A DNA stretch of 64,000 nucleotides. Source: Pseudohongiella sp. (GTDB lineage: Bacteria; Pseudomonadota; Gammaproteobacteria; Pseudomonadales; Pseudohongiellaceae). Below the pieces are notes generated by a model. It was not told where the DNA came from, searched no databases, and was given only the letters and a program-made list of their open reading frames with translations. Shown here piece after piece: positions 1 to 64,000 of the stretch; positions within the stretch are counted from its first letter, which is position 1, and the number at the start of each line of letters is the position of its first letter. The translations under genes and the position numbers were made by a program. The stretch spans positions 1-64,000 of the forward strand of contig JAUSCD010000030.1 of NCBI GenBank assembly GCA_030651695.1, written 5' to 3'.

Positions 1-2
1 GG

Positions 3-122
3 CAGGATATATTTGCTTACATCGAAATGTTTTACAATCCAGTTCGTCGACACGGAACTAATGGAAATGTGTCGCCGGCCGAGTATGAAAAGAGTTACTT
101 TAAGCAGCTGGGAAGTGTCTAG
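3..122 (+). mobile_element. IS3-family transposase (OrfB) C-terminus, 5' truncated by window edge
   Basis: Frame 3 reads QDIFAYIEMFYNPVRRHGTNGNVSPAEYEKSYFKQLGSV*, typical of the C-terminal end of IS3-family DDE transposases (YIEMFYNxxRRH..G..SPxEYE). Not in the ORF track because it has no start in the window. Confidence 0.9.
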
Positions 123-140
123 AGAACTGGTAGCGATTCA
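117..140. repeat. Probable IS3-family right terminal inverted repeat (IRR)
   Basis: gtctagagaactggtagcgattca directly overlaps the transposase stop and resembles IS3-family ends (reverse complement TGAATCGCTACCAGTTCTCTAGAC, TG...CA termini). Left end not in window. Confidence 0.6.
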
Positions 141-366
141 GAATACACCTGGCCGCTTCAGTTTTAAATCACCGGTTACAGTGCTGGATGTAATTGCAGA
201 GGCTGGTGGATTCACACCGTTTGCTGCAAGTTCCAGAGTAGTGATACTCAGAAGTGAAAGCGGAGTGACCCGCCGGATACCATTCAATTACCGTCGTGTA
301 ACGCGTGGCCGCACGCCTCCTGAGCAGATCATGGTGCTTCCGGGCGACATCGTAATGGTCCCGTGA
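141..366 (+). pseudogene. Polysaccharide export (Wza/SLBB) protein, C-terminal fragment truncated at IS end
   Basis: NTPGRFSFKSPVTVLDVIAEAGGFTPFAASSRVVILRSESG...FNYRRV...EQIMVLPGDIVMVP matches the SLBB/export C-terminus; upstream codons in this frame belong to the IS. Confidence 0.75.
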
Positions 367-403
367 GTGACCACACGTTCCGGAACCATGACTTTAAAAA
401 CCA

Positions 404-1921
404 TTGCTCCATAACCTTGCAGGTAAACGTTTGCTGCCTAATATAATTAATATCGTGATGCGCCGGAAGTGGACAATACTGGGAGGCTTCCTTTTTATGT
501 TCGCCACCTGCGCCAGCCTTATTTTTGCACTACCGGATATGTACCGTGGATCCACAACTGTGTTGTTGGGCCAGGATGCGATCTCGGATTCTGTTGTCGG
601 GTCGGGCAATATCGGACAACTGGAACAACGCCTGCATGTCATCCGGCAGGAGTTGCTGGGCAGAGAGCAACTGATTGCCTTGATTCAGCGTTTTAATCTA
701 TATGAAGGTTGGCGGGACAAAGTGCCTACGGCGACTCTGCTGGATCGAATGCGTAAGGACATTCACATTTCACAGTCAGTTACCAGCCAGGTCAGTTTGC
801 AGCGCGGGCAATCCGCACCCATGCAGGTAAGGATAGGTTATCAAGGCTGGTCTCCCGAAGAAGTAGCTGAAGTCAGCAATGCACTTGCAGACATCTATCG
901 CGAAAAGTACGAAGGCATTCGCATTGATCAGGCGAGCCGGACAACGGACTTCCTGCGTGGAGAGCTTGAAGATGTTGCAAAAAGAATGCGGGAACAGGAG
1001 GAGCAGATAGATGCATTCAGAAGTGCAAATCTTGGGCAACTTCCCCAACAGGAAGGCATGAATCTGGCAACGCTGGAAAGGCTGAATTCAGATCTGCGTA
1101 TCAATGGCGAACGGCAGATGCAGCTTCAGAACCGGCGCAGTGAAATCCAGGCAGGAGAATTCCGCACAGTAGCAGGTATAGCTGGCGAATCACGACTTGA
1201 GCTGTTGCGTCGCGAGTTGGCCGTGATGCGTACGCGCTACAGCGAACGGCACCCTGGCATGATCAGATTGCAGGAAGAAATCAATCAACTGGAGCAACAG
1301 GCCGTTCAGGCTGAAGAATCCGGTGGAATTGGTACAACGGTTAGTGTGGCCGAAGAATTCGCTCGCTTGAGAAGAGAAGAAAATGCGCTACGTGAATCGA
1401 TTGCTTCCATGCAATTGCGTCTTCAGTTGTCACCGGAAATTGGCCAGCGACTGGCGCAGATGAGTAATACCTACAACGCAATCCGTGAAGAACACCTTGT
1501 GCTGCAGCGTCGATTTCAGGACGCGCGGCTGGCTGAGTCTCTGGAGTCACAGCAAACAAGGCAGTTTCAGGTGTTAGAGCTTGCACTACCGCCAGACTTT
1601 TCTTCCGCACCAAACAGGCCACGGCTATTGGTTATGGCGTTTGTGCTGAGCTGTGCTGCCATATTTGCCCTGATCTTTATCGTCGAGCAACTTACCCAGA
1701 CATTCTACAGTTCACACGATCTCAGGAGTTTCAGTTCTTTGCCGGTGCTTGCAAGTATCAGGCATATAGAGACCACAGGCGCCCGTGTAAAGAATGCCGC
1801 CACTTCGGTGATCGTGCTGCTCATTTATGTACTACTTCTACTGGCTGCAGTCGGATTTATTTACAGCAACGGACTGACAGCCAAAGGTTTGGTCTGGCTG
1901 GTGGCGGGCAACTATGTTTGA
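404..1921 (+). CDS. Wzz/GumC-family polysaccharide chain-length determinant protein
   Basis: TTG start; N-terminal TM (RRKWTILGGFLFMFATCASLIF), long coiled coil, RYSERHPGMIRLQEEI motif, C-terminal TMs. Confidence 0.85.
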   Translation: MLHNLAGKRLLPNIINIVMRRKWTILGGFLFMFATCASLIFALPDMYRGSTTVLLGQDAISDSVVGSGNIGQLEQRLHVIRQELLGREQLIALIQRFNLYEGWRDKVPTATLLDRMRKDIHISQSVTSQVSLQRGQSAPMQVRIGYQGWSPEEVAEVSNALADIYREKYEGIRIDQASRTTDFLRGELEDVAKRMREQEEQIDAFRSANLGQLPQQEGMNLATLERLNSDLRINGERQMQLQNRRSEIQAGEFRTVAGIAGESRLELLRRELAVMRTRYSERHPGMIRLQEEINQLEQQAVQAEESGGIGTTVSVAEEFARLRREENALRESIASMQLRLQLSPEIGQRLAQMSNTYNAIREEHLVLQRRFQDARLAESLESQQTRQFQVLELALPPDFSSAPNRPRLLVMAFVLSCAAIFALIFIVEQLTQTFYSSHDLRSFSSLPVLASIRHIETTGARVKNAATSVIVLLIYVLLLLAAVGFIYSNGLTAKGLVWLVAGNYV

Positions 1922-2606
1922 GATCTCTGAAAAACGCGCGCTGGATCCTAAGCTGGTGAATTTGCTGAAGCCAAATTCGACTTATGCTGAAAGCTACCAG
2001 CGTCTGCGCCTGTCGGTTGAAAGTAGCCGGAACCGTGATGAAGGTGTGGTTGTTGCTATTGCAAGTCCGGTTAAAGGAGAAGGCAAGACGCTGACGGCAA
2101 TCAATCTGGCTGCAGCGCTGGCGCAAAACCCGGCGCACAAAGTGCTGTTGATTGATTTGAATTTGCGACCTACGCAGAACTCCATAAAAGAATATCTGGG
2201 CATACAAAAATGGAGAGCGCCCGGGGTCGTCGAAAATGTACTTGGCAAAGCGATCGACTGGGATCAGCTTGCCCAAACTATGCCTGCGCTGAATCTGCAC
2301 TTTATGCCATCCGGGCAACAGGCACAGTCACCTTATGAGATTCTGAATTCCGGAAAAATGGGTGAAATGGTTGCTGAGGCGCGTCGCCGCTATGACTTTG
2401 TCATTCTGGACACGGCAGCTGTCACGCTGTTTGCAGACACTCAGTTGATTTCGCCGCTGGTTGACAAATTTGTGGTTCTGGTAGCCGCCGGAGAAACCTC
2501 AAAGAAACAACTGGGCGACTGTCTGAACCTGATGCCGCCGGATAAAGTCATGGGGCTGGTTATCAACAGCAGCAAAAAAACAGGTGGTGGGGACTATGCG
2601 GTCTAA
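1914..2606 (+). CDS. CpsD/CapB-like tyrosine autokinase-type P-loop ATPase
   Basis: SPVKGEGKTLTAINLAAALAQ Walker A; VLLIDLNLRPT in Walker A' position; FVILDTAAV Walker B; ATG overlaps upstream stop. Confidence 0.85.
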   Translation: MFEISEKRALDPKLVNLLKPNSTYAESYQRLRLSVESSRNRDEGVVVAIASPVKGEGKTLTAINLAAALAQNPAHKVLLIDLNLRPTQNSIKEYLGIQKWRAPGVVENVLGKAIDWDQLAQTMPALNLHFMPSGQQAQSPYEILNSGKMGEMVAEARRRYDFVILDTAAVTLFADTQLISPLVDKFVVLVAAGETSKKQLGDCLNLMPPDKVMGLVINSSKKTGGGDYAV

Positions 2607-3624
2607 TACACACAGACAGCAAGGAAAAAGAGTACTTATCCTTGGCACAGGAATGTTTGCAATCACGCTGGCAAATGAAATCCTTGAGCGGCCCCAGTGT
2701 GGAATGGTCATCATCGGTCTCGTATCAGAGCACGCAAAAAGCAGCGTCTACACAGTCAAATTTCCTCTACTGGGGGAGATCAAAGATCTGAGTAGAATAA
2801 TTCTTGAGCACAAGCCCGATCGAATTATTGTGACACTGGATGATCATGTGCTCATGGAACACTGTCACAGGCTGGTTGAAGAGAAATACTTCCGGCAGCT
2901 CCAGGTGGATGACGGGGAAGAGTTCTATGAGAGTCTCACAGGGAAGCTCGCAATTGACACTCTTTCACATCGATCGTTGATGTTGTCGAAAGACTTTCAG
3001 CTGCCGGTATCCACACAAATCATGTCGCGTATCTACAGTTTGATATTCGCCGGTGCAGGGATACTGGTGACAGCACCGCTGATGTTGTTGATTGCCATAC
3101 TGATAAAAATAGATTCACCCGGTCCGGTGTTGTTTGTGCAGAGCAGAATCGGTCTGGCAAACAAACCTTTTAATCTTTTCAAGTTCAGGACGATGCATCC
3201 TGCAACCGGGAAAACATCTGAATGGGTCTGTGACAACGCCAATCGCATCACGCGCGTTGGCCGCATACTCAGGAAGTTTAGGCTGGATGAACTTCCGCAG
3301 TTTTTTAATGTGCTATTAAACGACATGAACATAGTCGGGCCAAGACCGCATCCGGTATCAAATTACGAACTCTATGCTCTGGTTTCCAGAAATACGCCCG
3401 AAAGTGGCACGCCGATTCCTTACTACTATCTTCGCTGTCTGGTGCGCCCGGGAATCACCGGTTGGGCCCAGATAAAATATCGATATGCAAATAATCTTGC
3501 GGAGGAGATAGAAAAGCTGCGTTTCGATTTGTACTACATAAAACATTATTCCTTGTGGCTGGATGCAAGAATAATGTTGGAAACAATCAAAGTTGTGGTG
3601 CTCGGTCATGAGCAACGTTACTGA
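2584..3624 (+). CDS. Polyprenyl-phosphate sugar-1-phosphate transferase (PF02397, WcaJ/EpsB-like)
   Basis: N-terminal Rossmann-like segment (VLILGTGMFAITLANEI), TM hairpin, SPGPVLFVQSRIGLANKPFNLFKFRTM and LRKFRLDELPQFFNVLLNDMNIVGPRPH motifs. Confidence 0.93.
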   Translation: MVGTMRSNTHRQQGKRVLILGTGMFAITLANEILERPQCGMVIIGLVSEHAKSSVYTVKFPLLGEIKDLSRIILEHKPDRIIVTLDDHVLMEHCHRLVEEKYFRQLQVDDGEEFYESLTGKLAIDTLSHRSLMLSKDFQLPVSTQIMSRIYSLIFAGAGILVTAPLMLLIAILIKIDSPGPVLFVQSRIGLANKPFNLFKFRTMHPATGKTSEWVCDNANRITRVGRILRKFRLDELPQFFNVLLNDMNIVGPRPHPVSNYELYALVSRNTPESGTPIPYYYLRCLVRPGITGWAQIKYRYANNLAEEIEKLRFDLYYIKHYSLWLDARIMLETIKVVVLGHEQRY

Positions 3625-3668
3625 CCGCCGGCGCTGAATAATTCATGTAATCTAAAGGGAAGTCACTT

Positions 3669-5033
3669 GTGAATACTCTCAATCTTGTCTTGCGTGAAAA
3701 ACAATACTCTGGCTATCAACCTGACCACGAGACTCAGTTGTCGGAGCGTATAGCTGATCATACTGCGCGAATCACCGTTGTCGGTCAGGGTTATGTCGGT
3801 TTGCCACTGGCGGTAGAGTTTTGTCGCGTTGGCTTTAAAGTAATTGGCATTGACATCGACAAGGACCGCGTTAAAAGACTGAATCGTGGTGAGTCCCTGA
3901 CTCCTGATGTTTCGCATGAGTCGCTGCTGGAGATGCGGAATACCGGGCACTATGAAGCCAGCTGGGATTTCTCCGTGTTGCAGAACAGTGACGTGATCCT
4001 GATCTGTGTCCCCACGCCGCTTCGGAAATCCAAAGACCCGGATATTTCATACGTACTCGACACCGTTGAGAAGGTCGTGAAGTATCTGCGGCCGGGGCAG
4101 CTTATCATTCTCGAGTCGACTACGTATCCCGGTACAACAGAAGAACTTTTGTTGCCGTTGTTTCAGGCCAAGGCATACTCCGCCGGAGACGATGTGTTTC
4201 TGGCTTTCTCGCCTGAGCGGATCGATCCGGGTAATACCCAGTTTATGGTCAAGGACATCCCCAAGGTCACCGGTGGGGTTTCACCCGCGTGCACGCGTCT
4301 GGCTGCCCTGTTGTACCGGCAGATTGTCAGCAAGGTGGTAGAGGTTTCCAGCCCGCGGGTAGCTGAGTTGGCGAAACTCTATGAGAACGTATTTCGTAGT
4401 GTAAACATCGCGCTCGCTAACGAGTTCTCGCTGATGTGCCGCCAGCTGGGTGTCAATTCCCGCGAAGTGATTGATGCGGCTGCAAGCAAGCCTTTCGGTT
4501 TTATGCCGTTCTACCCCGGCCCGGGCATAGGGGGCCATTGCATTCCTATTGATCCGGCCTATCTCGCATGGAAAATGAAATTCAGCAACTACCAAGCGCG
4601 TTTTATTCCGTTAGCGGAAGAAATTAATCAGTCGATGCCGGGCCATGTTGTTGATCTGGTGAGTGATGCTTTGAACGAGCGCAAGCTTTGTCTGAATGGC
4701 GCAAAGGTGTTGGCAATAGGCGCTGCATACAAACGCGGTGTAGGCGATACCCGTGAGTCGCCGGCGCTGCAAATTATGGCGAGCCTGCTCAGACTTGGTG
4801 TGCAGCTCAGCTATGCAGATCCTTACGTGCCGGAGATAGTACTGGACGGGAAAACCTATCAGTCTGAACAGCTGGACGCTGCGGTCTTAAAAGCCAGCGA
4901 TTGTGTGCTGATATTGACAGACCATGACAACCTCAACTATCAGGACATGGCGACACATGCATCGTTAATAGTAGACACCCGGGGTGCAATGCGCGGTATC
5001 GAAACCGGCAGCGCACAGATCGTCAATCTCTGA
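3669..5033 (+). CDS. UDP-N-acetylhexosamine/UDP-hexose 6-dehydrogenase (WbpA/TviB-like)
   Basis: ITVVGQGYVGLPLAVEFCRVGFKVIGIDID; PGPGIGGHCIPIDPAYLAWK catalytic Cys motif. Confidence 0.92.
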   Translation: MNTLNLVLREKQYSGYQPDHETQLSERIADHTARITVVGQGYVGLPLAVEFCRVGFKVIGIDIDKDRVKRLNRGESLTPDVSHESLLEMRNTGHYEASWDFSVLQNSDVILICVPTPLRKSKDPDISYVLDTVEKVVKYLRPGQLIILESTTYPGTTEELLLPLFQAKAYSAGDDVFLAFSPERIDPGNTQFMVKDIPKVTGGVSPACTRLAALLYRQIVSKVVEVSSPRVAELAKLYENVFRSVNIALANEFSLMCRQLGVNSREVIDAAASKPFGFMPFYPGPGIGGHCIPIDPAYLAWKMKFSNYQARFIPLAEEINQSMPGHVVDLVSDALNERKLCLNGAKVLAIGAAYKRGVGDTRESPALQIMASLLRLGVQLSYADPYVPEIVLDGKTYQSEQLDAAVLKASDCVLILTDHDNLNYQDMATHASLIVDTRGAMRGIETGSAQIVNL

Positions 5034-5037
5034 TTGT

Positions 5038-6390
5038 ATGATAAAACCGGAAGTACAGGAGTGGTGGCGAAAAGACAGGGAAGTCTGTGCGTCGGATCAT
5101 GATTTGGTGCAAAAGTTGGCACCAGCGCGCGGTGTGCTTATTGAGCCGGTTGACCGGGAAAGTGCGTGGTCTTTTTATGCTCTGGTGGTATTCAGCTTTA
5201 TCCTGCTTCTGGCGCCGCAACAGATATTTCCGGTTCTCGCGCCCTTACGGATTGCGATGTTATCGATAGTGCTGGTTGTTACTGTCCATGTGGGTAGCCG
5301 GCTGTCACGTCAGTTGCCAGTAATGCACTATCCGCCTGGTGTCGTCATTGCTCTGGCGTTGACGGGTTGGGCCGTGTTGACAATTCCCCTCTCCGTATGG
5401 CCAGGGGGAAGCCTGTCGTTTCTGACGTCGAAATACTTCAAAACGATTATTGTCTTCCTGTTGTTAGCTAACGTGATTAGCACCATGGGCAGATTGAGGG
5501 GAATATTCTGGGCCCTGGTGCTGATGTCAATTCCGCTCGCCGCAACTGCCATAAACAATTTTCTGACGGGTTCTACCATGAGCGGAGGTGAGCGCATTAT
5601 TGGTTACGATGCGCCGCTCGCTGAAAACCCCAACGACATGGCGCTCTTGCTCAATCTCTTTCTGCCTTTAGCGGTCGGAATATTTCTGAGAGAGAAGAGG
5701 CCAGTTGTCAGACTTTTTCTGCTGGGCGTTGTCGGATTGATGATAGTCGCGATATTCGCAACATTCTCACGCGCAGGATTTCTGACGTTGGGCGTTACAT
5801 TTTTTTGTTATATGTTTTTTCTGCGAAACAGGCCGGAGCGTTTCTACGCACCTGTCATTCTTGTGATATGTGTCATGGCACTGCCGTTGGTGCCGGGCGA
5901 CTATATCGGGCGACTGAGTACGATTACAAATATAGAAAATGACACGACCGGATCAGCACAGATACGCCTGCGGGATTCTATCGCAGCAGTGAACATCGTT
6001 CTGGACAATCCGTTGACGGGTGCCGGGGTGGGCATGAATACCTTGGCCATGAATGAGGCGCGCGGTGCTACGTGGACAGAGATCCATAATGTCTATCTGA
6101 CACTTGCTGTTGAACTGGGTCTGCCGGGATTGATATTGTTCCTGATGTTACTGGGTGCAGCCTTGAAAACTACAAGGATGATTATGGATTCTGCTCGTGG
6201 AAATACTCAGCAGTACGACCTCTACTGCTTTGCGGAAGCGCTTCGGGTCAGTCTGATAGCCTTCAGCGTAGCAGCTGTTTTTCATCCCGTGGCTTACCAT
6301 TTCTACTTCTACTACATCGCCGGTATCGCCATGGCGTTGACGCAGATCCGTAGTCATATAGATCACGGCAGTAGCGTCGCCTCAACATGA
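5038..6390 (+). CDS. O-antigen ligase/polymerase (Wzy-like) membrane protein
   Basis: Polytopic; GERIIGYDAPLAENPNDMALLLNLFLPLAV and ...GAGVGMNTLAMNEA...HNVYLTLAVELGLPGLILF typical of PF04932; likely start at 5038 rather than 4984. Confidence 0.85.
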   Translation: MIKPEVQEWWRKDREVCASDHDLVQKLAPARGVLIEPVDRESAWSFYALVVFSFILLLAPQQIFPVLAPLRIAMLSIVLVVTVHVGSRLSRQLPVMHYPPGVVIALALTGWAVLTIPLSVWPGGSLSFLTSKYFKTIIVFLLLANVISTMGRLRGIFWALVLMSIPLAATAINNFLTGSTMSGGERIIGYDAPLAENPNDMALLLNLFLPLAVGIFLREKRPVVRLFLLGVVGLMIVAIFATFSRAGFLTLGVTFFCYMFFLRNRPERFYAPVILVICVMALPLVPGDYIGRLSTITNIENDTTGSAQIRLRDSIAAVNIVLDNPLTGAGVGMNTLAMNEARGATWTEIHNVYLTLAVELGLPGLILFLMLLGAALKTTRMIMDSARGNTQQYDLYCFAEALRVSLIAFSVAAVFHPVAYHFYFYYIAGIAMALTQIRSHIDHGSSVAST

Positions 6391-7616
6391 AAAAAACTGA
6401 AAACCAGATCCCGGGTGAACACCAGCAGCCCGGCCGTATCAAGCTGCTTAAAGTTGTCACCAGTTTCCTGAGTGGTGGTACCGAAGGGCAGGTGGACTGT
6501 CTGGCTAAAGCGATTGACCGGACCGTGTTTGATCTGGGATTTGCCTGCCTGCATAAAGAAGGGCCATTTCTTGAGGAATTGGAGCGGCTGAACATATCTG
6601 TCAAGGAATTTCCGATCGGAAAGTTCTCGCATCCAAAAACGTATGTGCAGCAACTTAAACTCGCGATGTATATGAAATCGGAAAAAGTGCAGATTTCGCA
6701 TAGCTATAACTTCTACTCAAATCTAGTTGCCGTCCCTGCCGCTAAAATGGCCGGTGTCCCCGTTGTAATAGCATCCATCAGAGACCGTGGAGTCTATCTG
6801 ACCCCCATGCAAAAGCGGGTGCAGAGGTGGACTTGCAGCATGGCTGATCTGGTACTTGTAAATGCAGAGGCAATCCGCGACTGGCTTATAGACCAGGGCG
6901 TCCCCGCAGCGAAAATAAGCGTGATAAAAAATGGGCTGGATTTGTCGAGTTATCAACACAATGATAAATCGCCTAGTATTCGCGAGGAGCTGGGGATCGA
7001 GTCAAAATCCAGACTGGTAGCGATGCTATCGCGGCTGAATCCCCAAAAGGGGGTTGAAGAGTTCTTGCATGCAGCGGTTGCAGTCAGTAACAGACACGCA
7101 GACGTGAATTTTCTGGTGGTTGGTGAAAAGCTTGGCTACAAGGATGGAGCTGTTACCCGTGATTCAGAGTATCACGAACATCTCCAGTCTCTCGCTGACA
7201 GCCTCGGAATTGCCGGGCGTGTAAGCTTCACAGGTCACCGCAACGACGTAAGTAATATTCTCCCACAGTGCGACCTGTCTGTTTTGCCGTCTCACAGTGA
7301 AGGTTTGTCTAACGCACTCATTGAATCAATGGCTGCAAGTCTGCCGATTGTTGCGACTGACGTTGGTGGTAATCCCGAGTTGGTAAAACACAATGTAAAT
7401 GGGTTTCTGGTCCCTGTGCAGGACGCTACTGCTTTGGCTGCCGCCATCAACAGAATTCTGGACGATCCGAAAATGGCGGCCTGTTTCGGATTTGCATCCA
7501 GGCAGCTATGCGAGGAGCAATTCTCCACCGTGCGTATGGCGGCACTCACTCAGCAGCTGTACAAGAGCGAGATACAAAAAAGAAGTCATCCCCATGTTGT
7601 GGAGAAAACAAATTGA
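6387..7616 (+). CDS. Glycosyltransferase family 4
   Basis: LVAMLSRLNPQKGVEEFLHAA, CDLSVLPSHSEGLSNALIESMAASLPIVATDVGGNPELV; ATGA overlap with upstream gene. Confidence 0.93.
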   Translation: MKKTENQIPGEHQQPGRIKLLKVVTSFLSGGTEGQVDCLAKAIDRTVFDLGFACLHKEGPFLEELERLNISVKEFPIGKFSHPKTYVQQLKLAMYMKSEKVQISHSYNFYSNLVAVPAAKMAGVPVVIASIRDRGVYLTPMQKRVQRWTCSMADLVLVNAEAIRDWLIDQGVPAAKISVIKNGLDLSSYQHNDKSPSIREELGIESKSRLVAMLSRLNPQKGVEEFLHAAVAVSNRHADVNFLVVGEKLGYKDGAVTRDSEYHEHLQSLADSLGIAGRVSFTGHRNDVSNILPQCDLSVLPSHSEGLSNALIESMAASLPIVATDVGGNPELVKHNVNGFLVPVQDATALAAAINRILDDPKMAACFGFASRQLCEEQFSTVRMAALTQQLYKSEIQKRSHPHVVEKTN

Positions 7617-8746
7617 GTCAGCTCAGTATCCGTTGTCTGGAAAGTACTGCAGATTTCCTCGCGATAAGAGAACAGTGGAACGATCTGCTGAACCGTAGTC
7701 AATGCAATACCATATTCATGAGTTGGGAATGGCAATATACCTGGTGGCAGAATCTGTCCGAAAAACGCTCCCTTGCCATTTTTGTCATTCATGATGGTGA
7801 TCAACTGATTGCCTTGGCACCTATGGCAATGCGTCCACCGGACTTTGCCCGGTTGGTGCCATTCAAAGCGTTGGAAATACTGGGCGCAGGAAATGTCGGC
7901 TCTGATTACCTGAGTATCATCGTGCGTGAAGGTTTCGAGAATCAGGCATTGTCCATGTTGGGCAGCCGGTTGATGAGCAATAATTCTGTTATCGAGTTCA
8001 GTAACACCGAACGCAGTTCCGGCATCATGACAATGGCCGCATTGAAGATGCAGAAGAACGGGTGTCAGACGTTTCGCCATACCCAAAGTTTCAGTCCTTA
8101 TATTGATCTGTCGTCACATACATGGAGCAGTTACATCGCGCCAAAGGCAGCGCGTTTCAACAAGAAGTACAGACGCCTGAAAAAAGAGTTCGATGTGCGG
8201 CTGGTGCAGACCGAAAGTGAAGAGAAACGCGGGGAAGATCTCGACATTCTTATAGGTCTCCACCTTAAGCGTTGGGATGGAAGGGGGGGCTCGAACGCCT
8301 TTGATTCCGAAAATCTGCGTAAATTTCATCATGCATTTACCGCATTGGCCCTGGAGAAAAAATGGCTTAGGCTGTTTACCTTATGGCTCGATGATAGACC
8401 TGCAGCCTCCGTCTACGGGTTCTTCTATCAGAACACTTACTACTACTATCAGGCCGGGTTTGATCCGTCATACAGCCAGTTCAGCGTCGGCTATCTTGCC
8501 GTTGGGCTCATCATTCAGCAGGCATTCGAAGAAGGTGCCAAGGAGTTCGACATGTTGCGCGGAGAGGAAGAATATAAATACACCTGGGCAAACAATGAAA
8601 GAGAGATAGTCCGGCTCAGTATTTTTCCGCCCAGTCTTAAGGGCTATCTGTGCGCGCGAACTATGGAAGTCAGGAAGAGCATAAAATACATAGTCAACAG
8701 GCGAGCAAACTCCGGTTCGTCTGCGCGTCATCAAGCGGCGAGTTGA
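7613..8746 (+). CDS. FemAB/CelD-like GNAT-fold acyltransferase
   Basis: TNTIFMSWEWQYTWW-type N-terminus (CNTIFMSWEWQYTWWQNL), DRPAASVYGFFYQNTYYYYQAGFDPSYSQFSVGYLAVGLIIQQAFEEGAKEFDMLRGEEEYKYTW; probable TTG start overlapping upstream TGA. Confidence 0.85.
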   Translation: MSQLSIRCLESTADFLAIREQWNDLLNRSQCNTIFMSWEWQYTWWQNLSEKRSLAIFVIHDGDQLIALAPMAMRPPDFARLVPFKALEILGAGNVGSDYLSIIVREGFENQALSMLGSRLMSNNSVIEFSNTERSSGIMTMAALKMQKNGCQTFRHTQSFSPYIDLSSHTWSSYIAPKAARFNKKYRRLKKEFDVRLVQTESEEKRGEDLDILIGLHLKRWDGRGGSNAFDSENLRKFHHAFTALALEKKWLRLFTLWLDDRPAASVYGFFYQNTYYYYQAGFDPSYSQFSVGYLAVGLIIQQAFEEGAKEFDMLRGEEEYKYTWANNEREIVRLSIFPPSLKGYLCARTMEVRKSIKYIVNRRANSGSSARHQAAS

Positions 8747-8790
8747 GCTCAATCCACAAAGAAGTACAGCAGTGAATTTCTGGAGAGATC

Positions 8791-9870
8791 ATGCCTGCCT
8801 TACGCAAGCTAATAAAAACTACAGGCGCCAGTGTATTGAACTGCCTGGCTATCGACAAGCTGATAGGAATGGGCAATGGGGCCAGGCGTGCTCCTCTGAT
8901 TGTTTGTTACCACCGGGTGGTCAGAGATTTTGTGGACTCTTCTGTACACAGTATGCCCTCGCTGCTGATCAGCACGGAAATGTTCGAGAAGCAACTGGAC
9001 TGGCTTGCCGAGAACTATGATCTTGTGTCCATGGACGAAGTTATGCAGGCATTAAATGGCAACAGAAAAGCCGGAAAGAAGCAGCTTGCGACAATCACCT
9101 TTGATGACGGATACGTCGATTTCTATTGGAATGCGTTTCCGATACTTAAAAGAAAAGGAATTGCTTCGTGTGTATTTGTGGTGACCAACCTCGTAGGCAC
9201 AGAGAACTTGCAAACGCACGACGAGTTATATCTCATGCTGTCGTTATGCATGTCACCCGAAACACCGCTGGCCAGAATTGCGGCCGATACACAAACAAAA
9301 AGACTTGTGCAGATTATAGGCAAGCAGCCTGATCCGTATTCTGCCGCCAGACATATTCTTTCCAGTTTCTCCAATTCCGAAGTAATTCAACTTATAGAGT
9401 TGATGCGGGATCGGATCCATGTGTCTGCGCAGCATCTGAAAGAGCTGCGATCCCTGAGCTGGTCGATGTTACGCACACTCAGTGTGCAAGGGGTCACAAT
9501 TGGTTCTCACACGCAGTCTCACGCACTTCTGCCGCGGTATGAACAGACACTGATGGAAAAGGAATTGGCCGCATCGCGCAGACGACTTGAACTGGAGTTG
9601 GGTATGCCAATCAAGTATCTGGCATACCCGGATGGCCAGTTTGATGAGCGTACAGCTCAGGCGGCAGAGGCTGCAGGTTATGCGGCCGCAGTGACAACGT
9701 GCCAGCACACGAGCACAAAACGCCCGAATTTTGCGCTCCCGCGCCGTTTGTTGTGGGAAAAGTCGTGTACCAACAGGCGGGACGAGTTTTCTCCGGCAAT
9801 CATGAGCTGTCTGCTGAACGGAGTGTTTCAGTATCCTGATAACTGCGCTCAGGATCATAGTGTTTCGTGA
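8791..9870 (+). CDS. Polysaccharide deacetylase (NodB/CE4)
   Basis: ATITFDDGYVDFYWNAFPILKRKGI, VTIGSHTQSHALL, YLAYPDGQFDERTAQAAEAAGYAAAVTT. Confidence 0.93.
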   Translation: MPALRKLIKTTGASVLNCLAIDKLIGMGNGARRAPLIVCYHRVVRDFVDSSVHSMPSLLISTEMFEKQLDWLAENYDLVSMDEVMQALNGNRKAGKKQLATITFDDGYVDFYWNAFPILKRKGIASCVFVVTNLVGTENLQTHDELYLMLSLCMSPETPLARIAADTQTKRLVQIIGKQPDPYSAARHILSSFSNSEVIQLIELMRDRIHVSAQHLKELRSLSWSMLRTLSVQGVTIGSHTQSHALLPRYEQTLMEKELAASRRRLELELGMPIKYLAYPDGQFDERTAQAAEAAGYAAAVTTCQHTSTKRPNFALPRRLLWEKSCTNRRDEFSPAIMSCLLNGVFQYPDNCAQDHSVS

Positions 9871-11363
9871 GTGATACCACGCAGGCAGATCCTATTTTTC
9901 GTCCCGTTATGGTGCTGATGTCGGGACGTATGTTTGGTTTTCTTGCGGCTTTTTTTATTCCGGTAGTGCTGGCCAGATTGTTTGACCAGAGTGATTTTGG
10001 TTCCTACAAGCAGCTTTTTTTGATCCACACCACCTTATTTGGTTTGGCGCAATTGGGTATGGCAGAAAGCCTCTACTATTTTCTGCCGATGGAGAAAAAT
10101 CGCAGTGGCGCATATATCGTAAACGCGTTACTGCTTATGGGTGGCGCCGGGGCAATCTGTGCTTTGGTGTTGTGGTGGCAGAGTGACGCAATTGCGCTGC
10201 TGCTCAACAACGTTGAGTTGGCACAGTACATTCCTCTCGTCGGCATCTATCTTCTTCTGATACTTCTTGGTTTGCTCCTTGAGATTGTTCTTACTGTCAG
10301 GAGACAACACGTAGGCGCTTCGATCAGCTATGCGGGTACTGATCTGCTAAGAGCAATATTTTTTGTTGTTCCGGTGTTATGGGTCGCTGACCTGGGTTGG
10401 CTGATGGCAGGGGCGGTGGCTTTTGCATCAATCAGATTGTTGGCTACGTTGATCTATCTGATGCGGACCAACGATATAGTGCTTCGGACAGATCTCCATC
10501 ATTTCAAAAGACATACAGCTTACGCCCTGCCGTTTGGACTGGCCGGATTCATCGAAGTTATTCAGCTTAATATCCATCTTTACGCGGTTGCCTATTTTTT
10601 TGATGTAGCGACCTTCGCGATCTATGCCGTTGGATGTCTGCAGGTGCCATTGATAGACATCCTGATGACCTCGACATCCAATGTGATGATGGTCAATATG
10701 CGGCAAAAACTTGTGCAGCAGGACTATCGTGCTGCACTTGAGATATGGATAGACGCCGTAAAAAAAATATCCATGGTTCTGTTCCCGTTGGTCACGCTGC
10801 TGATCCTTGTAGCCCCCGCATTAATCGTACTGTTGTTCGGAGAAGCTTATCGCGCAAGTGTCCCCGTATTCATCGTTTGGGCCGCCAGCAGCGTCCTGGT
10901 CTGTCTGATGACTGACGGCGTGTTAAGGGTATTCGCACAAAATCGTTTCCTCATACTGCAGAACATATTGAAGCTCGCGATAATTGTGCTTCTGATTCAA
11001 AGCTTTCTCGAGGGTCTGCACCTGATAGGGGCGGTGCTGGTCACAACAATGGCGACAATGGTTATCAAGATTATAGCCGTCGCCAGAGTGCGCTCACTAC
11101 TTAACGCGACCTGGTCAGAGGTGCTGCCGTGGGGCAGCCAGGCTGGCACTGCTCTGATTTGTGGTCTTGCAGCTTTGCCATGTGTGCTCATGATCAATCT
11201 ATGGCAGCTCACAGGATTGCTGATGCTGCTCGGTGTAAGCACGGTTTTTACCCTGAGTTATATCCTGTTGTTGCTGTGGCTTGGTCCTTTGTCTGGTAAA
11301 GAAAAAGGCCAGCTGATCGCGTGGGCAAGCGCCCCGTTGCTGCGACACCGAACCAATCAATAA
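9867..11363 (+). CDS. Wzx-type polysaccharide flippase (MVF/PST family)
   Basis: Polytopic ~498 aa; FFIPVVLARLFDQSDFGSYKQLFLIHTTLFGLAQLGMAESLYYFLP; GTG start overlapping upstream stop. Confidence 0.85.
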   Translation: MSDTTQADPIFRPVMVLMSGRMFGFLAAFFIPVVLARLFDQSDFGSYKQLFLIHTTLFGLAQLGMAESLYYFLPMEKNRSGAYIVNALLLMGGAGAICALVLWWQSDAIALLLNNVELAQYIPLVGIYLLLILLGLLLEIVLTVRRQHVGASISYAGTDLLRAIFFVVPVLWVADLGWLMAGAVAFASIRLLATLIYLMRTNDIVLRTDLHHFKRHTAYALPFGLAGFIEVIQLNIHLYAVAYFFDVATFAIYAVGCLQVPLIDILMTSTSNVMMVNMRQKLVQQDYRAALEIWIDAVKKISMVLFPLVTLLILVAPALIVLLFGEAYRASVPVFIVWAASSVLVCLMTDGVLRVFAQNRFLILQNILKLAIIVLLIQSFLEGLHLIGAVLVTTMATMVIKIIAVARVRSLLNATWSEVLPWGSQAGTALICGLAALPCVLMINLWQLTGLLMLLGVSTVFTLSYILLLLWLGPLSGKEKGQLIAWASAPLLRHRTNQ

Positions 11364-11374
11364 GAGGTGCATCT

Positions 11375-13345
11375 ATGTGTGGAATTGCCGGAATCGTCGG
11401 AGTGAGTGGCCAGCCTGTTTATCACGGAGAGATTAAAGCGATGTGTGATTCCATTCTGCATCGTGGCCCGGATGATGATGGCTATTTTGTCGACGGACCG
11501 GCGGGTCTCGGTATGCGGAGGCTCAGCATTATTGATGTCAACAGCGGTCACCAGCCGGCATGGAACGAGACAAACGATATCTGTGTGGTGTTGAACGGGG
11601 AAATCTACAATTATCGGGAATTGCGACTGGAACTGATGAGCAAAGGCCACATATTCAAGTCCGGCTCTGATACTGAAGTGATTGTGCATCTGTATGAGGA
11701 GATGGGGGAAGATTGTCTGCATCAACTGCGCGGGATGTTTGCATTCGCGATATGGGACAAGACGAAGCAGATACTACTGCTGGCTCGTGACCGATTAGGA
11801 ATAAAACCACTCTACTACGCAGAGGCCAACGGGCGTCTATTGTTCGCCTCGGAAATGAAAGCCCTGTTGCAATTGCCTGACATCAAGAAGGAGTTGAACT
11901 GGGAGTCCGTCAATTATCTGTTCTCATTTCTGTCGACTCCCGGTGATGAAAGTATACTAAAGGGCGTGCATAAACTGCAGCCGGGTCATTACTTGCGCGT
12001 GTGTCAGGGGAAACCGGTAGAAAACATACAATACTGGGACGTGCAATTCACACCGGACACCATCAGAAGTGAACAGGATACGGTTGGTATTCTGCGTGAA
12101 AAGCTGCAGGAAGCTGTCAGGTACTGCATGGTCAGTGACGTACCTGTTGGGGCATTTTTAAGCGGAGGTCTGGACTCAAGCTCAGTCGTAGCAATGATGT
12201 CACGTGAGCAGAGAGCCCCGGTCAAAACATTTTCGATCGGTTTTCCCGAGCCAGCTTATGATGAAACGGCTTACGCAAGACAGGTCGCCAGCGTCATGGG
12301 ATCAGAGCACCATGAGCTGATGCTCGATGCAGATGTGGCCGGTCAGATGCAAAAACTTGCTTGGTTTCTGGATGAGCCCTTCGGAGACTCTTCTGCCATA
12401 CCTACTTACATGGTCTCCCAGCTGGCATCCGGACACGTAAAAGTCATTTTATCCGGTGACGGTGGCGACGAGATCTTTGCTGGTTACGACAAATACATGG
12501 TTGAGCGCAAGGAGCGCAGCCGCGATGCCATCCCTCAACCGCTGCGGAAAATGATTGGTGCATTTGCAGAGCATCTGCCGGAAGGGACTAAAGGCCGCAA
12601 CTATTTGCGTCATCTGGCATTGAGCGGCAAACATCGCTATCTGGATGCCTCCAGTCTGTTCGGAGTGAGCCAGAAATCCTCATTGTTTACAGCAGATTTT
12701 TCCCGGCAAATTCGTGCTACTGACAGTTGGTGTAGAGCCAGTGAACTGTTGGCAAATTCCGGGGATTCACATTGGTTATCTTCGCTGCAGTATCACGACC
12801 TGAAGACATATTTGCCACTGGATATATTAACCAAAGTGGATCGCATGAGCATGGCAAACTCCATCGAAGTGCGTGTTCCCCTACTGGATCACAAACTGGT
12901 TGAGTTTGCGGCAACAATTCCCGCCGATATGAAAATAAAACAGGGTCGCACCAAACATATTTTCAAGGAGGCAATGCGCGGGATACTGCCTGATGAACTG
13001 ATAGACAGGCGTAAGCAGGGATTCGCGGTGCCGTTGGGTCACTGGTTTCGCGGGCAGTTGAACAGTTTCGTTCGTGAGTTGTTGCTCTCCGAGAGAAGTC
13101 TTTCGCGTGGAATATTCAATGCTTCCTATATAGAAAAAATAATTGCCTTGCATGATCGTGGCCGGCCTATGGATCAGCATTTGTGGGTTCTGATTTCTTT
13201 TGAACTCTGGTGTCAGAATTTCATGGACAAAGATCTGGTCAGTAGAGCAGCTGTGGAGCATGTAGCAAAAAACGCTGCCCAAAAACCCCGAAACAACATC
13301 CTGAGCTGCCCGGAAATTCTCTACAGCTACTCAGTTGGAAGATAA
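11375..13345 (+). CDS. Glutamine-dependent asparagine synthetase-type amidotransferase (copy 1)
   Basis: MCGIAGIVG N-terminal Cys nucleophile, LHRGPDD, LSGGLDSSSVVAMM PP-loop, SGDGGDEIFAGYDKY. Confidence 0.95.
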   Translation: MCGIAGIVGVSGQPVYHGEIKAMCDSILHRGPDDDGYFVDGPAGLGMRRLSIIDVNSGHQPAWNETNDICVVLNGEIYNYRELRLELMSKGHIFKSGSDTEVIVHLYEEMGEDCLHQLRGMFAFAIWDKTKQILLLARDRLGIKPLYYAEANGRLLFASEMKALLQLPDIKKELNWESVNYLFSFLSTPGDESILKGVHKLQPGHYLRVCQGKPVENIQYWDVQFTPDTIRSEQDTVGILREKLQEAVRYCMVSDVPVGAFLSGGLDSSSVVAMMSREQRAPVKTFSIGFPEPAYDETAYARQVASVMGSEHHELMLDADVAGQMQKLAWFLDEPFGDSSAIPTYMVSQLASGHVKVILSGDGGDEIFAGYDKYMVERKERSRDAIPQPLRKMIGAFAEHLPEGTKGRNYLRHLALSGKHRYLDASSLFGVSQKSSLFTADFSRQIRATDSWCRASELLANSGDSHWLSSLQYHDLKTYLPLDILTKVDRMSMANSIEVRVPLLDHKLVEFAATIPADMKIKQGRTKHIFKEAMRGILPDELIDRRKQGFAVPLGHWFRGQLNSFVRELLLSERSLSRGIFNASYIEKIIALHDRGRPMDQHLWVLISFELWCQNFMDKDLVSRAAVEHVAKNAAQKPRNNILSCPEILYSYSVGR

Positions 13346-13566
13346 TCTGCCAGCATCCTGGAATCAGGGGTTTTTAACTCCGCCAGCTTCAGTGTTTTAC
13401 CTGATACCGATGACCCTGGAGAGTCTTTAACCTAAGACTTGACGCATATTATTCTGCTCACGATTAACAAACATCGCAAAAACTGGATGGGACGAAGTAT
13501 TTCCGTCCTGTTTAGACGTTTCTCGAAAAATGCAACGTAAAGCTCTTAATAATCGGGAATTCCATA

Positions 13567-14667
13567 ATGAGTTCTGTTGATCTGGTGATCGACTCCGTCC
13601 TTCCCCGCAAACGTATTGCTGTGATAGCTCCAGGTATGGAAATTCTTGGGGGGCAGGGTGTTCAGGCTGCTGCATTGATGAATGAGCTGGCGAATGATGG
13701 TTTTAATGTTACGTTTATACCGGTCAATCCGCGTTTTCCGCGCACACTGGCATGGCTCCGGAAAATACCTTATCTGCGAACCTTGCTTAATCAATGGTTG
13801 TACAGGTTGTCGCTCAGGGCGATAAAAAATGTTGACGTTGTCCATCTCTTCTCTGCGTCGTATTGGTCGTTTCTATTGGCACAAGTGCCTGCAATCGATG
13901 CATGTACCCGATATGGAAAACCGGTGATCCTGAACTACCACAGCGGCGAGGCAGACGACCATCTGCGTAACTGGGGCATGTGGGTGCACCCATGGATCGA
14001 ACGAGTCGAAAAAATTGTTGTGCCGTCGTTGTATCTCCAGCAGGTGTTTGCCAGCTATGGTTACAAGGCCCGGGTTATTCCAAACATAGTCAGTCTCAGA
14101 CAGTTCAACTATCGGCAACGAAAACCAATCCTTCCTCACTTGTTATCAGTAAGAAATCTGGAATCTATCTATAGAGTCGGCAATACGCTTGCCGCCTACC
14201 GGTTGATAAAGGAAAAGTTCCCCGGGGCAACACTCACCGTCGCCGGTTACGGGAGTGAAGAGCAGAAGTTAAAAGCTTATGTTCGTGAAAACAATATCAG
14301 GGATGTCATCTTTGTCGGGCGCGTTGAACCGGACAATATCGCTGCTCTCTACGACCAGGCTGACATTTTTGTCAATTCGTCCGTGGTGGACAATCAGCCG
14401 CTTTCAATACTCGAGGCTTTTGCAGCAGGTCTGCCAGTTATCAGTACCTCGGTAGGCGACATACCGCAAATGATAACGCACCAGAAAACCGGGCTACTGG
14501 TCGCGGCAGATCAGCCTGACGCGATTGCCGAAGCAGTTTTCTGGATTCTTGAACACCAGTCAGAAACCGCAGAAATCGCTGGTGCGGCGCGTTGCAGTGT
14601 TAAGAAATACACATGGCAATGCGTGCGTACCGAGTGGACCAACCTTTTTGAAGAGACCACATCATGA
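13567..14667 (+). CDS. Glycosyltransferase family 4
   Basis: RIAVIAPGMEILGGQGVQAAALMNELA, LTVAGYGSEEQKLKAYV, DIFVNSSVVDNQPLSILEAFAAGLPVISTSVGDIPQM. Confidence 0.93.
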   Translation: MSSVDLVIDSVLPRKRIAVIAPGMEILGGQGVQAAALMNELANDGFNVTFIPVNPRFPRTLAWLRKIPYLRTLLNQWLYRLSLRAIKNVDVVHLFSASYWSFLLAQVPAIDACTRYGKPVILNYHSGEADDHLRNWGMWVHPWIERVEKIVVPSLYLQQVFASYGYKARVIPNIVSLRQFNYRQRKPILPHLLSVRNLESIYRVGNTLAAYRLIKEKFPGATLTVAGYGSEEQKLKAYVRENNIRDVIFVGRVEPDNIAALYDQADIFVNSSVVDNQPLSILEAFAAGLPVISTSVGDIPQMITHQKTGLLVAADQPDAIAEAVFWILEHQSETAEIAGAARCSVKKYTWQCVRTEWTNLFEETTS

Positions 14668-16928
14668 GACTGCAGAAGCTGTTAAATATGGCCCCCGCGG
14701 AAATAGTCTGCAGAAGTCGCCAGGCCGTACTCAAGACGGTAGAGCGGGTCAGCTATTCCCCTGTGGATCCTGTGCGCCAGGTCAGCGAACTCTTCTATTG
14801 CCTGGACGAAGATCTCAACGATGCAGAAAGTCCATCGTCGCTTTTTAAACACGGTTATCAAGAGTATGCAACAGAAAGTCTGCAACTGCGGTTCCGGGCG
14901 TTAGCGCAGCAACGGTTTTTTCCCGGAGCAAGTGATGCGCTAGCCCCCGGTATGATAAGTCTGTATCTGCCAAACCTGCGTGATGAGGTTATCAAAGACG
15001 CTGAAACCATCTGTAGTGGAAAGTACTACACCCTGGGCTACGGCTGGCTGGCATTTGACAAAGATAATGCCAGCGGTACCAACTGGCATCTGGATGCAGT
15101 CTCCGGAACGGTTTCACCATTTGTGCACTGGAGTCGAATTGATGCTTTGAACTTTGCACAGGTGGGTGACAGCAAAGTTGTGTGGGAATTAAATCGTCAC
15201 CAGTGGTTGTTGCAGTTGGGTATGGCGTGGCAATTCACTGGCGATGATAAATATGCCGTGGTATTCACACAGAAGTTGCGGGCATGGATGCAGGAAAACC
15301 CGCCGGGTTTTGGAATAAACTGGACCAGTTCTCTGGAGGTTTCCTACCGCCTGATTTCCTGGTGCTGGGCTTTGGTGATGTTCAGAAACTCATCAAGAGT
15401 CTCACCGTTCATGCATCTGAGCATAATGTCCTGGCTGCAGGCACATGCGTTGCACATAGAGCGCTACCTCTCGATCTACTACTCTCCGAACACCCATCTG
15501 ACAGGCGAAGCATTGGGCCTGTATTACGCAGGTGTACTTTTCCCCGAAATAAACGGCTCCGCGCGCTGGCGTTCGCTGGGCAGGAAAATCCTGCTGGAGC
15601 AGCTCGGGCGGCAGGTTCATGAGGACGGTGTGTACTTCGAGCAATCTACAAACTATCAGTACTATACCGTAGAGATATATCTGCACTTCATGATTCTGTC
15701 GCAGCGCAACGGCGATGAGTTACCAGACAGCTTTCTTGATCGTGTGCAAACCATGCTGGATTTTCTGCTTGATATGCGCAGACCTGATGGAACCGTCCCT
15801 GCGGTTGGTGACATGGATGGCGGCAGTCTGTTTCCGGTCGTGCACCGCAAAGCGGGAGACTTCAGCGCAGCATTCTCAATTGCTGCGGTATTGTTCGACC
15901 GACAGGACTATGCGTGGGCCGCAGGCAGCAGCACACCGGAACTTGTCTGTCTGATGGGCGCTGCCGGGCACTACGCTTTGATGGCCATGAGGAAAAAAGC
16001 CCCGCTGGTGATCAGCTCGTGCCTCTATCCGGATGGCGGCTACCTTATTATGAGAAATGACCGGCATGCGCGCGGTCATCAAATGATTTTTGATGTGGGT
16101 CCACTTGGCTGTCCGGATAGCGCGGCACACGGGCATGCAGATCTGCTGGCCATCCAGTGCAGCGCGTTTGGCGATAACTACCTGGTGGACGCGGGCACTG
16201 ACAACTACACGGCTGACCCGCAGTGGCGCAATTATTTTCGCAGCACGCAAGCGCACAATACAGTTTGTGTAGACGGTCTTTCCCAGGCTGAGCCGGTTGG
16301 TCCGTTCTCATGGCAAAGCCGACGGCCCGTTGTCAGCCTTCGCAGTTGTTGGACCACCCCGCAAATGTCTCTGGTTGATGCGAGCCACGATGCCTGGAGC
16401 AATTTGCCGGACCCGGTTACACACCGTCGCAGGATTATTTTTGTCAGACGCAGATATTGGGTACTGATTGATGATCTCTGCGCGAAGCAATCTCATAAGT
16501 TCGATCTCAATTTTCAATTTTCACCTATTGAGATCAGTCTGGAGAACGAAAGCTGGGTTCGTGCGAAGGGGGCAAGTGGCAGTTGCCTGATGATGCACAT
16601 CAGTGCCAACAGCAAACTGAAGTACGCCATCTCCAGCGGCCAGGAGAATCCACCACGTGGCTGGATATCAGAGAACTATGGTCAGAGAATTCCCGCACCT
16701 TCTCTGAGTTGTACGACAGAGTCGGACAAGCCGGTGCGCTTTATTACCATATTGTTACCGCTACCGGAATCAGCGATGGACGCGCCTGCAGTAACAGTGC
16801 GGCAGTCTGAATCAGAGTCAGGGTCGGATTACATACAGATAGATTTTCATGACAGTAAAAGTGATCTGATTGTGGTATCAGACTCCGACGTCACCATGAC
16901 AAGAGGGATTGGTCTGTGTGCGGAATAG
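14664..16928 (+). CDS. Heparinase II/III / alginate lyase family protein
   Basis: NWTSSLEVSYRLISWCWAL, SPNTHLTGEALGLYYAG, YFEQSTNYQYYTVEIYLHFM, GCPDSAAHGHADLLAIQCSAFGDNYLVDAGTDNYTADPQWRNYFRSTQAHNTVCVDG. Confidence 0.92.
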   Translation: MRLQKLLNMAPAEIVCRSRQAVLKTVERVSYSPVDPVRQVSELFYCLDEDLNDAESPSSLFKHGYQEYATESLQLRFRALAQQRFFPGASDALAPGMISLYLPNLRDEVIKDAETICSGKYYTLGYGWLAFDKDNASGTNWHLDAVSGTVSPFVHWSRIDALNFAQVGDSKVVWELNRHQWLLQLGMAWQFTGDDKYAVVFTQKLRAWMQENPPGFGINWTSSLEVSYRLISWCWALVMFRNSSRVSPFMHLSIMSWLQAHALHIERYLSIYYSPNTHLTGEALGLYYAGVLFPEINGSARWRSLGRKILLEQLGRQVHEDGVYFEQSTNYQYYTVEIYLHFMILSQRNGDELPDSFLDRVQTMLDFLLDMRRPDGTVPAVGDMDGGSLFPVVHRKAGDFSAAFSIAAVLFDRQDYAWAAGSSTPELVCLMGAAGHYALMAMRKKAPLVISSCLYPDGGYLIMRNDRHARGHQMIFDVGPLGCPDSAAHGHADLLAIQCSAFGDNYLVDAGTDNYTADPQWRNYFRSTQAHNTVCVDGLSQAEPVGPFSWQSRRPVVSLRSCWTTPQMSLVDASHDAWSNLPDPVTHRRRIIFVRRRYWVLIDDLCAKQSHKFDLNFQFSPIEISLENESWVRAKGASGSCLMMHISANSKLKYAISSGQENPPRGWISENYGQRIPAPSLSCTTESDKPVRFITILLPLPESAMDAPAVTVRQSESESGSDYIQIDFHDSKSDLIVVSDSDVTMTRGIGLCAE

Positions 16929-18823
16929 CAGGAGTGCTCAAGCTCGACGCAAGTGCCCAGGTTAACGAAGAGGCGCTGATAAGTATGCGGGACACATTGC
17001 GCCATCGCGGTCCGGATGGCGCTGGCGTTATGGTTCATGGTCGGATCGGGCTCGCCCATCGCAGACTTGCCATTATCGACATTGAAGGCGGGCACCAGCC
17101 CATGCCAAACAAGTCCAGGGATTGCTGGATCAGTTACAACGGCGAGATCTATAACTACAAGAGTCTTCGCCGCCAGTTGGAGGTCTTGGGCTGCAGCTTC
17201 GAATCGGAGTCCGATACTGAGGTCGTGCTCTGCGCCTATGAGGTGTTCGGCGAAGTCTGTGTCGATTTGTTTGAAGGCATGTTTGCTTTTGCCATCTGGG
17301 ACAACCGACGCCAGCGACTGTTTCTGGCGCGTGACAAATTGGGCATAAAGCCGCTGTATTACAGCACTTCTGATACCGAATTCCGGTTTGCATCGGAGAT
17401 TAAGGCGTTACTGGTGCAGCCGACGCAGTCCCACGGATTTAACAAGGACGTATTGTCCGATTTTCTTGCAAACCGCTATGTGGCGGGATGCGAAACATTT
17501 TTCACGGGAATAAAAAAGCTGTTGCCCGCACAAACAATGATGTGGACAGAGCGTGAAGGATTCATACAGCGCAAGTATTGGAGTCCCCCTAAGACAAAGG
17601 AAAACAATAATTACACCACTCTTGACTACGTGGAGCAGGTAAAAAAGGCGCTGGATGAAGCGGTCAGCAGTCACCTTGTCAGTGATGTTCCGGTCGGGCT
17701 GTTTCTTTCCGGCGGACTGGATTCAACGGCGTTAGCTGTAATCATGAAGCCGATGGTCAACGAGCCTGTCAAAACGTTTTCAGTTGGATTCAGTGAAGCA
17801 TCTGCCAACGAATTGTCCTATGCCAGACTTGCCGCCGAAGCGGTGGGTTCTGAACATTATGATCTTGAAGTCAGCGCTGAGCAGTTTTTCGAAACCCTTC
17901 CTCATCTTATCTGGCACGAAGATGAGCCGCTGGCATTTACTTCAAGTGTGCCGCTGCACCTTTTATCAAAGCTTGCCAGAGAACACGTGAAGGTTGTGCT
18001 GACCGGTGAAGGTGCGGACGAGTTGTTTATTGGTTACGACTACCGTTACCGCGTCACCGCTTTTAATCAGCGTTGGGGGAACCGGTTCAACCAGATCAGT
18101 AGCGAGAGCGTGCGGGCAGCTATTGCCAGTCTGATTCCCGGGCTACCCTATCAGGTCAGACGTTATGTCGAACGTAGTTTCGTCGCTTTGGGAATTGAGC
18201 CCCGACAACTGTTCTGTGAGAACTTCTCAGTGTTTCGCGCGCAACATCGGTCAGCTGTGCTCAACGGAAACTTTGCAAATGCAGCCGATCCTCACCGTCA
18301 GACTCTGGATTTTTTTACGGCGGCAGGAAGTGAAATTATTCAATGCATGAGCCATGCCGATCTTCAGACCTATCTGGTCGAATTGCTGATGAAGCAAGAC
18401 CAGATGAGCATGTCGGCATCGGTGGAAAGCCGTGTGCCATTTCTGGACAACCGCCTTGTAGATCTTGTTGCCGCTATTCCTGCGCGTTTCAAAATGAACG
18501 GCTGGCAGACCAAGTCACTGCTGCGCGAAGCGGTGAGTGACATTATTCCGCCAGCCATTTTGCACCGCAAAAAAATGGGCTTCCCGGTACCCATAAGCGC
18601 CTGGTTGCGAGGGCCTTACTGGTCTCTGCTGGAAAAGATGATTCTTGGGCCGCGTGCACGAGACAGGGAGCTATTCGATTTCGAGGCAGTGCAACGGATG
18701 GCTCAGGAGCATCGCCGGGGAAAAGCCGACCACGGTGAGCGTTTATGGCTGCTATTGAATCTGGAAATCTGGTTACGGATATTTATCGACGGTGAAGACC
18801 CGGGTGCGATTTATGCCAATTGA
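16916..18823 (+). CDS. Glutamine-dependent asparagine synthetase-type amidotransferase (copy 2)
   Basis: GTG start; MCGIAGVLKL, LRHRGPDGAG, LSGGLDSTALAVIM, LTGEGADELFIGYDYRY. Confidence 0.95.
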   Translation: MCGIAGVLKLDASAQVNEEALISMRDTLRHRGPDGAGVMVHGRIGLAHRRLAIIDIEGGHQPMPNKSRDCWISYNGEIYNYKSLRRQLEVLGCSFESESDTEVVLCAYEVFGEVCVDLFEGMFAFAIWDNRRQRLFLARDKLGIKPLYYSTSDTEFRFASEIKALLVQPTQSHGFNKDVLSDFLANRYVAGCETFFTGIKKLLPAQTMMWTEREGFIQRKYWSPPKTKENNNYTTLDYVEQVKKALDEAVSSHLVSDVPVGLFLSGGLDSTALAVIMKPMVNEPVKTFSVGFSEASANELSYARLAAEAVGSEHYDLEVSAEQFFETLPHLIWHEDEPLAFTSSVPLHLLSKLAREHVKVVLTGEGADELFIGYDYRYRVTAFNQRWGNRFNQISSESVRAAIASLIPGLPYQVRRYVERSFVALGIEPRQLFCENFSVFRAQHRSAVLNGNFANAADPHRQTLDFFTAAGSEIIQCMSHADLQTYLVELLMKQDQMSMSASVESRVPFLDNRLVDLVAAIPARFKMNGWQTKSLLREAVSDIIPPAILHRKKMGFPVPISAWLRGPYWSLLEKMILGPRARDRELFDFEAVQRMAQEHRRGKADHGERLWLLLNLEIWLRIFIDGEDPGAIYAN

Positions 18824-20102
18824 TAGCAGCAAGACCAGGCTACGGATTCTATGGGTCAAAATGGGAGGACTGTGGCCAGCCAACTCAGGCGGGCGACTGC
18901 GCAGTTTCCACATCATTAATGAGCTTTCAAAGAGTCACGAGGTGACGGTACTGACGACGCATGGTCCGCTTGAAATGGGCGCAGGGCTACGTGAAAACCT
19001 TCCACTGTGTAAGCGGGTAGAGTCCTTCCTGTTTGCTCCCGCAAAAAAAGACAGCAGGCTGTTTTTGTTTTCGCTTGCAGCGTCGTGGCTGTCACGTTAC
19101 CCGGTTGATGTATACAAGCATCAATGTCCCGAGCTCGCAATGGAAGTAAAGACGCTGCTAGCCAGCGGCGATTTTGATCTTTGTATTGCAGACTTCCTGA
19201 CCGCGGTTCCCAATGTTCCTCTGGCTGGGGAAACCCCCGTTGTATTGTTCTCGCACAACGTTGAATACATGATCTGGCAACGTCTTTACGACAATGAACA
19301 GTTATGGCTGAAGAGACAATTGCTGGCAATTGAATGGCGAAAAATGCGCCGGTTTGAAACTCGTGTCTGCAACTCGGTTGCCACCACAATCTCAGTCTCT
19401 GAAGAGGATGCAGCGCAACTCAGAGAAGGTAGCCCTGATGCATGCATAACATCTGTACCAACGGGCGTTGATATTGAGTACTTCAGTCCGGCACCAGAAA
19501 CCGTAAAAAAGCCGGACTCCCTTGTGTTCAGCGGTTCCATGGACTGGTTCCCCAATGAAGAGGCAATGTTGTACTTCATAAAGGAAGTTCTGCCTCTGGT
19601 AAGAGCGAAGTCACCCGATGTAACGCTAACCATCGTCGGACGCAATCCGTCTGAGCTGCTGCGAACAACGGCGCAGAACCATGCAGTCGAAGTCACCGGC
19701 ACGGTGTCTGACATCCGTCCATGGCTGGTCAACGCTGAGCTGTATATTGTGCCGCTCAGAATAGGTGGCGGTACCCGACTGAAGATTTACGAGGCGCTGG
19801 CAATGGGACTGCCCGTGATCTCTTCCACCATCGGGGCGGAAGGCCTCGACCTCCAGGAAGGTACTCACATTGTTCGCGCCGATACTGCACAGGCATTTGC
19901 CGCGCAGATACTCCACTTGCTTGAGAACCCCGGTCTCCGTGAACAACTCGGTAAAAATGGCAGAGATCTGGTAGTAGAAAAATACTCCTGGTCCCGCATA
20001 GCAAGCAATTTCGAATTCCAATGCCGGGCAGCAGCACTGCAGCACGAGCCGGGACCTTCTTACAAAGAAATCACAGCAGATTTTAAAAACATCCGAAACT
20101 AA
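18813..20102 (+). CDS. Glycosyltransferase family 4
   Basis: LWPANSGGRLRSFHIINELS, DSLVFSGSMDWFPNEEAMLYFIKEVLPLV, VPLRIGGGTRLKIYEALAMGLPVISSTIGAEGL; ATG at 18813 overlaps upstream stop. Confidence 0.92.
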   Translation: MPIDSSKTRLRILWVKMGGLWPANSGGRLRSFHIINELSKSHEVTVLTTHGPLEMGAGLRENLPLCKRVESFLFAPAKKDSRLFLFSLAASWLSRYPVDVYKHQCPELAMEVKTLLASGDFDLCIADFLTAVPNVPLAGETPVVLFSHNVEYMIWQRLYDNEQLWLKRQLLAIEWRKMRRFETRVCNSVATTISVSEEDAAQLREGSPDACITSVPTGVDIEYFSPAPETVKKPDSLVFSGSMDWFPNEEAMLYFIKEVLPLVRAKSPDVTLTIVGRNPSELLRTTAQNHAVEVTGTVSDIRPWLVNAELYIVPLRIGGGTRLKIYEALAMGLPVISSTIGAEGLDLQEGTHIVRADTAQAFAAQILHLLENPGLREQLGKNGRDLVVEKYSWSRIASNFEFQCRAAALQHEPGPSYKEITADFKNIRN

Positions 20103-20111
20103 AAGGTAAAG

Positions 20112-21434
20112 GTGATGAAAACAATCAGTATATTTGGATTGGGCTACGTCGGTTGCGTGAGTGCTGCCTGTTTCGCAAATGCGGGGCTTAACGTTATTGG
20201 TGTCGACATCAATGATGAAAAGGTGAAGTTGCTCAATCAGGGAAAATCGCCCATTGTTGAGCCGGGACTCGACGAACTGCTCGAGAAAATGGTGGGTGCC
20301 GGCAGACTGCGCGCAACTACCTCATGCGAAGATGCCGTCCGCAACTCAGACATCGCGTTTATCTGTGTCGGGACGCCGGGCAACGAACACGGTCAATTGC
20401 AGCTGTCTGCACTTCGCCATGTCAGTCAGGAAATAGGTGCTGCGTTAAAAACAGACAGCCGCCGGTACACGGTCGTAGTGCGAAGCACGGTATTGCCCGG
20501 GACGACATTAAAAAGTGTATGTGGCCCTTTGTACAAAGAAGCCGGTGCTTATGCCCGTTCAAGAATAAAGATTGCCGTGAACCCGGAATTCATGCGTGAG
20601 GGGACAGCCTTATCGGATTTTTCAAACCCGCCCTACACGCTGGTTGGTAGTGAGGATGAAGGCACCACCAATATACTCAGATCATTGTATGAGAGCGTCG
20701 ATGCACCATTCATAAACACACAGATTGCGACGGCGGAGACTGTCAAATATATCTCGAATGCTTACCACGCTCTGAAAGTTTGTTTTGCTAACGAAATTGG
20801 AGACGTCTGTGCCCGACTGGGTGTGGATTCTCAGGAAGTTATGCGCATCTTCAAACTCGACACCAAGCTCAACGTATCAGCGGCGTATCTCCGGCCCGGA
20901 TTTGCATTCGGAGGCTCCTGTCTGCCTAAAGATGTCAAAGCCCTGTTATATGCAGCGCACCATCTGGACGTCGAGATGCCTTTGCTGGACGCGATCATTC
21001 CATCGAACAATGCACAGATTCAGCAAGCGATCAACAATATTGTTGCAACCGGTGCAAAACGTATCGGTGTAGTGGGGCTGTCGTTCAAAGCTGATACGGA
21101 TGATCTCAGGGAAAGCCCTATGGTGATTGTTGTTGAAGCGCTCATCGGAAAGGGACTATCGGTACGAATTCTCGATGCCAATGTGGCGATTGCCAGTCTG
21201 ACCGGTGCCAACCGTCGCTACATAGTTGAGGAGATCCCGCACATCTCGATGTTGATGTGTGACTCGGCAGAGGCTTTGCTGGAGCACTCTGAAGTGCTGG
21301 TGATCGGTAGTGACAGTGAAGAGGCCGGTCAGGTACTGAAATATGCAGCGCCTGCGCAGACCGTGATTGATCTGACACGCGGGTGGCTGAAAATCAAACT
21401 CGAAAGCTGCGAAGAAGACAGAGCCGCCGCTTGA
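20112..21434 (+). CDS. GDP-mannose 6-dehydrogenase-like (AlgD-like) nucleotide-sugar dehydrogenase
   Basis: ISIFGLGYVGCVSAACFANAGLNVIGVDIN, NQGKSPIVEPGLDELL, VRSTVLPGTT, RPGFAFGGSCLPKDVKAL; close to AlgD from memory. Confidence 0.88.
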   Translation: MMKTISIFGLGYVGCVSAACFANAGLNVIGVDINDEKVKLLNQGKSPIVEPGLDELLEKMVGAGRLRATTSCEDAVRNSDIAFICVGTPGNEHGQLQLSALRHVSQEIGAALKTDSRRYTVVVRSTVLPGTTLKSVCGPLYKEAGAYARSRIKIAVNPEFMREGTALSDFSNPPYTLVGSEDEGTTNILRSLYESVDAPFINTQIATAETVKYISNAYHALKVCFANEIGDVCARLGVDSQEVMRIFKLDTKLNVSAAYLRPGFAFGGSCLPKDVKALLYAAHHLDVEMPLLDAIIPSNNAQIQQAINNIVATGAKRIGVVGLSFKADTDDLRESPMVIVVEALIGKGLSVRILDANVAIASLTGANRRYIVEEIPHISMLMCDSAEALLEHSEVLVIGSDSEEAGQVLKYAAPAQTVIDLTRGWLKIKLESCEEDRAAA

Positions 21435-23041
21435 TCAATCGTCGTAATACTTTTCCAGCGTCTGTATTCTTTATGCTGATGAGTTTTATGGTTGCCGCAC
21501 AAACTGAGCGCAGTGTTGAGTTGCCCGGTGTCAGCGCACAACAAGACGCCGGTCGACGGATTCGGGTTCAGCCAGGTGATAACCTCCAGTCCGTGTTCAA
21601 TGCTGTGAGATCCGGTGATGTCATTGAGCTGCCTGCAGGCGCACAATTTGCCGGACCATTTGTATTGCCGCAGCATGACGGCGATGGATGGGTAACCATC
21701 ATCAGCGTCGACTCACAGAACCGGTTGCCTGCAGCCGGCGTCAGAGTAACTCCGGAAGACGTGGTAGCAATGGCGACGCTGGTAGCTGAAACAGAACCTG
21801 TTATTCGCACTGCCCCCGCAGCTGCCTGGTACCACTTCATAGGTGTGGAGATCAGGCCCGGACACGCGGGCAATGTCCCCAACCATGTGGCAGGTACAAG
21901 GCGCACAGTAAATAATCTTGTAGAACTGAGCTCTGGGCGCAACCAGCCCGGGGATATGCCCCATCATATAGTGTTCGAACGCAGCTACCTGCACGGTGAT
22001 CCGGTTCTGGGGACGCGCCGTGGCATTGTCCTTAATGGTGCGCACATGGCGGTGATCGATTCTCATCTTTCTGACTTTAAAAGCAGAGATGATGCGCAGG
22101 CAATCGCGGGATGGGAAGGATCAGGCCCGTTTTTGATCCGCAACAATTATCTCGAGGCAACTGGTGAGAACGTCATGTTCGGCGGTGCCGATCCATCAGT
22201 GGCTGGCCGTATCCCCTCGGACATTGTGATCAGCGGGAATCACTTCTACAAACCCTTATCCTGGTTGCCCGGACACGCTGATCATGACGGTTCGCGCTGG
22301 TCCGTCAAGAATCTTCTTGAACTGAAGAACGCCAGCAGAGTGCTCATTGACGGCAATCTTTTTGAGCATAACTGGCCACAGGCACAGAACGGATTTGCAA
22401 TTCTTTTTACCGTGAGAAACCAGAGCGGCCGGGCACCATGGTCAGTTGTCGAGGATGTTGTGTTCACAAACAATATTGTTCGTCGCGTGGGTGCAGGAAT
22501 CAGTGTGCTTGGTTTTGACGACAACTATCCGAGTCAGCGTACCCGGCGTCTGCAAATCAGAAACAACCTGCTATACGAAGTTGGGGGGCAATGGGGAAGC
22601 GGTCGACTTTTTCAGCTACTGGATAGCCCTGCCGGTATAGAAATCAGTCACAACACGGCTGTGCAATCCGAAGCAATCATGTGGGTGGAGGGTGAGGCAG
22701 TTCCGGATATAACAATCACTCACAACATATTTATGCACAACATTGCGGGTTTTAGTGGAACCAATACGGCGCCGGGCCAGCAAAGTATTGACAGGTATTT
22801 TTCAGGATCCGTCACGATCCAGGGCAATGTACTGATTGGACCGGGTGGGGCCAACTATCGCGAGGGAATGACTCGCGTTTCCAATATTGCGGGTATGGAG
22901 TTTGCCGATCCCGTGGATGGTAACTTTACAAGGCCGCAGCAGGCAGTGCAGCAAAATACAGATTCGAATCCTGTACCCGGTGTGGATTTTGAGAAACTAT
23001 GCGCCGCACTTTCCATCCCCGACCGCCCGTCTTACTGCTGA
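21431..23041 (+). CDS. Secreted right-handed parallel beta-helix protein
   Basis: Probable TTG start and signal peptide; VQPGDNLQSVFNAVRSGDVIELPAGAQFAGPFVLP and repeated FTNNIVRRVGAG / IRNNLLYEVGG / ISHNTAV / ITHNIFMHN / IQGNVLIG turns. Confidence 0.85.
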   Translation: MINRRNTFPASVFFMLMSFMVAAQTERSVELPGVSAQQDAGRRIRVQPGDNLQSVFNAVRSGDVIELPAGAQFAGPFVLPQHDGDGWVTIISVDSQNRLPAAGVRVTPEDVVAMATLVAETEPVIRTAPAAAWYHFIGVEIRPGHAGNVPNHVAGTRRTVNNLVELSSGRNQPGDMPHHIVFERSYLHGDPVLGTRRGIVLNGAHMAVIDSHLSDFKSRDDAQAIAGWEGSGPFLIRNNYLEATGENVMFGGADPSVAGRIPSDIVISGNHFYKPLSWLPGHADHDGSRWSVKNLLELKNASRVLIDGNLFEHNWPQAQNGFAILFTVRNQSGRAPWSVVEDVVFTNNIVRRVGAGISVLGFDDNYPSQRTRRLQIRNNLLYEVGGQWGSGRLFQLLDSPAGIEISHNTAVQSEAIMWVEGEAVPDITITHNIFMHNIAGFSGTNTAPGQQSIDRYFSGSVTIQGNVLIGPGGANYREGMTRVSNIAGMEFADPVDGNFTRPQQAVQQNTDSNPVPGVDFEKLCAALSIPDRPSYC

Positions 23042-23083
23042 ATAACATCCTGTTTTCTTACGCCTCGTTTGCAGGGCTTTGCC

Positions 23084-24217
23084 ATGATCGCTATTTTCTG
23101 GATTAGCGCTTTGCTGATTGTCTACACCTTCGTCGGCTACCCACTGGTGCTTGTGCTTTGGGCGCGTGCGAAAGCCAGTGAAATACGCTGTGCTGACTAT
23201 GAGCCTGATGTCAGCGTACTGATTATAGCCCGCAATGAAGAAGCCTCTATTGGCAACAAGCTGACGAATATCCTGGCGATGGACTATCCTGCAGAAAAGC
23301 TCCAGATAGTAGTTGCGTCAGATGCTTCGACGGATCGCAGCAATGCGATTCTCTCGGAATTTGAAACCCGCGGCGTAAAAGTTGTAACCGGATTCAGCCA
23401 GAGGGGGAAACCGGCGAATCTCAACGAGTGCGTCCCTGAATTATCCGGCGAAATTGTGGTGCTGATGGACGCCCGCCAAAATGTTGGTGTTGATGCCATC
23501 CGTGCAATGGTGAGGAACTTCAAGGATCCTCTTGTTGGAGCTGTCAGCGGTGAACTGATGCTCATACCGCAGGCAAACGATAGCAACAAGTCCGCATCCA
23601 ATGGTGTTGGATTCTATTGGCGCTATGAAAAATTCATGCGTCGTCTGGAATCAGAAATTGATTCCTGCGTAGGCGCCACCGGTGCGGTCTATGCCATCCG
23701 CAAACGACTCTTTCACCCCATAGCATCAGATACCCTGCTGGATGATTTTCTGATTCCCATGAATATAGTGCGTCAGGGTTATCGTGTTGTATTTGAGCCT
23801 GCGGCAATTGCATGGGACGCCGCAGAAATCACCGCTGCCAGTGAGTTCCGCAGGAAAACCCGGACAATCGCAGGGAATTTCCAGATATTCGCCCGGGAGT
23901 CGTGGTTACTTGATCCATGGGTCAACCGCCTTTGGATTCAGACGATTTCACATAAGTTCTTTCGTCTGACAGCACCGGTTTTTCTGTTGCTGCTTTTTAT
24001 CAGCAATGTGTTTTTGCTGACCAATGCATTTTTTGTGCTGTGCCTTGTGCTGCAACTGCTTTTTTATGGTGCTGCCCTGGTGGGACACACAACTGAATCC
24101 CGATGGCGTGGCATCCGGCTGCTCTCGGTTCCTTATGCGTTCTGCGTGCTTAACTGGGCGACAGTGATAGGTTTCTCCCGGTTTTTATCAGGCAGGCAAA
24201 AGATCGTCTGGAAGTAA
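23084..24217 (+). CDS. Glycosyltransferase family 2, membrane-associated
   Basis: PDVSVLIIARNEEASIGNKLTNILAMDYPAEKLQIVVASDASTDRS, VLMDARQNV, C-terminal TMs. Confidence 0.92.
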   Translation: MIAIFWISALLIVYTFVGYPLVLVLWARAKASEIRCADYEPDVSVLIIARNEEASIGNKLTNILAMDYPAEKLQIVVASDASTDRSNAILSEFETRGVKVVTGFSQRGKPANLNECVPELSGEIVVLMDARQNVGVDAIRAMVRNFKDPLVGAVSGELMLIPQANDSNKSASNGVGFYWRYEKFMRRLESEIDSCVGATGAVYAIRKRLFHPIASDTLLDDFLIPMNIVRQGYRVVFEPAAIAWDAAEITAASEFRRKTRTIAGNFQIFARESWLLDPWVNRLWIQTISHKFFRLTAPVFLLLLFISNVFLLTNAFFVLCLVLQLLFYGAALVGHTTESRWRGIRLLSVPYAFCVLNWATVIGFSRFLSGRQKIVWK

Positions 24218-24303
24218 ATCGCAGCTTCTCTGCCTTCCAAAAAAACTGCTCGTAACGCAATACCCTACCTCAGTGCAATACCTTCAATAAAGAGAGAAAC
24301 AAA

Positions 24304-25257
24304 ATGACTTATCTGGTGACAGGTGGTGCAGGATTTATTGGTTCCCATATCGCAGCGTATCTGTGTTCACAAGGCGCCGACGTGCGTGTACTTGATAATC
24401 TATCCACAGGTAAACGAAGAAACCTGGATGGTTTGCCCGTTACATTTATTCATGGGGACATACGCGATCCCGGGTGTGTTGCCGGTGCTGTAGAGGGTGT
24501 GGACACGGTATTCCATCAGGCCGCATTGTGTTCGGTGGCGCGCTCTATGGCGGATCCTGCTGCCACTCATGATGTCAATGTCACTGGTACACTGACTGTG
24601 CTGGATGCGGCGCGCAATGCCCAGGTGCGTAGGTTTGTGATGGCTTCGTCGTCATCCGTTTACGGAGACACCGAAGAATTTCCGACGCACGAGGAGATGA
24701 AAGCTAATCCGCTGTCGCCGTATGCAGTCTCCAAACTGATTTGTGAGTTCTACTGTCAGCTTTACTGGAAAGCGTACAGGCTGGACACGGTGGCTCTGCG
24801 TTATTTTAATGTTTTTGGACCCCGTCAGGACCCTGACTCCGAATACTCAGCGGTGATTCCACGATTTGTTCAGGCTATGGTGCATGGTGTTTCGCCGCAC
24901 ATTTACGGTGATGGATCCCAGTCGCGTGACTTCACGTTTGTTAATGACGTTGTACAGGCCAATATTGCCGCAGCAACCAGCGCGTATGCGCCGGGTCAGG
25001 TGATGAATATTGCGTGTGGAAATCGCAGGAGCCTGCTTGATCTCATCAGTAATCTCGAGAGTATCATGCAGTGTCGGTCGCGCCCTGTATTTGAAACTGC
25101 ACGCAAGGGAGATGTTAAACATTCACAGGCGAGTATTGAAAAAGCGCAAAGCCTGATCGCCTTTGCGCCTGAAGTTGAATTTGATGAAGGTCTGCGCAAG
25201 ACCGTCGACTGGTTTATTGCGCAGGATCATTCACGTCAGATTCGTGTTGCTGTGTAG
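24304..25257 (+). CDS. NAD-dependent epimerase/dehydratase (extended SDR, WbpP/GalE-like)
   Basis: YLVTGGAGFIGSHIAAYLCSQGADVRVLDNLSTGKRRNL; SSSSVYGDTEEFPTHEEMKANPLSPYAVSK. Confidence 0.95.
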   Translation: MTYLVTGGAGFIGSHIAAYLCSQGADVRVLDNLSTGKRRNLDGLPVTFIHGDIRDPGCVAGAVEGVDTVFHQAALCSVARSMADPAATHDVNVTGTLTVLDAARNAQVRRFVMASSSSVYGDTEEFPTHEEMKANPLSPYAVSKLICEFYCQLYWKAYRLDTVALRYFNVFGPRQDPDSEYSAVIPRFVQAMVHGVSPHIYGDGSQSRDFTFVNDVVQANIAAATSAYAPGQVMNIACGNRRSLLDLISNLESIMQCRSRPVFETARKGDVKHSQASIEKAQSLIAFAPEVEFDEGLRKTVDWFIAQDHSRQIRVAV

Positions 25258-25262
25258 ACTAT

Positions 25263-27263
25263 TCAGCTGGCCGGTGTAATCCTGAAGACCGCATCTTCCA
25301 AAGCTGCACCATGACTGTACATCGAACTGCCAGCAGAGAGTGGATACGGTACTGTCCTGGTGCTCGTGAAGAAAACAGTCCCGTTGCGTGAATAGCTGAC
25401 GCGACCGGCATTGATGGTGATGCTGAACCTGTCGCCTGTTTTGAATGGCGTGTCGCCGCGATAGACGCCACGTTCTCGTACCTCGGCCAGCCCGTTTTGC
25501 AGTCTCAGCCCGAACACAAGATCTGCAGCAGCAGGAATTGATTTCGTCTGGGTAAAGCCTGCCAGGAACAGCGGCCCATAGGAGCGCGCTGTAAACTCCA
25601 GGGTCGCGTTTCCGGAAGTCAGGGTTTCTGATGAAACTGCTCCTGCGTCAGGACATCCGTCGCACCCGGATGTTTTTGTAAAGAGTTTCCCCTGAGAGGT
25701 AATATTCTGCGCGTTCTGCCAAAGCACAGGCGCGGATGCCGGCGGCGGGGAACTCTCGACAATCGGTGCGGGGCCTGCGCCGCGCCCAGCGGTTCCATTT
25801 AAATTCCCCCCCAGGTTGATGCCCAGATCAATACCCAGGTTACCGCCCAGACTTATTCCTAAGTCGATACCCGGATTACCGCCCGGATTGACACCTAAGT
25901 TGATACCCGGAGGACTATTGGTCGCTTCCGCCATCAACTGCTCAGGTATCTCCACAATAAAGGCGTCCAGTCTGGAGCCGCCCATATTCGTGGTCCAGAG
26001 AAAATAGCGCCCGGTCACATCAAGATTGCCTTTGGCAGCGCGCGCATAGTCGTTATCACCGCCCGCAGCGTCCAGATTTGTCATGGTGGGCGCTATAACG
26101 ACCGATTTGCCCGAGCCGTTCAGTGTCAGGCAGACAATCTCATTGGCATGTGCGCCACTATTGCGATTGACACTACTGCCACATGCATATTGCTGTTGGG
26201 CCGGAAGACGAGGATTGGCATTTGTATGAGAAACGTGTGCCGGGGCAGCTACATTCCAGTTGTTATTCGAATACACGGACTCACCCTGCAGTGTGCTTTT
26301 GGTGAAGTCCCACAATTTCCAGGTATTCGGTTTCTCGGCCCAGTTGTCTTGCGCGATCATATAACCGTGGCCCATGTCGGAATGCCCCGCAGCTCCATCA
26401 CGATCACGTAACATCCGCTCCTGACCCGTGCGCAGGTTTACAATCAGATTGTCTTCTCCATCCATACCATCGAGATCGGCCTTGATTACCAGCCATTCCC
26501 CACTGCGATCAATCTGGCATTCGTCAAATTCTCCGGTAATTGGATAGTAGTGGTACTTATTAGTATTTTCTTCAAACGCCATGCATCCCAGCGCACGATA
26601 GCCTCTGTTTTCCCGCACAGTGGCGGAATGGACCCGGTCGTCATCACTTGAGTGCATTTGCGTCAACATGTAGCCGGCGCCAAGTCCATGAGAGATATCT
26701 GCCACCGTGGTCATTTCTTCGGTGATTACGTCAAAACGCGAAATTCGGGGCCCATCGTTGATATAGAGTTTGGTTGGCATGGTGGCACTGAAGTACCAGC
26801 CTTCGCCGGTGGCCCAGCCCAGCCGGTGAGTTTTTGGAAACAGCGCACCCAAATCGCGCACTGCTCCGGTTGCCTTGTCGAACTCTAACAAGGTAGGACC
26901 CTTTCCTCCGCGGCTGGCGTCCAGGCCCAGAAAAATCAACATCGAGTCCATGCCCACGTGATTATTCATGTTCCGCCAATACGAGTAGCCGGCATAATTG
27001 ACACAATCGTTACCGGCACAATCGCTCGCATTGGTTAATCTTGACGCCTTCGTGTTATAGGGGGCAGGAAATGTGAATGCACCACGTTGTGGCAACAGGC
27101 TTTGAATGTTCCCCGGGCTTAGAACAGCGCGGATACCTGCCGTAACTGTAGTTTCTGTGAATCCACCGGGGGCGGGAGCGGCCATCGCCGGTGACATTTG
27201 AAGCAGACAAACGGGTAATGCAGCTAACAGAGAGCGGACTATCGGGAGTTTCTTATTGTACAT
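25263..27263 (-). CDS. Secreted protein of unknown function with internal Gly/Asn-rich 12-aa repeats
   Basis: Signal peptide MYNKKLPIVRSLLAALPVCLLQMSPAMAAPAPGG; 666 aa; no family recognised with confidence. Confidence 0.8.
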   Translation of the reverse strand: MYNKKLPIVRSLLAALPVCLLQMSPAMAAPAPGGFTETTVTAGIRAVLSPGNIQSLLPQRGAFTFPAPYNTKASRLTNASDCAGNDCVNYAGYSYWRNMNNHVGMDSMLIFLGLDASRGGKGPTLLEFDKATGAVRDLGALFPKTHRLGWATGEGWYFSATMPTKLYINDGPRISRFDVITEEMTTVADISHGLGAGYMLTQMHSSDDDRVHSATVRENRGYRALGCMAFEENTNKYHYYPITGEFDECQIDRSGEWLVIKADLDGMDGEDNLIVNLRTGQERMLRDRDGAAGHSDMGHGYMIAQDNWAEKPNTWKLWDFTKSTLQGESVYSNNNWNVAAPAHVSHTNANPRLPAQQQYACGSSVNRNSGAHANEIVCLTLNGSGKSVVIAPTMTNLDAAGGDNDYARAAKGNLDVTGRYFLWTTNMGGSRLDAFIVEIPEQLMAEATNSPPGINLGVNPGGNPGIDLGISLGGNLGIDLGINLGGNLNGTAGRGAGPAPIVESSPPPASAPVLWQNAQNITSQGKLFTKTSGCDGCPDAGAVSSETLTSGNATLEFTARSYGPLFLAGFTQTKSIPAAADLVFGLRLQNGLAEVRERGVYRGDTPFKTGDRFSITINAGRVSYSRNGTVFFTSTRTVPYPLSAGSSMYSHGAALEDAVFRITPAS
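25806..25914 (-). repeat. In-gene ~36-bp tandem repeat (about 3 units)
   Basis: Translates to GINLGVNPGGNP / GIDLGISLGGNL / GIDLGINLGGNL. Confidence 0.85.
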
Positions 27264-27556
27264 CGCGGTTTCCCTGCTGATGTGGCATCAGCGAAATATA
27301 AAAAAAGTGACGTGGTAGAAAAGCACTCATCAAGTGTTCACCTGAGGGCTGTGTCTTTAGACCCCATTTATGCCCAATTTCCGACATGATTCGGTAACGT
27401 CTTTGTAACAATGCTCCGAAATGAGACGCCACCGGTTGTGAAGTCGCGATTGTAGTCACTGCCTTTTCAGGTGATTACCCGATGCTATGTGACAAGAATG
27501 GGGAGTAGTCTCCTTTTTTTTATGCTGCCGCAGCACTATCAAGGAGAATCAATAAA

Positions 27557-28042
27557 ATGAACGAAGAATCGATCAGTTATTTACCCACCACAGGCAGCAG
27601 CTATGCCATGGCAATAAACACTGCCGAGAACAGTAGTGATGTGGGGAAGCAGGTAAAAATTGCTTCTGCCCGCGACATCGTTGATGCCAGACAAAAAGGA
27701 AGAATACTTGCGCAGGAAATTGGCGCCTCTTCTACCCAGGCAACGCTGGTGGCCACTGTCATCTCCGAACTCGCCCGAAATATCATTTTGTACGCCGGCA
27801 GTGGCGACATTTTTGTTAAAAAAGCGCACACGGAAAAAACAACAGGGATTGAGATTGTTGCCGTCGATCGGGGTCCCGGAATCGAAAATATTTCCAGAGC
27901 CATGATGAACGGATTTTCTACTTCTGGAGGCCTTGGTTTGGGCCTGTCCGGCGTCAAGCAAATAGCTGACAGTTTTCAGATCTCCAGCGAGCTGAATCAG
28001 GGCGTTCGCGTAGAGGTGATTATGTGGCTGGTAAAAAACTGA
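27557..28042 (+). CDS. rsbT: RsbT-like anti-sigma/serine kinase ATP-binding protein
   Basis: ARDIVDARQKGRILAQEIG...VISELARNIILYAGSGDI...VDRGPGIENISRAMMNGFSTSGGLGLGLSGVKQIADSF, very similar to remembered Bacillus RsbT. Confidence 0.93.
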   Translation: MNEESISYLPTTGSSYAMAINTAENSSDVGKQVKIASARDIVDARQKGRILAQEIGASSTQATLVATVISELARNIILYAGSGDIFVKKAHTEKTTGIEIVAVDRGPGIENISRAMMNGFSTSGGLGLGLSGVKQIADSFQISSELNQGVRVEVIMWLVKN

Positions 28043-28165
28043 GACAAAATTTGAATACTAGTACATGAATTCACTCTATATGTGTGATATCGCACGGATT
28101 GATCAAAGTGTTTGCCATACTGTTGCTTCAGGTTTACGTTTTTACAAAAACGGAGAGCACGGAGA

Positions 28166-29092
28166 ATGGCAATACATGCACATGTCCCACAGCAAACAGC
28201 TTACAAAAAGCTACTGAGCTCGTACCTGGATAACGGGGGTGAAAGCGCCCTCACTGTAGCCTATGAACTGGGCAGAAGAAATTTACAGAATGGCACCGGG
28301 TTGCTGGAGCTGGCAGAAGTCCACCAGAAAGCACTCGATGAAGTTCTCGGCACAGTTGATGACAATTCTGTCACACGAAGAGACATCAACAGAGCGGCAA
28401 GTAGATTTTTAAGTGAAGCAATTTCGCCATTTGAAGTTGCGCGGCTTAGTAGTCGCAACGCTAATGATGCGTTAATAAAACTCTATGAGGTTTTTGAGAG
28501 CGAAGCCAAGCGCATCGCGCACAGACTTCACGATGAGTCCGCTCAGATGCTTGCGGTGGTTTATCTGGAGCTGGCAGAGATTGCCAAGGACTCCCCTGAT
28601 CACACAGCAGAACGCATACTCCAGGTGGTTGGCCACCTTGATGAGGTGTCCTCCCAGCTGAGAAGCCTGTCTCACGAACTGCGCCCTATTATTCTGGACC
28701 GGTTGGGTCTGCTGCCGGCATTACGCGCGCTGGTGAACGGAGTCAGAAAAAGAAGTGGACTTATTATAGATATCAGTGGAGACACTGAAGGTCGACTGGA
28801 CTCCCAGCGTGAGACCGTAATCTACCGGACCGTTCAGGAAGCACTCACCAATGTCAGTCGTCACGCAAAGGCCAGCCACGTGGATATCCACATCTGGCGC
28901 GATAGCAGCTGTATATGTTGCTCCATCAGTGACAATGGCAACGGCATGAAACTGTCTTCCCAAGGCTCGGTGGAGTCTCCCGGGCTCGGTCTGATAGGCA
29001 TCAAGGAAAGAGCGCGAGCTCTTGGTGGGGACTGCGAAATTTCGTCGTGCCCTGAATCTGGAACAACTTTACAGGTGATGATTCCACTATGA
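28166..29092 (+). CDS. NarL-class sensor histidine kinase (HisKA_3-HATPase) with RsbU_N-like N-terminus
   Basis: AKRIAHRLHDESAQMLAVVYLEL phospho-acceptor His; TVQEALTNVSRHAKASHVDI N-box; SPGLGLIGIKERARALGGDCEISS G-box; N-term YLDNGGESALTVAYELGRRNLQNGTGLLELAEVHQKALDEVLG. Confidence 0.9.
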   Translation: MAIHAHVPQQTAYKKLLSSYLDNGGESALTVAYELGRRNLQNGTGLLELAEVHQKALDEVLGTVDDNSVTRRDINRAASRFLSEAISPFEVARLSSRNANDALIKLYEVFESEAKRIAHRLHDESAQMLAVVYLELAEIAKDSPDHTAERILQVVGHLDEVSSQLRSLSHELRPIILDRLGLLPALRALVNGVRKRSGLIIDISGDTEGRLDSQRETVIYRTVQEALTNVSRHAKASHVDIHIWRDSSCICCSISDNGNGMKLSSQGSVESPGLGLIGIKERARALGGDCEISSCPESGTTLQVMIPL

Positions 29093-29733
29093 ATGTTAAT
29101 ACACGCAAGCGAGTAGTGATTGCGGACGACCACGCCATGTTTCGCCAGGGTCTGAAAGGTATGCTGGAAGGCGACGAATACGTGGTTGTTGGCGAGGCGG
29201 AAAACGGCCACGATGCGATTCGTACGGTAAGGCAGCAGACACCGGATCTGGCAATCCTGGATTTCAGTATGCCGCTGTTGAATGGTATCGATGCTGCCCG
29301 TGATATTCAGCGCCGGTCGCCAGAAACCCACGTGGTTTTGCTGACCATGTATGACGATGACACGTGTGTATTTGAGGCTTTGCGCGCCGGCGTGAGAGGG
29401 TACGCTCTGAAAACGCAGACCTCTACTGATCTGCTCGGCGCACTACGCGAAGTGATGAAAGGCGCGGTCTATCTGAGTCCGGACATTTCAGATTCTGTTG
29501 TTAACGCTTATGTCTCTAAAACCGACATCAAGTCAGAGGTGTTGAGCGAGCGGGAAAGACAGGTTCTGCAACTTATTGCGGAAGGTCATACTACCAAGTC
29601 CATCGCTGCCATGCTGTTCGTAAGTGTCAAGACGGCTGAATCGCATCGCACCCATATCATGCAACGTCTTGGGCTCCACAACATTGCTAGCCTTGTTCGA
29701 TATGCTATACGTCGGGGAATGATCAAGGCCTGA
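29089..29733 (+). CDS. NarL/LuxR-family response regulator
   Basis: VVIADDHAMFRQGLKGML, DLAILDFSMPLLNG receiver Asp, LSERERQVLQLIAEGHTTKSIAAMLFVSVKTAESHR HTH. Confidence 0.95.
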   Translation: MNVNTRKRVVIADDHAMFRQGLKGMLEGDEYVVVGEAENGHDAIRTVRQQTPDLAILDFSMPLLNGIDAARDIQRRSPETHVVLLTMYDDDTCVFEALRAGVRGYALKTQTSTDLLGALREVMKGAVYLSPDISDSVVNAYVSKTDIKSEVLSERERQVLQLIAEGHTTKSIAAMLFVSVKTAESHRTHIMQRLGLHNIASLVRYAIRRGMIKA

Positions 29734-29760
29734 CAGAGTAAATATATAAGAGGCAACCAA

Positions 29761-30387
29761 TTGAAAATCTTGCTCGCGGATGATCATGTGATGTTCCGTC
29801 ACTGTGTCCGGAATCTTCTTGAGTCTGCAGGGATAGAGATTGTGGGCGAAGCATCAGATGGTGCTGATGCATTAAGAATGGTTATGGACTTACAACCTGA
29901 CGCCATTGTGCTGGACGTCAATATGCCATTACAAAACGGCATCGAGGTCGCAAAGGAAATCCGGTTGGCTGGCCTTGAGACCAGGGTGATCATGTTGACG
30001 ATGTATGACGAAGACAACAGTTTCCTGGAAGCATTCCGCGTTGGCGTGCAAGCGTATGTTCTGAAAACCCAGGCGTCAGCAGACCTTGTCCGTGCGGTTC
30101 GCGAAGTAAGTCGCGGCAGGCTGTATTTGAGCCCGGAGTTGACAGCCAAACTGGTAGAAGTCTATCTCAAGCAGGACGATGATGGCAGCGTGCGGTTGTC
30201 GTTCAGAGAGCGGCAGATTCTTCAGCTTGTTGCAGAAGGCACAATTACAAGAGAAATTGCAAGGATGCTCAATCTCTCGGTGAAATCAGTCGAGTCCCAT
30301 CGCAGTCAGTTAATGAAAAAACTCGAAGCTACCAATATTGCCGGACTCGTCCGGCATGCGGTCAGATTGAGAGTTGTCAGTCCCTGA
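29761..30387 (+). CDS. NarL/LuxR-family response regulator (paralogue of preceding)
   Basis: TTG start; ILLADDHVMFRHCVRNLLESAGIEIVGEASDG, AIVLDVNMPLQNG, LSFRERQILQLVAEGTITREIARMLNLSVKSVESHR. Confidence 0.94.
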   Translation: MKILLADDHVMFRHCVRNLLESAGIEIVGEASDGADALRMVMDLQPDAIVLDVNMPLQNGIEVAKEIRLAGLETRVIMLTMYDEDNSFLEAFRVGVQAYVLKTQASADLVRAVREVSRGRLYLSPELTAKLVEVYLKQDDDGSVRLSFRERQILQLVAEGTITREIARMLNLSVKSVESHRSQLMKKLEATNIAGLVRHAVRLRVVSP

Positions 30388-30423
30388 TATATTTTCCGGT
30401 TCCGCTTCATTTGGTCCAAGCGT

Positions 30424-31077
30424 ATGTTACAGGGTTCTATTTTTCATAGAATTGTAAAGAAGCTAAACTCTCCGGGCCTGCAATATCAAAGCTTGATATT
30501 TTTTGCCTACGACATGAAGAAAACTCTCGAGCCTGCAGGCAAATATGTTCTGAGCCGAACTAATGGGGCGCTTGAGTTTCATGCCTTTGATTCGACTTTG
30601 GATCCATTGCTGACAAAGTTGTGTGTGAAGTATCCGGATAAAAGATTCTACAGGCGAATGAAGCATGGATATCAGCACTGTTATGTTTTGATTGATAAAA
30701 ACGAGATCGTGGCTTATGCCTGGGTAACAACGTCGACCTGTTATGTAAGCGAACTGGATTTTATGTTGCCTATAGGCCTGGGTCGATTTTATATCTACGA
30801 CTGCTTTGTTGATGAAGCTTTCAGAGGCAGGGGTTTATACCAGGCCTTACTGGGAAAAATAATTGCGGACTATGCTACTCTACGCTGGCCTGGTCAATTC
30901 ACAGCAGCATGTATAGCAGCCGAGCCGGGGAACATCGCATCGATTCGTGGTATCAGGCGTGCAGGGTTCAAAGAGTTTGCCCGTGCCAGGTATATTCAGA
31001 TTGGCAAAGCTACTCGTTTATATGGTGTTAACACGCTGGTTTCGTTTATGAACTCAACGGCTGATCCACTCAGGTGA
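30424..31077 (+). CDS. GNAT-family N-acetyltransferase
   Basis: YIYDCFVDEAFRGRGLYQALLGKIIADYA acetyl-CoA-binding motif; IRRAGFKEFARARYIQIG. Confidence 0.8.
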   Translation: MLQGSIFHRIVKKLNSPGLQYQSLIFFAYDMKKTLEPAGKYVLSRTNGALEFHAFDSTLDPLLTKLCVKYPDKRFYRRMKHGYQHCYVLIDKNEIVAYAWVTTSTCYVSELDFMLPIGLGRFYIYDCFVDEAFRGRGLYQALLGKIIADYATLRWPGQFTAACIAAEPGNIASIRGIRRAGFKEFARARYIQIGKATRLYGVNTLVSFMNSTADPLR

Positions 31078-31407
31078 GAACGCCATTCGATACCCTACAT
31101 TGCGTACTGTGATGATGAGATTGCCGGCTTCTCCGAGTTTCTTGCGTAGTCTGCCAATGTGTACATCAACGGTGCGGGTTTCAAGCAGGTTAACGTTGCC
31201 ATAACGCCACACTCGTTCCAGCAAGGTGACGCGGCTGATGACTTTTCCGCGCTCCAGCATAAGGGCTTTTAACAGGAGGTATTCGATGTACGTAAGATCA
31301 ACCGCAGCACCGGAAACTGAAACCAGCCACTGTTTTGTGTGGATGGTAATGGAGCCAGCGGACATATTGTCCTGATCGTTTTCACTGATGTCTTGTCGTG
31401 TGCTCAT
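31054..31407 (-). CDS. Stand-alone OmpR/PhoB-type winged-helix DNA-binding protein (no receiver domain)
   Basis: VDLTYIEYLLLKALMLERGKVISRVTLLERVWRYGNVNLLETRTVDVHIGRLRKKLGEAGNLIITVRNVGYRMA; only 117 aa. Confidence 0.88.
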   Translation of the reverse strand: MSTRQDISENDQDNMSAGSITIHTKQWLVSVSGAAVDLTYIEYLLLKALMLERGKVISRVTLLERVWRYGNVNLLETRTVDVHIGRLRKKLGEAGNLIITVRNVGYRMAFSPEWISR

Positions 31408-31508
31408 AGATATTTATTACTACGCTGGATTAGAAGTTGTTACATAGTAGTCCAGAGGGCGTTCTTTCATAAGCAGGTAATTACCCCATTTTCGGGTGAA
31501 CAACAGGT

Positions 31509-32417
31509 GTGTTTGTTATGGTGCGATTGAAATTTTCCATTACGTTGAATTATCAGGTGTTGGATGCAAGCGCTGATTTCATTTTGAATTTCCAGCCGGC
31601 TTTTACAGAACGACAAAAAGTTTTGAATGAGGAACTCCAGATAAACCAGGATAACGCGGCCGTAACGCAGTTGACACGCGCAGACGGTATCCGCTACATA
31701 AAATTGCGGGCTGGCACAGGACCATTGAGTATTTTTTATTCGGGTACTGTCGACATCGATCACTATCAGGAAGATCCGGATTCTTTGCATGAAATGCAAA
31801 TTTCAGAGCTGCCAATCGATGTGATGCCGTTTGTCTATCCCAGTCGTTACTGCCAGTCAGATGAATTGACCGCGTTGGCAAATTTTGAATTTGGTGCGAT
31901 GAAACCAGGCTATCACCGCGTGGTGGCAATTCAGCAGTGGGTTAACCGGCGTATAAAATTCCAGATAGGTAGTTCCGGAAGTACAACAACTGCGCGAGAT
32001 ACCTTGTTGGGGCATGCGGGCGTCTGCCGTGATTTTGCGCACTTGATGATAGCGTTGTGCCGGGCACTAAATATGCCGGCGAGATTTGTATCCGGCATCG
32101 ACTATGGTGCTGACCCAAGTCTGGGCCCAACGGATTTCCACGCTTATGTCGAAGTCATGCTCAGTGGGCGCTGGTATTTATTTGACCCCAGTGATGTCTC
32201 CCCGACTATGGGACTGGTGCGATTGGGGACAGGCAGGGATGCTGCCGATGTGTCGTTCGCCACAGTGTTTGGCAATGTACTGACGCAGTCACCCGTGATT
32301 GAAATCCAGGCTGTGGTTGATGAACAAAATGGATTTTACCTGCCGGTACGTCAACAAAACGCATTGTCGAGTTCGGACAACTTTGTCAGTACGTTTAACG
32401 CAAGTTACGGGAAGTAG
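31509..32417 (+). CDS. Transglutaminase-like family protein
   Basis: GHAGVCRDFAHLMIALCRALNMPARFVSGIDYG ... FHAYVEVMLSGRWYLFDPSD (Cys-His-Asp). Confidence 0.9.
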   Translation: MFVMVRLKFSITLNYQVLDASADFILNFQPAFTERQKVLNEELQINQDNAAVTQLTRADGIRYIKLRAGTGPLSIFYSGTVDIDHYQEDPDSLHEMQISELPIDVMPFVYPSRYCQSDELTALANFEFGAMKPGYHRVVAIQQWVNRRIKFQIGSSGSTTTARDTLLGHAGVCRDFAHLMIALCRALNMPARFVSGIDYGADPSLGPTDFHAYVEVMLSGRWYLFDPSDVSPTMGLVRLGTGRDAADVSFATVFGNVLTQSPVIEIQAVVDEQNGFYLPVRQQNALSSSDNFVSTFNASYGK

Positions 32418-33127
32418 CGTCGCTGATCTTCGGCAATGGAGGCGTAGCAGGAGCATGACGCTTCCTCCAGCCCGCGACGATTCAGTATTGAGATATCGCC
32501 GCGTGAATAACTGATCAATTCTTTCTGTTGTAATGCGCTCGCTGCGATGCTGACCGCACTGCGCTGCACGCCCAACATTTCCGAGAGGAATTGCTGGGTC
32601 AGAAAAAATTTGTCCGTATCAGAGCGGTCATGAGCCATCAGCAGCCAGCGCGCAAGACGGCTGCTGACTTCATGATAGTGTGTGCAGCCAGCTGTCCGGC
32701 TGAGCTGGGTCATGAGCACGTACAGGTAGCGTTTTACGATGGCCTGAAACAAGGTGCCATCCCTGGATAGTTCGTCGAACGTTGTGGCGAGCATTCTCAG
32801 GGCGGCGCCTTTTAGCTGCACGACGCCGTGCGCGGGCGCATCGCTGACGCCAAGAATTTTTGTCGCGCCTAACATGCCTTCCTTGCCAATCATGGCAAGC
32901 TCCATTGGCGGTTGCTCATCGACATCCACGACCAGCGATATAAGCCCGGAAATCGGGAAGTAGACGTATTTGGCGATCTTGCCTCGTTCGAATAGAATTT
33001 CACCAAGTCCCAGATTAATGGTCTCGGTGTTAGTTAAAAGCAGTTGTTTTTCATCGTCAGGAAGCGCGTCCAGCAACCGATTGGTTGGGCGGCTTAAGCC
33101 ATTTCCAATCATTCCAGCATCCTGCAA
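32405..33127 (-). CDS. Crp/Fnr-family transcriptional regulator
   Basis: cNMP-binding fold (GEILFERGKIAKYVYFPISGLISLVV) and HTH (FLSEMLGVQRSAVSIAASALQQKELISYSRGDISIL). Confidence 0.9.
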   Translation of the reverse strand: MQDAGMIGNGLSRPTNRLLDALPDDEKQLLLTNTETINLGLGEILFERGKIAKYVYFPISGLISLVVDVDEQPPMELAMIGKEGMLGATKILGVSDAPAHGVVQLKGAALRMLATTFDELSRDGTLFQAIVKRYLYVLMTQLSRTAGCTHYHEVSSRLARWLLMAHDRSDTDKFFLTQQFLSEMLGVQRSAVSIAASALQQKELISYSRGDISILNRRGLEEASCSCYASIAEDQRRYFP

Positions 33128-33247
33128 TCACCGCACACTTTTTATGGCGCGGATACTTGCGCTCTAGTTCGTTCCGGGAGTGAGTATGGCTGACAGCGGG
33201 CAATTTGTATGTTCGACACCATACCTAAAGAGAAAAATACTGTTTTT

Positions 33248-33997
33248 TTATCGATACTGGTTGTGGAAAAGCCGTTCAGCTTCCTTTTTTACCACCTCGT
33301 AACATTCACAGCTCAGCCGCTCCAGTTTGTCCCTGTCAATGACCTTGATCTTCCCGCGGCTATATGTGATGACACCCAGTTTTTGTAGTTTGCCAGCTGC
33401 TTCGGTAACCCCCTCGCGGCGTACACCCAGCATGTTGGCGATCAACTCCTGCGTCATTTTCAGTTGGTTACCGCTGAGCCTGTCCAAAGACAATAACAGC
33501 CAGCGGCACAGTTGCTGGTCTACCGTGTGATGCCGGTTGCAGACAGCGGTCTGTGCCATCTGTGTGATCAGTGATTGTGTGTATTTGAGCAACAGGGCAA
33601 GCAGATCGCCATGTCTATTGAACTCTTTCATCAGTGCATGGTTGCTCAGTTTGTAGCCCTGGCCTGCACTTTGCACGACTGCACGGCTAGGCGTGCTATC
33701 ACCCCCCATAAAGCGTGAGATCCCCACCATGCCGTCCCTGCCGACAACGGATATTTCTGCCGAAGCGCCATTTTCCATCACGTACAGCAAAGACACAATA
33801 GAATTGGTTGGAAAAATGACATGATTCATTTTGCAATCGGGTTCGTACAGGACTTTTCCCAGTGGTAAGTCGATCGGTTCCATTTCCGGGAACAGGCGCT
33901 CCTGAGTGTCCGGCTGCAGCATGGCCAGCAACTGGTTCTGGCAGATGCTGTCACTATTTACTTCTGAACAAAGTCGATCATTGAGTGTGGCAGCCAT
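33248..33997 (-). CDS. Crp/Fnr-family transcriptional regulator (paralogue)
   Basis: LGKVLYEPDCKMNHVIFPTNSIVSLLYVM; LIANMLGVRREGVTEAAGKLQKLGVITYSRGKIKVID. Confidence 0.9.
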   Translation of the reverse strand: MAATLNDRLCSEVNSDSICQNQLLAMLQPDTQERLFPEMEPIDLPLGKVLYEPDCKMNHVIFPTNSIVSLLYVMENGASAEISVVGRDGMVGISRFMGGDSTPSRAVVQSAGQGYKLSNHALMKEFNRHGDLLALLLKYTQSLITQMAQTAVCNRHHTVDQQLCRWLLLSLDRLSGNQLKMTQELIANMLGVRREGVTEAAGKLQKLGVITYSRGKIKVIDRDKLERLSCECYEVVKKEAERLFHNQYR

Positions 33998-34083
33998 GCG
34001 CGCCCCCGCGGTGTATTAATCGCAAGGCTGTAGTGTAAACGTGGCACCTCTTTTGCTATGTGCGTTGCCGCGCATTAAATCTT

Positions 34084-34587
34084 TCAATTCGCTGCAGCCA
34101 GCTGTGTAAGCAGCTGATTGATCTGCTGAGTCAGTGCGCGGTCGTTGCCAGCGAAGCTGAGCGCGCGCCGCGCAAACCCCTCCGCTTCGCTGTACTGTCT
34201 CTGGACATAACGGATATTGGCCAGCCGATACCAGAGGTAGGCGTCGCGGGGGCTGATGCGCAGTGCGCGTTCACTTAACGCAGCCGCACGTTCCAGATCT
34301 CCTGCGGCCATGGCTTCATCCACTGACGCGAGCAGCGTAGATGCTGGTGTTGCAGGCTCTGTCCGGCGTTGAGGTATCGTTTCCGGCGCCGGAGTAGTGG
34401 GTCTGGGGGCAGGCTCCACGCGGATCGGTTCAGGGCTTGTGATGACCGGTGCCGACGTTGCAACAGGTGCAGATTCTGTCACCACAGCCGGCGTGCTGGT
34501 GGACACAGGCGCTTGAGGACTGTAGGTGGCGCAGGCGCTCAAGGCGCTGAGAGACAGAAGCACTGATACTCGTAACATCATGGTCAA
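34084..34587 (-). CDS. TPR-containing lipoprotein
   Basis: Lipobox LSLSALSAC; AERALRISPRDAYLWYRLANIRYVQRQYSEAEGFARRALSFAGND. Confidence 0.8.
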   Translation of the reverse strand: MTMMLRVSVLLSLSALSACATYSPQAPVSTSTPAVVTESAPVATSAPVITSPEPIRVEPAPRPTTPAPETIPQRRTEPATPASTLLASVDEAMAAGDLERAAALSERALRISPRDAYLWYRLANIRYVQRQYSEAEGFARRALSFAGNDRALTQQINQLLTQLAAAN

Positions 34588-36905
34588 AGATTCCTGAGAC
34601 GGTCAAAAATTCGCTCTATCACTGAGTCACCACTTTCGCAATTGACGGAAGGGGCGGCAGATTGTCCTTCACGCAACGGCAGCATGAGTGGGGAGCGACA
34701 GTCACGCGCGGATTCGTTTCTTGTTGCCTGCGCAGATACACGTTGCCAGCTGACATCGGCCGGGGCGATGTTCTGGCGAGGCTGAATTTCCACCCTGTTC
34801 ATAATATCCGTCCATACCCGCAAGGCGCCAGATGACCCCGTCAATCCGGTTTCGCGGTTGTCATCGTGTCCCAGCCAGACTACGCCCACCAGATCGCCGC
34901 CGTAACCGGCAAACCAGCTATCACGCAGATCATTGGTGGTGCCGGTTTTTCCTGCCAGTGGCAGTCTTCTGTCAAGACGATTAAGCATGGCCCGGGCAGT
35001 GCCGCGCTCAAACACACCTTGCATTGCCCACTCAAGCTGAAACATGGATGTCGGGTCGGCAACCTGTTCGCTGCCAATACCATAACGCGCAAGACGCTCA
35101 CCAGAGCCGGTTGTAACAGCTTCCACCGCACGCAAGGGAGAGCGGAACCCGTTGCTGGCCAGTGTCTGATACATCCCGGCAACCTGCAGGGGAGTCATAT
35201 TGACCGACCCCAGCAACACTGAAGGGTAGGGCTGTACCGGACCATCAAAACCCAGTTTGCGCAGAGTGTTAATAACATTCGGCACGCCGATTTCCATACC
35301 AAGATCAACGGTAGCCAGGTTCATCGAACGTTGCAGGGCATCAAACAGGTAGACGTCGCCATACATCTGGTTGTCGTAATTGCGCGGCGTCCAGGTATCC
35401 CTGTTATTGAGCGGAATGGTCACGGGTTCATCTTTTAAGACGGAGGCCAATGTATATCTGCCGGTTTCCAGCGCGGTCAGCATCACAGCGGGCTTGACCA
35501 GTGAGCCAATAGGACGGGAAGCCCGCATGGCCCGGTTGAATCCGGTGTAACCGGACCGGCGACTTCCTGCCAGGGCACGGACTTCACCCGTGCTGGCGTC
35601 TGTGATCACCATGGCAGCCTCCAGAGCGTCGCCGGCGGGAGATCCGGGCGATGCCGGGACTTCAACAGCGGCGACCGCGTCATTGAGCGCAGTCTCCATG
35701 GTGTTCTGTACGCGCAGATCCAGCGTGGTGAAAATACGCAGGCCTTCAGTTTGTAAGGCGTCAGCATCGTAGTCGCGTGCCAGATCGGCGCGCACCAGCT
35801 CCATAAACGCGGGGTATCCGCTGCCTCGTTGTGCGGGGCGCTCAGCGACCTGCAAAGGCCGCGCCCGCGCCTGATCAAATTGCGCCTGCGTAATATAGCC
35901 CTGGTTTACCATCTGCGATAACACCACATTGCGACGCTCTACCGCACGCTGCGGATTGCGGCGCGGATGATAATAAGACGCCCCGCGCGGTAAGCCTGCC
36001 AGTAATGCCAGATCTTCCAGCGGGAGTTCCATCAGAGGGCGGCCGAAGTAGTGTTCAGCTGCCAGCGCGAATCCATGGATGGCGCGGCTGCCTTCCTGTC
36101 CCAGGAAAACCTCGTTCATGTACGCCGCCAGGATTTCATCTTTGCTGAAATGAATTTCCAGCGACAGCGCCATCAACGCCTCTTCAACCTTGCGTCTGAA
36201 GGTGCGGTCCTGCGTCAGATAAAGGTTTTTAACCAATTGCTGAGTCAGCGTGCTGCCGCCCTGAACAATGCCCCCTGCGCGCAGATTGGTAACGAAGGCG
36301 CGCATGATGCCAATAGGGTCTATGCCAAAATGGCTGTAAAAGCGGTGATCTTCCACTGCCACCACCGCGTTCAGCAGATCAGGCGGCACGTCGTTTAATG
36401 TCAGTGGCAGGCGATCTTCACCGGTATCGGGGTTGATCTGGGCAATTTCTACCGGCTCCAGTCTGACCAGAGCCAGCTCCCCGGTGTTCTGGTCGCCTCG
36501 CAGGCTGTCGATACGACGGCCCAGAAAATTCACATCAACATAAATACTGGGTTCTTCGCCATCCCAGAAGTCAAAGCCCCGGGTCCACAGGCGCACGCGG
36601 CTGTCACCGGCAGAGTACTCGCCAGGGCCACTGATGTTGCTGGAGCGCCGGTAACCCAGGCGTTGCAGGGTATCGCTCAGATCGGCGATATTCAGCTGCG
36701 CGCCGGCGTATAGCTCGACCGGGCGGGCATAGATACGGGCAGGAAGCGACCACTGCAGTGCCTCAAAATCACGTCGGATCTTGATATCGATAAACACACA
36801 CCAGATGGCAACAGCCACTGTGGCTGCCAGAAAAAGCTTTAACAGCAGACGGGGCAGGAAGCGTTTGGTCTGCTGCTTTTTACGTGAAACTCGGCGTTTG
36901 GTCAT
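34584..36905 (-). CDS. mrcB: Penicillin-binding protein 1B (bifunctional transglycosylase/transpeptidase)
   Basis: AVEDHRFYSHFGIDPIGIMRA, GGSTLTQQLVKNLYLTQDRTFRRKVEEALMAL, RASRPIGSLVKPAV, LAGKTGTTNDLRDSWFAGYGG. Confidence 0.95.
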   Translation of the reverse strand: MTKRRVSRKKQQTKRFLPRLLLKLFLAATVAVAIWCVFIDIKIRRDFEALQWSLPARIYARPVELYAGAQLNIADLSDTLQRLGYRRSSNISGPGEYSAGDSRVRLWTRGFDFWDGEEPSIYVDVNFLGRRIDSLRGDQNTGELALVRLEPVEIAQINPDTGEDRLPLTLNDVPPDLLNAVVAVEDHRFYSHFGIDPIGIMRAFVTNLRAGGIVQGGSTLTQQLVKNLYLTQDRTFRRKVEEALMALSLEIHFSKDEILAAYMNEVFLGQEGSRAIHGFALAAEHYFGRPLMELPLEDLALLAGLPRGASYYHPRRNPQRAVERRNVVLSQMVNQGYITQAQFDQARARPLQVAERPAQRGSGYPAFMELVRADLARDYDADALQTEGLRIFTTLDLRVQNTMETALNDAVAAVEVPASPGSPAGDALEAAMVITDASTGEVRALAGSRRSGYTGFNRAMRASRPIGSLVKPAVMLTALETGRYTLASVLKDEPVTIPLNNRDTWTPRNYDNQMYGDVYLFDALQRSMNLATVDLGMEIGVPNVINTLRKLGFDGPVQPYPSVLLGSVNMTPLQVAGMYQTLASNGFRSPLRAVEAVTTGSGERLARYGIGSEQVADPTSMFQLEWAMQGVFERGTARAMLNRLDRRLPLAGKTGTTNDLRDSWFAGYGGDLVGVVWLGHDDNRETGLTGSSGALRVWTDIMNRVEIQPRQNIAPADVSWQRVSAQATRNESARDCRSPLMLPLREGQSAAPSVNCESGDSVIERIFDRLRNL

Positions 36906-37068
36906 AGGCGCGCATTATGCCACCTGAGGCGATAAATAAAAAACGGTGAAAAATGTCGGAATCCCGGTCAAATAAGACGAACGAGCGATATTTTTATTCC
37001 ATACGCCCGATTTTTGGGTAAGCTCCATCTGAATGCCGGTTTTATTGATAAATAAAGGATATTCAGGC

Positions 37069-37170
37069 ATGAAAATCATTAGTTTGGTTGCTGCAGCTTT
37101 TTCTATTATTTTAGCGGCTGCCGCTGTTTCACTTCAGTTAACGTTTGCAGGTAATCAAAATGACTATTAA
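37069..37170 (+). CDS. Small signal-peptide-like ORF overlapping the M3 peptidase start
   Basis: MKIISLVAAAFSIILAAAAVSLQLTFAGNQNDY* (33 aa), below ORF-track size cutoff; preceded by aaaggat; stop overlaps downstream ATG at 37160. Confidence 0.45.
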   Translation: MKIISLVAAAFSIILAAAAVSLQLTFAGNQNDY

Positions 37171-39376
37171 GAAACGCGCCTCGACGCACACAAAGATGGC
37201 AGTAAAAACTGTCAGCTCGGCACTTGTACTGTCGCTGGCGCTGAGCCAGTGCAGTCAGGAAAGTCCGACCAATTCAGTAGTTGAGGTGTCAGATCCGGCG
37301 GTTAGCGATCAGGCCCCGCCCGCAGACATGGCAAATCCTCTGTTACAGGCAAGCGGCCTGCCTTATGACATGCCGGCCTTTGACCGGATTCGTAATGAGC
37401 ATTACCTGCCCGCATACGAACAGGCCATGCAGATCAATCAAGCTGAGATTCAGGCAATTGCGACACTGGAAGATGAACCGAATTTCGACAACACCATCGT
37501 TGCCATGGAGCGCGCAGGAGAAGATCTGTCACGGGTAGCCCGCATCTTCAACAACGTGAATGGCGCTCATACCAATCCGGAGATGCAGGCAGTGCAACGG
37601 GAGCTGGCTCCAAGACTGGCCGCGCACAGCGATTCTATTTCACTTAATGACAGTCTGTTCCAGCGTGTAAGCGCGGTGTATGAGCAGCGCGATCAACTGT
37701 CGCTGGATCCGGAGTCGCATCGCCTGTTGGAACGTTACTACACTGACTTTGTACGCAGTGGTGCCATGCTGGATGAGCAGCAGAAAGATCGTCTGCGCGA
37801 GATCAATGCTGAGCTCGCGCGTCTGGGAGCACAGTTCAGCCAGAATGTGCTGGCTGAAGTGAATGCGTCTGCTGTTGTGGTTGATACACGCGAAGAGCTG
37901 GCCGGGCTGTCCGACGCGGAAATCCAGGCGGCGGCCGATGAGGCCCGGAACCGTGGTCTTGATGGCAAATACGTCATCACATTACTTAACACCAGCGGCC
38001 AGCCGCCATTGTCATCGCTGGAAAACCGGGCGCTGCGTGAGCGCATTCAGCAAACGTCTATTGCGCGTGGCAGCCGTGGCGGGGAGTTTGAGACCACCGG
38101 TATTCTGTCGGACACTTTAAAACTGCGTGCCGAGCGGGCACAGATGTTGGGTTTCGCCACACATGCAGATTTTGTGCTGGCTGAGCAGACAGCCGGAAGT
38201 GTGCAGGTGGTAAATGATCTGCTGTCTGGCATGGCGCCGGTAGCGGTAGCAAACGCGCGGGCAGAAGGCGCCGAGATTCAACGCATCATCAATGAGACTG
38301 AAGCACAGCCGTTTGAGCTGCAGGCCTGGGACTGGGATTTTTATGCGGAAAAAGTGCGGCGTGAACGTTATGCCTTTGACGAGTCCGAGGTGCGTCCGTA
38401 CTTTGAGTTGAGCAGTGTGTTGCAGAACGGTGTGTTCTATGCGGCAGGCCAGGTTTTCGGACTGACATTTACCCGTCGTCATGATCTGCCAACCTACCAT
38501 CCTGATGTCGAAGTCTGGGAAGTGTTTGACCGTGACGGACAGGGTCTTGGCATTATGCTGGGCGATTTCTATTCGCGCGGCAGCAAGCGTGGTGGTGCCT
38601 GGATGAACAGCTACAACATGCAGAGTGGATTGCTGGGCGGAAGTAAAGTGATTGGTAATCATCTGAATATAACCAAGCCGCCGGCAGGCGAACCCACGCT
38701 GATGACTTTCGATGAGGTGACCACCTTATTCCACGAATTTGGTCATGTGTTACACGGGCTGTTCTCTGACGTGACGTACCCGCGTTTTGCCGGTACCGCT
38801 GTGCCACGGGACTTTGTTGAATTCCCGTCACAAGTTAATGAAATGTGGGCGACATGGCCACAAGTGCTGGAGAACTACGCCCGTCACTATCAAACCGGCG
38901 AGCGTATTCCACAGGAGTTGCTCGACAAGGTGATGGAGGCCGCGCAGTTTAACGAAGGTTTCCGCACCACTGAATATCTTGGCGCATCAATTATTGACAT
39001 GGCGCTGCATCAGTTACTCCCGGAGCAGATCCCGGCCGGTGATCAGATCATGGAATTTGAAGCGGGTGTATTGCGTGATGCCGGTCTGGATTACGCGCCG
39101 GTACCACCACGGTATCGTGCGCCTTACTTCTCTCACATCATGGGTGGTTATGCGGCAGGTTATTACTCCTATATCTGGAGTGAGGTGCTGGATGCCGATG
39201 CCGTGCAATGGTTTGTCGAAAACGGCGGCATGCGAAGAGAAAACGGTGATCACTTCCGTAATACTTTGCTTTCGCTTGGTGGTAGCGAAGAGGCGATGAC
39301 CATTTATCGCAACTTTGCCGGGCGCGAACCCGATATGAGTCATATGTTACGTCGCCGCGGATTGCTGAATGAGTAA
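37160..39376 (+). CDS. dcp: M3-family metallopeptidase (peptidyl-dipeptidase Dcp-like)
   Basis: LFHEFGHVLHGLFSDVTYPRFAGTAVPRDFVEFPSQ; NPLLQASGLPYDMPAFDRIRNEHYLPAYEQAM. Confidence 0.94.
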   Translation: MTIKKRASTHTKMAVKTVSSALVLSLALSQCSQESPTNSVVEVSDPAVSDQAPPADMANPLLQASGLPYDMPAFDRIRNEHYLPAYEQAMQINQAEIQAIATLEDEPNFDNTIVAMERAGEDLSRVARIFNNVNGAHTNPEMQAVQRELAPRLAAHSDSISLNDSLFQRVSAVYEQRDQLSLDPESHRLLERYYTDFVRSGAMLDEQQKDRLREINAELARLGAQFSQNVLAEVNASAVVVDTREELAGLSDAEIQAAADEARNRGLDGKYVITLLNTSGQPPLSSLENRALRERIQQTSIARGSRGGEFETTGILSDTLKLRAERAQMLGFATHADFVLAEQTAGSVQVVNDLLSGMAPVAVANARAEGAEIQRIINETEAQPFELQAWDWDFYAEKVRRERYAFDESEVRPYFELSSVLQNGVFYAAGQVFGLTFTRRHDLPTYHPDVEVWEVFDRDGQGLGIMLGDFYSRGSKRGGAWMNSYNMQSGLLGGSKVIGNHLNITKPPAGEPTLMTFDEVTTLFHEFGHVLHGLFSDVTYPRFAGTAVPRDFVEFPSQVNEMWATWPQVLENYARHYQTGERIPQELLDKVMEAAQFNEGFRTTEYLGASIIDMALHQLLPEQIPAGDQIMEFEAGVLRDAGLDYAPVPPRYRAPYFSHIMGGYAAGYYSYIWSEVLDADAVQWFVENGGMRRENGDHFRNTLLSLGGSEEAMTIYRNFAGREPDMSHMLRRRGLLNE

Positions 39377-40748
39377 ACCATTCAAGATCCCCAACACACT
39401 GGTGCTGCTGTTTATCATGCAGATAGCGGCGCTGGTAGTGACCTGGATTCTGCCTGCAGGTGAATTCCAGACGCAACCCAATGAAGTCGGGCGTCAACTT
39501 GTGATTCCCGGCACCTTTGAGTATCTGGAAGAGTCTCCGACTTTGACGCCGCTGGCAATTCTGACGGCGATCCCCCGGGGATTGGCCGATGCCCAGGACA
39601 TCATATTTTTTGTGCTACTGGTTGGCGGGGTGTTGGCTGTCATCCGGCATACTGGTGCTATTGAAGCGTTGCTGGGCCGGGTTCTGAAACGCTTCAGTAC
39701 GCGCATGGGGCTTTTGATATTTTTCCCGATGCTGGCATTCGCGCTGGGTTCCAGCACGTTTGGGATGGCGGTTGAATTTATCACGCTGGTTGGTTTGCTG
39801 ATCAGTTTCTGTCTGGCGTTGCGGCTGGACAAAATGACGGCAGTCGCCGTGTTGGTGGTGGGTTATGGCGTCGGTTACGGCGCCGCTGCCATGAATCCGT
39901 TTACTGTAATGGTCGCTCAGGGAGTTGCCGGCTTGCAGCCCGGCTCGGGTATATGGCTGCGCCTGCTGATTTTTCTGCCGCTGTTGCTGCTGGGATTTCA
40001 TCATGTGTATCGCTACGCAAAACTGGTGAAAGCCGATCCGTCTCGTAGTCTGGTGGCGGATCTGCAGGATGCTTCTGTGGAGGTCAATGCAGACGGTTTC
40101 CCGGAGATGACACGTACCCGGCTGATGGTTTTGCTGGCCATGCTGGCAACTATAATCACGCTGGTATTTGGCGTAATGGTGCTGCGCTGGTATCTCGTTG
40201 AGCTGAGTGCTCTGTTTCTGGCGCTGGGTCTTGCCGTGGTGCTAATTGCCCGACTGGGGGCGGATGAATCAGCAACTGCGTTTGCCAAAGGAGCATCGGA
40301 TCTGGTTTACACTGCCATGCTGATTGGATTCGCGCGCGCAATTGCGTTGATTCTGGAAGATGGTGAGGTGTTATATACGATAGTGCATGGCTTATCGATG
40401 CCACTCAGTATGGTGGGTGCTGAACTGTCAGTTGTTGGCATGTTGCTGATGCAAAGCATGATGAACTTTTTTATTCCTTCTGGCAGCGGGCAGGCCTATG
40501 TCACTATGCCATTGATGGCACCGATGGCTGATATTCTTGGCATCACCCGGCAGACCGCTGTGCTGGCTTATCAGTTCGGTGATGGATTCACCAATATGGT
40601 TGTGCCAACCAATCCCATCCTGATGGGAATACTCGGTGTAGCCGGCGTCCCTTACGACAGATGGTTCAAATTTATTGTGCCATTGATGCTAAAAATTTTA
40701 TTGGCTTGCTCGGTTATCCTTATATTTGCAGTCTGGATTGGTTACTAA
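39369..40748 (+). CDS. YfcC/DcuC-like (PF03606) membrane transporter
   Basis: FKIPNTLVLLFIMQIAALVVTWILPAGEFQ; FFIPSGSGQAYVTMPLMAPMADILGITRQTAVLAYQFGDGFTNMVVPTN. Confidence 0.88.
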   Translation: MSKPFKIPNTLVLLFIMQIAALVVTWILPAGEFQTQPNEVGRQLVIPGTFEYLEESPTLTPLAILTAIPRGLADAQDIIFFVLLVGGVLAVIRHTGAIEALLGRVLKRFSTRMGLLIFFPMLAFALGSSTFGMAVEFITLVGLLISFCLALRLDKMTAVAVLVVGYGVGYGAAAMNPFTVMVAQGVAGLQPGSGIWLRLLIFLPLLLLGFHHVYRYAKLVKADPSRSLVADLQDASVEVNADGFPEMTRTRLMVLLAMLATIITLVFGVMVLRWYLVELSALFLALGLAVVLIARLGADESATAFAKGASDLVYTAMLIGFARAIALILEDGEVLYTIVHGLSMPLSMVGAELSVVGMLLMQSMMNFFIPSGSGQAYVTMPLMAPMADILGITRQTAVLAYQFGDGFTNMVVPTNPILMGILGVAGVPYDRWFKFIVPLMLKILLACSVILIFAVWIGY

Positions 40749-40778
40749 AAAAACCCTGAACTTCACGAGAAAATAGCA

Positions 40779-42221
40779 ATGATGATCCCGATCCCGCGCC
40801 AGGAAGATGTGCTCCTGGGCCCGCACAGAAAAGAGAAAGATCTGCTGGGTGCGCTGGCAGTGCCCCTGGAAGCCTACTACGGAGTTCAGACCCAGCGCGC
40901 TCTGGAGAATTTTATTTTAAGTGGTGTTCCCCTGGCGCACTTTCCGAAAATGATTATTGGCCTTGCCATGGTCAAGAAGGCTGCTGCTGCTGCCAACCAC
41001 GATATCGGAGAGCTCGAGACTGTAAAATTCGACGCAATTTGCGTAGCCTGTGATCGCATCATCAACGGTGAGTTCCACGATCAGTTTGTGGTCGATATGA
41101 TTCAGGGCGGTGCCGGCACATCGACCAATATGAATGCCAATGAAGTCATTGCCAATGTGGCGCTGGAACATCTTGGTTTTGGTAAAGGCGAATACAGCAA
41201 ACTGCATCCGAATAATGATGTAAACATGTCGCAGTCTACCAACGACGCCTACCCGACTGCGATACGTGTAGGATTGCAGTTATCGCACGCTGAGCTCGTT
41301 GATAGCCTGGCATTGTTGCAGCAGGCCTTCGCGGCAAAGCGAGACGAGTTCAAAGACATTATCAAGATGGGCCGTACTCAATTGCAGGACGCTGTACCCA
41401 TGACGCTGGGGCAGGAGTTCGGCGCTTACGCCACTACATTGGGCGAGGATATTGAGCGACTGGCGGGCATGTATGATTTGCTGCGCGAAGTAAATCTTGG
41501 AGGTACCGCCATTGGTACCGGTCTGAACGCCGATCCGCGTTACGCTGTTCTGGCGGTTGATCATCTTGCCCGGATCTGCGGGCATCCGATGCGACTGGCG
41601 CCGGATCTGATTGAAGCAACCTCGGACATGGGGGCATTTGTACTTTTTTCTGGTATGACCAAACGTATAGCGGTCAAGTTGTCCAAGATCTGCAACGATC
41701 TGCGCTTGTTGTCCAGTGGTCCGCGCACAGGTTTTTTTGAAATCAATCTGCCACCGCAGCAGCCGGGCTCGTCCATCATGCCGGGCAAAGTGAATCCGGT
41801 AATTCCCGAGGCAGTGAATCAGGTGGCTTACCAGGTGATCGGAAACGATCTCGCCATTACCATGGCGGCCGAAGCGGGCCAGTTACAACTCAATGTGATG
41901 GAGCCATTGATCGCGTACAAAATTCTTGAGTCCATGCGCCTGTTGCGTCGTGCCATGGACATGCTGCGTGAGCGTTGCGTGGTTGGTATCACCGCCAATG
42001 CCGACCGGTGCAGGGAGTTGGTAAACAATTCTATCGGGCTTATTACAGCACTTAACCCGTACATCGGTTATGACAATGCAACACGCATTGCGGCCATAGC
42101 CTTACATACGGGCCGTGGTGTGTTGGAGCTGGTGCGCGAAGAAGGGCTTGTAGAGGAGTCACTACTGGTAGAAATTCTGAAGCCGGAGAACATGGTCAAT
42201 CCCCGGCCACAACGACGATAG
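40779..42221 (+). CDS. aspA: Aspartate ammonia-lyase
   Basis: VQTQRALENF, MSQSTNDAYPTAIR, GSSIMPGKVNPVIPEAVNQVAYQV fumarase/aspartase signature. Confidence 0.92.
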   Translation: MMIPIPRQEDVLLGPHRKEKDLLGALAVPLEAYYGVQTQRALENFILSGVPLAHFPKMIIGLAMVKKAAAAANHDIGELETVKFDAICVACDRIINGEFHDQFVVDMIQGGAGTSTNMNANEVIANVALEHLGFGKGEYSKLHPNNDVNMSQSTNDAYPTAIRVGLQLSHAELVDSLALLQQAFAAKRDEFKDIIKMGRTQLQDAVPMTLGQEFGAYATTLGEDIERLAGMYDLLREVNLGGTAIGTGLNADPRYAVLAVDHLARICGHPMRLAPDLIEATSDMGAFVLFSGMTKRIAVKLSKICNDLRLLSSGPRTGFFEINLPPQQPGSSIMPGKVNPVIPEAVNQVAYQVIGNDLAITMAAEAGQLQLNVMEPLIAYKILESMRLLRRAMDMLRERCVVGITANADRCRELVNNSIGLITALNPYIGYDNATRIAAIALHTGRGVLELVREEGLVEESLLVEILKPENMVNPRPQRR

Positions 42222-42258
42222 TGTATGGGTCACCAAGCGCCCTGGAGGTTGAGTCTCC

Positions 42259-42801
42259 TCAGCCGCCAAATACACATTCAGGATCCACCGTCACATTGTT
42301 GGTGTTATCACTGACTGTGACCTGACCGTCCTGAATCAGGACCTGCAAATGCATGGTGCGCTGAGCCAGTAACGCCAGGGCTTCGGTCTGCCCGACTGGC
42401 AGATTGAAAATCTGCAGGTTTGATTGTCGATCAAACTGGGGTTTGTTATTGGCCAGCCAGATTTCGGCAGTGCGGCCGCCATACGTATAGATACGTACTT
42501 CTCCGGAACGACCGCAGGCTTTGCGCACCAGTCTCTCGTCTGGCGTGCCGACATCAATCCACAGGTCGATCACGCCGGTAAGGTCCTTCAGCCAGACATC
42601 TGCTTCCTCGTCATTGGTCATGCCTTGTCCGAATTCCAGACGCTCGTGGGCATTGAGTGCAAATGCCAACAGGCGCACCATCATGCGTTCGTCGGTTTCA
42701 GACGGGTGACGCGCCAGGGTGATGGTGTGATCCTCGTAATAATTACGATCCATGTCTGCTATCTGCAGATTGGCTTTGAATACGGTCGATTTGGTGGCCA
42801 T
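42259..42801 (-). CDS. yaeQ: YaeQ family protein
   Basis: MATKSTVFKANLQIADMDRNYYEDHTITLARHPSETDERMMVRLLAFALNA; start at 42801 preferred over the track start 42873. Confidence 0.93.
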   Translation of the reverse strand: MATKSTVFKANLQIADMDRNYYEDHTITLARHPSETDERMMVRLLAFALNAHERLEFGQGMTNDEEADVWLKDLTGVIDLWIDVGTPDERLVRKACGRSGEVRIYTYGGRTAEIWLANNKPQFDRQSNLQIFNLPVGQTEALALLAQRTMHLQVLIQDGQVTVSDNTNNVTVDPECVFGG

Positions 42802-42840
42802 GTATAGTATTCCGGTCGGGGGCCGGAGATGATAAAGGAG

Positions 42841-42872
42841 TGGGGACGGAGGAGCAAACTCCTCCGTCCCCA
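42841..42872. repeat. Perfect 14-bp-stem palindrome (REP-like)
   Basis: tggggacggaggag-caaa-ctcctccgtcccca between divergent yaeQ and ECF sigma genes. Confidence 0.9.
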
Positions 42873-42950
42873 TTGCCCCGTTGCATTACCCCCTTTAAAC
42901 CTTTCGCTCAGACTCGCCGTCTTAATAATCAAACAAGGACACGGTTTGAT

Positions 42951-43487
42951 ATGTCAGCTGAGATTACACAGGTCATACGCTCTGCGCAGAATGGCGATCG
43001 CCAGGCGTTTTACCTGCTTTATCAGCAGCATATATCGCGGGTTTACGCGGTTTGCTGGCGCTTGCTGGGTGATGCTCAAAAAGCAGAAGACGCCTGTCAG
43101 GAGATCTTTATCAAGGTCTGGCAACGTCTGCCCGAGTTTAATGGTGACAGCACACTGGCGACCTGGCTGCATACCATTGCCACGCGCACAGCAATAGATT
43201 TATGGCGACAGGACAAGCGCCTGCGGTTTGTAGACAGTGACGAGCTCAATAACTCAGCAGACGCTTTGCAGGAGGATGCGCCGCAGTCGTCGCCGGGACA
43301 GGCACGAGATCTGGAGCTGGCCATTCAGCGATTGCCGGCGCAGGCCAAAGCCGTTTTTGTGCTGTTTGCGCTGGAGGGCTATCAGCATAACGAAATCGCA
43401 AACCTGCTGGATATTGCAGAAGGTTCCAGCAAAGCACAGTACCATAGAGCAAGGCAGTTATTACGGGGGTTTTTAGGTGAAAACTGA
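42951..43487 (+). CDS. ECF-type RNA polymerase sigma factor
   Basis: AFYLLYQQHISRVYAVCWRLLGDAQKAEDACQEIFIKVWQRLPEF; LPAQAKAVFVLFALEGYQHNEIANLLDIAEGSSKAQYHRAR. Confidence 0.93.
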   Translation: MSAEITQVIRSAQNGDRQAFYLLYQQHISRVYAVCWRLLGDAQKAEDACQEIFIKVWQRLPEFNGDSTLATWLHTIATRTAIDLWRQDKRLRFVDSDELNNSADALQEDAPQSSPGQARDLELAIQRLPAQAKAVFVLFALEGYQHNEIANLLDIAEGSSKAQYHRARQLLRGFLGEN

Positions 43488-44034
43488 ACAGCAACTGGAT
43501 CAGGCCATAGGTGAGCTGGCGCGCGAAATCAAGCCGCCGCGCGATCTGTGGCTGGCGATTGAGCCTCAGTTGCAGGACAGGCAATCAGCCGTGCCTTGGT
43601 ATCGGGCTATCAACAACCAACGTTGGGCGGCAGTGATTGCGTTAGCGCTGGTGGGCACCTTGTGGTGGAGTCAGCAGAACGTGCCACAACCGGGCCAGCT
43701 TGTGTCTGATCCCACCGTTGCCAGCGTCGACCAGAGTGATAACGAAGCGCCGCAGCTACCGGCTGATGCCCAGATTTTTGAAAGTTTTGAGCAGATCAAG
43801 GCGCAGCAGTTTGGCGAACTTGACTACATAAGTCCCGATGCGGGCAACTGGCAGTACCAGCTTGCGGTCTGGGATCAGGCCATTTTGCAGGTACGCGGCG
43901 CTCTGGAATATTACCCTGAAGAGCCTTTCCTTTTGGCGCAGATGCAAGGCCTTTATCGACAACAGCTCGAGTACCTGCAGACTATCAGTGCACTCGATAT
44001 CAATCATGATGTCTGGATGGAGAATCAACCATGA
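43477..44034 (+). CDS. Membrane protein, putative anti-sigma factor partner
   Basis: GTG start overlapping sigma gene; short N-terminal domain, single TM (WAAVIALALVGTLWWSQ), position. Confidence 0.6.
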   Translation: MKTEQQLDQAIGELAREIKPPRDLWLAIEPQLQDRQSAVPWYRAINNQRWAAVIALALVGTLWWSQQNVPQPGQLVSDPTVASVDQSDNEAPQLPADAQIFESFEQIKAQQFGELDYISPDAGNWQYQLAVWDQAILQVRGALEYYPEEPFLLAQMQGLYRQQLEYLQTISALDINHDVWMENQP

Positions 44035-45005
44035 AATCCACAATTAATGCTACCGCCATGCTGTTGATGCTGGTGGCCGTGATGCTGATGGCAAGTGCAG
44101 TGCGTGCACAAGACCGGCAGATCATTGATGAGACCCGCCTGGTGAGTGCAAACGAGCGCATCACACTGGATGTCATGCGCGGACAGGCAACCATTCGCGC
44201 AGGAAACGACAATACTTTCAGTGTAAAAGGCTTGCTTGATGAGCAGGCTGAAGGTTTTGAACTGGAGTCCAGTAATGGATTTACCCGCTTTATAGTGCGT
44301 ATGCCCAGAGGCAGCAGGGGTTGGAACAGTCGTCGCGGTGACGGATCCGAACTGGAGATTACTGTTCCTGCCAATAGTGAAGTGGAGTTCTCGGGAGTCA
44401 ATACCGGCGTTGATATCGCCGGTGTACTCGGCGGCGCACGGGTGACCACAGTAAACGGCCAGATCAATGCACGTGGACTGGGCGAGCAAGTGCACTTGAA
44501 AACGGTGAACGGTGGTATCACCAGCGAAAACAATCGCGGTCGCATCAATATTGAAACGGTGAACGGTGAGGTGAGTGACCGCGGATCCGAAGGTCGTCTG
44601 TCAGCCGAGGCTGTTAATGGTGAGTTGCGTATCGATAGTCGTGCTGAAGAGGTCAGGCTCAGTGTGGTGAACGGTCAGATCGAAGCAGAATTAAGAGGCG
44701 CCCAGTCGCTGGATTTTAACGGTGTGAATGGAGAGATCACGATCAGATTGAGCAACTCAGTGGCACCGCGGGTCAGGGGCGGTAGCGTCAGCGGTAGAAT
44801 CGAGTTGAGCGTCGACAGAAATATAGATGCGCGTTTTAATCTGCAGACCAATGTTGGCAGCCGTCTTGAAAATGAACTGACTTCAGACGAAGCGCGTCGT
44901 CCACAGTTTGGCCCCGGCCGCAGTCTGCAGTTCACTACCGGGCAAGGCACTGGCGCTGTTGATATCAGCACCGTCAGTGGTGCAATCAATCTTGAGGTCA
45001 ATTAA
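44031..45005 (+). CDS. DUF4097-like beta-strand repeat exported protein
   Basis: Signal peptide; repeated xVNGxI/V units (VTTVNGQINARG, LKTVNGGITSEN, IETVNGEVSDRG, AEAVNGELRID, LSVVNGQIEAEL, FNGVNGEITIRL). Confidence 0.88.
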   Translation: MKSTINATAMLLMLVAVMLMASAVRAQDRQIIDETRLVSANERITLDVMRGQATIRAGNDNTFSVKGLLDEQAEGFELESSNGFTRFIVRMPRGSRGWNSRRGDGSELEITVPANSEVEFSGVNTGVDIAGVLGGARVTTVNGQINARGLGEQVHLKTVNGGITSENNRGRINIETVNGEVSDRGSEGRLSAEAVNGELRIDSRAEEVRLSVVNGQIEAELRGAQSLDFNGVNGEITIRLSNSVAPRVRGGSVSGRIELSVDRNIDARFNLQTNVGSRLENELTSDEARRPQFGPGRSLQFTTGQGTGAVDISTVSGAINLEVN

Positions 45006-45047
45006 GCCCGGTACGTCAGCCTGACAATAGACACTCCCTGATTTGAG

Positions 45048-45084
45048 GTGTAGGCTTCGGAGATCAAAAAACTCCAGCCTACAC
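45048..45084. promoter_or_regulatory. Stem-loop just upstream of the M20 peptidase start
   Basis: GTGTAGGCT-tc-GGAG-atcaaaaaa-CTCC-AGCCTACAC nested inverted repeat. Confidence 0.7.
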
Positions 45085-45102
45085 AACAACAAGGAGACGC
45101 CC

Positions 45103-46515
45103 GTGCGCGTACTGAAACGTTTGCCGGCAGCCATCGCGGCTCTGATCCTCAGCACCACTTCCGTTAATGCCCAGCAACCAGATTGGTCCGCTGTGGATGC
45201 CGAAACACTTCAGCATTTTCAGGCCATGGTACGCATGGATACCTCTGATCCGCCCGGCCGCGAAATTGAACTGACTGAATATCTGGTGTCAGTGTTGCAG
45301 CAGGAAGGAATCGAAGTTGATGTCTACTCACTTGATCCGGTGCGCCCCAACGTGGTTGCGCGACTTCGTGGCAATGGCAGCAAACGTCCCATTCTGATGA
45401 TGGCGCACCAGGACACAGTGAATGTAGATCCTGACAAATGGGTGTTCCCGCCGTTCAGTGCTGAGCGCGATGGCGGTTATATCTATGGCCGCGGCACCGT
45501 CGATGATAAAGATAACGTGGTCGCCAGCCTGATGACCCTGTTGTTACTGAAACGCAGCGGTGCTCAGTTGGATCGCGATGTGATTTTTCTGGCTGAATCC
45601 GGGGAAGAGGGCGCTACCCAGATTGGTATTCAGTTTATGACTGAGCAGCATTTTGATGCCATCGATGCCGAGCATTGTATTGCGGAAGGAGGCAGCGTTG
45701 TGCGTCAGGGCGGACAGGTTCACTACGCGGCTGTGCAGACGGTTGAAAAATTGCCCAGAGCCGTGACCTTGACCAGCACCGGCGTAGCGGGGCATGGTTC
45801 TGTGCCGCTGGAAAGTAATGCGCTGGTGCATATGTCCAAAGCCATTTCGGCAGCTGCCGATTGGCAGCCACCGGTTCGGCTGAGTGATACCACCACGTCG
45901 TTTTTCTCGCGCATGGCATCAGTTTCATCGCCAGAAGCAGCCGAGCGTTATCGCGCAATGTTGAACCCCGGCTCTGCACAAGGCCAGGCCGCGCTCGCCT
46001 ATTTAAAAGCCAATGAGCCGCGTAACGCTGCAGTTTTGTTCAGCACCATTTCGCCCACCATTGTGAACGGTGGTTACCGCACCAATGTCATTCCTTCCGA
46101 AGTAACGGCGACACTTGATGTGCGTCTGCTGCCCGATGAAGACCCCGAGCAATTTATCGCGGCACTGCGCGAGGTTATTGGTGATGAAGCAATCGAAGCA
46201 AACTGGGCATCGCGTAATGTGCGACCGGGCGCCTCAACGCCTTTGGATACCGAAGCCTTCCGTACCATTGAGCAGGTGATGCAGGAGCATTACAACGCAA
46301 CTGTTATACCGACGATGAGCACCGGCGCCACAGACATGGCGTATCTGCGGGCCAAAGGCATCAACTGTTACGGCATCGGTCCGGCCATTGATGCAGAAGA
46401 TGGTCCGCTGGGTTTTGGTGCGCATAGTGATCAGGAACGTATAATTGAAGCAGAGCTGTACCGTTTTGTTCGGGTCCACTATGAAATTGTTGAGCGACTC
46501 GCTGCTGCGCAGTAA
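45103..46515 (+). CDS. M20/M25/M40-family metallopeptidase, exported
   Basis: GTG start and signal peptide VRVLKRLPAAIAALILSTTSVNA; PILMMAHQDTVNVDPDKW, YGRGTVDDKDNV, ESGEEG. Confidence 0.93.
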   Translation: MRVLKRLPAAIAALILSTTSVNAQQPDWSAVDAETLQHFQAMVRMDTSDPPGREIELTEYLVSVLQQEGIEVDVYSLDPVRPNVVARLRGNGSKRPILMMAHQDTVNVDPDKWVFPPFSAERDGGYIYGRGTVDDKDNVVASLMTLLLLKRSGAQLDRDVIFLAESGEEGATQIGIQFMTEQHFDAIDAEHCIAEGGSVVRQGGQVHYAAVQTVEKLPRAVTLTSTGVAGHGSVPLESNALVHMSKAISAAADWQPPVRLSDTTTSFFSRMASVSSPEAAERYRAMLNPGSAQGQAALAYLKANEPRNAAVLFSTISPTIVNGGYRTNVIPSEVTATLDVRLLPDEDPEQFIAALREVIGDEAIEANWASRNVRPGASTPLDTEAFRTIEQVMQEHYNATVIPTMSTGATDMAYLRAKGINCYGIGPAIDAEDGPLGFGAHSDQERIIEAELYRFVRVHYEIVERLAAAQ

Positions 46516-46586
46516 CTAATTGGCAATAAATAACAAACTGCCGCTGACGTAAATGTTGGCGGCGGTAAACTATTCCGGAGAATACA

Positions 46587-48473
46587 ATGAAAAAATCCTT
46601 ACTCAGCATCGCTGTGCTGGTTGCTCTCACTGCCTGCAGTGACCCGGACGTGCCCGCACAAAGTGCAGCAGTCCCGGCGCCGGCAACTACGGTAGAGACT
46701 TCACAAGCCGATGCGATGCAGCTGAGTGAGTCGCAGCGCCTGACAAACTGGCTGGACGCTGAGTTCGAAGAAGAGTTGAGTTTCAGTCCGCAGTGGAGAA
46801 CCCGCCTGGGTGACAAAACAGACTACGACAGACTTGATGATGTTTCTGAAGCCGCCATGACACGCATTCTTGAATGGCGTCGCGACAGTGTCGCGGAGAT
46901 GCGTGCAAATTTTGATTACGACGCACTTGATGAAGATGCAAAAACCTCGTGGGACACCTGGGAATATTCACTGGAGCGTATCGAGCGCAGCGAACCTTTC
47001 CGAAGACATGGGTACATCTTTGGGCGTGGTGGCCCGCACGCCAGTCTGCCTAATTTCCTGATCAATTTTCACCGGGTAGATCAACCTTCCGATATGGATG
47101 CTTATATCTCCCGACTGACGCTGTTGGATGAAGTGATGGGGCAGTATCTGCAACGTTCGCTGCGTGCAGTGGAAGCGGGTATTCGTCAGCCGCGTTTTGC
47201 TTACGATTATGCTATTGCAGAAATTGATCGTGTTACCCGTGGTGAGCCCTTCACTGAAGACGGCATTTCGCCTTTGTGGAATGACATCGAAAACAAGGTC
47301 AATTCCCTGGTTGAAAATGATCTGATTGATCAGGCTGAAGCGCAAGATATGCTGAATCGCGCACAAGAAGCGCTGATGCAACAAGTCAAGCCGGCCTACG
47401 ACGAAGTGCTGGCGTGGCTGAACAACGACCGGGGAAATGCGTCAGAGGAGCCGCTGGGCGTATGGGCGCTGCCGGATGGTGCGGCCTATTACAACAATCG
47501 CCTGTTCCTGATGACCACGCTGGATATGACAGCGGATGAAATACATGAAATTGGTTTGTCGGAAGTTGCGCGCATCCGTGCTGAAATGGAAGTGATCAAA
47601 GACACTGTTGAATTTGACGGTACGCTGGCAGAGTTTTTTGTGTTCATGCGTGAAGACCCGCAGTTCTATTTCCCCAACACCGATGAGGGCCGTCAGGCTT
47701 ATCTGGATCTGGCGAATGAATTTCTGGACGGTATGAATGAAAAACTGCCAGAGTATTTTGGCATTCTGCCCAAGGCCGGTCTGGTGGTGCGACGTGTTGA
47801 ATCCTTCCGGGAGCAGGATGGCGCTGCACAACACTACATGTCAGGCACACCGGATGGTTCACGCCCGGGTGTGTTTTATGCGCACTTGTCTGATATGCGT
47901 GCGATGCCGCGTTACCAGCTCGAAAACATTTCATACCATGAAGGTAATCCCGGTCACCACATGCAGATATCCATTCAGCAGGAGCTGACCGGTATTCCGC
48001 GCTTCCGCACACAATACGGTTATACCGCATTCTCCGAAGGCTGGGGTTTGTACACCGAAGCATTGGGCAAGGATATGGGTTTCTACACTGATCCTTATTC
48101 AGACTTTGGCCGGCTCGCAGGTGAAATCTGGCGCGCTATCCGATTGGTGGTGGACACCGGCATGCACTCTAAGCAGTGGAGTGAAGAGCAGGCCGTGCAG
48201 TATTTCCTTGAAAACTCTCCGCAACCCGAATCTGCAGTGCGTTCGGAAATTCAACGCTATCTGACCGGCGCGGGTCAGGCTACCGCCTATAAAATTGGCA
48301 TGTTAAAAATTCAGGAACTGCGCGCAACAGCGATGACAGAGCTGGGTGATGATTTTGATTACCGTGGATTTCATGACACGGTGCTTGGTGGCGGTTCATT
48401 GCCTATGCCGGTGCTTGAGGCGCGGGTGATGCGTTGGATAGATCGGGTGAAAACGGGTGGTGGTGCAGAGTGA
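46587..48473 (+). CDS. DUF885-family lipoprotein (putative metallopeptidase)
   Basis: Lipobox LVALTAC; SYHEGNPGHHMQISIQQEL; TAFSEGWGLYTEALGKDMG. Confidence 0.92.
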   Translation: MKKSLLSIAVLVALTACSDPDVPAQSAAVPAPATTVETSQADAMQLSESQRLTNWLDAEFEEELSFSPQWRTRLGDKTDYDRLDDVSEAAMTRILEWRRDSVAEMRANFDYDALDEDAKTSWDTWEYSLERIERSEPFRRHGYIFGRGGPHASLPNFLINFHRVDQPSDMDAYISRLTLLDEVMGQYLQRSLRAVEAGIRQPRFAYDYAIAEIDRVTRGEPFTEDGISPLWNDIENKVNSLVENDLIDQAEAQDMLNRAQEALMQQVKPAYDEVLAWLNNDRGNASEEPLGVWALPDGAAYYNNRLFLMTTLDMTADEIHEIGLSEVARIRAEMEVIKDTVEFDGTLAEFFVFMREDPQFYFPNTDEGRQAYLDLANEFLDGMNEKLPEYFGILPKAGLVVRRVESFREQDGAAQHYMSGTPDGSRPGVFYAHLSDMRAMPRYQLENISYHEGNPGHHMQISIQQELTGIPRFRTQYGYTAFSEGWGLYTEALGKDMGFYTDPYSDFGRLAGEIWRAIRLVVDTGMHSKQWSEEQAVQYFLENSPQPESAVRSEIQRYLTGAGQATAYKIGMLKIQELRATAMTELGDDFDYRGFHDTVLGGGSLPMPVLEARVMRWIDRVKTGGGAE

Positions 48474-48504
48474 ATTCAGGCCGTGTGCCATTCCCGAGGA
48501 CGCG

Positions 48505-48822
48505 TTATATACCAGAGAGCACAAAATCGAGTGCGGTGATTGTTTCTGAGCGATATGACGACAGGTTATACATTTGAGCACCGAGCTGATTGCGATCTAT
48601 GCCTGCAATTTCCTGTGTCATGATTGTAAAACTATTATCGTCGATAGCAATGGTAGGGTTTGGCCGGGTCAAACTTATAGGTGCGGCGAGTTTGGAGGGT
48701 GTCAGCGGGATAACAACGGTCGTACGCAACTCGCTCAGTAAATCGCTTTGTATGTCCAGCAAGTAGGGGTACTGGACGCAAGTCGCAGGGTTCGGGTTTT
48801 TATAAGCGCAAAATTGTCCCAT
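48505..48822 (-). CDS. ccdB: CcdB-family toxin
   Basis: MGQFCAYKNPNPATCVQYPYLLDIQSDLLSELRTTVVIPL ... PTIAIDDNSFTIMTQEIAGIDRNQLG. Confidence 0.9.
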   Translation of the reverse strand: MGQFCAYKNPNPATCVQYPYLLDIQSDLLSELRTTVVIPLTPSKLAAPISLTRPNPTIAIDDNSFTIMTQEIAGIDRNQLGAQMYNLSSYRSETITALDFVLSGI

Positions 48823-49067
48823 CAGAATTTCCTGATGCTGTCACTGAATGTGCCGTTTGTTTCAACAAACTGATTGTATGCTTGAATTGCGTCAGCGTTT
48901 ACGCGGAGCCATTCGGTGCGTTGTTCATTCCGCAGCTGTTCAGCCAGAGCATGTTCAAGAGTTGCTGACAGGTTTATCTTCAGGTCTTTCGCTTTTTGAA
49001 GCAAATCGCTGTTTATACTGACATTGGTTGGTTTTTTGGGGGTCTGGGTGTTGTATACGTAATTCAT
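48822..49067 (-). CDS. ccdA: CcdA-family antitoxin
   Basis: MNYVYNTQTPKKPTNVSINSDLLQKAKDLKINLSATLEHALAEQLRNEQRTEWL...NQFVETNGTFSDSIRKF; start at 49067 preferred. Confidence 0.9.
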   Translation of the reverse strand: MNYVYNTQTPKKPTNVSINSDLLQKAKDLKINLSATLEHALAEQLRNEQRTEWLRVNADAIQAYNQFVETNGTFSDSIRKF

Positions 49068-49226
49068 GGTGGCTGCTCCATATAAGCAATGTGCATAGTC
49101 TGTGCGCATGCCTATTGCCGGGCAAGGCATATAACTATCCGCAGCAACCGCTCCGGTTGGTCGCTGGGTTAGCCAAAACGCTGCGCTTATTTGGCCACCC
49201 ATGTGTGCGGCATTAAGCAGGAGCTC

Positions 49227-49799
49227 TTACTGCCCGGAATAAACATCTACCTCAATCCTTATCTCATTAGGCAGCGCCACAGTATCGTCCCACCAGCCAG
49301 TCCCGACATCAAAGTCCAGTCGATTGACCGTCACTTCGCTGGTCAGGTGAAAGCGCGGACGGCCGTTGTGCATTTCCATGTCGATGGTGAAAGGGAAGCT
49401 GATCGGGTGCGTTTTGTCGCGGATTGTCAGCTGACCGTCGGCCACGAAGGAGTTGACTGATTGCAGCCGGCACTGGCTGGCTTGAAAGGCAGCCATCGGG
49501 TACTGTTCCGCGTTGAACATGTCCTCATCAAGCAGGTATTCTTTCACTTCACTGGAATCGACGTGGATGTCGGCAATCGGGATCGAGACATTGATGTTGC
49601 AGGCGCCCGGATTAGCGGTGTCGATGTCGAAAGTGGCATCAACATTGCGGAATTCACCCTGGCCGGGCACATCTTCATAGGAGTAATGGAATATCACCCG
49701 TGACTCGCTGGGGGCGAGTGTCCAGGTGGCGGCTTGCGCTGAAAGGCCGATGAGTGCGGCAAGTGACAGCAGTCCCGTGCGGGAAATCAGTGTTCGCAT
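49227..49799 (-). CDS. YceI family periplasmic protein
   Basis: Signal peptide; ATWTLAPSESRVIFHYSYEDVPGQGEFRNVDATFDID. Confidence 0.92.
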   Translation of the reverse strand: MRTLISRTGLLSLAALIGLSAQAATWTLAPSESRVIFHYSYEDVPGQGEFRNVDATFDIDTANPGACNINVSIPIADIHVDSSEVKEYLLDEDMFNAEQYPMAAFQASQCRLQSVNSFVADGQLTIRDKTHPISFPFTIDMEMHNGRPRFHLTSEVTVNRLDFDVGTGWWDDTVALPNEIRIEVDVYSGQ

Positions 49800-49930
49800 G
49801 TTAGGATAGCTCCAGATTGAAATTTGAATTGTGAAATTTGAGTAGAGTGCAGCCATTGCTGATGAACTGCATTTTATGGTTTTTTCCCCAATAGTACGAG
49901 TCGCTTGTTGTCGACATTGCAAAGGAGAGG

Positions 49931-51094
49931 ATGGAAATGATGCTTCGTTCTGTATTGAAAACGCTTGCCAGCACAGGTTTGATGCTGACTGTAGCCGCCG
50001 TAAGCGCGCAGGAGCGTACTTTTACCGCTGCCCAGCATGACTATCGGGTGGTACCCGTGGCCGAGGGCCTGGTCCAGCCATGGTCGATGGCCTGGCTGCC
50101 AAATGGGGACATGCTGATTACTGAGAAACCGGGCCGCCTGCGCCTTGTCCGCGATGGCAGGCTGTTGCCAGAGGCTATTGCGGGCGTTCCCGAGGTGTTC
50201 TACCAGGGACAGGGCGGTCTGTTCGAGGTGCTGCCGCATCCGGATTTCGCTGACAATCAAACGATTTACCTGAGTTTTGCCAAGCCCGTCGGCGAAGGTT
50301 CAACAACGGCTGTCGTGCGTGCGCGTCTGGAGAATAGCCGCCTGACCGATGTGACAGAGATCTTCTCAGCCAATGCGAGCGGCCGCAGCCACTACGGCGG
50401 CAAGCTGGTTTTTGATAACGAAGGCCATCTGTTCCTGACTCTGGGAGACCGCCAGGCGCCCTCAACCGGCGACCTGACCACGCACCCGGCGCAGGACCTG
50501 AGCAACCATCAGGGTGTCATCGTGCGCCTGAATGAAGACGGCACCGTGCCAGGCGACAACCCCTTCGTCGGCGAGCAGGGTGTGCTGCCGGAGATCTGGA
50601 GCTATGGGCACCGTAGTCCGCAGGGGCTGGCATTTCACCCGGAAACCGGTGATCTGTGGATGACCGAACATGGCCCCCAGGGTGGTGATGAACTGAATCT
50701 GGTTACCCCCAAAGCCAATTACGGCTGGCCCGTGGTCGGTTACGGTGTCAACTATGGGTCTAGCTCACCGATTCATGAGCGCCAGACGCTCAGCGGCATG
50801 GAATCTCCTGTGCGCTTCTGGGTGCCATCCATCGGGACCTCCGGCCTGATGATCTACAACGGCGACAAGTTCCCGGAGTGGAATGGCGATATTTTTGTTG
50901 GCGGATTGGCGCCCGGGCTGGTCTCCAGACTCGAGATGGCTGAAGGCTTCCGCAGCGTCATCCGCGAAGAAGAGCTGGTTTATGGTATGGGCCGTGTCCG
51001 CGACGTCCGCCAGGGTCCGGATGGCTACATTTATGTGGCTCTCGAGGACCGTCAGGGGGCACCGACTGCGGTTGTCAGGATGGAGCCGCGTTGA
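49931..51094 (+). CDS. PQQ-dependent sugar dehydrogenase (YliI-like)
   Basis: GLVQPWSMAWLPNGDMLITEKPGRLRLV; EIWSYGHRSPQGLAFHPETGDLWMTEHGPQGGDELN. Confidence 0.94.
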   Translation: MEMMLRSVLKTLASTGLMLTVAAVSAQERTFTAAQHDYRVVPVAEGLVQPWSMAWLPNGDMLITEKPGRLRLVRDGRLLPEAIAGVPEVFYQGQGGLFEVLPHPDFADNQTIYLSFAKPVGEGSTTAVVRARLENSRLTDVTEIFSANASGRSHYGGKLVFDNEGHLFLTLGDRQAPSTGDLTTHPAQDLSNHQGVIVRLNEDGTVPGDNPFVGEQGVLPEIWSYGHRSPQGLAFHPETGDLWMTEHGPQGGDELNLVTPKANYGWPVVGYGVNYGSSSPIHERQTLSGMESPVRFWVPSIGTSGLMIYNGDKFPEWNGDIFVGGLAPGLVSRLEMAEGFRSVIREEELVYGMGRVRDVRQGPDGYIYVALEDRQGAPTAVVRMEPR

Positions 51095-51102
51095 GGCCGT
51101 AA

Positions 51103-51123
51103 AAAGGGGGGCATACCCCCTTT
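51103..51123 (+). terminator. Putative intrinsic terminator hairpin
   Basis: AAAGGGGG-gcata-CCCCCTTT just after the sugar dehydrogenase stop; weak U-tract. Confidence 0.5.
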
Positions 51124-51305
51124 CAAAACGACGTGTGGGCTTTACTGTCGCAAATCTTGATAGCGTTTCATCACAGTTGTGGAATAACAGGCTATTGGAT
51201 TTTTGCTCGTCTATGCTAGGCTGGTACAACACAATAACGAGGGGAGATTGAGTAGCAGTACTCCCCCATACCAGCCTGTGCTGGCCTATAAAAAGGTAGC
51301 CTGCA

Positions 51306-52469
51306 ATGCGTTTGTCCAGTTTCCGCGTTCTTCCGCCTGTCCGTTCGCTTTTGTTGTCAGCCATCTGCTTCAGCGCCATGCCATCGGTGCTCGCGCAACC
51401 GGGTAATACACAAACCCTCGATCCCACCGGTCCGATGCCCTACGACATTGTGGTCGACTGGATTCAGCCCTTTGCACAACAAGGTTATACCTGGGGCGGG
51501 AATTCCGGCATCCATATCGAATCCAAAGACCGCATACTGATTGTGCAGCGCGGTGAAACCGAACTGCCCGACCCGATTCCGCCGGAATACACCAACTTCC
51601 CCGGTTCCATGGGCTGGAATGTTATCCAGGGCCGCGGCCGCACCTGGCAGAATCTGCTTTATGTGATTAACAGCGAGGGTGAGCTGCTCGAGGTGTGGGA
51701 TCAGTGGGATCATTTGTGGGCAGGTACTGATGGGCCCGGACCACACCGTCTGCGCGTGAGTCCATATGATCCGGAGCGTAAAGTCTGGGTGGTAGAAGAA
51801 ACCGGTCACGTCATCTACATTTTTTCGCAGGACGGCAAAGAGCTGCTTAAGACTCTGGGTGTAAAAAATGTGTCAGCATCAGATCGAACACATTTCGGTA
51901 AGCCGCAGGATGTAGTATTCCTGCCCGACGGCCACGTGCTGGTTGCCGATGGGCTGGAAAATGCGCGTGTAGTGATATTGAACAGTGACGGAGAATACGT
52001 CTCTGAATTTGGTACGCGGGGAGAGGCGCCAGGTCAGTTCCGGAGTGTGCATGGTATGGCGCTGGGACCTGACAATATGCTCTATGTGGTGGACCGCGAT
52101 GCGTTGAACGTACAGGTATTTGAGCAAACAAATCGTGGGGTGCCCGGTGCGACTCCTGAATTTGAATTCAGAGCGCGCTGGCTGGGCCCGAATTTCCCGC
52201 TGGATATTATTGTGAGTGAGGAATATGCCTGGGTTACCGATATCCGTCCGACAAAAGTCATGCAGTTTGATCTGCAGGGTAATCATGTCTATACATGGTT
52301 GTTGCCCGGAGAGGGGCCGACGGCGTGGTTGGAGATGCATTCATTTGCAGTCGATGCTGACGGCAATTTGTATGGTACGGACAATCAGTACGCTCGTCCT
52401 CAGAAGCTGGTGCCACGGGCAGATGCTGATCCAAAACATCTGGTGCAGCCACAATACATTCCGCGTTGA
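51306..52469 (+). CDS. NHL-repeat/6-bladed beta-propeller exported protein
   Basis: Signal peptide; FGKPQDVVFLPDGHVLVADGLENARVVILNSDGEYVSEFGTRGEAPGQFRSVHGMALGPDNMLYVVDRDALNVQVF. Confidence 0.88.
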   Translation: MRLSSFRVLPPVRSLLLSAICFSAMPSVLAQPGNTQTLDPTGPMPYDIVVDWIQPFAQQGYTWGGNSGIHIESKDRILIVQRGETELPDPIPPEYTNFPGSMGWNVIQGRGRTWQNLLYVINSEGELLEVWDQWDHLWAGTDGPGPHRLRVSPYDPERKVWVVEETGHVIYIFSQDGKELLKTLGVKNVSASDRTHFGKPQDVVFLPDGHVLVADGLENARVVILNSDGEYVSEFGTRGEAPGQFRSVHGMALGPDNMLYVVDRDALNVQVFEQTNRGVPGATPEFEFRARWLGPNFPLDIIVSEEYAWVTDIRPTKVMQFDLQGNHVYTWLLPGEGPTAWLEMHSFAVDADGNLYGTDNQYARPQKLVPRADADPKHLVQPQYIPR

Positions 52470-52493
52470 GTACAGTTGCAGTGCTCAACGCGG
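52461..52493. terminator. Bidirectional terminator-like stem-loop spanning the propeller gene stop
   Basis: CCGCGTTGAG ... CTCAACGCGG perfect 10-bp stem between convergent genes. Confidence 0.5.
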
Positions 52494-52528
52494 GATATAG
52501 TTTGACCATGTGTTTCAGGTCTCAGAGA

Positions 52529-52672
52529 TCAATTGGTTGCATCCTGAACAGCGTCGGAAACTTCTTCCACGGCGTCGTCAATATCTTCGCCCATGCGCTC
52601 AGCCGGTCCTTTTTCCTCGCAAGCGCTCAATCCCATCAGACTGATCATAAACAACAAGGGGATGATCTTCAT
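52529..52672 (-). CDS. Small entericidin-like lipoprotein
   Basis: MKIIPLLFMISLMGLSACEEKGPAERMGEDIDDAVEEVSDAVQDATN* (47 aa), lipobox LSAC; absent from the ORF track by size. Confidence 0.75.
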   Translation of the reverse strand: MKIIPLLFMISLMGLSACEEKGPAERMGEDIDDAVEEVSDAVQDATN

Positions 52673-52799
52673 AAGGTATTACTCCATTAGATTTACAATC
52701 GGGACGCCCGCCGGAAAGCCCATCCCGATTGATATTCCAACCGACACGGGTTTTCCGGATGCTGTAGCGTTTTACCTGTAGCAGCAACAGCTGAAAGTA

Positions 52800-52997
52800 T
52801 CAGAGCGAGTCCAGATATTCATCAACTTCCTTGCGCACGCGATCTTTTTCCTGGCCGTACTTTTCCTGCAGTACACCAACCAGCCGTTCGCGGTTACCTT
52901 TGATTTGTTCGAATTCATCGTCGGTGATCTTGCCCCACTTGGATTGAATCGAACCTTTCATCTGTTTCCATTTGCCTTCAACGATATCACTATTCAT
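52800..52997 (-). CDS. CsbD family stress protein
   Basis: MNSDIVEGKWKQMKGSIQSKWGKITDDEFEQIKGNRERLVGVLQEKYGQEKDRVRKEVDEYL. Confidence 0.95.
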   Translation of the reverse strand: MNSDIVEGKWKQMKGSIQSKWGKITDDEFEQIKGNRERLVGVLQEKYGQEKDRVRKEVDEYLDSL

Positions 52998-53027
52998 TTG
53001 CTCGTCCTCTGTGCTAACAACACGTTG

Positions 53028-53204
53028 CTATAGGGTGGGTGGTTTTCCTTGCACCGCTCTGGCCACCATCGCAATAACGAACAGGACCAGAAAGATAAAG
53101 AAAAGTATTTGTGCAATGCTTGCGGCAGTACCTGCGATTCCGGTAAAGCCGAAAAGCGCCGCAATAATTGCGATGACCAGAAATGTAAGCGCCCAACTAA
53201 GCAT
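53028..53204 (-). CDS. DUF1328 (YtjA-like) small membrane protein
   Basis: [53 protein letters not shown]; start 53204 with agg-type RBS upstream. Confidence 0.93.
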
Positions 53205-53468
53205 GATGTGACCTCCTTTTGATATTGAACATTCCTGAAAGAGTGTCGCCTCGCACTTTAAGAGGCGCCCATGTCTTAGACTTTGCAATGCCCGTGCCAG
53301 ATAGAAGATAGTTTTGTTTATCAGCAGCTTATGATTAGTGCGAAGTGCGCAGGGGCCAGAATTTGTCGGGTGAAGCCAACACATTCCAGAGTGTTTTCGT
53401 AAGTTGCTGATTTTAAAGGGCAGAGGTGTTGGGTGTGGGCGACAAAGGTGGGGGCCTCCGAACCCACA

Positions 53469-54830
53469 CTACTCGGGAATCTTGCGAAACTGCGCGGGAT
53501 CGAGTTTATGTCGTTTGAGAAGTTTGTAGAACTCGCTGCGGTTGCGTTCAGACAGTCTTGCTGCCAGCGCAATATTGCCCTCTGTCATATTGAGCAAGCG
53601 CAGCAGATAGTCGTGTTCGAATTGTTCACGCGCCTGACTGAGGCCGACCAGACGTTCCGGCTTGAATCTCAGAGCGCGCTCGACCAGCGCGAGCGAGATT
53701 AATGGAGTAGAGGTCAGTACCACACATTGCTCTACGATATTGAGAAGCTGGCGCACATTGCCGGGCCACGGCGCGCTGACAAGCAGGGCCATGGCTTCGG
53801 GGGAAAAGCGCACAGGGTCTTTATCATGACGCGCAGATAACATCTGGCAGAAATGATTGGCAAGTAAGGAGATGTCCTCGCGCCGGTCTGAAAGCGGCGG
53901 CAGCTCCAGTGTGATGACATTCAGACGATAGAACAGATCCTCCCGAAATGTGCCTAGTGCCACTTTTTTTACGAGGTCATTGTGAGTTGCCGCTATGATG
54001 CGCACATCCACGGCCACCGTTTCCGTCGACCCCACAGGGCGTACTTCGTGCTGCTCCAGAACGCGCAGCAGTTTGGCCTGAGCCGCGATAGACATATCGC
54101 CAATTTCATCGAGGAACACGGTGCCGCGATTTGCCGCCTGAAAAAGCCCCCGATGAGGTTTGGTGGCGCCGGTAAATGAGCCGGCGACGTGACCAAACAA
54201 CTCCGATTCCAGCAAAGCCTCTGGCATTGCCGCGCAGTTGAGCGCCAGAAAGGGTTTATTGCTGCGCGCGCTGGCCTTGTGGATCGCGCCGGCGAGAAGT
54301 TCTTTGCCTGTGCCAGTCTGACTCTGGATCAGCACGCTGACATCGGTTACCGCCGCCGCCCGGGTTTGTTGCAGAAGATTTTCCATAATCTGACTGCAGC
54401 TGATGATTTCTGAACGCCATGCCTGATCGCTGGCATCGCTCTCCTGGTGCTCCATCTCCCCGCTCTGATGCAGTGCTTTCTCGATATGGGCCAGTAAGAT
54501 CCTGGCATCAAATGGTTTGACAAGGTAACTGAAAACACCCTTTTGCGTTGCGGCAACGGCCTCGGGTATGGTGCCATGAGCGGTCAGCATGATGACGGGC
54601 AAGCGCAGATTACTTTGTTGTATCCGGTCAAACAGTTCCATCCCATCCATGTCAGGCATGCGCAGATCAGTCACCACCACATGGGGCCGGAATACCGACA
54701 ACCGTGTCAATGCAGTGTGCGCGTTGTTGACGGCACTCACATCATAACCACTGGCTTTCAGTCGGACACTGATCAGGTGCAGCAGGTCATTATCATCATC
54801 GACCAGAAGAATTCTCCGTCTGTTTTTCAT
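53469..54830 (-). CDS. glrR: Sigma-54-dependent response regulator (GlrR/QseF-like)
   Basis: Receiver (VVVTDLRMPDMDGMELF), AAA+ (GTGKELLAGAIH, ELFGHVAGSFTGATKPHRGLFQAANRGTVFLDEIGDM), C-terminal HTH. Confidence 0.92.
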   Translation of the reverse strand: MKNRRRILLVDDDNDLLHLISVRLKASGYDVSAVNNAHTALTRLSVFRPHVVVTDLRMPDMDGMELFDRIQQSNLRLPVIMLTAHGTIPEAVAATQKGVFSYLVKPFDARILLAHIEKALHQSGEMEHQESDASDQAWRSEIISCSQIMENLLQQTRAAAVTDVSVLIQSQTGTGKELLAGAIHKASARSNKPFLALNCAAMPEALLESELFGHVAGSFTGATKPHRGLFQAANRGTVFLDEIGDMSIAAQAKLLRVLEQHEVRPVGSTETVAVDVRIIAATHNDLVKKVALGTFREDLFYRLNVITLELPPLSDRREDISLLANHFCQMLSARHDKDPVRFSPEAMALLVSAPWPGNVRQLLNIVEQCVVLTSTPLISLALVERALRFKPERLVGLSQAREQFEHDYLLRLLNMTEGNIALAARLSERNRSEFYKLLKRHKLDPAQFRKIPE

Positions 54831-54834
54831 TCAG

Positions 54835-55344
54835 TTATCCCCCCTCCGGCTCGCGTCTGTCGATTTTTCTTTCGATGGTTGTGAGAGCTTCTATTTGCTC
54901 GCGTAACAAATATACCTGCAGACGCATCTCCAGTACCTGTCGCCACAAATCTGCAAGGGCGAGGTAGTCATTTCTTACCGCGCTGGTTCTTGCATGCTGC
55001 TCAAATTCATCCAGTAACGCCAGTGCGCGCTGTTCCTGAGGCGTGTGTTGCCGGGGTATTTGCAAATCAGGTGACCGCACGGTTGTTGCACTGACCAGCA
55101 AGGCAAGCTGAACAAGTGATTCATGTTCTTCGGTGATGCCCGTATTGGATTCGAGCCGCGTCTGTTCCTGGCGTAAAGACCCGGGTGTTGCAGCGGTAGC
55201 CCAGAGGTAAAAATCCATAGCTCCCAAATGCCCGGGGTGCTCACCGGCCTGTTGAAGCTGTGGCGTTGTTGTACAGGCAACCATTGTTGTCAGAGTTGCA
55301 AGCAGAAAAAAAAGGTACTTTCCCGCGACGATTTCCGTTTTCAA
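54835..55344 (-). CDS. QseG/YfhG-like lipoprotein
   Basis: Lipoprotein signal (FFLLATLTTMVAC), location between GlrK- and GlrR-like genes; coiled-coil C-terminus. Confidence 0.7.
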   Translation of the reverse strand: MKTEIVAGKYLFFLLATLTTMVACTTTPQLQQAGEHPGHLGAMDFYLWATAATPGSLRQEQTRLESNTGITEEHESLVQLALLVSATTVRSPDLQIPRQHTPQEQRALALLDEFEQHARTSAVRNDYLALADLWRQVLEMRLQVYLLREQIEALTTIERKIDRREPEGG

Positions 55345-56840
55345 CGTGTTTCTCCATTTGTGTTGTCATCAATCCGTTTCTGCGGCAGCGGCAGGGTCAC
55401 ACGAAAACACGCTCCTTTAGCGACCTCGCACACTTCAATCCTGCCGCCCGCGGCCAGCACATACTCGCGCGCAATGGCGAGCCCCAGTCCCGTGCCATCG
55501 ATTGCGCCACGTGGTTTCGCAGAACCCTGGTAAAACGCCGTGAACACTTTTGTCCTTTCTGCAAGCGGCACACCCGGCCCTTCGTCTGCAACATCAAAAA
55601 CCACGCCGTCATCACGTGTAAACAGTCTCAGTGTAATCACGCCATCTGCAGGTGAAAACTTCAGCGCATTGGTAAAAATATTGTCAACAACTACCCTCAG
55701 GCGCTCCGGATCCGCAAGCACCACCAGTTTCTCCATTTCCCTGTGCACTTTAATCCTGTTGGAAGTCACAGGCCATTGATGCGCCGCCACAACAGCTTCC
55801 ACAATCTGATCAAAACGCACTGGTTCGGGCATGGCGTTGAGCACAGCGAAATTCTGCGAGTTGTGACGCAGAACATCCTCGATAAGCATCTGCAGGCGCT
55901 GACCGTTGGTAATGATGATGCGACTGACCTCACGTTGCTCATCGTTGAGCGGACCCACTACACCTTCGCCAAGCAAAGCGGCTCCTTCCTGCATGGAGGC
56001 GAGCGGAGTCTTCAACTCATGTGAGATGTGGCGCAAAAACGAGGCGCGTTGCTGTTCCAGTTCGTTGAGACGACTTCGCAGCCAGTCCAGGCGCACGCCA
56101 AGAGACTGCAAGTCGCGAGGCCCGGTAATCTCGATGGAATCTTTATAGGACCCACTGCCGAGGCGATTGATGGCACTGTCAATCTGTTGCAAAGGTCGGG
56201 TAATCAACGTCACAAAAAGGGCGGCAAGCCCGGATGCAGCTGCTATAAAAAGCAATGCCTGTATTGTCAGTGCTTGCTGAGTGGCGTCAGTTCGCTCACG
56301 CAGCAAGCTCTGCCGCGTGGTTATCCATTGCGCTATATTATCGGACAAGTCGTAGGCCGTGTCAGAAAGTCCGGCATACGCCGCCTCCGCAAGTCTGCGC
56401 TCCTGTGTATTTGCTAGCAAGGCAGACGCGCTGGCCTCGGCATCGAGAAGATTTGTTGCGATCTCTGTGACGTCGCCGGTCATGTTGTCCAGTGCAAGTA
56501 ACTGAGCAACAGCTGCGTGAAACTCGGTTTTCCTGTTGTTATAAACCTGTAACAGGCTCTCATCACGCAGTATAAGGAACTGCAGCGCACTTCGTTCCAT
56601 GCCAAGAGTTTGTTCAATTATTTGCCGGCTTGTACTCATTGCCGTAGCGGCAGCCGTTACAGCCTCCTGGCTCTGGTGACTCTGCCGGTCGAGTTGGCGG
56701 ACAGTGGCCAGCAGGGCCGTGACCAACAGGGTAGCGACCACCATAAAGCCGATAATAGTCAGCTGCCGGATGGACTGTGCTCTGAACAGTAACATTCTCA
56801 CCTCCTGTGACCGGTTACATGCGGGGCAACTCCAACCCAT
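55341..56840 (-). CDS. glrK: Sensor histidine kinase (GlrK/QseE-like)
   Basis: Two TMs, HAMP, ASFLRHISHELKTPLASMQEGAALLGEGVVGPL, DEGPGVPLAERTKVFTAFYQGSAKPRGAIDGTGLGLAIARE; likely start inside this ORF (MLLFRAQSIRQL). Confidence 0.9.
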   Translation of the reverse strand: MGWSCPACNRSQEVRMLLFRAQSIRQLTIIGFMVVATLLVTALLATVRQLDRQSHQSQEAVTAAATAMSTSRQIIEQTLGMERSALQFLILRDESLLQVYNNRKTEFHAAVAQLLALDNMTGDVTEIATNLLDAEASASALLANTQERRLAEAAYAGLSDTAYDLSDNIAQWITTRQSLLRERTDATQQALTIQALLFIAAASGLAALFVTLITRPLQQIDSAINRLGSGSYKDSIEITGPRDLQSLGVRLDWLRSRLNELEQQRASFLRHISHELKTPLASMQEGAALLGEGVVGPLNDEQREVSRIIITNGQRLQMLIEDVLRHNSQNFAVLNAMPEPVRFDQIVEAVVAAHQWPVTSNRIKVHREMEKLVVLADPERLRVVVDNIFTNALKFSPADGVITLRLFTRDDGVVFDVADEGPGVPLAERTKVFTAFYQGSAKPRGAIDGTGLGLAIAREYVLAAGGRIEVCEVAKGACFRVTLPLPQKRIDDNTNGETR

Positions 56841-57011
56841 GTTCGATGCGCCTCATCAGCGGCGCAAGCGGGTCTGAACATGGTGTCAGCGGGTGCTTTG
56901 TTCTGAAGCGCATCCTAACATCCTCCGCGCCGGCAGGAAATTTGATATTGCGCTGAAGCAACCAAATGCTGAGTATCACAAGCGGGAGCGAACTCCGTGT
57001 CCGCTCCGTTG

Positions 57012-57980
57012 TCAGGTGTGCGAGCCCAGTGCCCGGGGTGGCCGTGGCAACAAAACCGGTGTGTTCTGCTTGTAGTGCTGATAGCTGGCGTCTTTGCCCC
57101 AGCGTTTGTCAGAGCGGGCCTCCAGCAAAGGTATTCCGCTGACGCGTGTCAGCAGTATTACCACAAAAAACGGAGAGATCAGGCTGAGCAGCTGCCAGCC
57201 GCTGAGAACCGGTGCAGCCACCAGCGCAACGCCAATCCACAGAAGAATTTCGCCAAAATAGTTGGGGTGCCGGGACCACGCCCACAAACCGCTGTTAATA
57301 AACTTACCCTCGTTTGCAGGTGTGGCCCGGAACCGCCGCTTTTGTCTGTCGGCCACTATTTCAATGAACAGACCTGTCGCCCAAAGTGCTATGCCTACGT
57401 AAGCCGCTGTTTCCATGGGCTGCCTGTTGCTGCTGGTAATCGCTGTCAACGCAGCTGCACTGGTCACAAACACCCACAATGCCTGAATGCTCCAGGTCAC
57501 CATAAAGCGGCTGAACACCGGTTTGATATCATCAAAGCGGCCATCGGAACCGTCTTTTCTGACACGCAGGAACAAAAAACTGCCCAGGCGTGCGGCCCAG
57601 ATGAAAATCATCATGGTCAGGATGATGGCGCGGGAATCCTGCCCCGGAGACAGATTGAGTGCCAGCAGTGCCAGCGTAATAAAACAAAGACTGCCGGTGA
57701 GATCAAAAAAATGCTCGGTCTGAGCCAGCCAGGAGGGCAGGAATATCAGCCAGTTGATGGCAAACGACAGGGCCGCGCAAATGGCCAGCACTGGCACGTT
57801 AAAGCCTGCAACATGAACCGTGGCGCCGCCTTGACTGCCGGCCGCGGTCAGCCCGGCTGCCACCAGCACAGTGACAATGATCACCATGATGGAACGGACG
57901 TGATTTACCTTTTCAGACTTCTTATTGTTGTCTTTGCCTGAATGACTCATGTCATCTCCCGGACGCAAGTTTCCAGCCAT
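57012..57980 (-). CDS. DUF1295 / steroid 5-alpha-reductase-like membrane protein
   Basis: RATPANEGKFINSGLWAWSRHPNYFGEILLWIGVALVAAPVLSGWQ. Confidence 0.9.
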   Translation of the reverse strand: MAGNLRPGDDMSHSGKDNNKKSEKVNHVRSIMVIIVTVLVAAGLTAAGSQGGATVHVAGFNVPVLAICAALSFAINWLIFLPSWLAQTEHFFDLTGSLCFITLALLALNLSPGQDSRAIILTMMIFIWAARLGSFLFLRVRKDGSDGRFDDIKPVFSRFMVTWSIQALWVFVTSAAALTAITSSNRQPMETAAYVGIALWATGLFIEIVADRQKRRFRATPANEGKFINSGLWAWSRHPNYFGEILLWIGVALVAAPVLSGWQLLSLISPFFVVILLTRVSGIPLLEARSDKRWGKDASYQHYKQNTPVLLPRPPRALGSHT

Positions 57981-58239
57981 GGCTGTTTCCTGGTTTTACG
58001 AACACGCTGCGATTTCAGTTTAGCGTCGTGTGTGCAGTTTAACGTGCTGAGGTGAAATCACGAAAAAGCACGACGGCATGAATAAAACGCCGCCTGCGGT
58101 GTAGCGGGTAACAAAAAGCGAGCAGCTACATCATGACCGGTGCGGCTGAATTTCTGGTTTACGATACTGCTGTTATTGTTGAGTAGGTGTAGAATGTCGC
58201 CTTCAAGCCGTAGTGCCGCGGCAACAGGGCAATAAAAAC

Positions 58240-59331
58240 ATGACTGGCCTGGATCTTGATTACCGTCACCGCACTACGCTGAGGTTCAGCCGTGCCTTGA
58301 TGATTATTATGGTCGTTGGTTCCATCGGCCGTACGTTTATTGCGTATCTGCCTGATTTTGTTGTCTGGCTGGGTTTTTTTAATGTGGCGCTGGCCGTAGT
58401 AGCCTACCTGGTTATCCGTAGCAAACGTTTGCTGCACTACGAATCTCAAATTGTCGTGGCTCTTTGTTTTATATACGTTTACCCGCTGTTCTTTACTACC
58501 GGCGGCGTCAATAGCCAGTATGTCTACTTCATGACGCTGATTCCCATGGTGGCAGCGCTTGTTGGCAGTGTTCGTATGACCTGGACAGTCTGTGTGATCC
58601 AACTGCTGCTTATTGTGCTGCTGTTCATGTTGGGTGATAGCATCCCCGACCTCACCGGTTACCCGTTTATAGAAGAGAAAACCCGTGTCAGAAGTGTCTG
58701 GTTGATGGTGGGGGTCATCATCGCCAGCTACTTTGGTGTCTATTTCCGCACAGCCTACGATGAACAATCCGTGATGCTCGACAATCTGGCCAGCGTTGAT
58801 TATCTGACCGGTCTGTTGAACCGACGCGCTCTGAAAGCGCGACTCGATAATGAATTGCAGCGTAGCGCACGTTCTGCCCAGCCTTTGTCAGTTCTGATGA
58901 TGGATGTTGATTTCTTTAAACAGTTCAATGATCAGCATGGACATGCCGCAGGTGATGACTGTCTGATCAAGGTTGCGCGCTGTCTGCGCAAACACACCCG
59001 TGCCGAAGACATTGTGTCGCGTTATGGCGGTGAGGAATTCCTGATTGTGTTAATCAACGCTGACGTCAAAGAAACCCTGACGGTCGCAGAAAAGCTGCGT
59101 CAGGCGATCGCAGACCTTGATCCGCTGGCCTGCGGCGATAATATCAGTGTGACGATTGGCGCTGCCTCTATGGCCCCGGCAACTTCGCTTGATCAGTTGC
59201 CGGAAGCGGAGGATCTGATTCGTGAAGCTGACGAGGCGCTCTATCGTGGCAAGGAGGCCGGACGCAATCGCGTGGAGTATTTTAATCGCTCCGAAACCAA
59301 GGCCATTAAAAGTAATCCGGCTTACACCTGA
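58240..59331 (+). CDS. Diguanylate cyclase (N-terminal TMs + GGDEF)
   Basis: DYLTGLLNRRALKARLDNEL, MMDVDFFKQFNDQHGHAAGDDCL, VSRYGGEEFLIVL (GGEEF). Confidence 0.93.
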   Translation: MTGLDLDYRHRTTLRFSRALMIIMVVGSIGRTFIAYLPDFVVWLGFFNVALAVVAYLVIRSKRLLHYESQIVVALCFIYVYPLFFTTGGVNSQYVYFMTLIPMVAALVGSVRMTWTVCVIQLLLIVLLFMLGDSIPDLTGYPFIEEKTRVRSVWLMVGVIIASYFGVYFRTAYDEQSVMLDNLASVDYLTGLLNRRALKARLDNELQRSARSAQPLSVLMMDVDFFKQFNDQHGHAAGDDCLIKVARCLRKHTRAEDIVSRYGGEEFLIVLINADVKETLTVAEKLRQAIADLDPLACGDNISVTIGAASMAPATSLDQLPEAEDLIREADEALYRGKEAGRNRVEYFNRSETKAIKSNPAYT

Positions 59332-61274
59332 GAGTTTTCCAGGGCCTCCCAGCCTGCAAATAACTCATCCAGTGTTTTTTGCAGGCCAGCCAGTTTATCC
59401 AGAGCCGACTGCACTTCTTTTTGGTCGCTGTCATAAAAACCCGGTTCTGCCATCTGCTGCTCCAGCAATGCGATATCCGCTTCGGTTTTTTCTATTTTTT
59501 TGGTGATCTGATCCAGTTCGCGCTGCACTTTCTGGCTGAGTCTGGGTTGGCCGGACTTTGCCTTATTCTCGTTTACGACAACCGGAGTTGGTGCGACCTT
59601 TTCTTTTACAGCGACAGCGGGTTTGATATTCGCCGCTGGTTTGCTGATGACATCCTCGTCTTCAAAGGACAGCATTTTTCCACCCTGACGCGTCCAGTCT
59701 TCAAACCCGCCAACATACTCATTGACGACACCTGGCGCCTCAAACACGATGCATTGTGTGATCACGTTGTCGAGAAACTTTCTGTCGTGGCTGACTACCA
59801 GCAGCGTACCGCTGAACTCCAGCAGCAGCTCTTCCAGCAGTTCAAGTGTTTCCATATCCAGATCATTGGTCGGTTCGTCCAACACAATCATATTCGCGGG
59901 CTTGCTGAACAGCTTGGCCAGAATCAGGCGGTTCTGCTCTCCGCCTGACAGTGACTTGATCGGTTGCCGTGTACGCCGGGGCAGGAACAGAAACTCCTGC
60001 AGATAACTGATCACATGTTTGTTCTTGCCGTTGATTTCGATAAATTCCCGGCCTTCAGACAGGAAGTCGATCACCGTCTGTTCGGGATCCAGCTTGTTAC
60101 GCAGCTGGTCGAAATAAATGATTTCCAGATTGGTGCCGAGTTTGACCTCGCCTGAATCCACTGGCAGCTCCCCCAGCAGGATGCGCAGCAAGGTAGTTTT
60201 GCCGCTACCGTTGGCGCCAATAAAACCAACGCGGTCGCCACGCAGAATCTTGGTGGAGAAATTGCGCAGGATAGGTTTGTCACCAAAGCTGTGATTGAGT
60301 TTTGTTGCTTCTATAACAATCTTGCCCGAGCTGCCTGCCTGTTCCAGCGAGAAGGTGGCTTTGCCGCTCAGTTCACGTCGCTGGCTGCGCTCGTCACGCA
60401 TTTTTTTCAGTGCGCGGACACGGCCTTCGTTGCGTGTTCGACGGGCTTTGACACCCTGGCGGATCCAGACCTCCTCTTCTGCAAGACGTTTGTCGAATTC
60501 CATATTGGTTTTGTCTTCCGCTGCCAATTGCTGGTCACGGAAGGTCAGGAAGGACTCATAGTCGCCGTCCCAGCTGCGAATTTTACCGCGGTCGATTTCA
60601 ATGATGCGATTGCTGATTTTTTGCAGGAACTGTCTGTCGTGTGTGATGACCAGAACGGCGCCGCGGAAATCGTTAATGGCTTTTTCCAGCCATTCGATAG
60701 TTGGAATATCAAGGTGGTTGGTAGGTTCGTCCAGCATCAGCAGATCGGGATCGCTGATCAGGGCGCGTCCCAGCGATGCGCGCCGCCGGCTGCCGCCGGA
60801 GAGCGTTTTCATGCGGGCATCTGCCGGCAGTGACAACATATCCAGCATGCCTTCAATCTTGTGCTCAAATGCCCAGCCGTCGCGCTCTTCAATGAGTTTT
60901 TGCAGCGCGCCCATCTCGTTCATGTTTTTTTCGTCAGTCCAATCCAGATTTTCATCGTGTGTGAGAGCGTGATAACGCTTGAGCACTTCCCCCAGGCCTT
61001 CGATGCCGCCGGCGATATAGTCATAGATGGTCTGCTCGTCCTGAGCAGGCAGATTCTGGTCGAGATAAGCCACACGAATACTGTCCGCACGCCACAGCTC
61101 ACCGCTGTCCGCGATAATCTGCCCCATCAGCACTTTCATGAAAGTGGATTTGCCGGCGCCATTCTGGCCCAGAATACCGATGCGTTCGCCCTTATGGATG
61201 GTCATGGCAACACCATCAAGCAGTGGATTGTCACCAAAGGCAAGTGAGAGATTATTCAAACGAAACAACAGCAT
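59322..61274 (-). CDS. uup: ABC-F family ATPase Uup
   Basis: Two P-loops (GILGQNGAGKSTFMKVL; GFIGANGSGKTTLLRIL), LSGGSRRRASLGRAL, LSGGEQNRLILAKL, C-terminal coiled coil. Confidence 0.95.
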   Translation of the reverse strand: MLLFRLNNLSLAFGDNPLLDGVAMTIHKGERIGILGQNGAGKSTFMKVLMGQIIADSGELWRADSIRVAYLDQNLPAQDEQTIYDYIAGGIEGLGEVLKRYHALTHDENLDWTDEKNMNEMGALQKLIEERDGWAFEHKIEGMLDMLSLPADARMKTLSGGSRRRASLGRALISDPDLLMLDEPTNHLDIPTIEWLEKAINDFRGAVLVITHDRQFLQKISNRIIEIDRGKIRSWDGDYESFLTFRDQQLAAEDKTNMEFDKRLAEEEVWIRQGVKARRTRNEGRVRALKKMRDERSQRRELSGKATFSLEQAGSSGKIVIEATKLNHSFGDKPILRNFSTKILRGDRVGFIGANGSGKTTLLRILLGELPVDSGEVKLGTNLEIIYFDQLRNKLDPEQTVIDFLSEGREFIEINGKNKHVISYLQEFLFLPRRTRQPIKSLSGGEQNRLILAKLFSKPANMIVLDEPTNDLDMETLELLEELLLEFSGTLLVVSHDRKFLDNVITQCIVFEAPGVVNEYVGGFEDWTRQGGKMLSFEDEDVISKPAANIKPAVAVKEKVAPTPVVVNENKAKSGQPRLSQKVQRELDQITKKIEKTEADIALLEQQMAEPGFYDSDQKEVQSALDKLAGLQKTLDELFAGWEALENSQV

Positions 61275-61417
61275 GGGTAGTAAATTTCCTGATTTCGGGG
61301 GTGGGCGGCAGATAGTTTGCGGCTTGTATTTGAGGCGCTGCAGTATAAACTTAAGCGCATACAGATGACAGTCAGCCGTAAATCGCCTCTTTTTAAGTGC
61401 CTCATTAAAGGACTATT

Positions 61418-64000
61418 GTGCTCAAGATCGATCAGCTTCCCGATTTTATTCAACCAACGCTGGAACGGTATTGGCAGGCCCTGCAGGACCGGGCTGATTC
61501 GGGCGATCAGCCGGATGCGCAGGCGCTGATCGAGCTGGTGAAGTCACAGGATGGATTTTCCCGCCAGCTCGCTCAGGTGTGGGCGTGTAGCGACTATGTC
61601 GCCAATGTGTGTCTGCAGCACCCAGGCATGATGCTGGCCTTGCACCAAAGCGGTCAGCTCCTGCGCCTGAGCACGGATGACTATTTCAGTGAGTTACGCG
61701 CCGAATTGCAGCCTTTGTTTCCTGATAACGAGGCTGCAGACGGTTCCGGGAGAGTTGACGAAGCAGGCCTGAAAAAACGCCTGCGATTGTTTCATCAGAA
61801 GCAAATGCTGCGTCTGATCTGGCGTGATGTCTGCCATCTGGCAACTGTGCGTGATACTGCTGCGGAGGTGTCGGCACTGGCTGAAGCCGCGATGGATGTC
61901 ACACTGGATATCCTGCATCAATGGCTGGTTCGCACTTTGGGTGAGCCCGTTGGCCAGCGCTCCGGGAAATCACAGCGCCTGGTCATTCTGGGCATGGGCA
62001 AACTGGGCGCCGGTGAGCTGAACCTGTCGTCTGATATCGATCTGATGTTCGCATTTCCCGAGAGTGGCGAAACCCGTCATAAAAACCCCGAAAACTCAGT
62101 CAGCTGCCAGCAGTTTTTTATAAAACTGGGCCAGCAGCTGATCGATGTGCTGGACACCATCACGGTGGATGGTTTTGTATTCCGTGTTGATATGCGTTTG
62201 CGGCCCTATGGCAGCGAAGGTGTGCTCGCCTGCAGTTTTGATGCCATGGAAAATTATTATCAGTCGCAGGGGCGCGACTGGGAGCGTTATGCCATGATCA
62301 AGGCGCGGGCGGTTGCCGGCGACATCAAAGCCGGCGATGAATTATTGCAACGACTGCGCCCGTTCAGTTATCGACGTTATCTGGATTTTTCTGCATTTGA
62401 ATCGTTGCGTAGTATGAAGCAACAGATCAACAAGCAGGTCAGAAAAAAAGGTATGAACGAAGATGTAAAACTCGGCGCCGGAGGTATCCGCGAAGTTGAG
62501 TTTGTGGTGCAGGCATTGCAAATGGTTCATGGCGGGCGTGACAAGCGCCTGCAGCAGACCTCTTTGTACAAAGCCATGGATATGTTGCAGGCGGGTGATT
62601 ATCTGCCGGCTGATATTGTGCAGTCACTACGAAATGCTTACAACTTTTTACGCGATCTTGAGCACAAGTTACAGGCGTTCGGCAATAAACAGACACAGTC
62701 CCTGCCCGCCTCAGCGGAGGAGCAAAAGCGTGTGGCTATTGCCATGGCGGTGCCTGATGTAAAAGGCGCCAGCTGGGACGATCTGATGTCAGTGCTGGAA
62801 GCGCACCGTGCCATTGTCCGACAGCACTTCAGTGATGTCATTCATACAGAGGAGGAAGATGACGATGCCTCCCGTCATGATGTTGATGACGTCGGGATGC
62901 AATCGCTCTGGCACCAGGATCTGACACAGAGTCAAGCCATTGAGCTGTTGACTCAACTCAAATTTGAGTCGCCGGGAAAAACCTGGCAGCTATTGAGCGA
63001 CTTTCGCAAGGACAGGGCATACCAGACTCTGCCGGCAGAAAGTCGTCAGCGTTTTTCCCGGTTTATGCCGCTGCTGCTGGCTACGCTCGCACAGGAGAAA
63101 AAACCCAGTCTGGGCTTCCATCGTGTGATGAAGTTGGTGGAGGCAGTCGCCCGCCGGACTGCTTATCTGGTTTTGTTGTCCGAAAACCCCCGCGCCATGA
63201 AACAGTTTGTACATCTGTGCACCGAGAGTCCGTTTATAGCGGAATTCCTGAGTCGCCACCCGGTACTGCTGGATGAGTTGCTTGGAATCATGCGGCAACC
63301 GCCGGAAAAAACTGCGCTGCAGGAGGAGCTCGCACAAGGACTGCTGCGGATCGGTGAAGAGAGTTTTGAAGAGCAGATGGAATATCTGCGCTATTTTAAA
63401 CAGACCCATACGCTTCAGGTAGCGGCGGCGCAGATCAACGCCAATATGACGGTGATGAAAGTCAGCGATTATCTGACCTTTACGGCTGAGGCAATACTTG
63501 AGCAGGTGCTGGCGCTAAGCTGGCAGTATCTGACCCGAAAACATGGTTACCCGGTCAACCTGCAGGGAAATCACGGCGAAATGGATTTTGTGGTGATCGG
63601 TTACGGAAAACTCGGCGGAATCGAGCTGAGTTATCTTTCGGATCTGGATCTGGTATTTCTCCATGACGGCGCCCTGGACGAAAATACTGTCTGTGCTGAA
63701 GGTCAGAAAAGTATCAACAGCCGCGAATTCTACACCCGCATGGCGCAGCGGGTTATTACCATGCTTGGCACCAACACTGTTTCCGGGAAATTGTATGAAG
63801 TGGACATGCGTCTGCGTCCTTCAGGTGAGTCCGGATTATTGGTAAGCACCTTGCCTGCTTTTGAACAGTATCAGAAAAAAGAAGCATGGACGTGGGAACA
63901 CCAGGCGCTGGTTCGTTCACGAGCAGTCGCGGGGTCAACACGCATGGCAGGCCAGTTTGAACAACTGCGCGCAAAAATTCTTGCTCAGCCCCGCGACATA
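61418..64000 (+). CDS. glnE: Glutamate-ammonia-ligase adenylyltransferase GlnE, 3' truncated by window edge
   Basis: GTG start; VILGMGKLGAGELNLSSDIDLMFAFPE, FRVDMRLRPYGSEG, KLGAGGIREVEFVVQALQMVHGGRD; second domain VVIGYGKLGGIELSYLSDLDLVFLHD; frame open to window end, not in the ORF track. Confidence 0.94.
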   Translation, partial: MLKIDQLPDFIQPTLERYWQALQDRADSGDQPDAQALIELVKSQDGFSRQLAQVWACSDYVANVCLQHPGMMLALHQSGQLLRLSTDDYFSELRAELQPLFPDNEAADGSGRVDEAGLKKRLRLFHQKQMLRLIWRDVCHLATVRDTAAEVSALAEAAMDVTLDILHQWLVRTLGEPVGQRSGKSQRLVILGMGKLGAGELNLSSDIDLMFAFPESGETRHKNPENSVSCQQFFIKLGQQLIDVLDTITVDGFVFRVDMRLRPYGSEGVLACSFDAMENYYQSQGRDWERYAMIKARAVAGDIKAGDELLQRLRPFSYRRYLDFSAFESLRSMKQQINKQVRKKGMNEDVKLGAGGIREVEFVVQALQMVHGGRDKRLQQTSLYKAMDMLQAGDYLPADIVQSLRNAYNFLRDLEHKLQAFGNKQTQSLPASAEEQKRVAIAMAVPDVKGASWDDLMSVLEAHRAIVRQHFSDVIHTEEEDDDASRHDVDDVGMQSLWHQDLTQSQAIELLTQLKFESPGKTWQLLSDFRKDRAYQTLPAESRQRFSRFMPLLLATLAQEKKPSLGFHRVMKLVEAVARRTAYLVLLSENPRAMKQFVHLCTESPFIAEFLSRHPVLLDELLGIMRQPPEKTALQEELAQGLLRIGEESFEEQMEYLRYFKQTHTLQVAAAQINANMTVMKVSDYLTFTAEAILEQVLALSWQYLTRKHGYPVNLQGNHGEMDFVVIGYGKLGGIELSYLSDLDLVFLHDGALDENTVCAEGQKSINSREFYTRMAQRVITMLGTNTVSGKLYEVDMRLRPSGESGLLVSTLPAFEQYQKKEAWTWEHQALVRSRAVAGSTRMAGQFEQLRAKILAQPRDI

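Follow-up and report, generated by a model that had tools for sequence, protein, structure and literature searches.

In Bacillus subtilis, the N-terminal RsbU_N domain of RsbU binds RsbT, and this pair carries the output of the stressosome to sigma B through the PP2C phosphatase of RsbU. Moorella thermoacetica, which we take to have a stressosome, has RsbU_N on a different enzyme. Its MtG protein is an RsbU_N-GGDEF protein under RsbT control, according to the citation of Quin et al. 2012 in PMC12143880, and its output is a diguanylate cyclase. Proteobacterial RsbRSTX modules with RsbU_N signaling proteins downstream and phosphorelay outputs have also been published (Heinz et al. 2022, PMC9237108; PMC12143880), and an RsbU_N histidine kinase was modelled in PMC12143880.

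Here we describe a locus in a 64,000-nucleotide stretch of a Pseudohongiella sp. contig (JAUSCD010000030.1, positions 1 to 64,000; referred to as the window). Like B. subtilis, it has RsbT together with a partner that begins with RsbU_N. However, the output is a histidine kinase with NarL regulators rather than a PP2C phosphatase, and profile searches found no RsbR or RsbS in the genome. As in Moorella MtG, RsbU_N has been transferred to another enzyme with an RsbT partner (predicted in the window), but that enzyme is a histidine kinase rather than a diguanylate cyclase. With the modules of Heinz et al. (PMC9237108) it shares an RsbU_N histidine kinase adjoining rsbT. The window and two relatives differ from those modules in lacking R, S, and X, in having two regulators, and in lying alongside an exopolysaccharide (EPS) cluster.

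A preliminary description had proposed that RsbT switches this two-component kinase. The RsbU_N profile match, the absence of RsbR and RsbS, the existence of RsbRST(X)-linked kinases of the same kind, and a palindrome described below all favor that interpretation. However, coupling of RsbT to a histidine kinase is not new, because RsbU_N kinases beside rsbT have already been published (PMC9237108, PMC12143880). What is new, as far as the searched literature shows, is the stressosome-free form syntenic across two genera, the EPS linkage, which is seen again in a different order, and TCAGGTNNNNACCYGA as a candidate site for a regulator. Recent work on RsbU linkers raises the question of how RsbT-type messengers control histidine kinases. 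This locus reduces the problem to four genes. It dispenses with the large stressosome complex, its proteins are soluble, and it has a predicted DNA readout, so whether RsbT activates a kinase is directly testable. If our interpretation is true, partner-switching parts function in the absence of the sensor core, and exopolysaccharide control is the new task of a stress messenger.

RsbT and its catalytic motifs

The gene at 27557..28042 (plus strand) encodes a 161-residue GHKL switch kinase (HATPase_c, 42.2 bits). Its earlier assignment as RsbT holds. The N (SELARNI), G1 (DRGPGI), and G2 (GFSTSGGLGLGL) boxes are intact in the alignment, as they are in all three genomes that have the locus (the window genome and relatives G038 and G039), and the protein is 44% identical to a manually entered B. 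subtilis RsbT sequence. R45 and R49, which correspond to B. subtilis R19 and R23, are invariant along with the catalytic motifs in nine aligned homologues and the B. subtilis sequence. Two other members of the same RsbU-contact set, N24 and D92 of B. subtilis RsbT, are not conserved. A genome search found a single rsbT copy. The protein is extended at its N terminus by about 30 residues, and its AlphaFold2 model has a pLDDT of 83, with low confidence for residues 1 to 30. EPS-linked RsbT proteins (window, 27557-27650; L057:6611-7129) have N-terminal extensions of about 30 to 45 residues, which the stressosome RsbT proteins of G594 and G750 do not.

A soluble histidine kinase begins with RsbU_N

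The next gene (28166..29092, plus strand) encodes a soluble histidine kinase with the order RsbU_N-HisKA_3-HATPase_c. Its start is probably the ATG at 28166 rather than the first-listed TTG at 28112, because homologues fit the ATG and a purine-rich stretch lies upstream of it. The N terminus (28199..28441) had been likened to RsbU_N by eye, and the profile search agreed. It covers the full PF08673 model, scoring 45.5 bits in the genome-wide search (E 2.7e-11) and 42.5 bits with hmmscan, both over the cutoff of 25.5. This domain is the predicted RsbT-docking site, and no second PF08673 domain exceeded the cutoff in the genome-wide search. It is followed by HisKA_3 (28508..28690; PF07730, 30.3 bits) and HATPase_c (28814..29089; PF02518, 47.5 bits), and the protein has an H-box (RIAHRLHDESAQ), an N-box, and glycine boxes. 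Pfam detected no PP2C/SpoIIE C-terminal domain, so the proposed replacement of the phosphatase by HisKA_3 and HATPase_c is correct, and it recognized no sensor domain other than RsbU_N.

Structural comparison of RsbU_N gave a match with modest statistics. The AlphaFold2 model is all-helical (pLDDT 73) and its best PDB match was the RsbU N-domain, 1w53, with a probability of 0.96 but an E value of 0.42 and TM scores of 0.48/0.62. When the kinase N terminus was compared with the PDB by phmmer, designed helical repeats, which are not meaningful matches, outranked 1w53 (E 0.39). Among RsbU residues implicated in RsbT binding (PMC12143880), E24 (and L27) are kept in the kinase and Y28, I74, and I78 are not. 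A related-locus search of genome contigs returned only relatives of the kinase core, and the relatives found by tblastn against plasmids were all below 60% identity, the best being cache-domain kinases.

Two NarL-type response regulators follow, as had been described, both with REC and GerE domains and on the plus strand. RR1 (29089..29733) overlaps the kinase stop codon and is 81 to 83% identical to its counterparts in the related stretches L020 and L021. RR2 (29761..30387) is a paralogue of RR1 and is 74 to 76% identical to its counterparts there. By its Pfam domains, a HisKA_3 and HATPase_c kinase with REC-GerE regulators, the system is NarX/NreB-like. Downstream are genes for a GNAT acetyltransferase (30424..31077, plus strand; PF00583; 46 to 49% identity to L020/L021) and a winged-helix (Trans_reg_C) protein without a receiver domain (31054..31407, minus strand; PF00486; 76 to 79% identity), and synteny is kept for both.

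Upstream of rsbT is a divergent gene (25263..27263, minus strand) for a 666-residue putative secreted protein. It belongs to a family of about 640 to 740 residues with no Pfam match, which has one member in the window and tandem duplicates in the relatives (L020:2623-6901, L021:2620-6879). Beyond it is the EPS cluster (404..25257, plus strand), the predicted target of the module, which is syntenic in G038 and G039. Its genes encode a Wzc-like chain-length protein, a tyrosine kinase, a sugar transferase, a ligase, amidotransferases, a heparinase II/III-like protein, UDP-sugar dehydrogenases, and an epimerase. In both relatives, the EPS operon opens with genes for a NusG/RfaH-like protein and a beta-barrel protein (L096:13136-13744; L098:12426-12989).

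No RsbR or RsbS was found in the genome

The preliminary description had noted the absence of RsbR and RsbS from the window. This was supported by an RsbS HMM, which we built from eight sequences (seven from loci analyzed here and that of B. subtilis, entered manually). It had no match in the window, in L020 or L021, or in the stand-alone STAS loci L006, L051, and L052. An rsbR-S-T-X set directly 5' of the kinase is absent in the window, L020, and L021. Extending the search to the 3.86-Mb assembly with the PF01740 and PF13466 profiles also revealed no RsbR or RsbS. Of an RsbRS-RsbU(PP2C) set elsewhere that could account for RsbT, the RsbRS part was therefore not detected by these STAS searches, and PF08673 gave no second domain over its cutoff.

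The genome does encode STAS proteins, namely three SulP transporters and a single stand-alone chemotaxis STAS (C30:43647). The latter adjoins CheY- and CheA-like genes and has no phosphorylatable residue, with VDGAG at the phospho-Ser/Thr position. The loci of G038 and G039 also have no RsbR or RsbS. Genome-wide STAS hits in these relatives were either long frames of SulP size or stand-alone STAS genes, with a 103-residue STAS in G039 among the hits. The stand-alone genes whose surroundings were inspected, a set without this 103-residue STAS, adjoin chemotaxis-type genes.

The same kinase follows complete RsbR-S-T-X sets elsewhere

PF08673 exceeded the cutoff in 3 of 137 genomes of the family. 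In wider samples, genomes over the cutoff numbered 1 of 394 for the order, 9 of 369 for the class, and 10 of 399 for the phylum. The family matches include G038 and G039, which are in another genus, and both have the RsbT-HK-RR-RR-GNAT-wHTH block in synteny, again next to this EPS cluster. A weak PF08673 match in G041 was not part of this locus. Two other family members (G019 and G017) have the EPS cluster without a detected RsbU_N, and both contigs stop where the module would begin.

Three gammaproteobacteria outside the family have a different arrangement. G594 and G750, from other families, have the order RsbR-RsbS-RsbT-RsbX-[RsbU_N kinase]-NarL-GGDEF. In G771, contig C5 has RsbR-S-T and ends inside rsbX. 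Contig C151 opens with the RsbX C terminus, followed by the RsbU_N kinase, a NarL regulator, a second RsbT, and converging EPS genes that are 49 to 57% identical to those of the window. We infer that these contigs join into one RsbR-S-T-X-kinase-NarL locus. All three genomes have an RSTX-HK-NarL order, of the type described by Heinz et al. and across two contigs for G771, and their kinases are 43 to 45% identical to the window kinase. Because the same kinase and regulator follow complete RsbR-S-T-X sets elsewhere, the window locus is probably the output arm of a stressosome whose RsbR/RsbS/RsbX core was lost. The opposite polarity, in which the arm came first and the core was added later, is also possible.

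A conserved palindrome is a candidate regulator site

Neither an inverted-repeat scan nor a promoter scan of the DNA upstream of rsbT was informative. However, phylogenetic footprinting of this region in three genomes revealed some 45 bp of conserved sequence containing TCAGGTNNTTACCCGA. In the window, the palindrome within this sequence (TCAGGTGATTACCCGA, 27467..27482) is 82 bp upstream of rsbT, and a second copy (TCAAGTGTTCACCTGA, 27330..27345) sits closer to the divergent gene, 75 bp upstream of it. All three genomes have TCAGGTNNNNACCYGA upstream of rsbT and the secreted-protein gene (67 to 90 bp) and the winged-helix gene (73 to 74 bp). The copy upstream of the winged-helix gene in the window (GCAGGTAATTACCCCA, 31473..31488; 74 bp) has equivalents at L020:11107 and L021:11214. 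Several secreted-family copies have a palindrome 67 to 75 bp upstream.

The palindrome also occurs in the EPS cluster. A copy inside it (TCAGTGTTTTACCTGA, 13389..13404) is 170 bp upstream of an EPS glycosyltransferase gene (13567), and G038 has one in the equivalent place (155 bp). At the start of the EPS operon, upstream of the NusG-like first gene, it lies at 193 bp in G039 and 201 bp in G038; this site was read in the relatives, as the window contig begins inside the operon. The EPS locus had been suggested as a target of the module, and these sites provide a putative link between the two. In G019, a palindrome-like TCAGGTAAAGTACCGA (L090:11438) lies 99 bp upstream of a homologue of the EPS glycosyltransferase gene.

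Once the rsbT intergenic region, the source of the motif, was set aside, there were 8 intergenic matches in 4,052 bp, compared with 3 in a 32,254-bp control from the window genome. Palindrome counts across this genome covered a 400-kb sample. The associated p value (3e-6) overstates the strength because orthologous sites are not independent. The window alone had 2 matches in 865 bp (p 0.006). TCAGGTNNNNACCYGA is the best candidate for a response-regulator site. We infer that it belongs to RR1/RR2, although another regulator could own it. On general grounds, the palindrome's inverted-repeat form makes a NarL regulator a likelier owner than a CRP-, PhoB-, or winged-helix-type protein.

Proposed mechanism and alternatives

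In the explanation that we favor, RsbT would dock onto RsbU_N of the soluble kinase and stabilize its active dimer. The kinase would then phosphorylate RR1, RR2, or both, and these are predicted to bind the TCAGGTNNNNACCYGA copies that precede the EPS operon, the divergent secreted-protein gene, and rsbT, creating feedback in the last case. We assign a probability of about 0.6 to this explanation as a whole, loss of the stressosome core included. It rests on features read from the DNA: the domains, the catalytic motifs, the absence of RsbR and RsbS, the synteny, the recurrence behind full stressosomes, and the palindrome with its positions. The rarity of the module in the family counts against it, as does the EPS cluster without a detected RsbU_N in two family members, and the contact residues that are not conserved (Y28, I74, and I78 of RsbU; N24 and D92 of RsbT) count against the predicted docking. 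Control of RsbT would most likely come from its own dosage with feedback, which is the simplest guess, or from a non-STAS partner. The more specific proposal of a free-standing RsbT-kinase switch with no STAS antagonist, which is set in one of these ways and directly governs EPS through a NarL regulator at TCAGGTNNNNACCYGA, is tentative, and we lean somewhat against it.

Also against the favored explanation, no known mechanism switches RsbT without RsbS, so the kinase-RsbT pair may be constitutively on. RsbT might then be a relic, a fixed and unregulated co-activator, with control only through transcription of the operon or other inputs. The genome-wide absence of RsbR and RsbS fits this, and the palindromes upstream of the operon could set its level. 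However, intact N, G1, and G2 boxes in three genomes would be superfluous in a pure scaffold, and fusion or decay might be expected of an unregulated pair. We consider this alternative unlikely. The kinase has RsbU_N, the domain known in B. subtilis for RsbT binding, and this argues against RsbT acting by phosphorylating serines in the kinase or the regulators instead of docking. That route was suggested for RsbT targets without RsbU_N (Heinz et al., PMC9237108), and it gains something from the kinase motifs retained by the window RsbT, but for this locus it is improbable. A diverged antagonist (STAS or other) encoded outside the locus could also sequester RsbT or be its substrate, making this a conventional partner switch whose genes are dispersed. 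The stand-alone STAS gene C30:43647 is available for such a role. However, its VDGAG sequence, its chemotaxis setting, and its failure to match the RsbS HMM speak against this, there is no further stand-alone STAS in the genome, and we regard such an antagonist as very improbable.

Other RsbU_N arrangements

Some further RsbT neighborhoods were encountered in these searches. L064:7223-8996, from the same phylum but outside the class of the window, has an RsbT and RsbU_N-HisKA kinase pair with no RsbR or RsbS nearby. At L061:6886-10275, L062:7651-9113, and L063:6206-9905, RsbT is beside a protein that joins RsbU_N to an HD-GYP type (HD_5) domain. The fetched stretches contain no RsbS-like ORF. 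L061 and L063 have an additional RsbU_N on a PAS-HK-REC protein.
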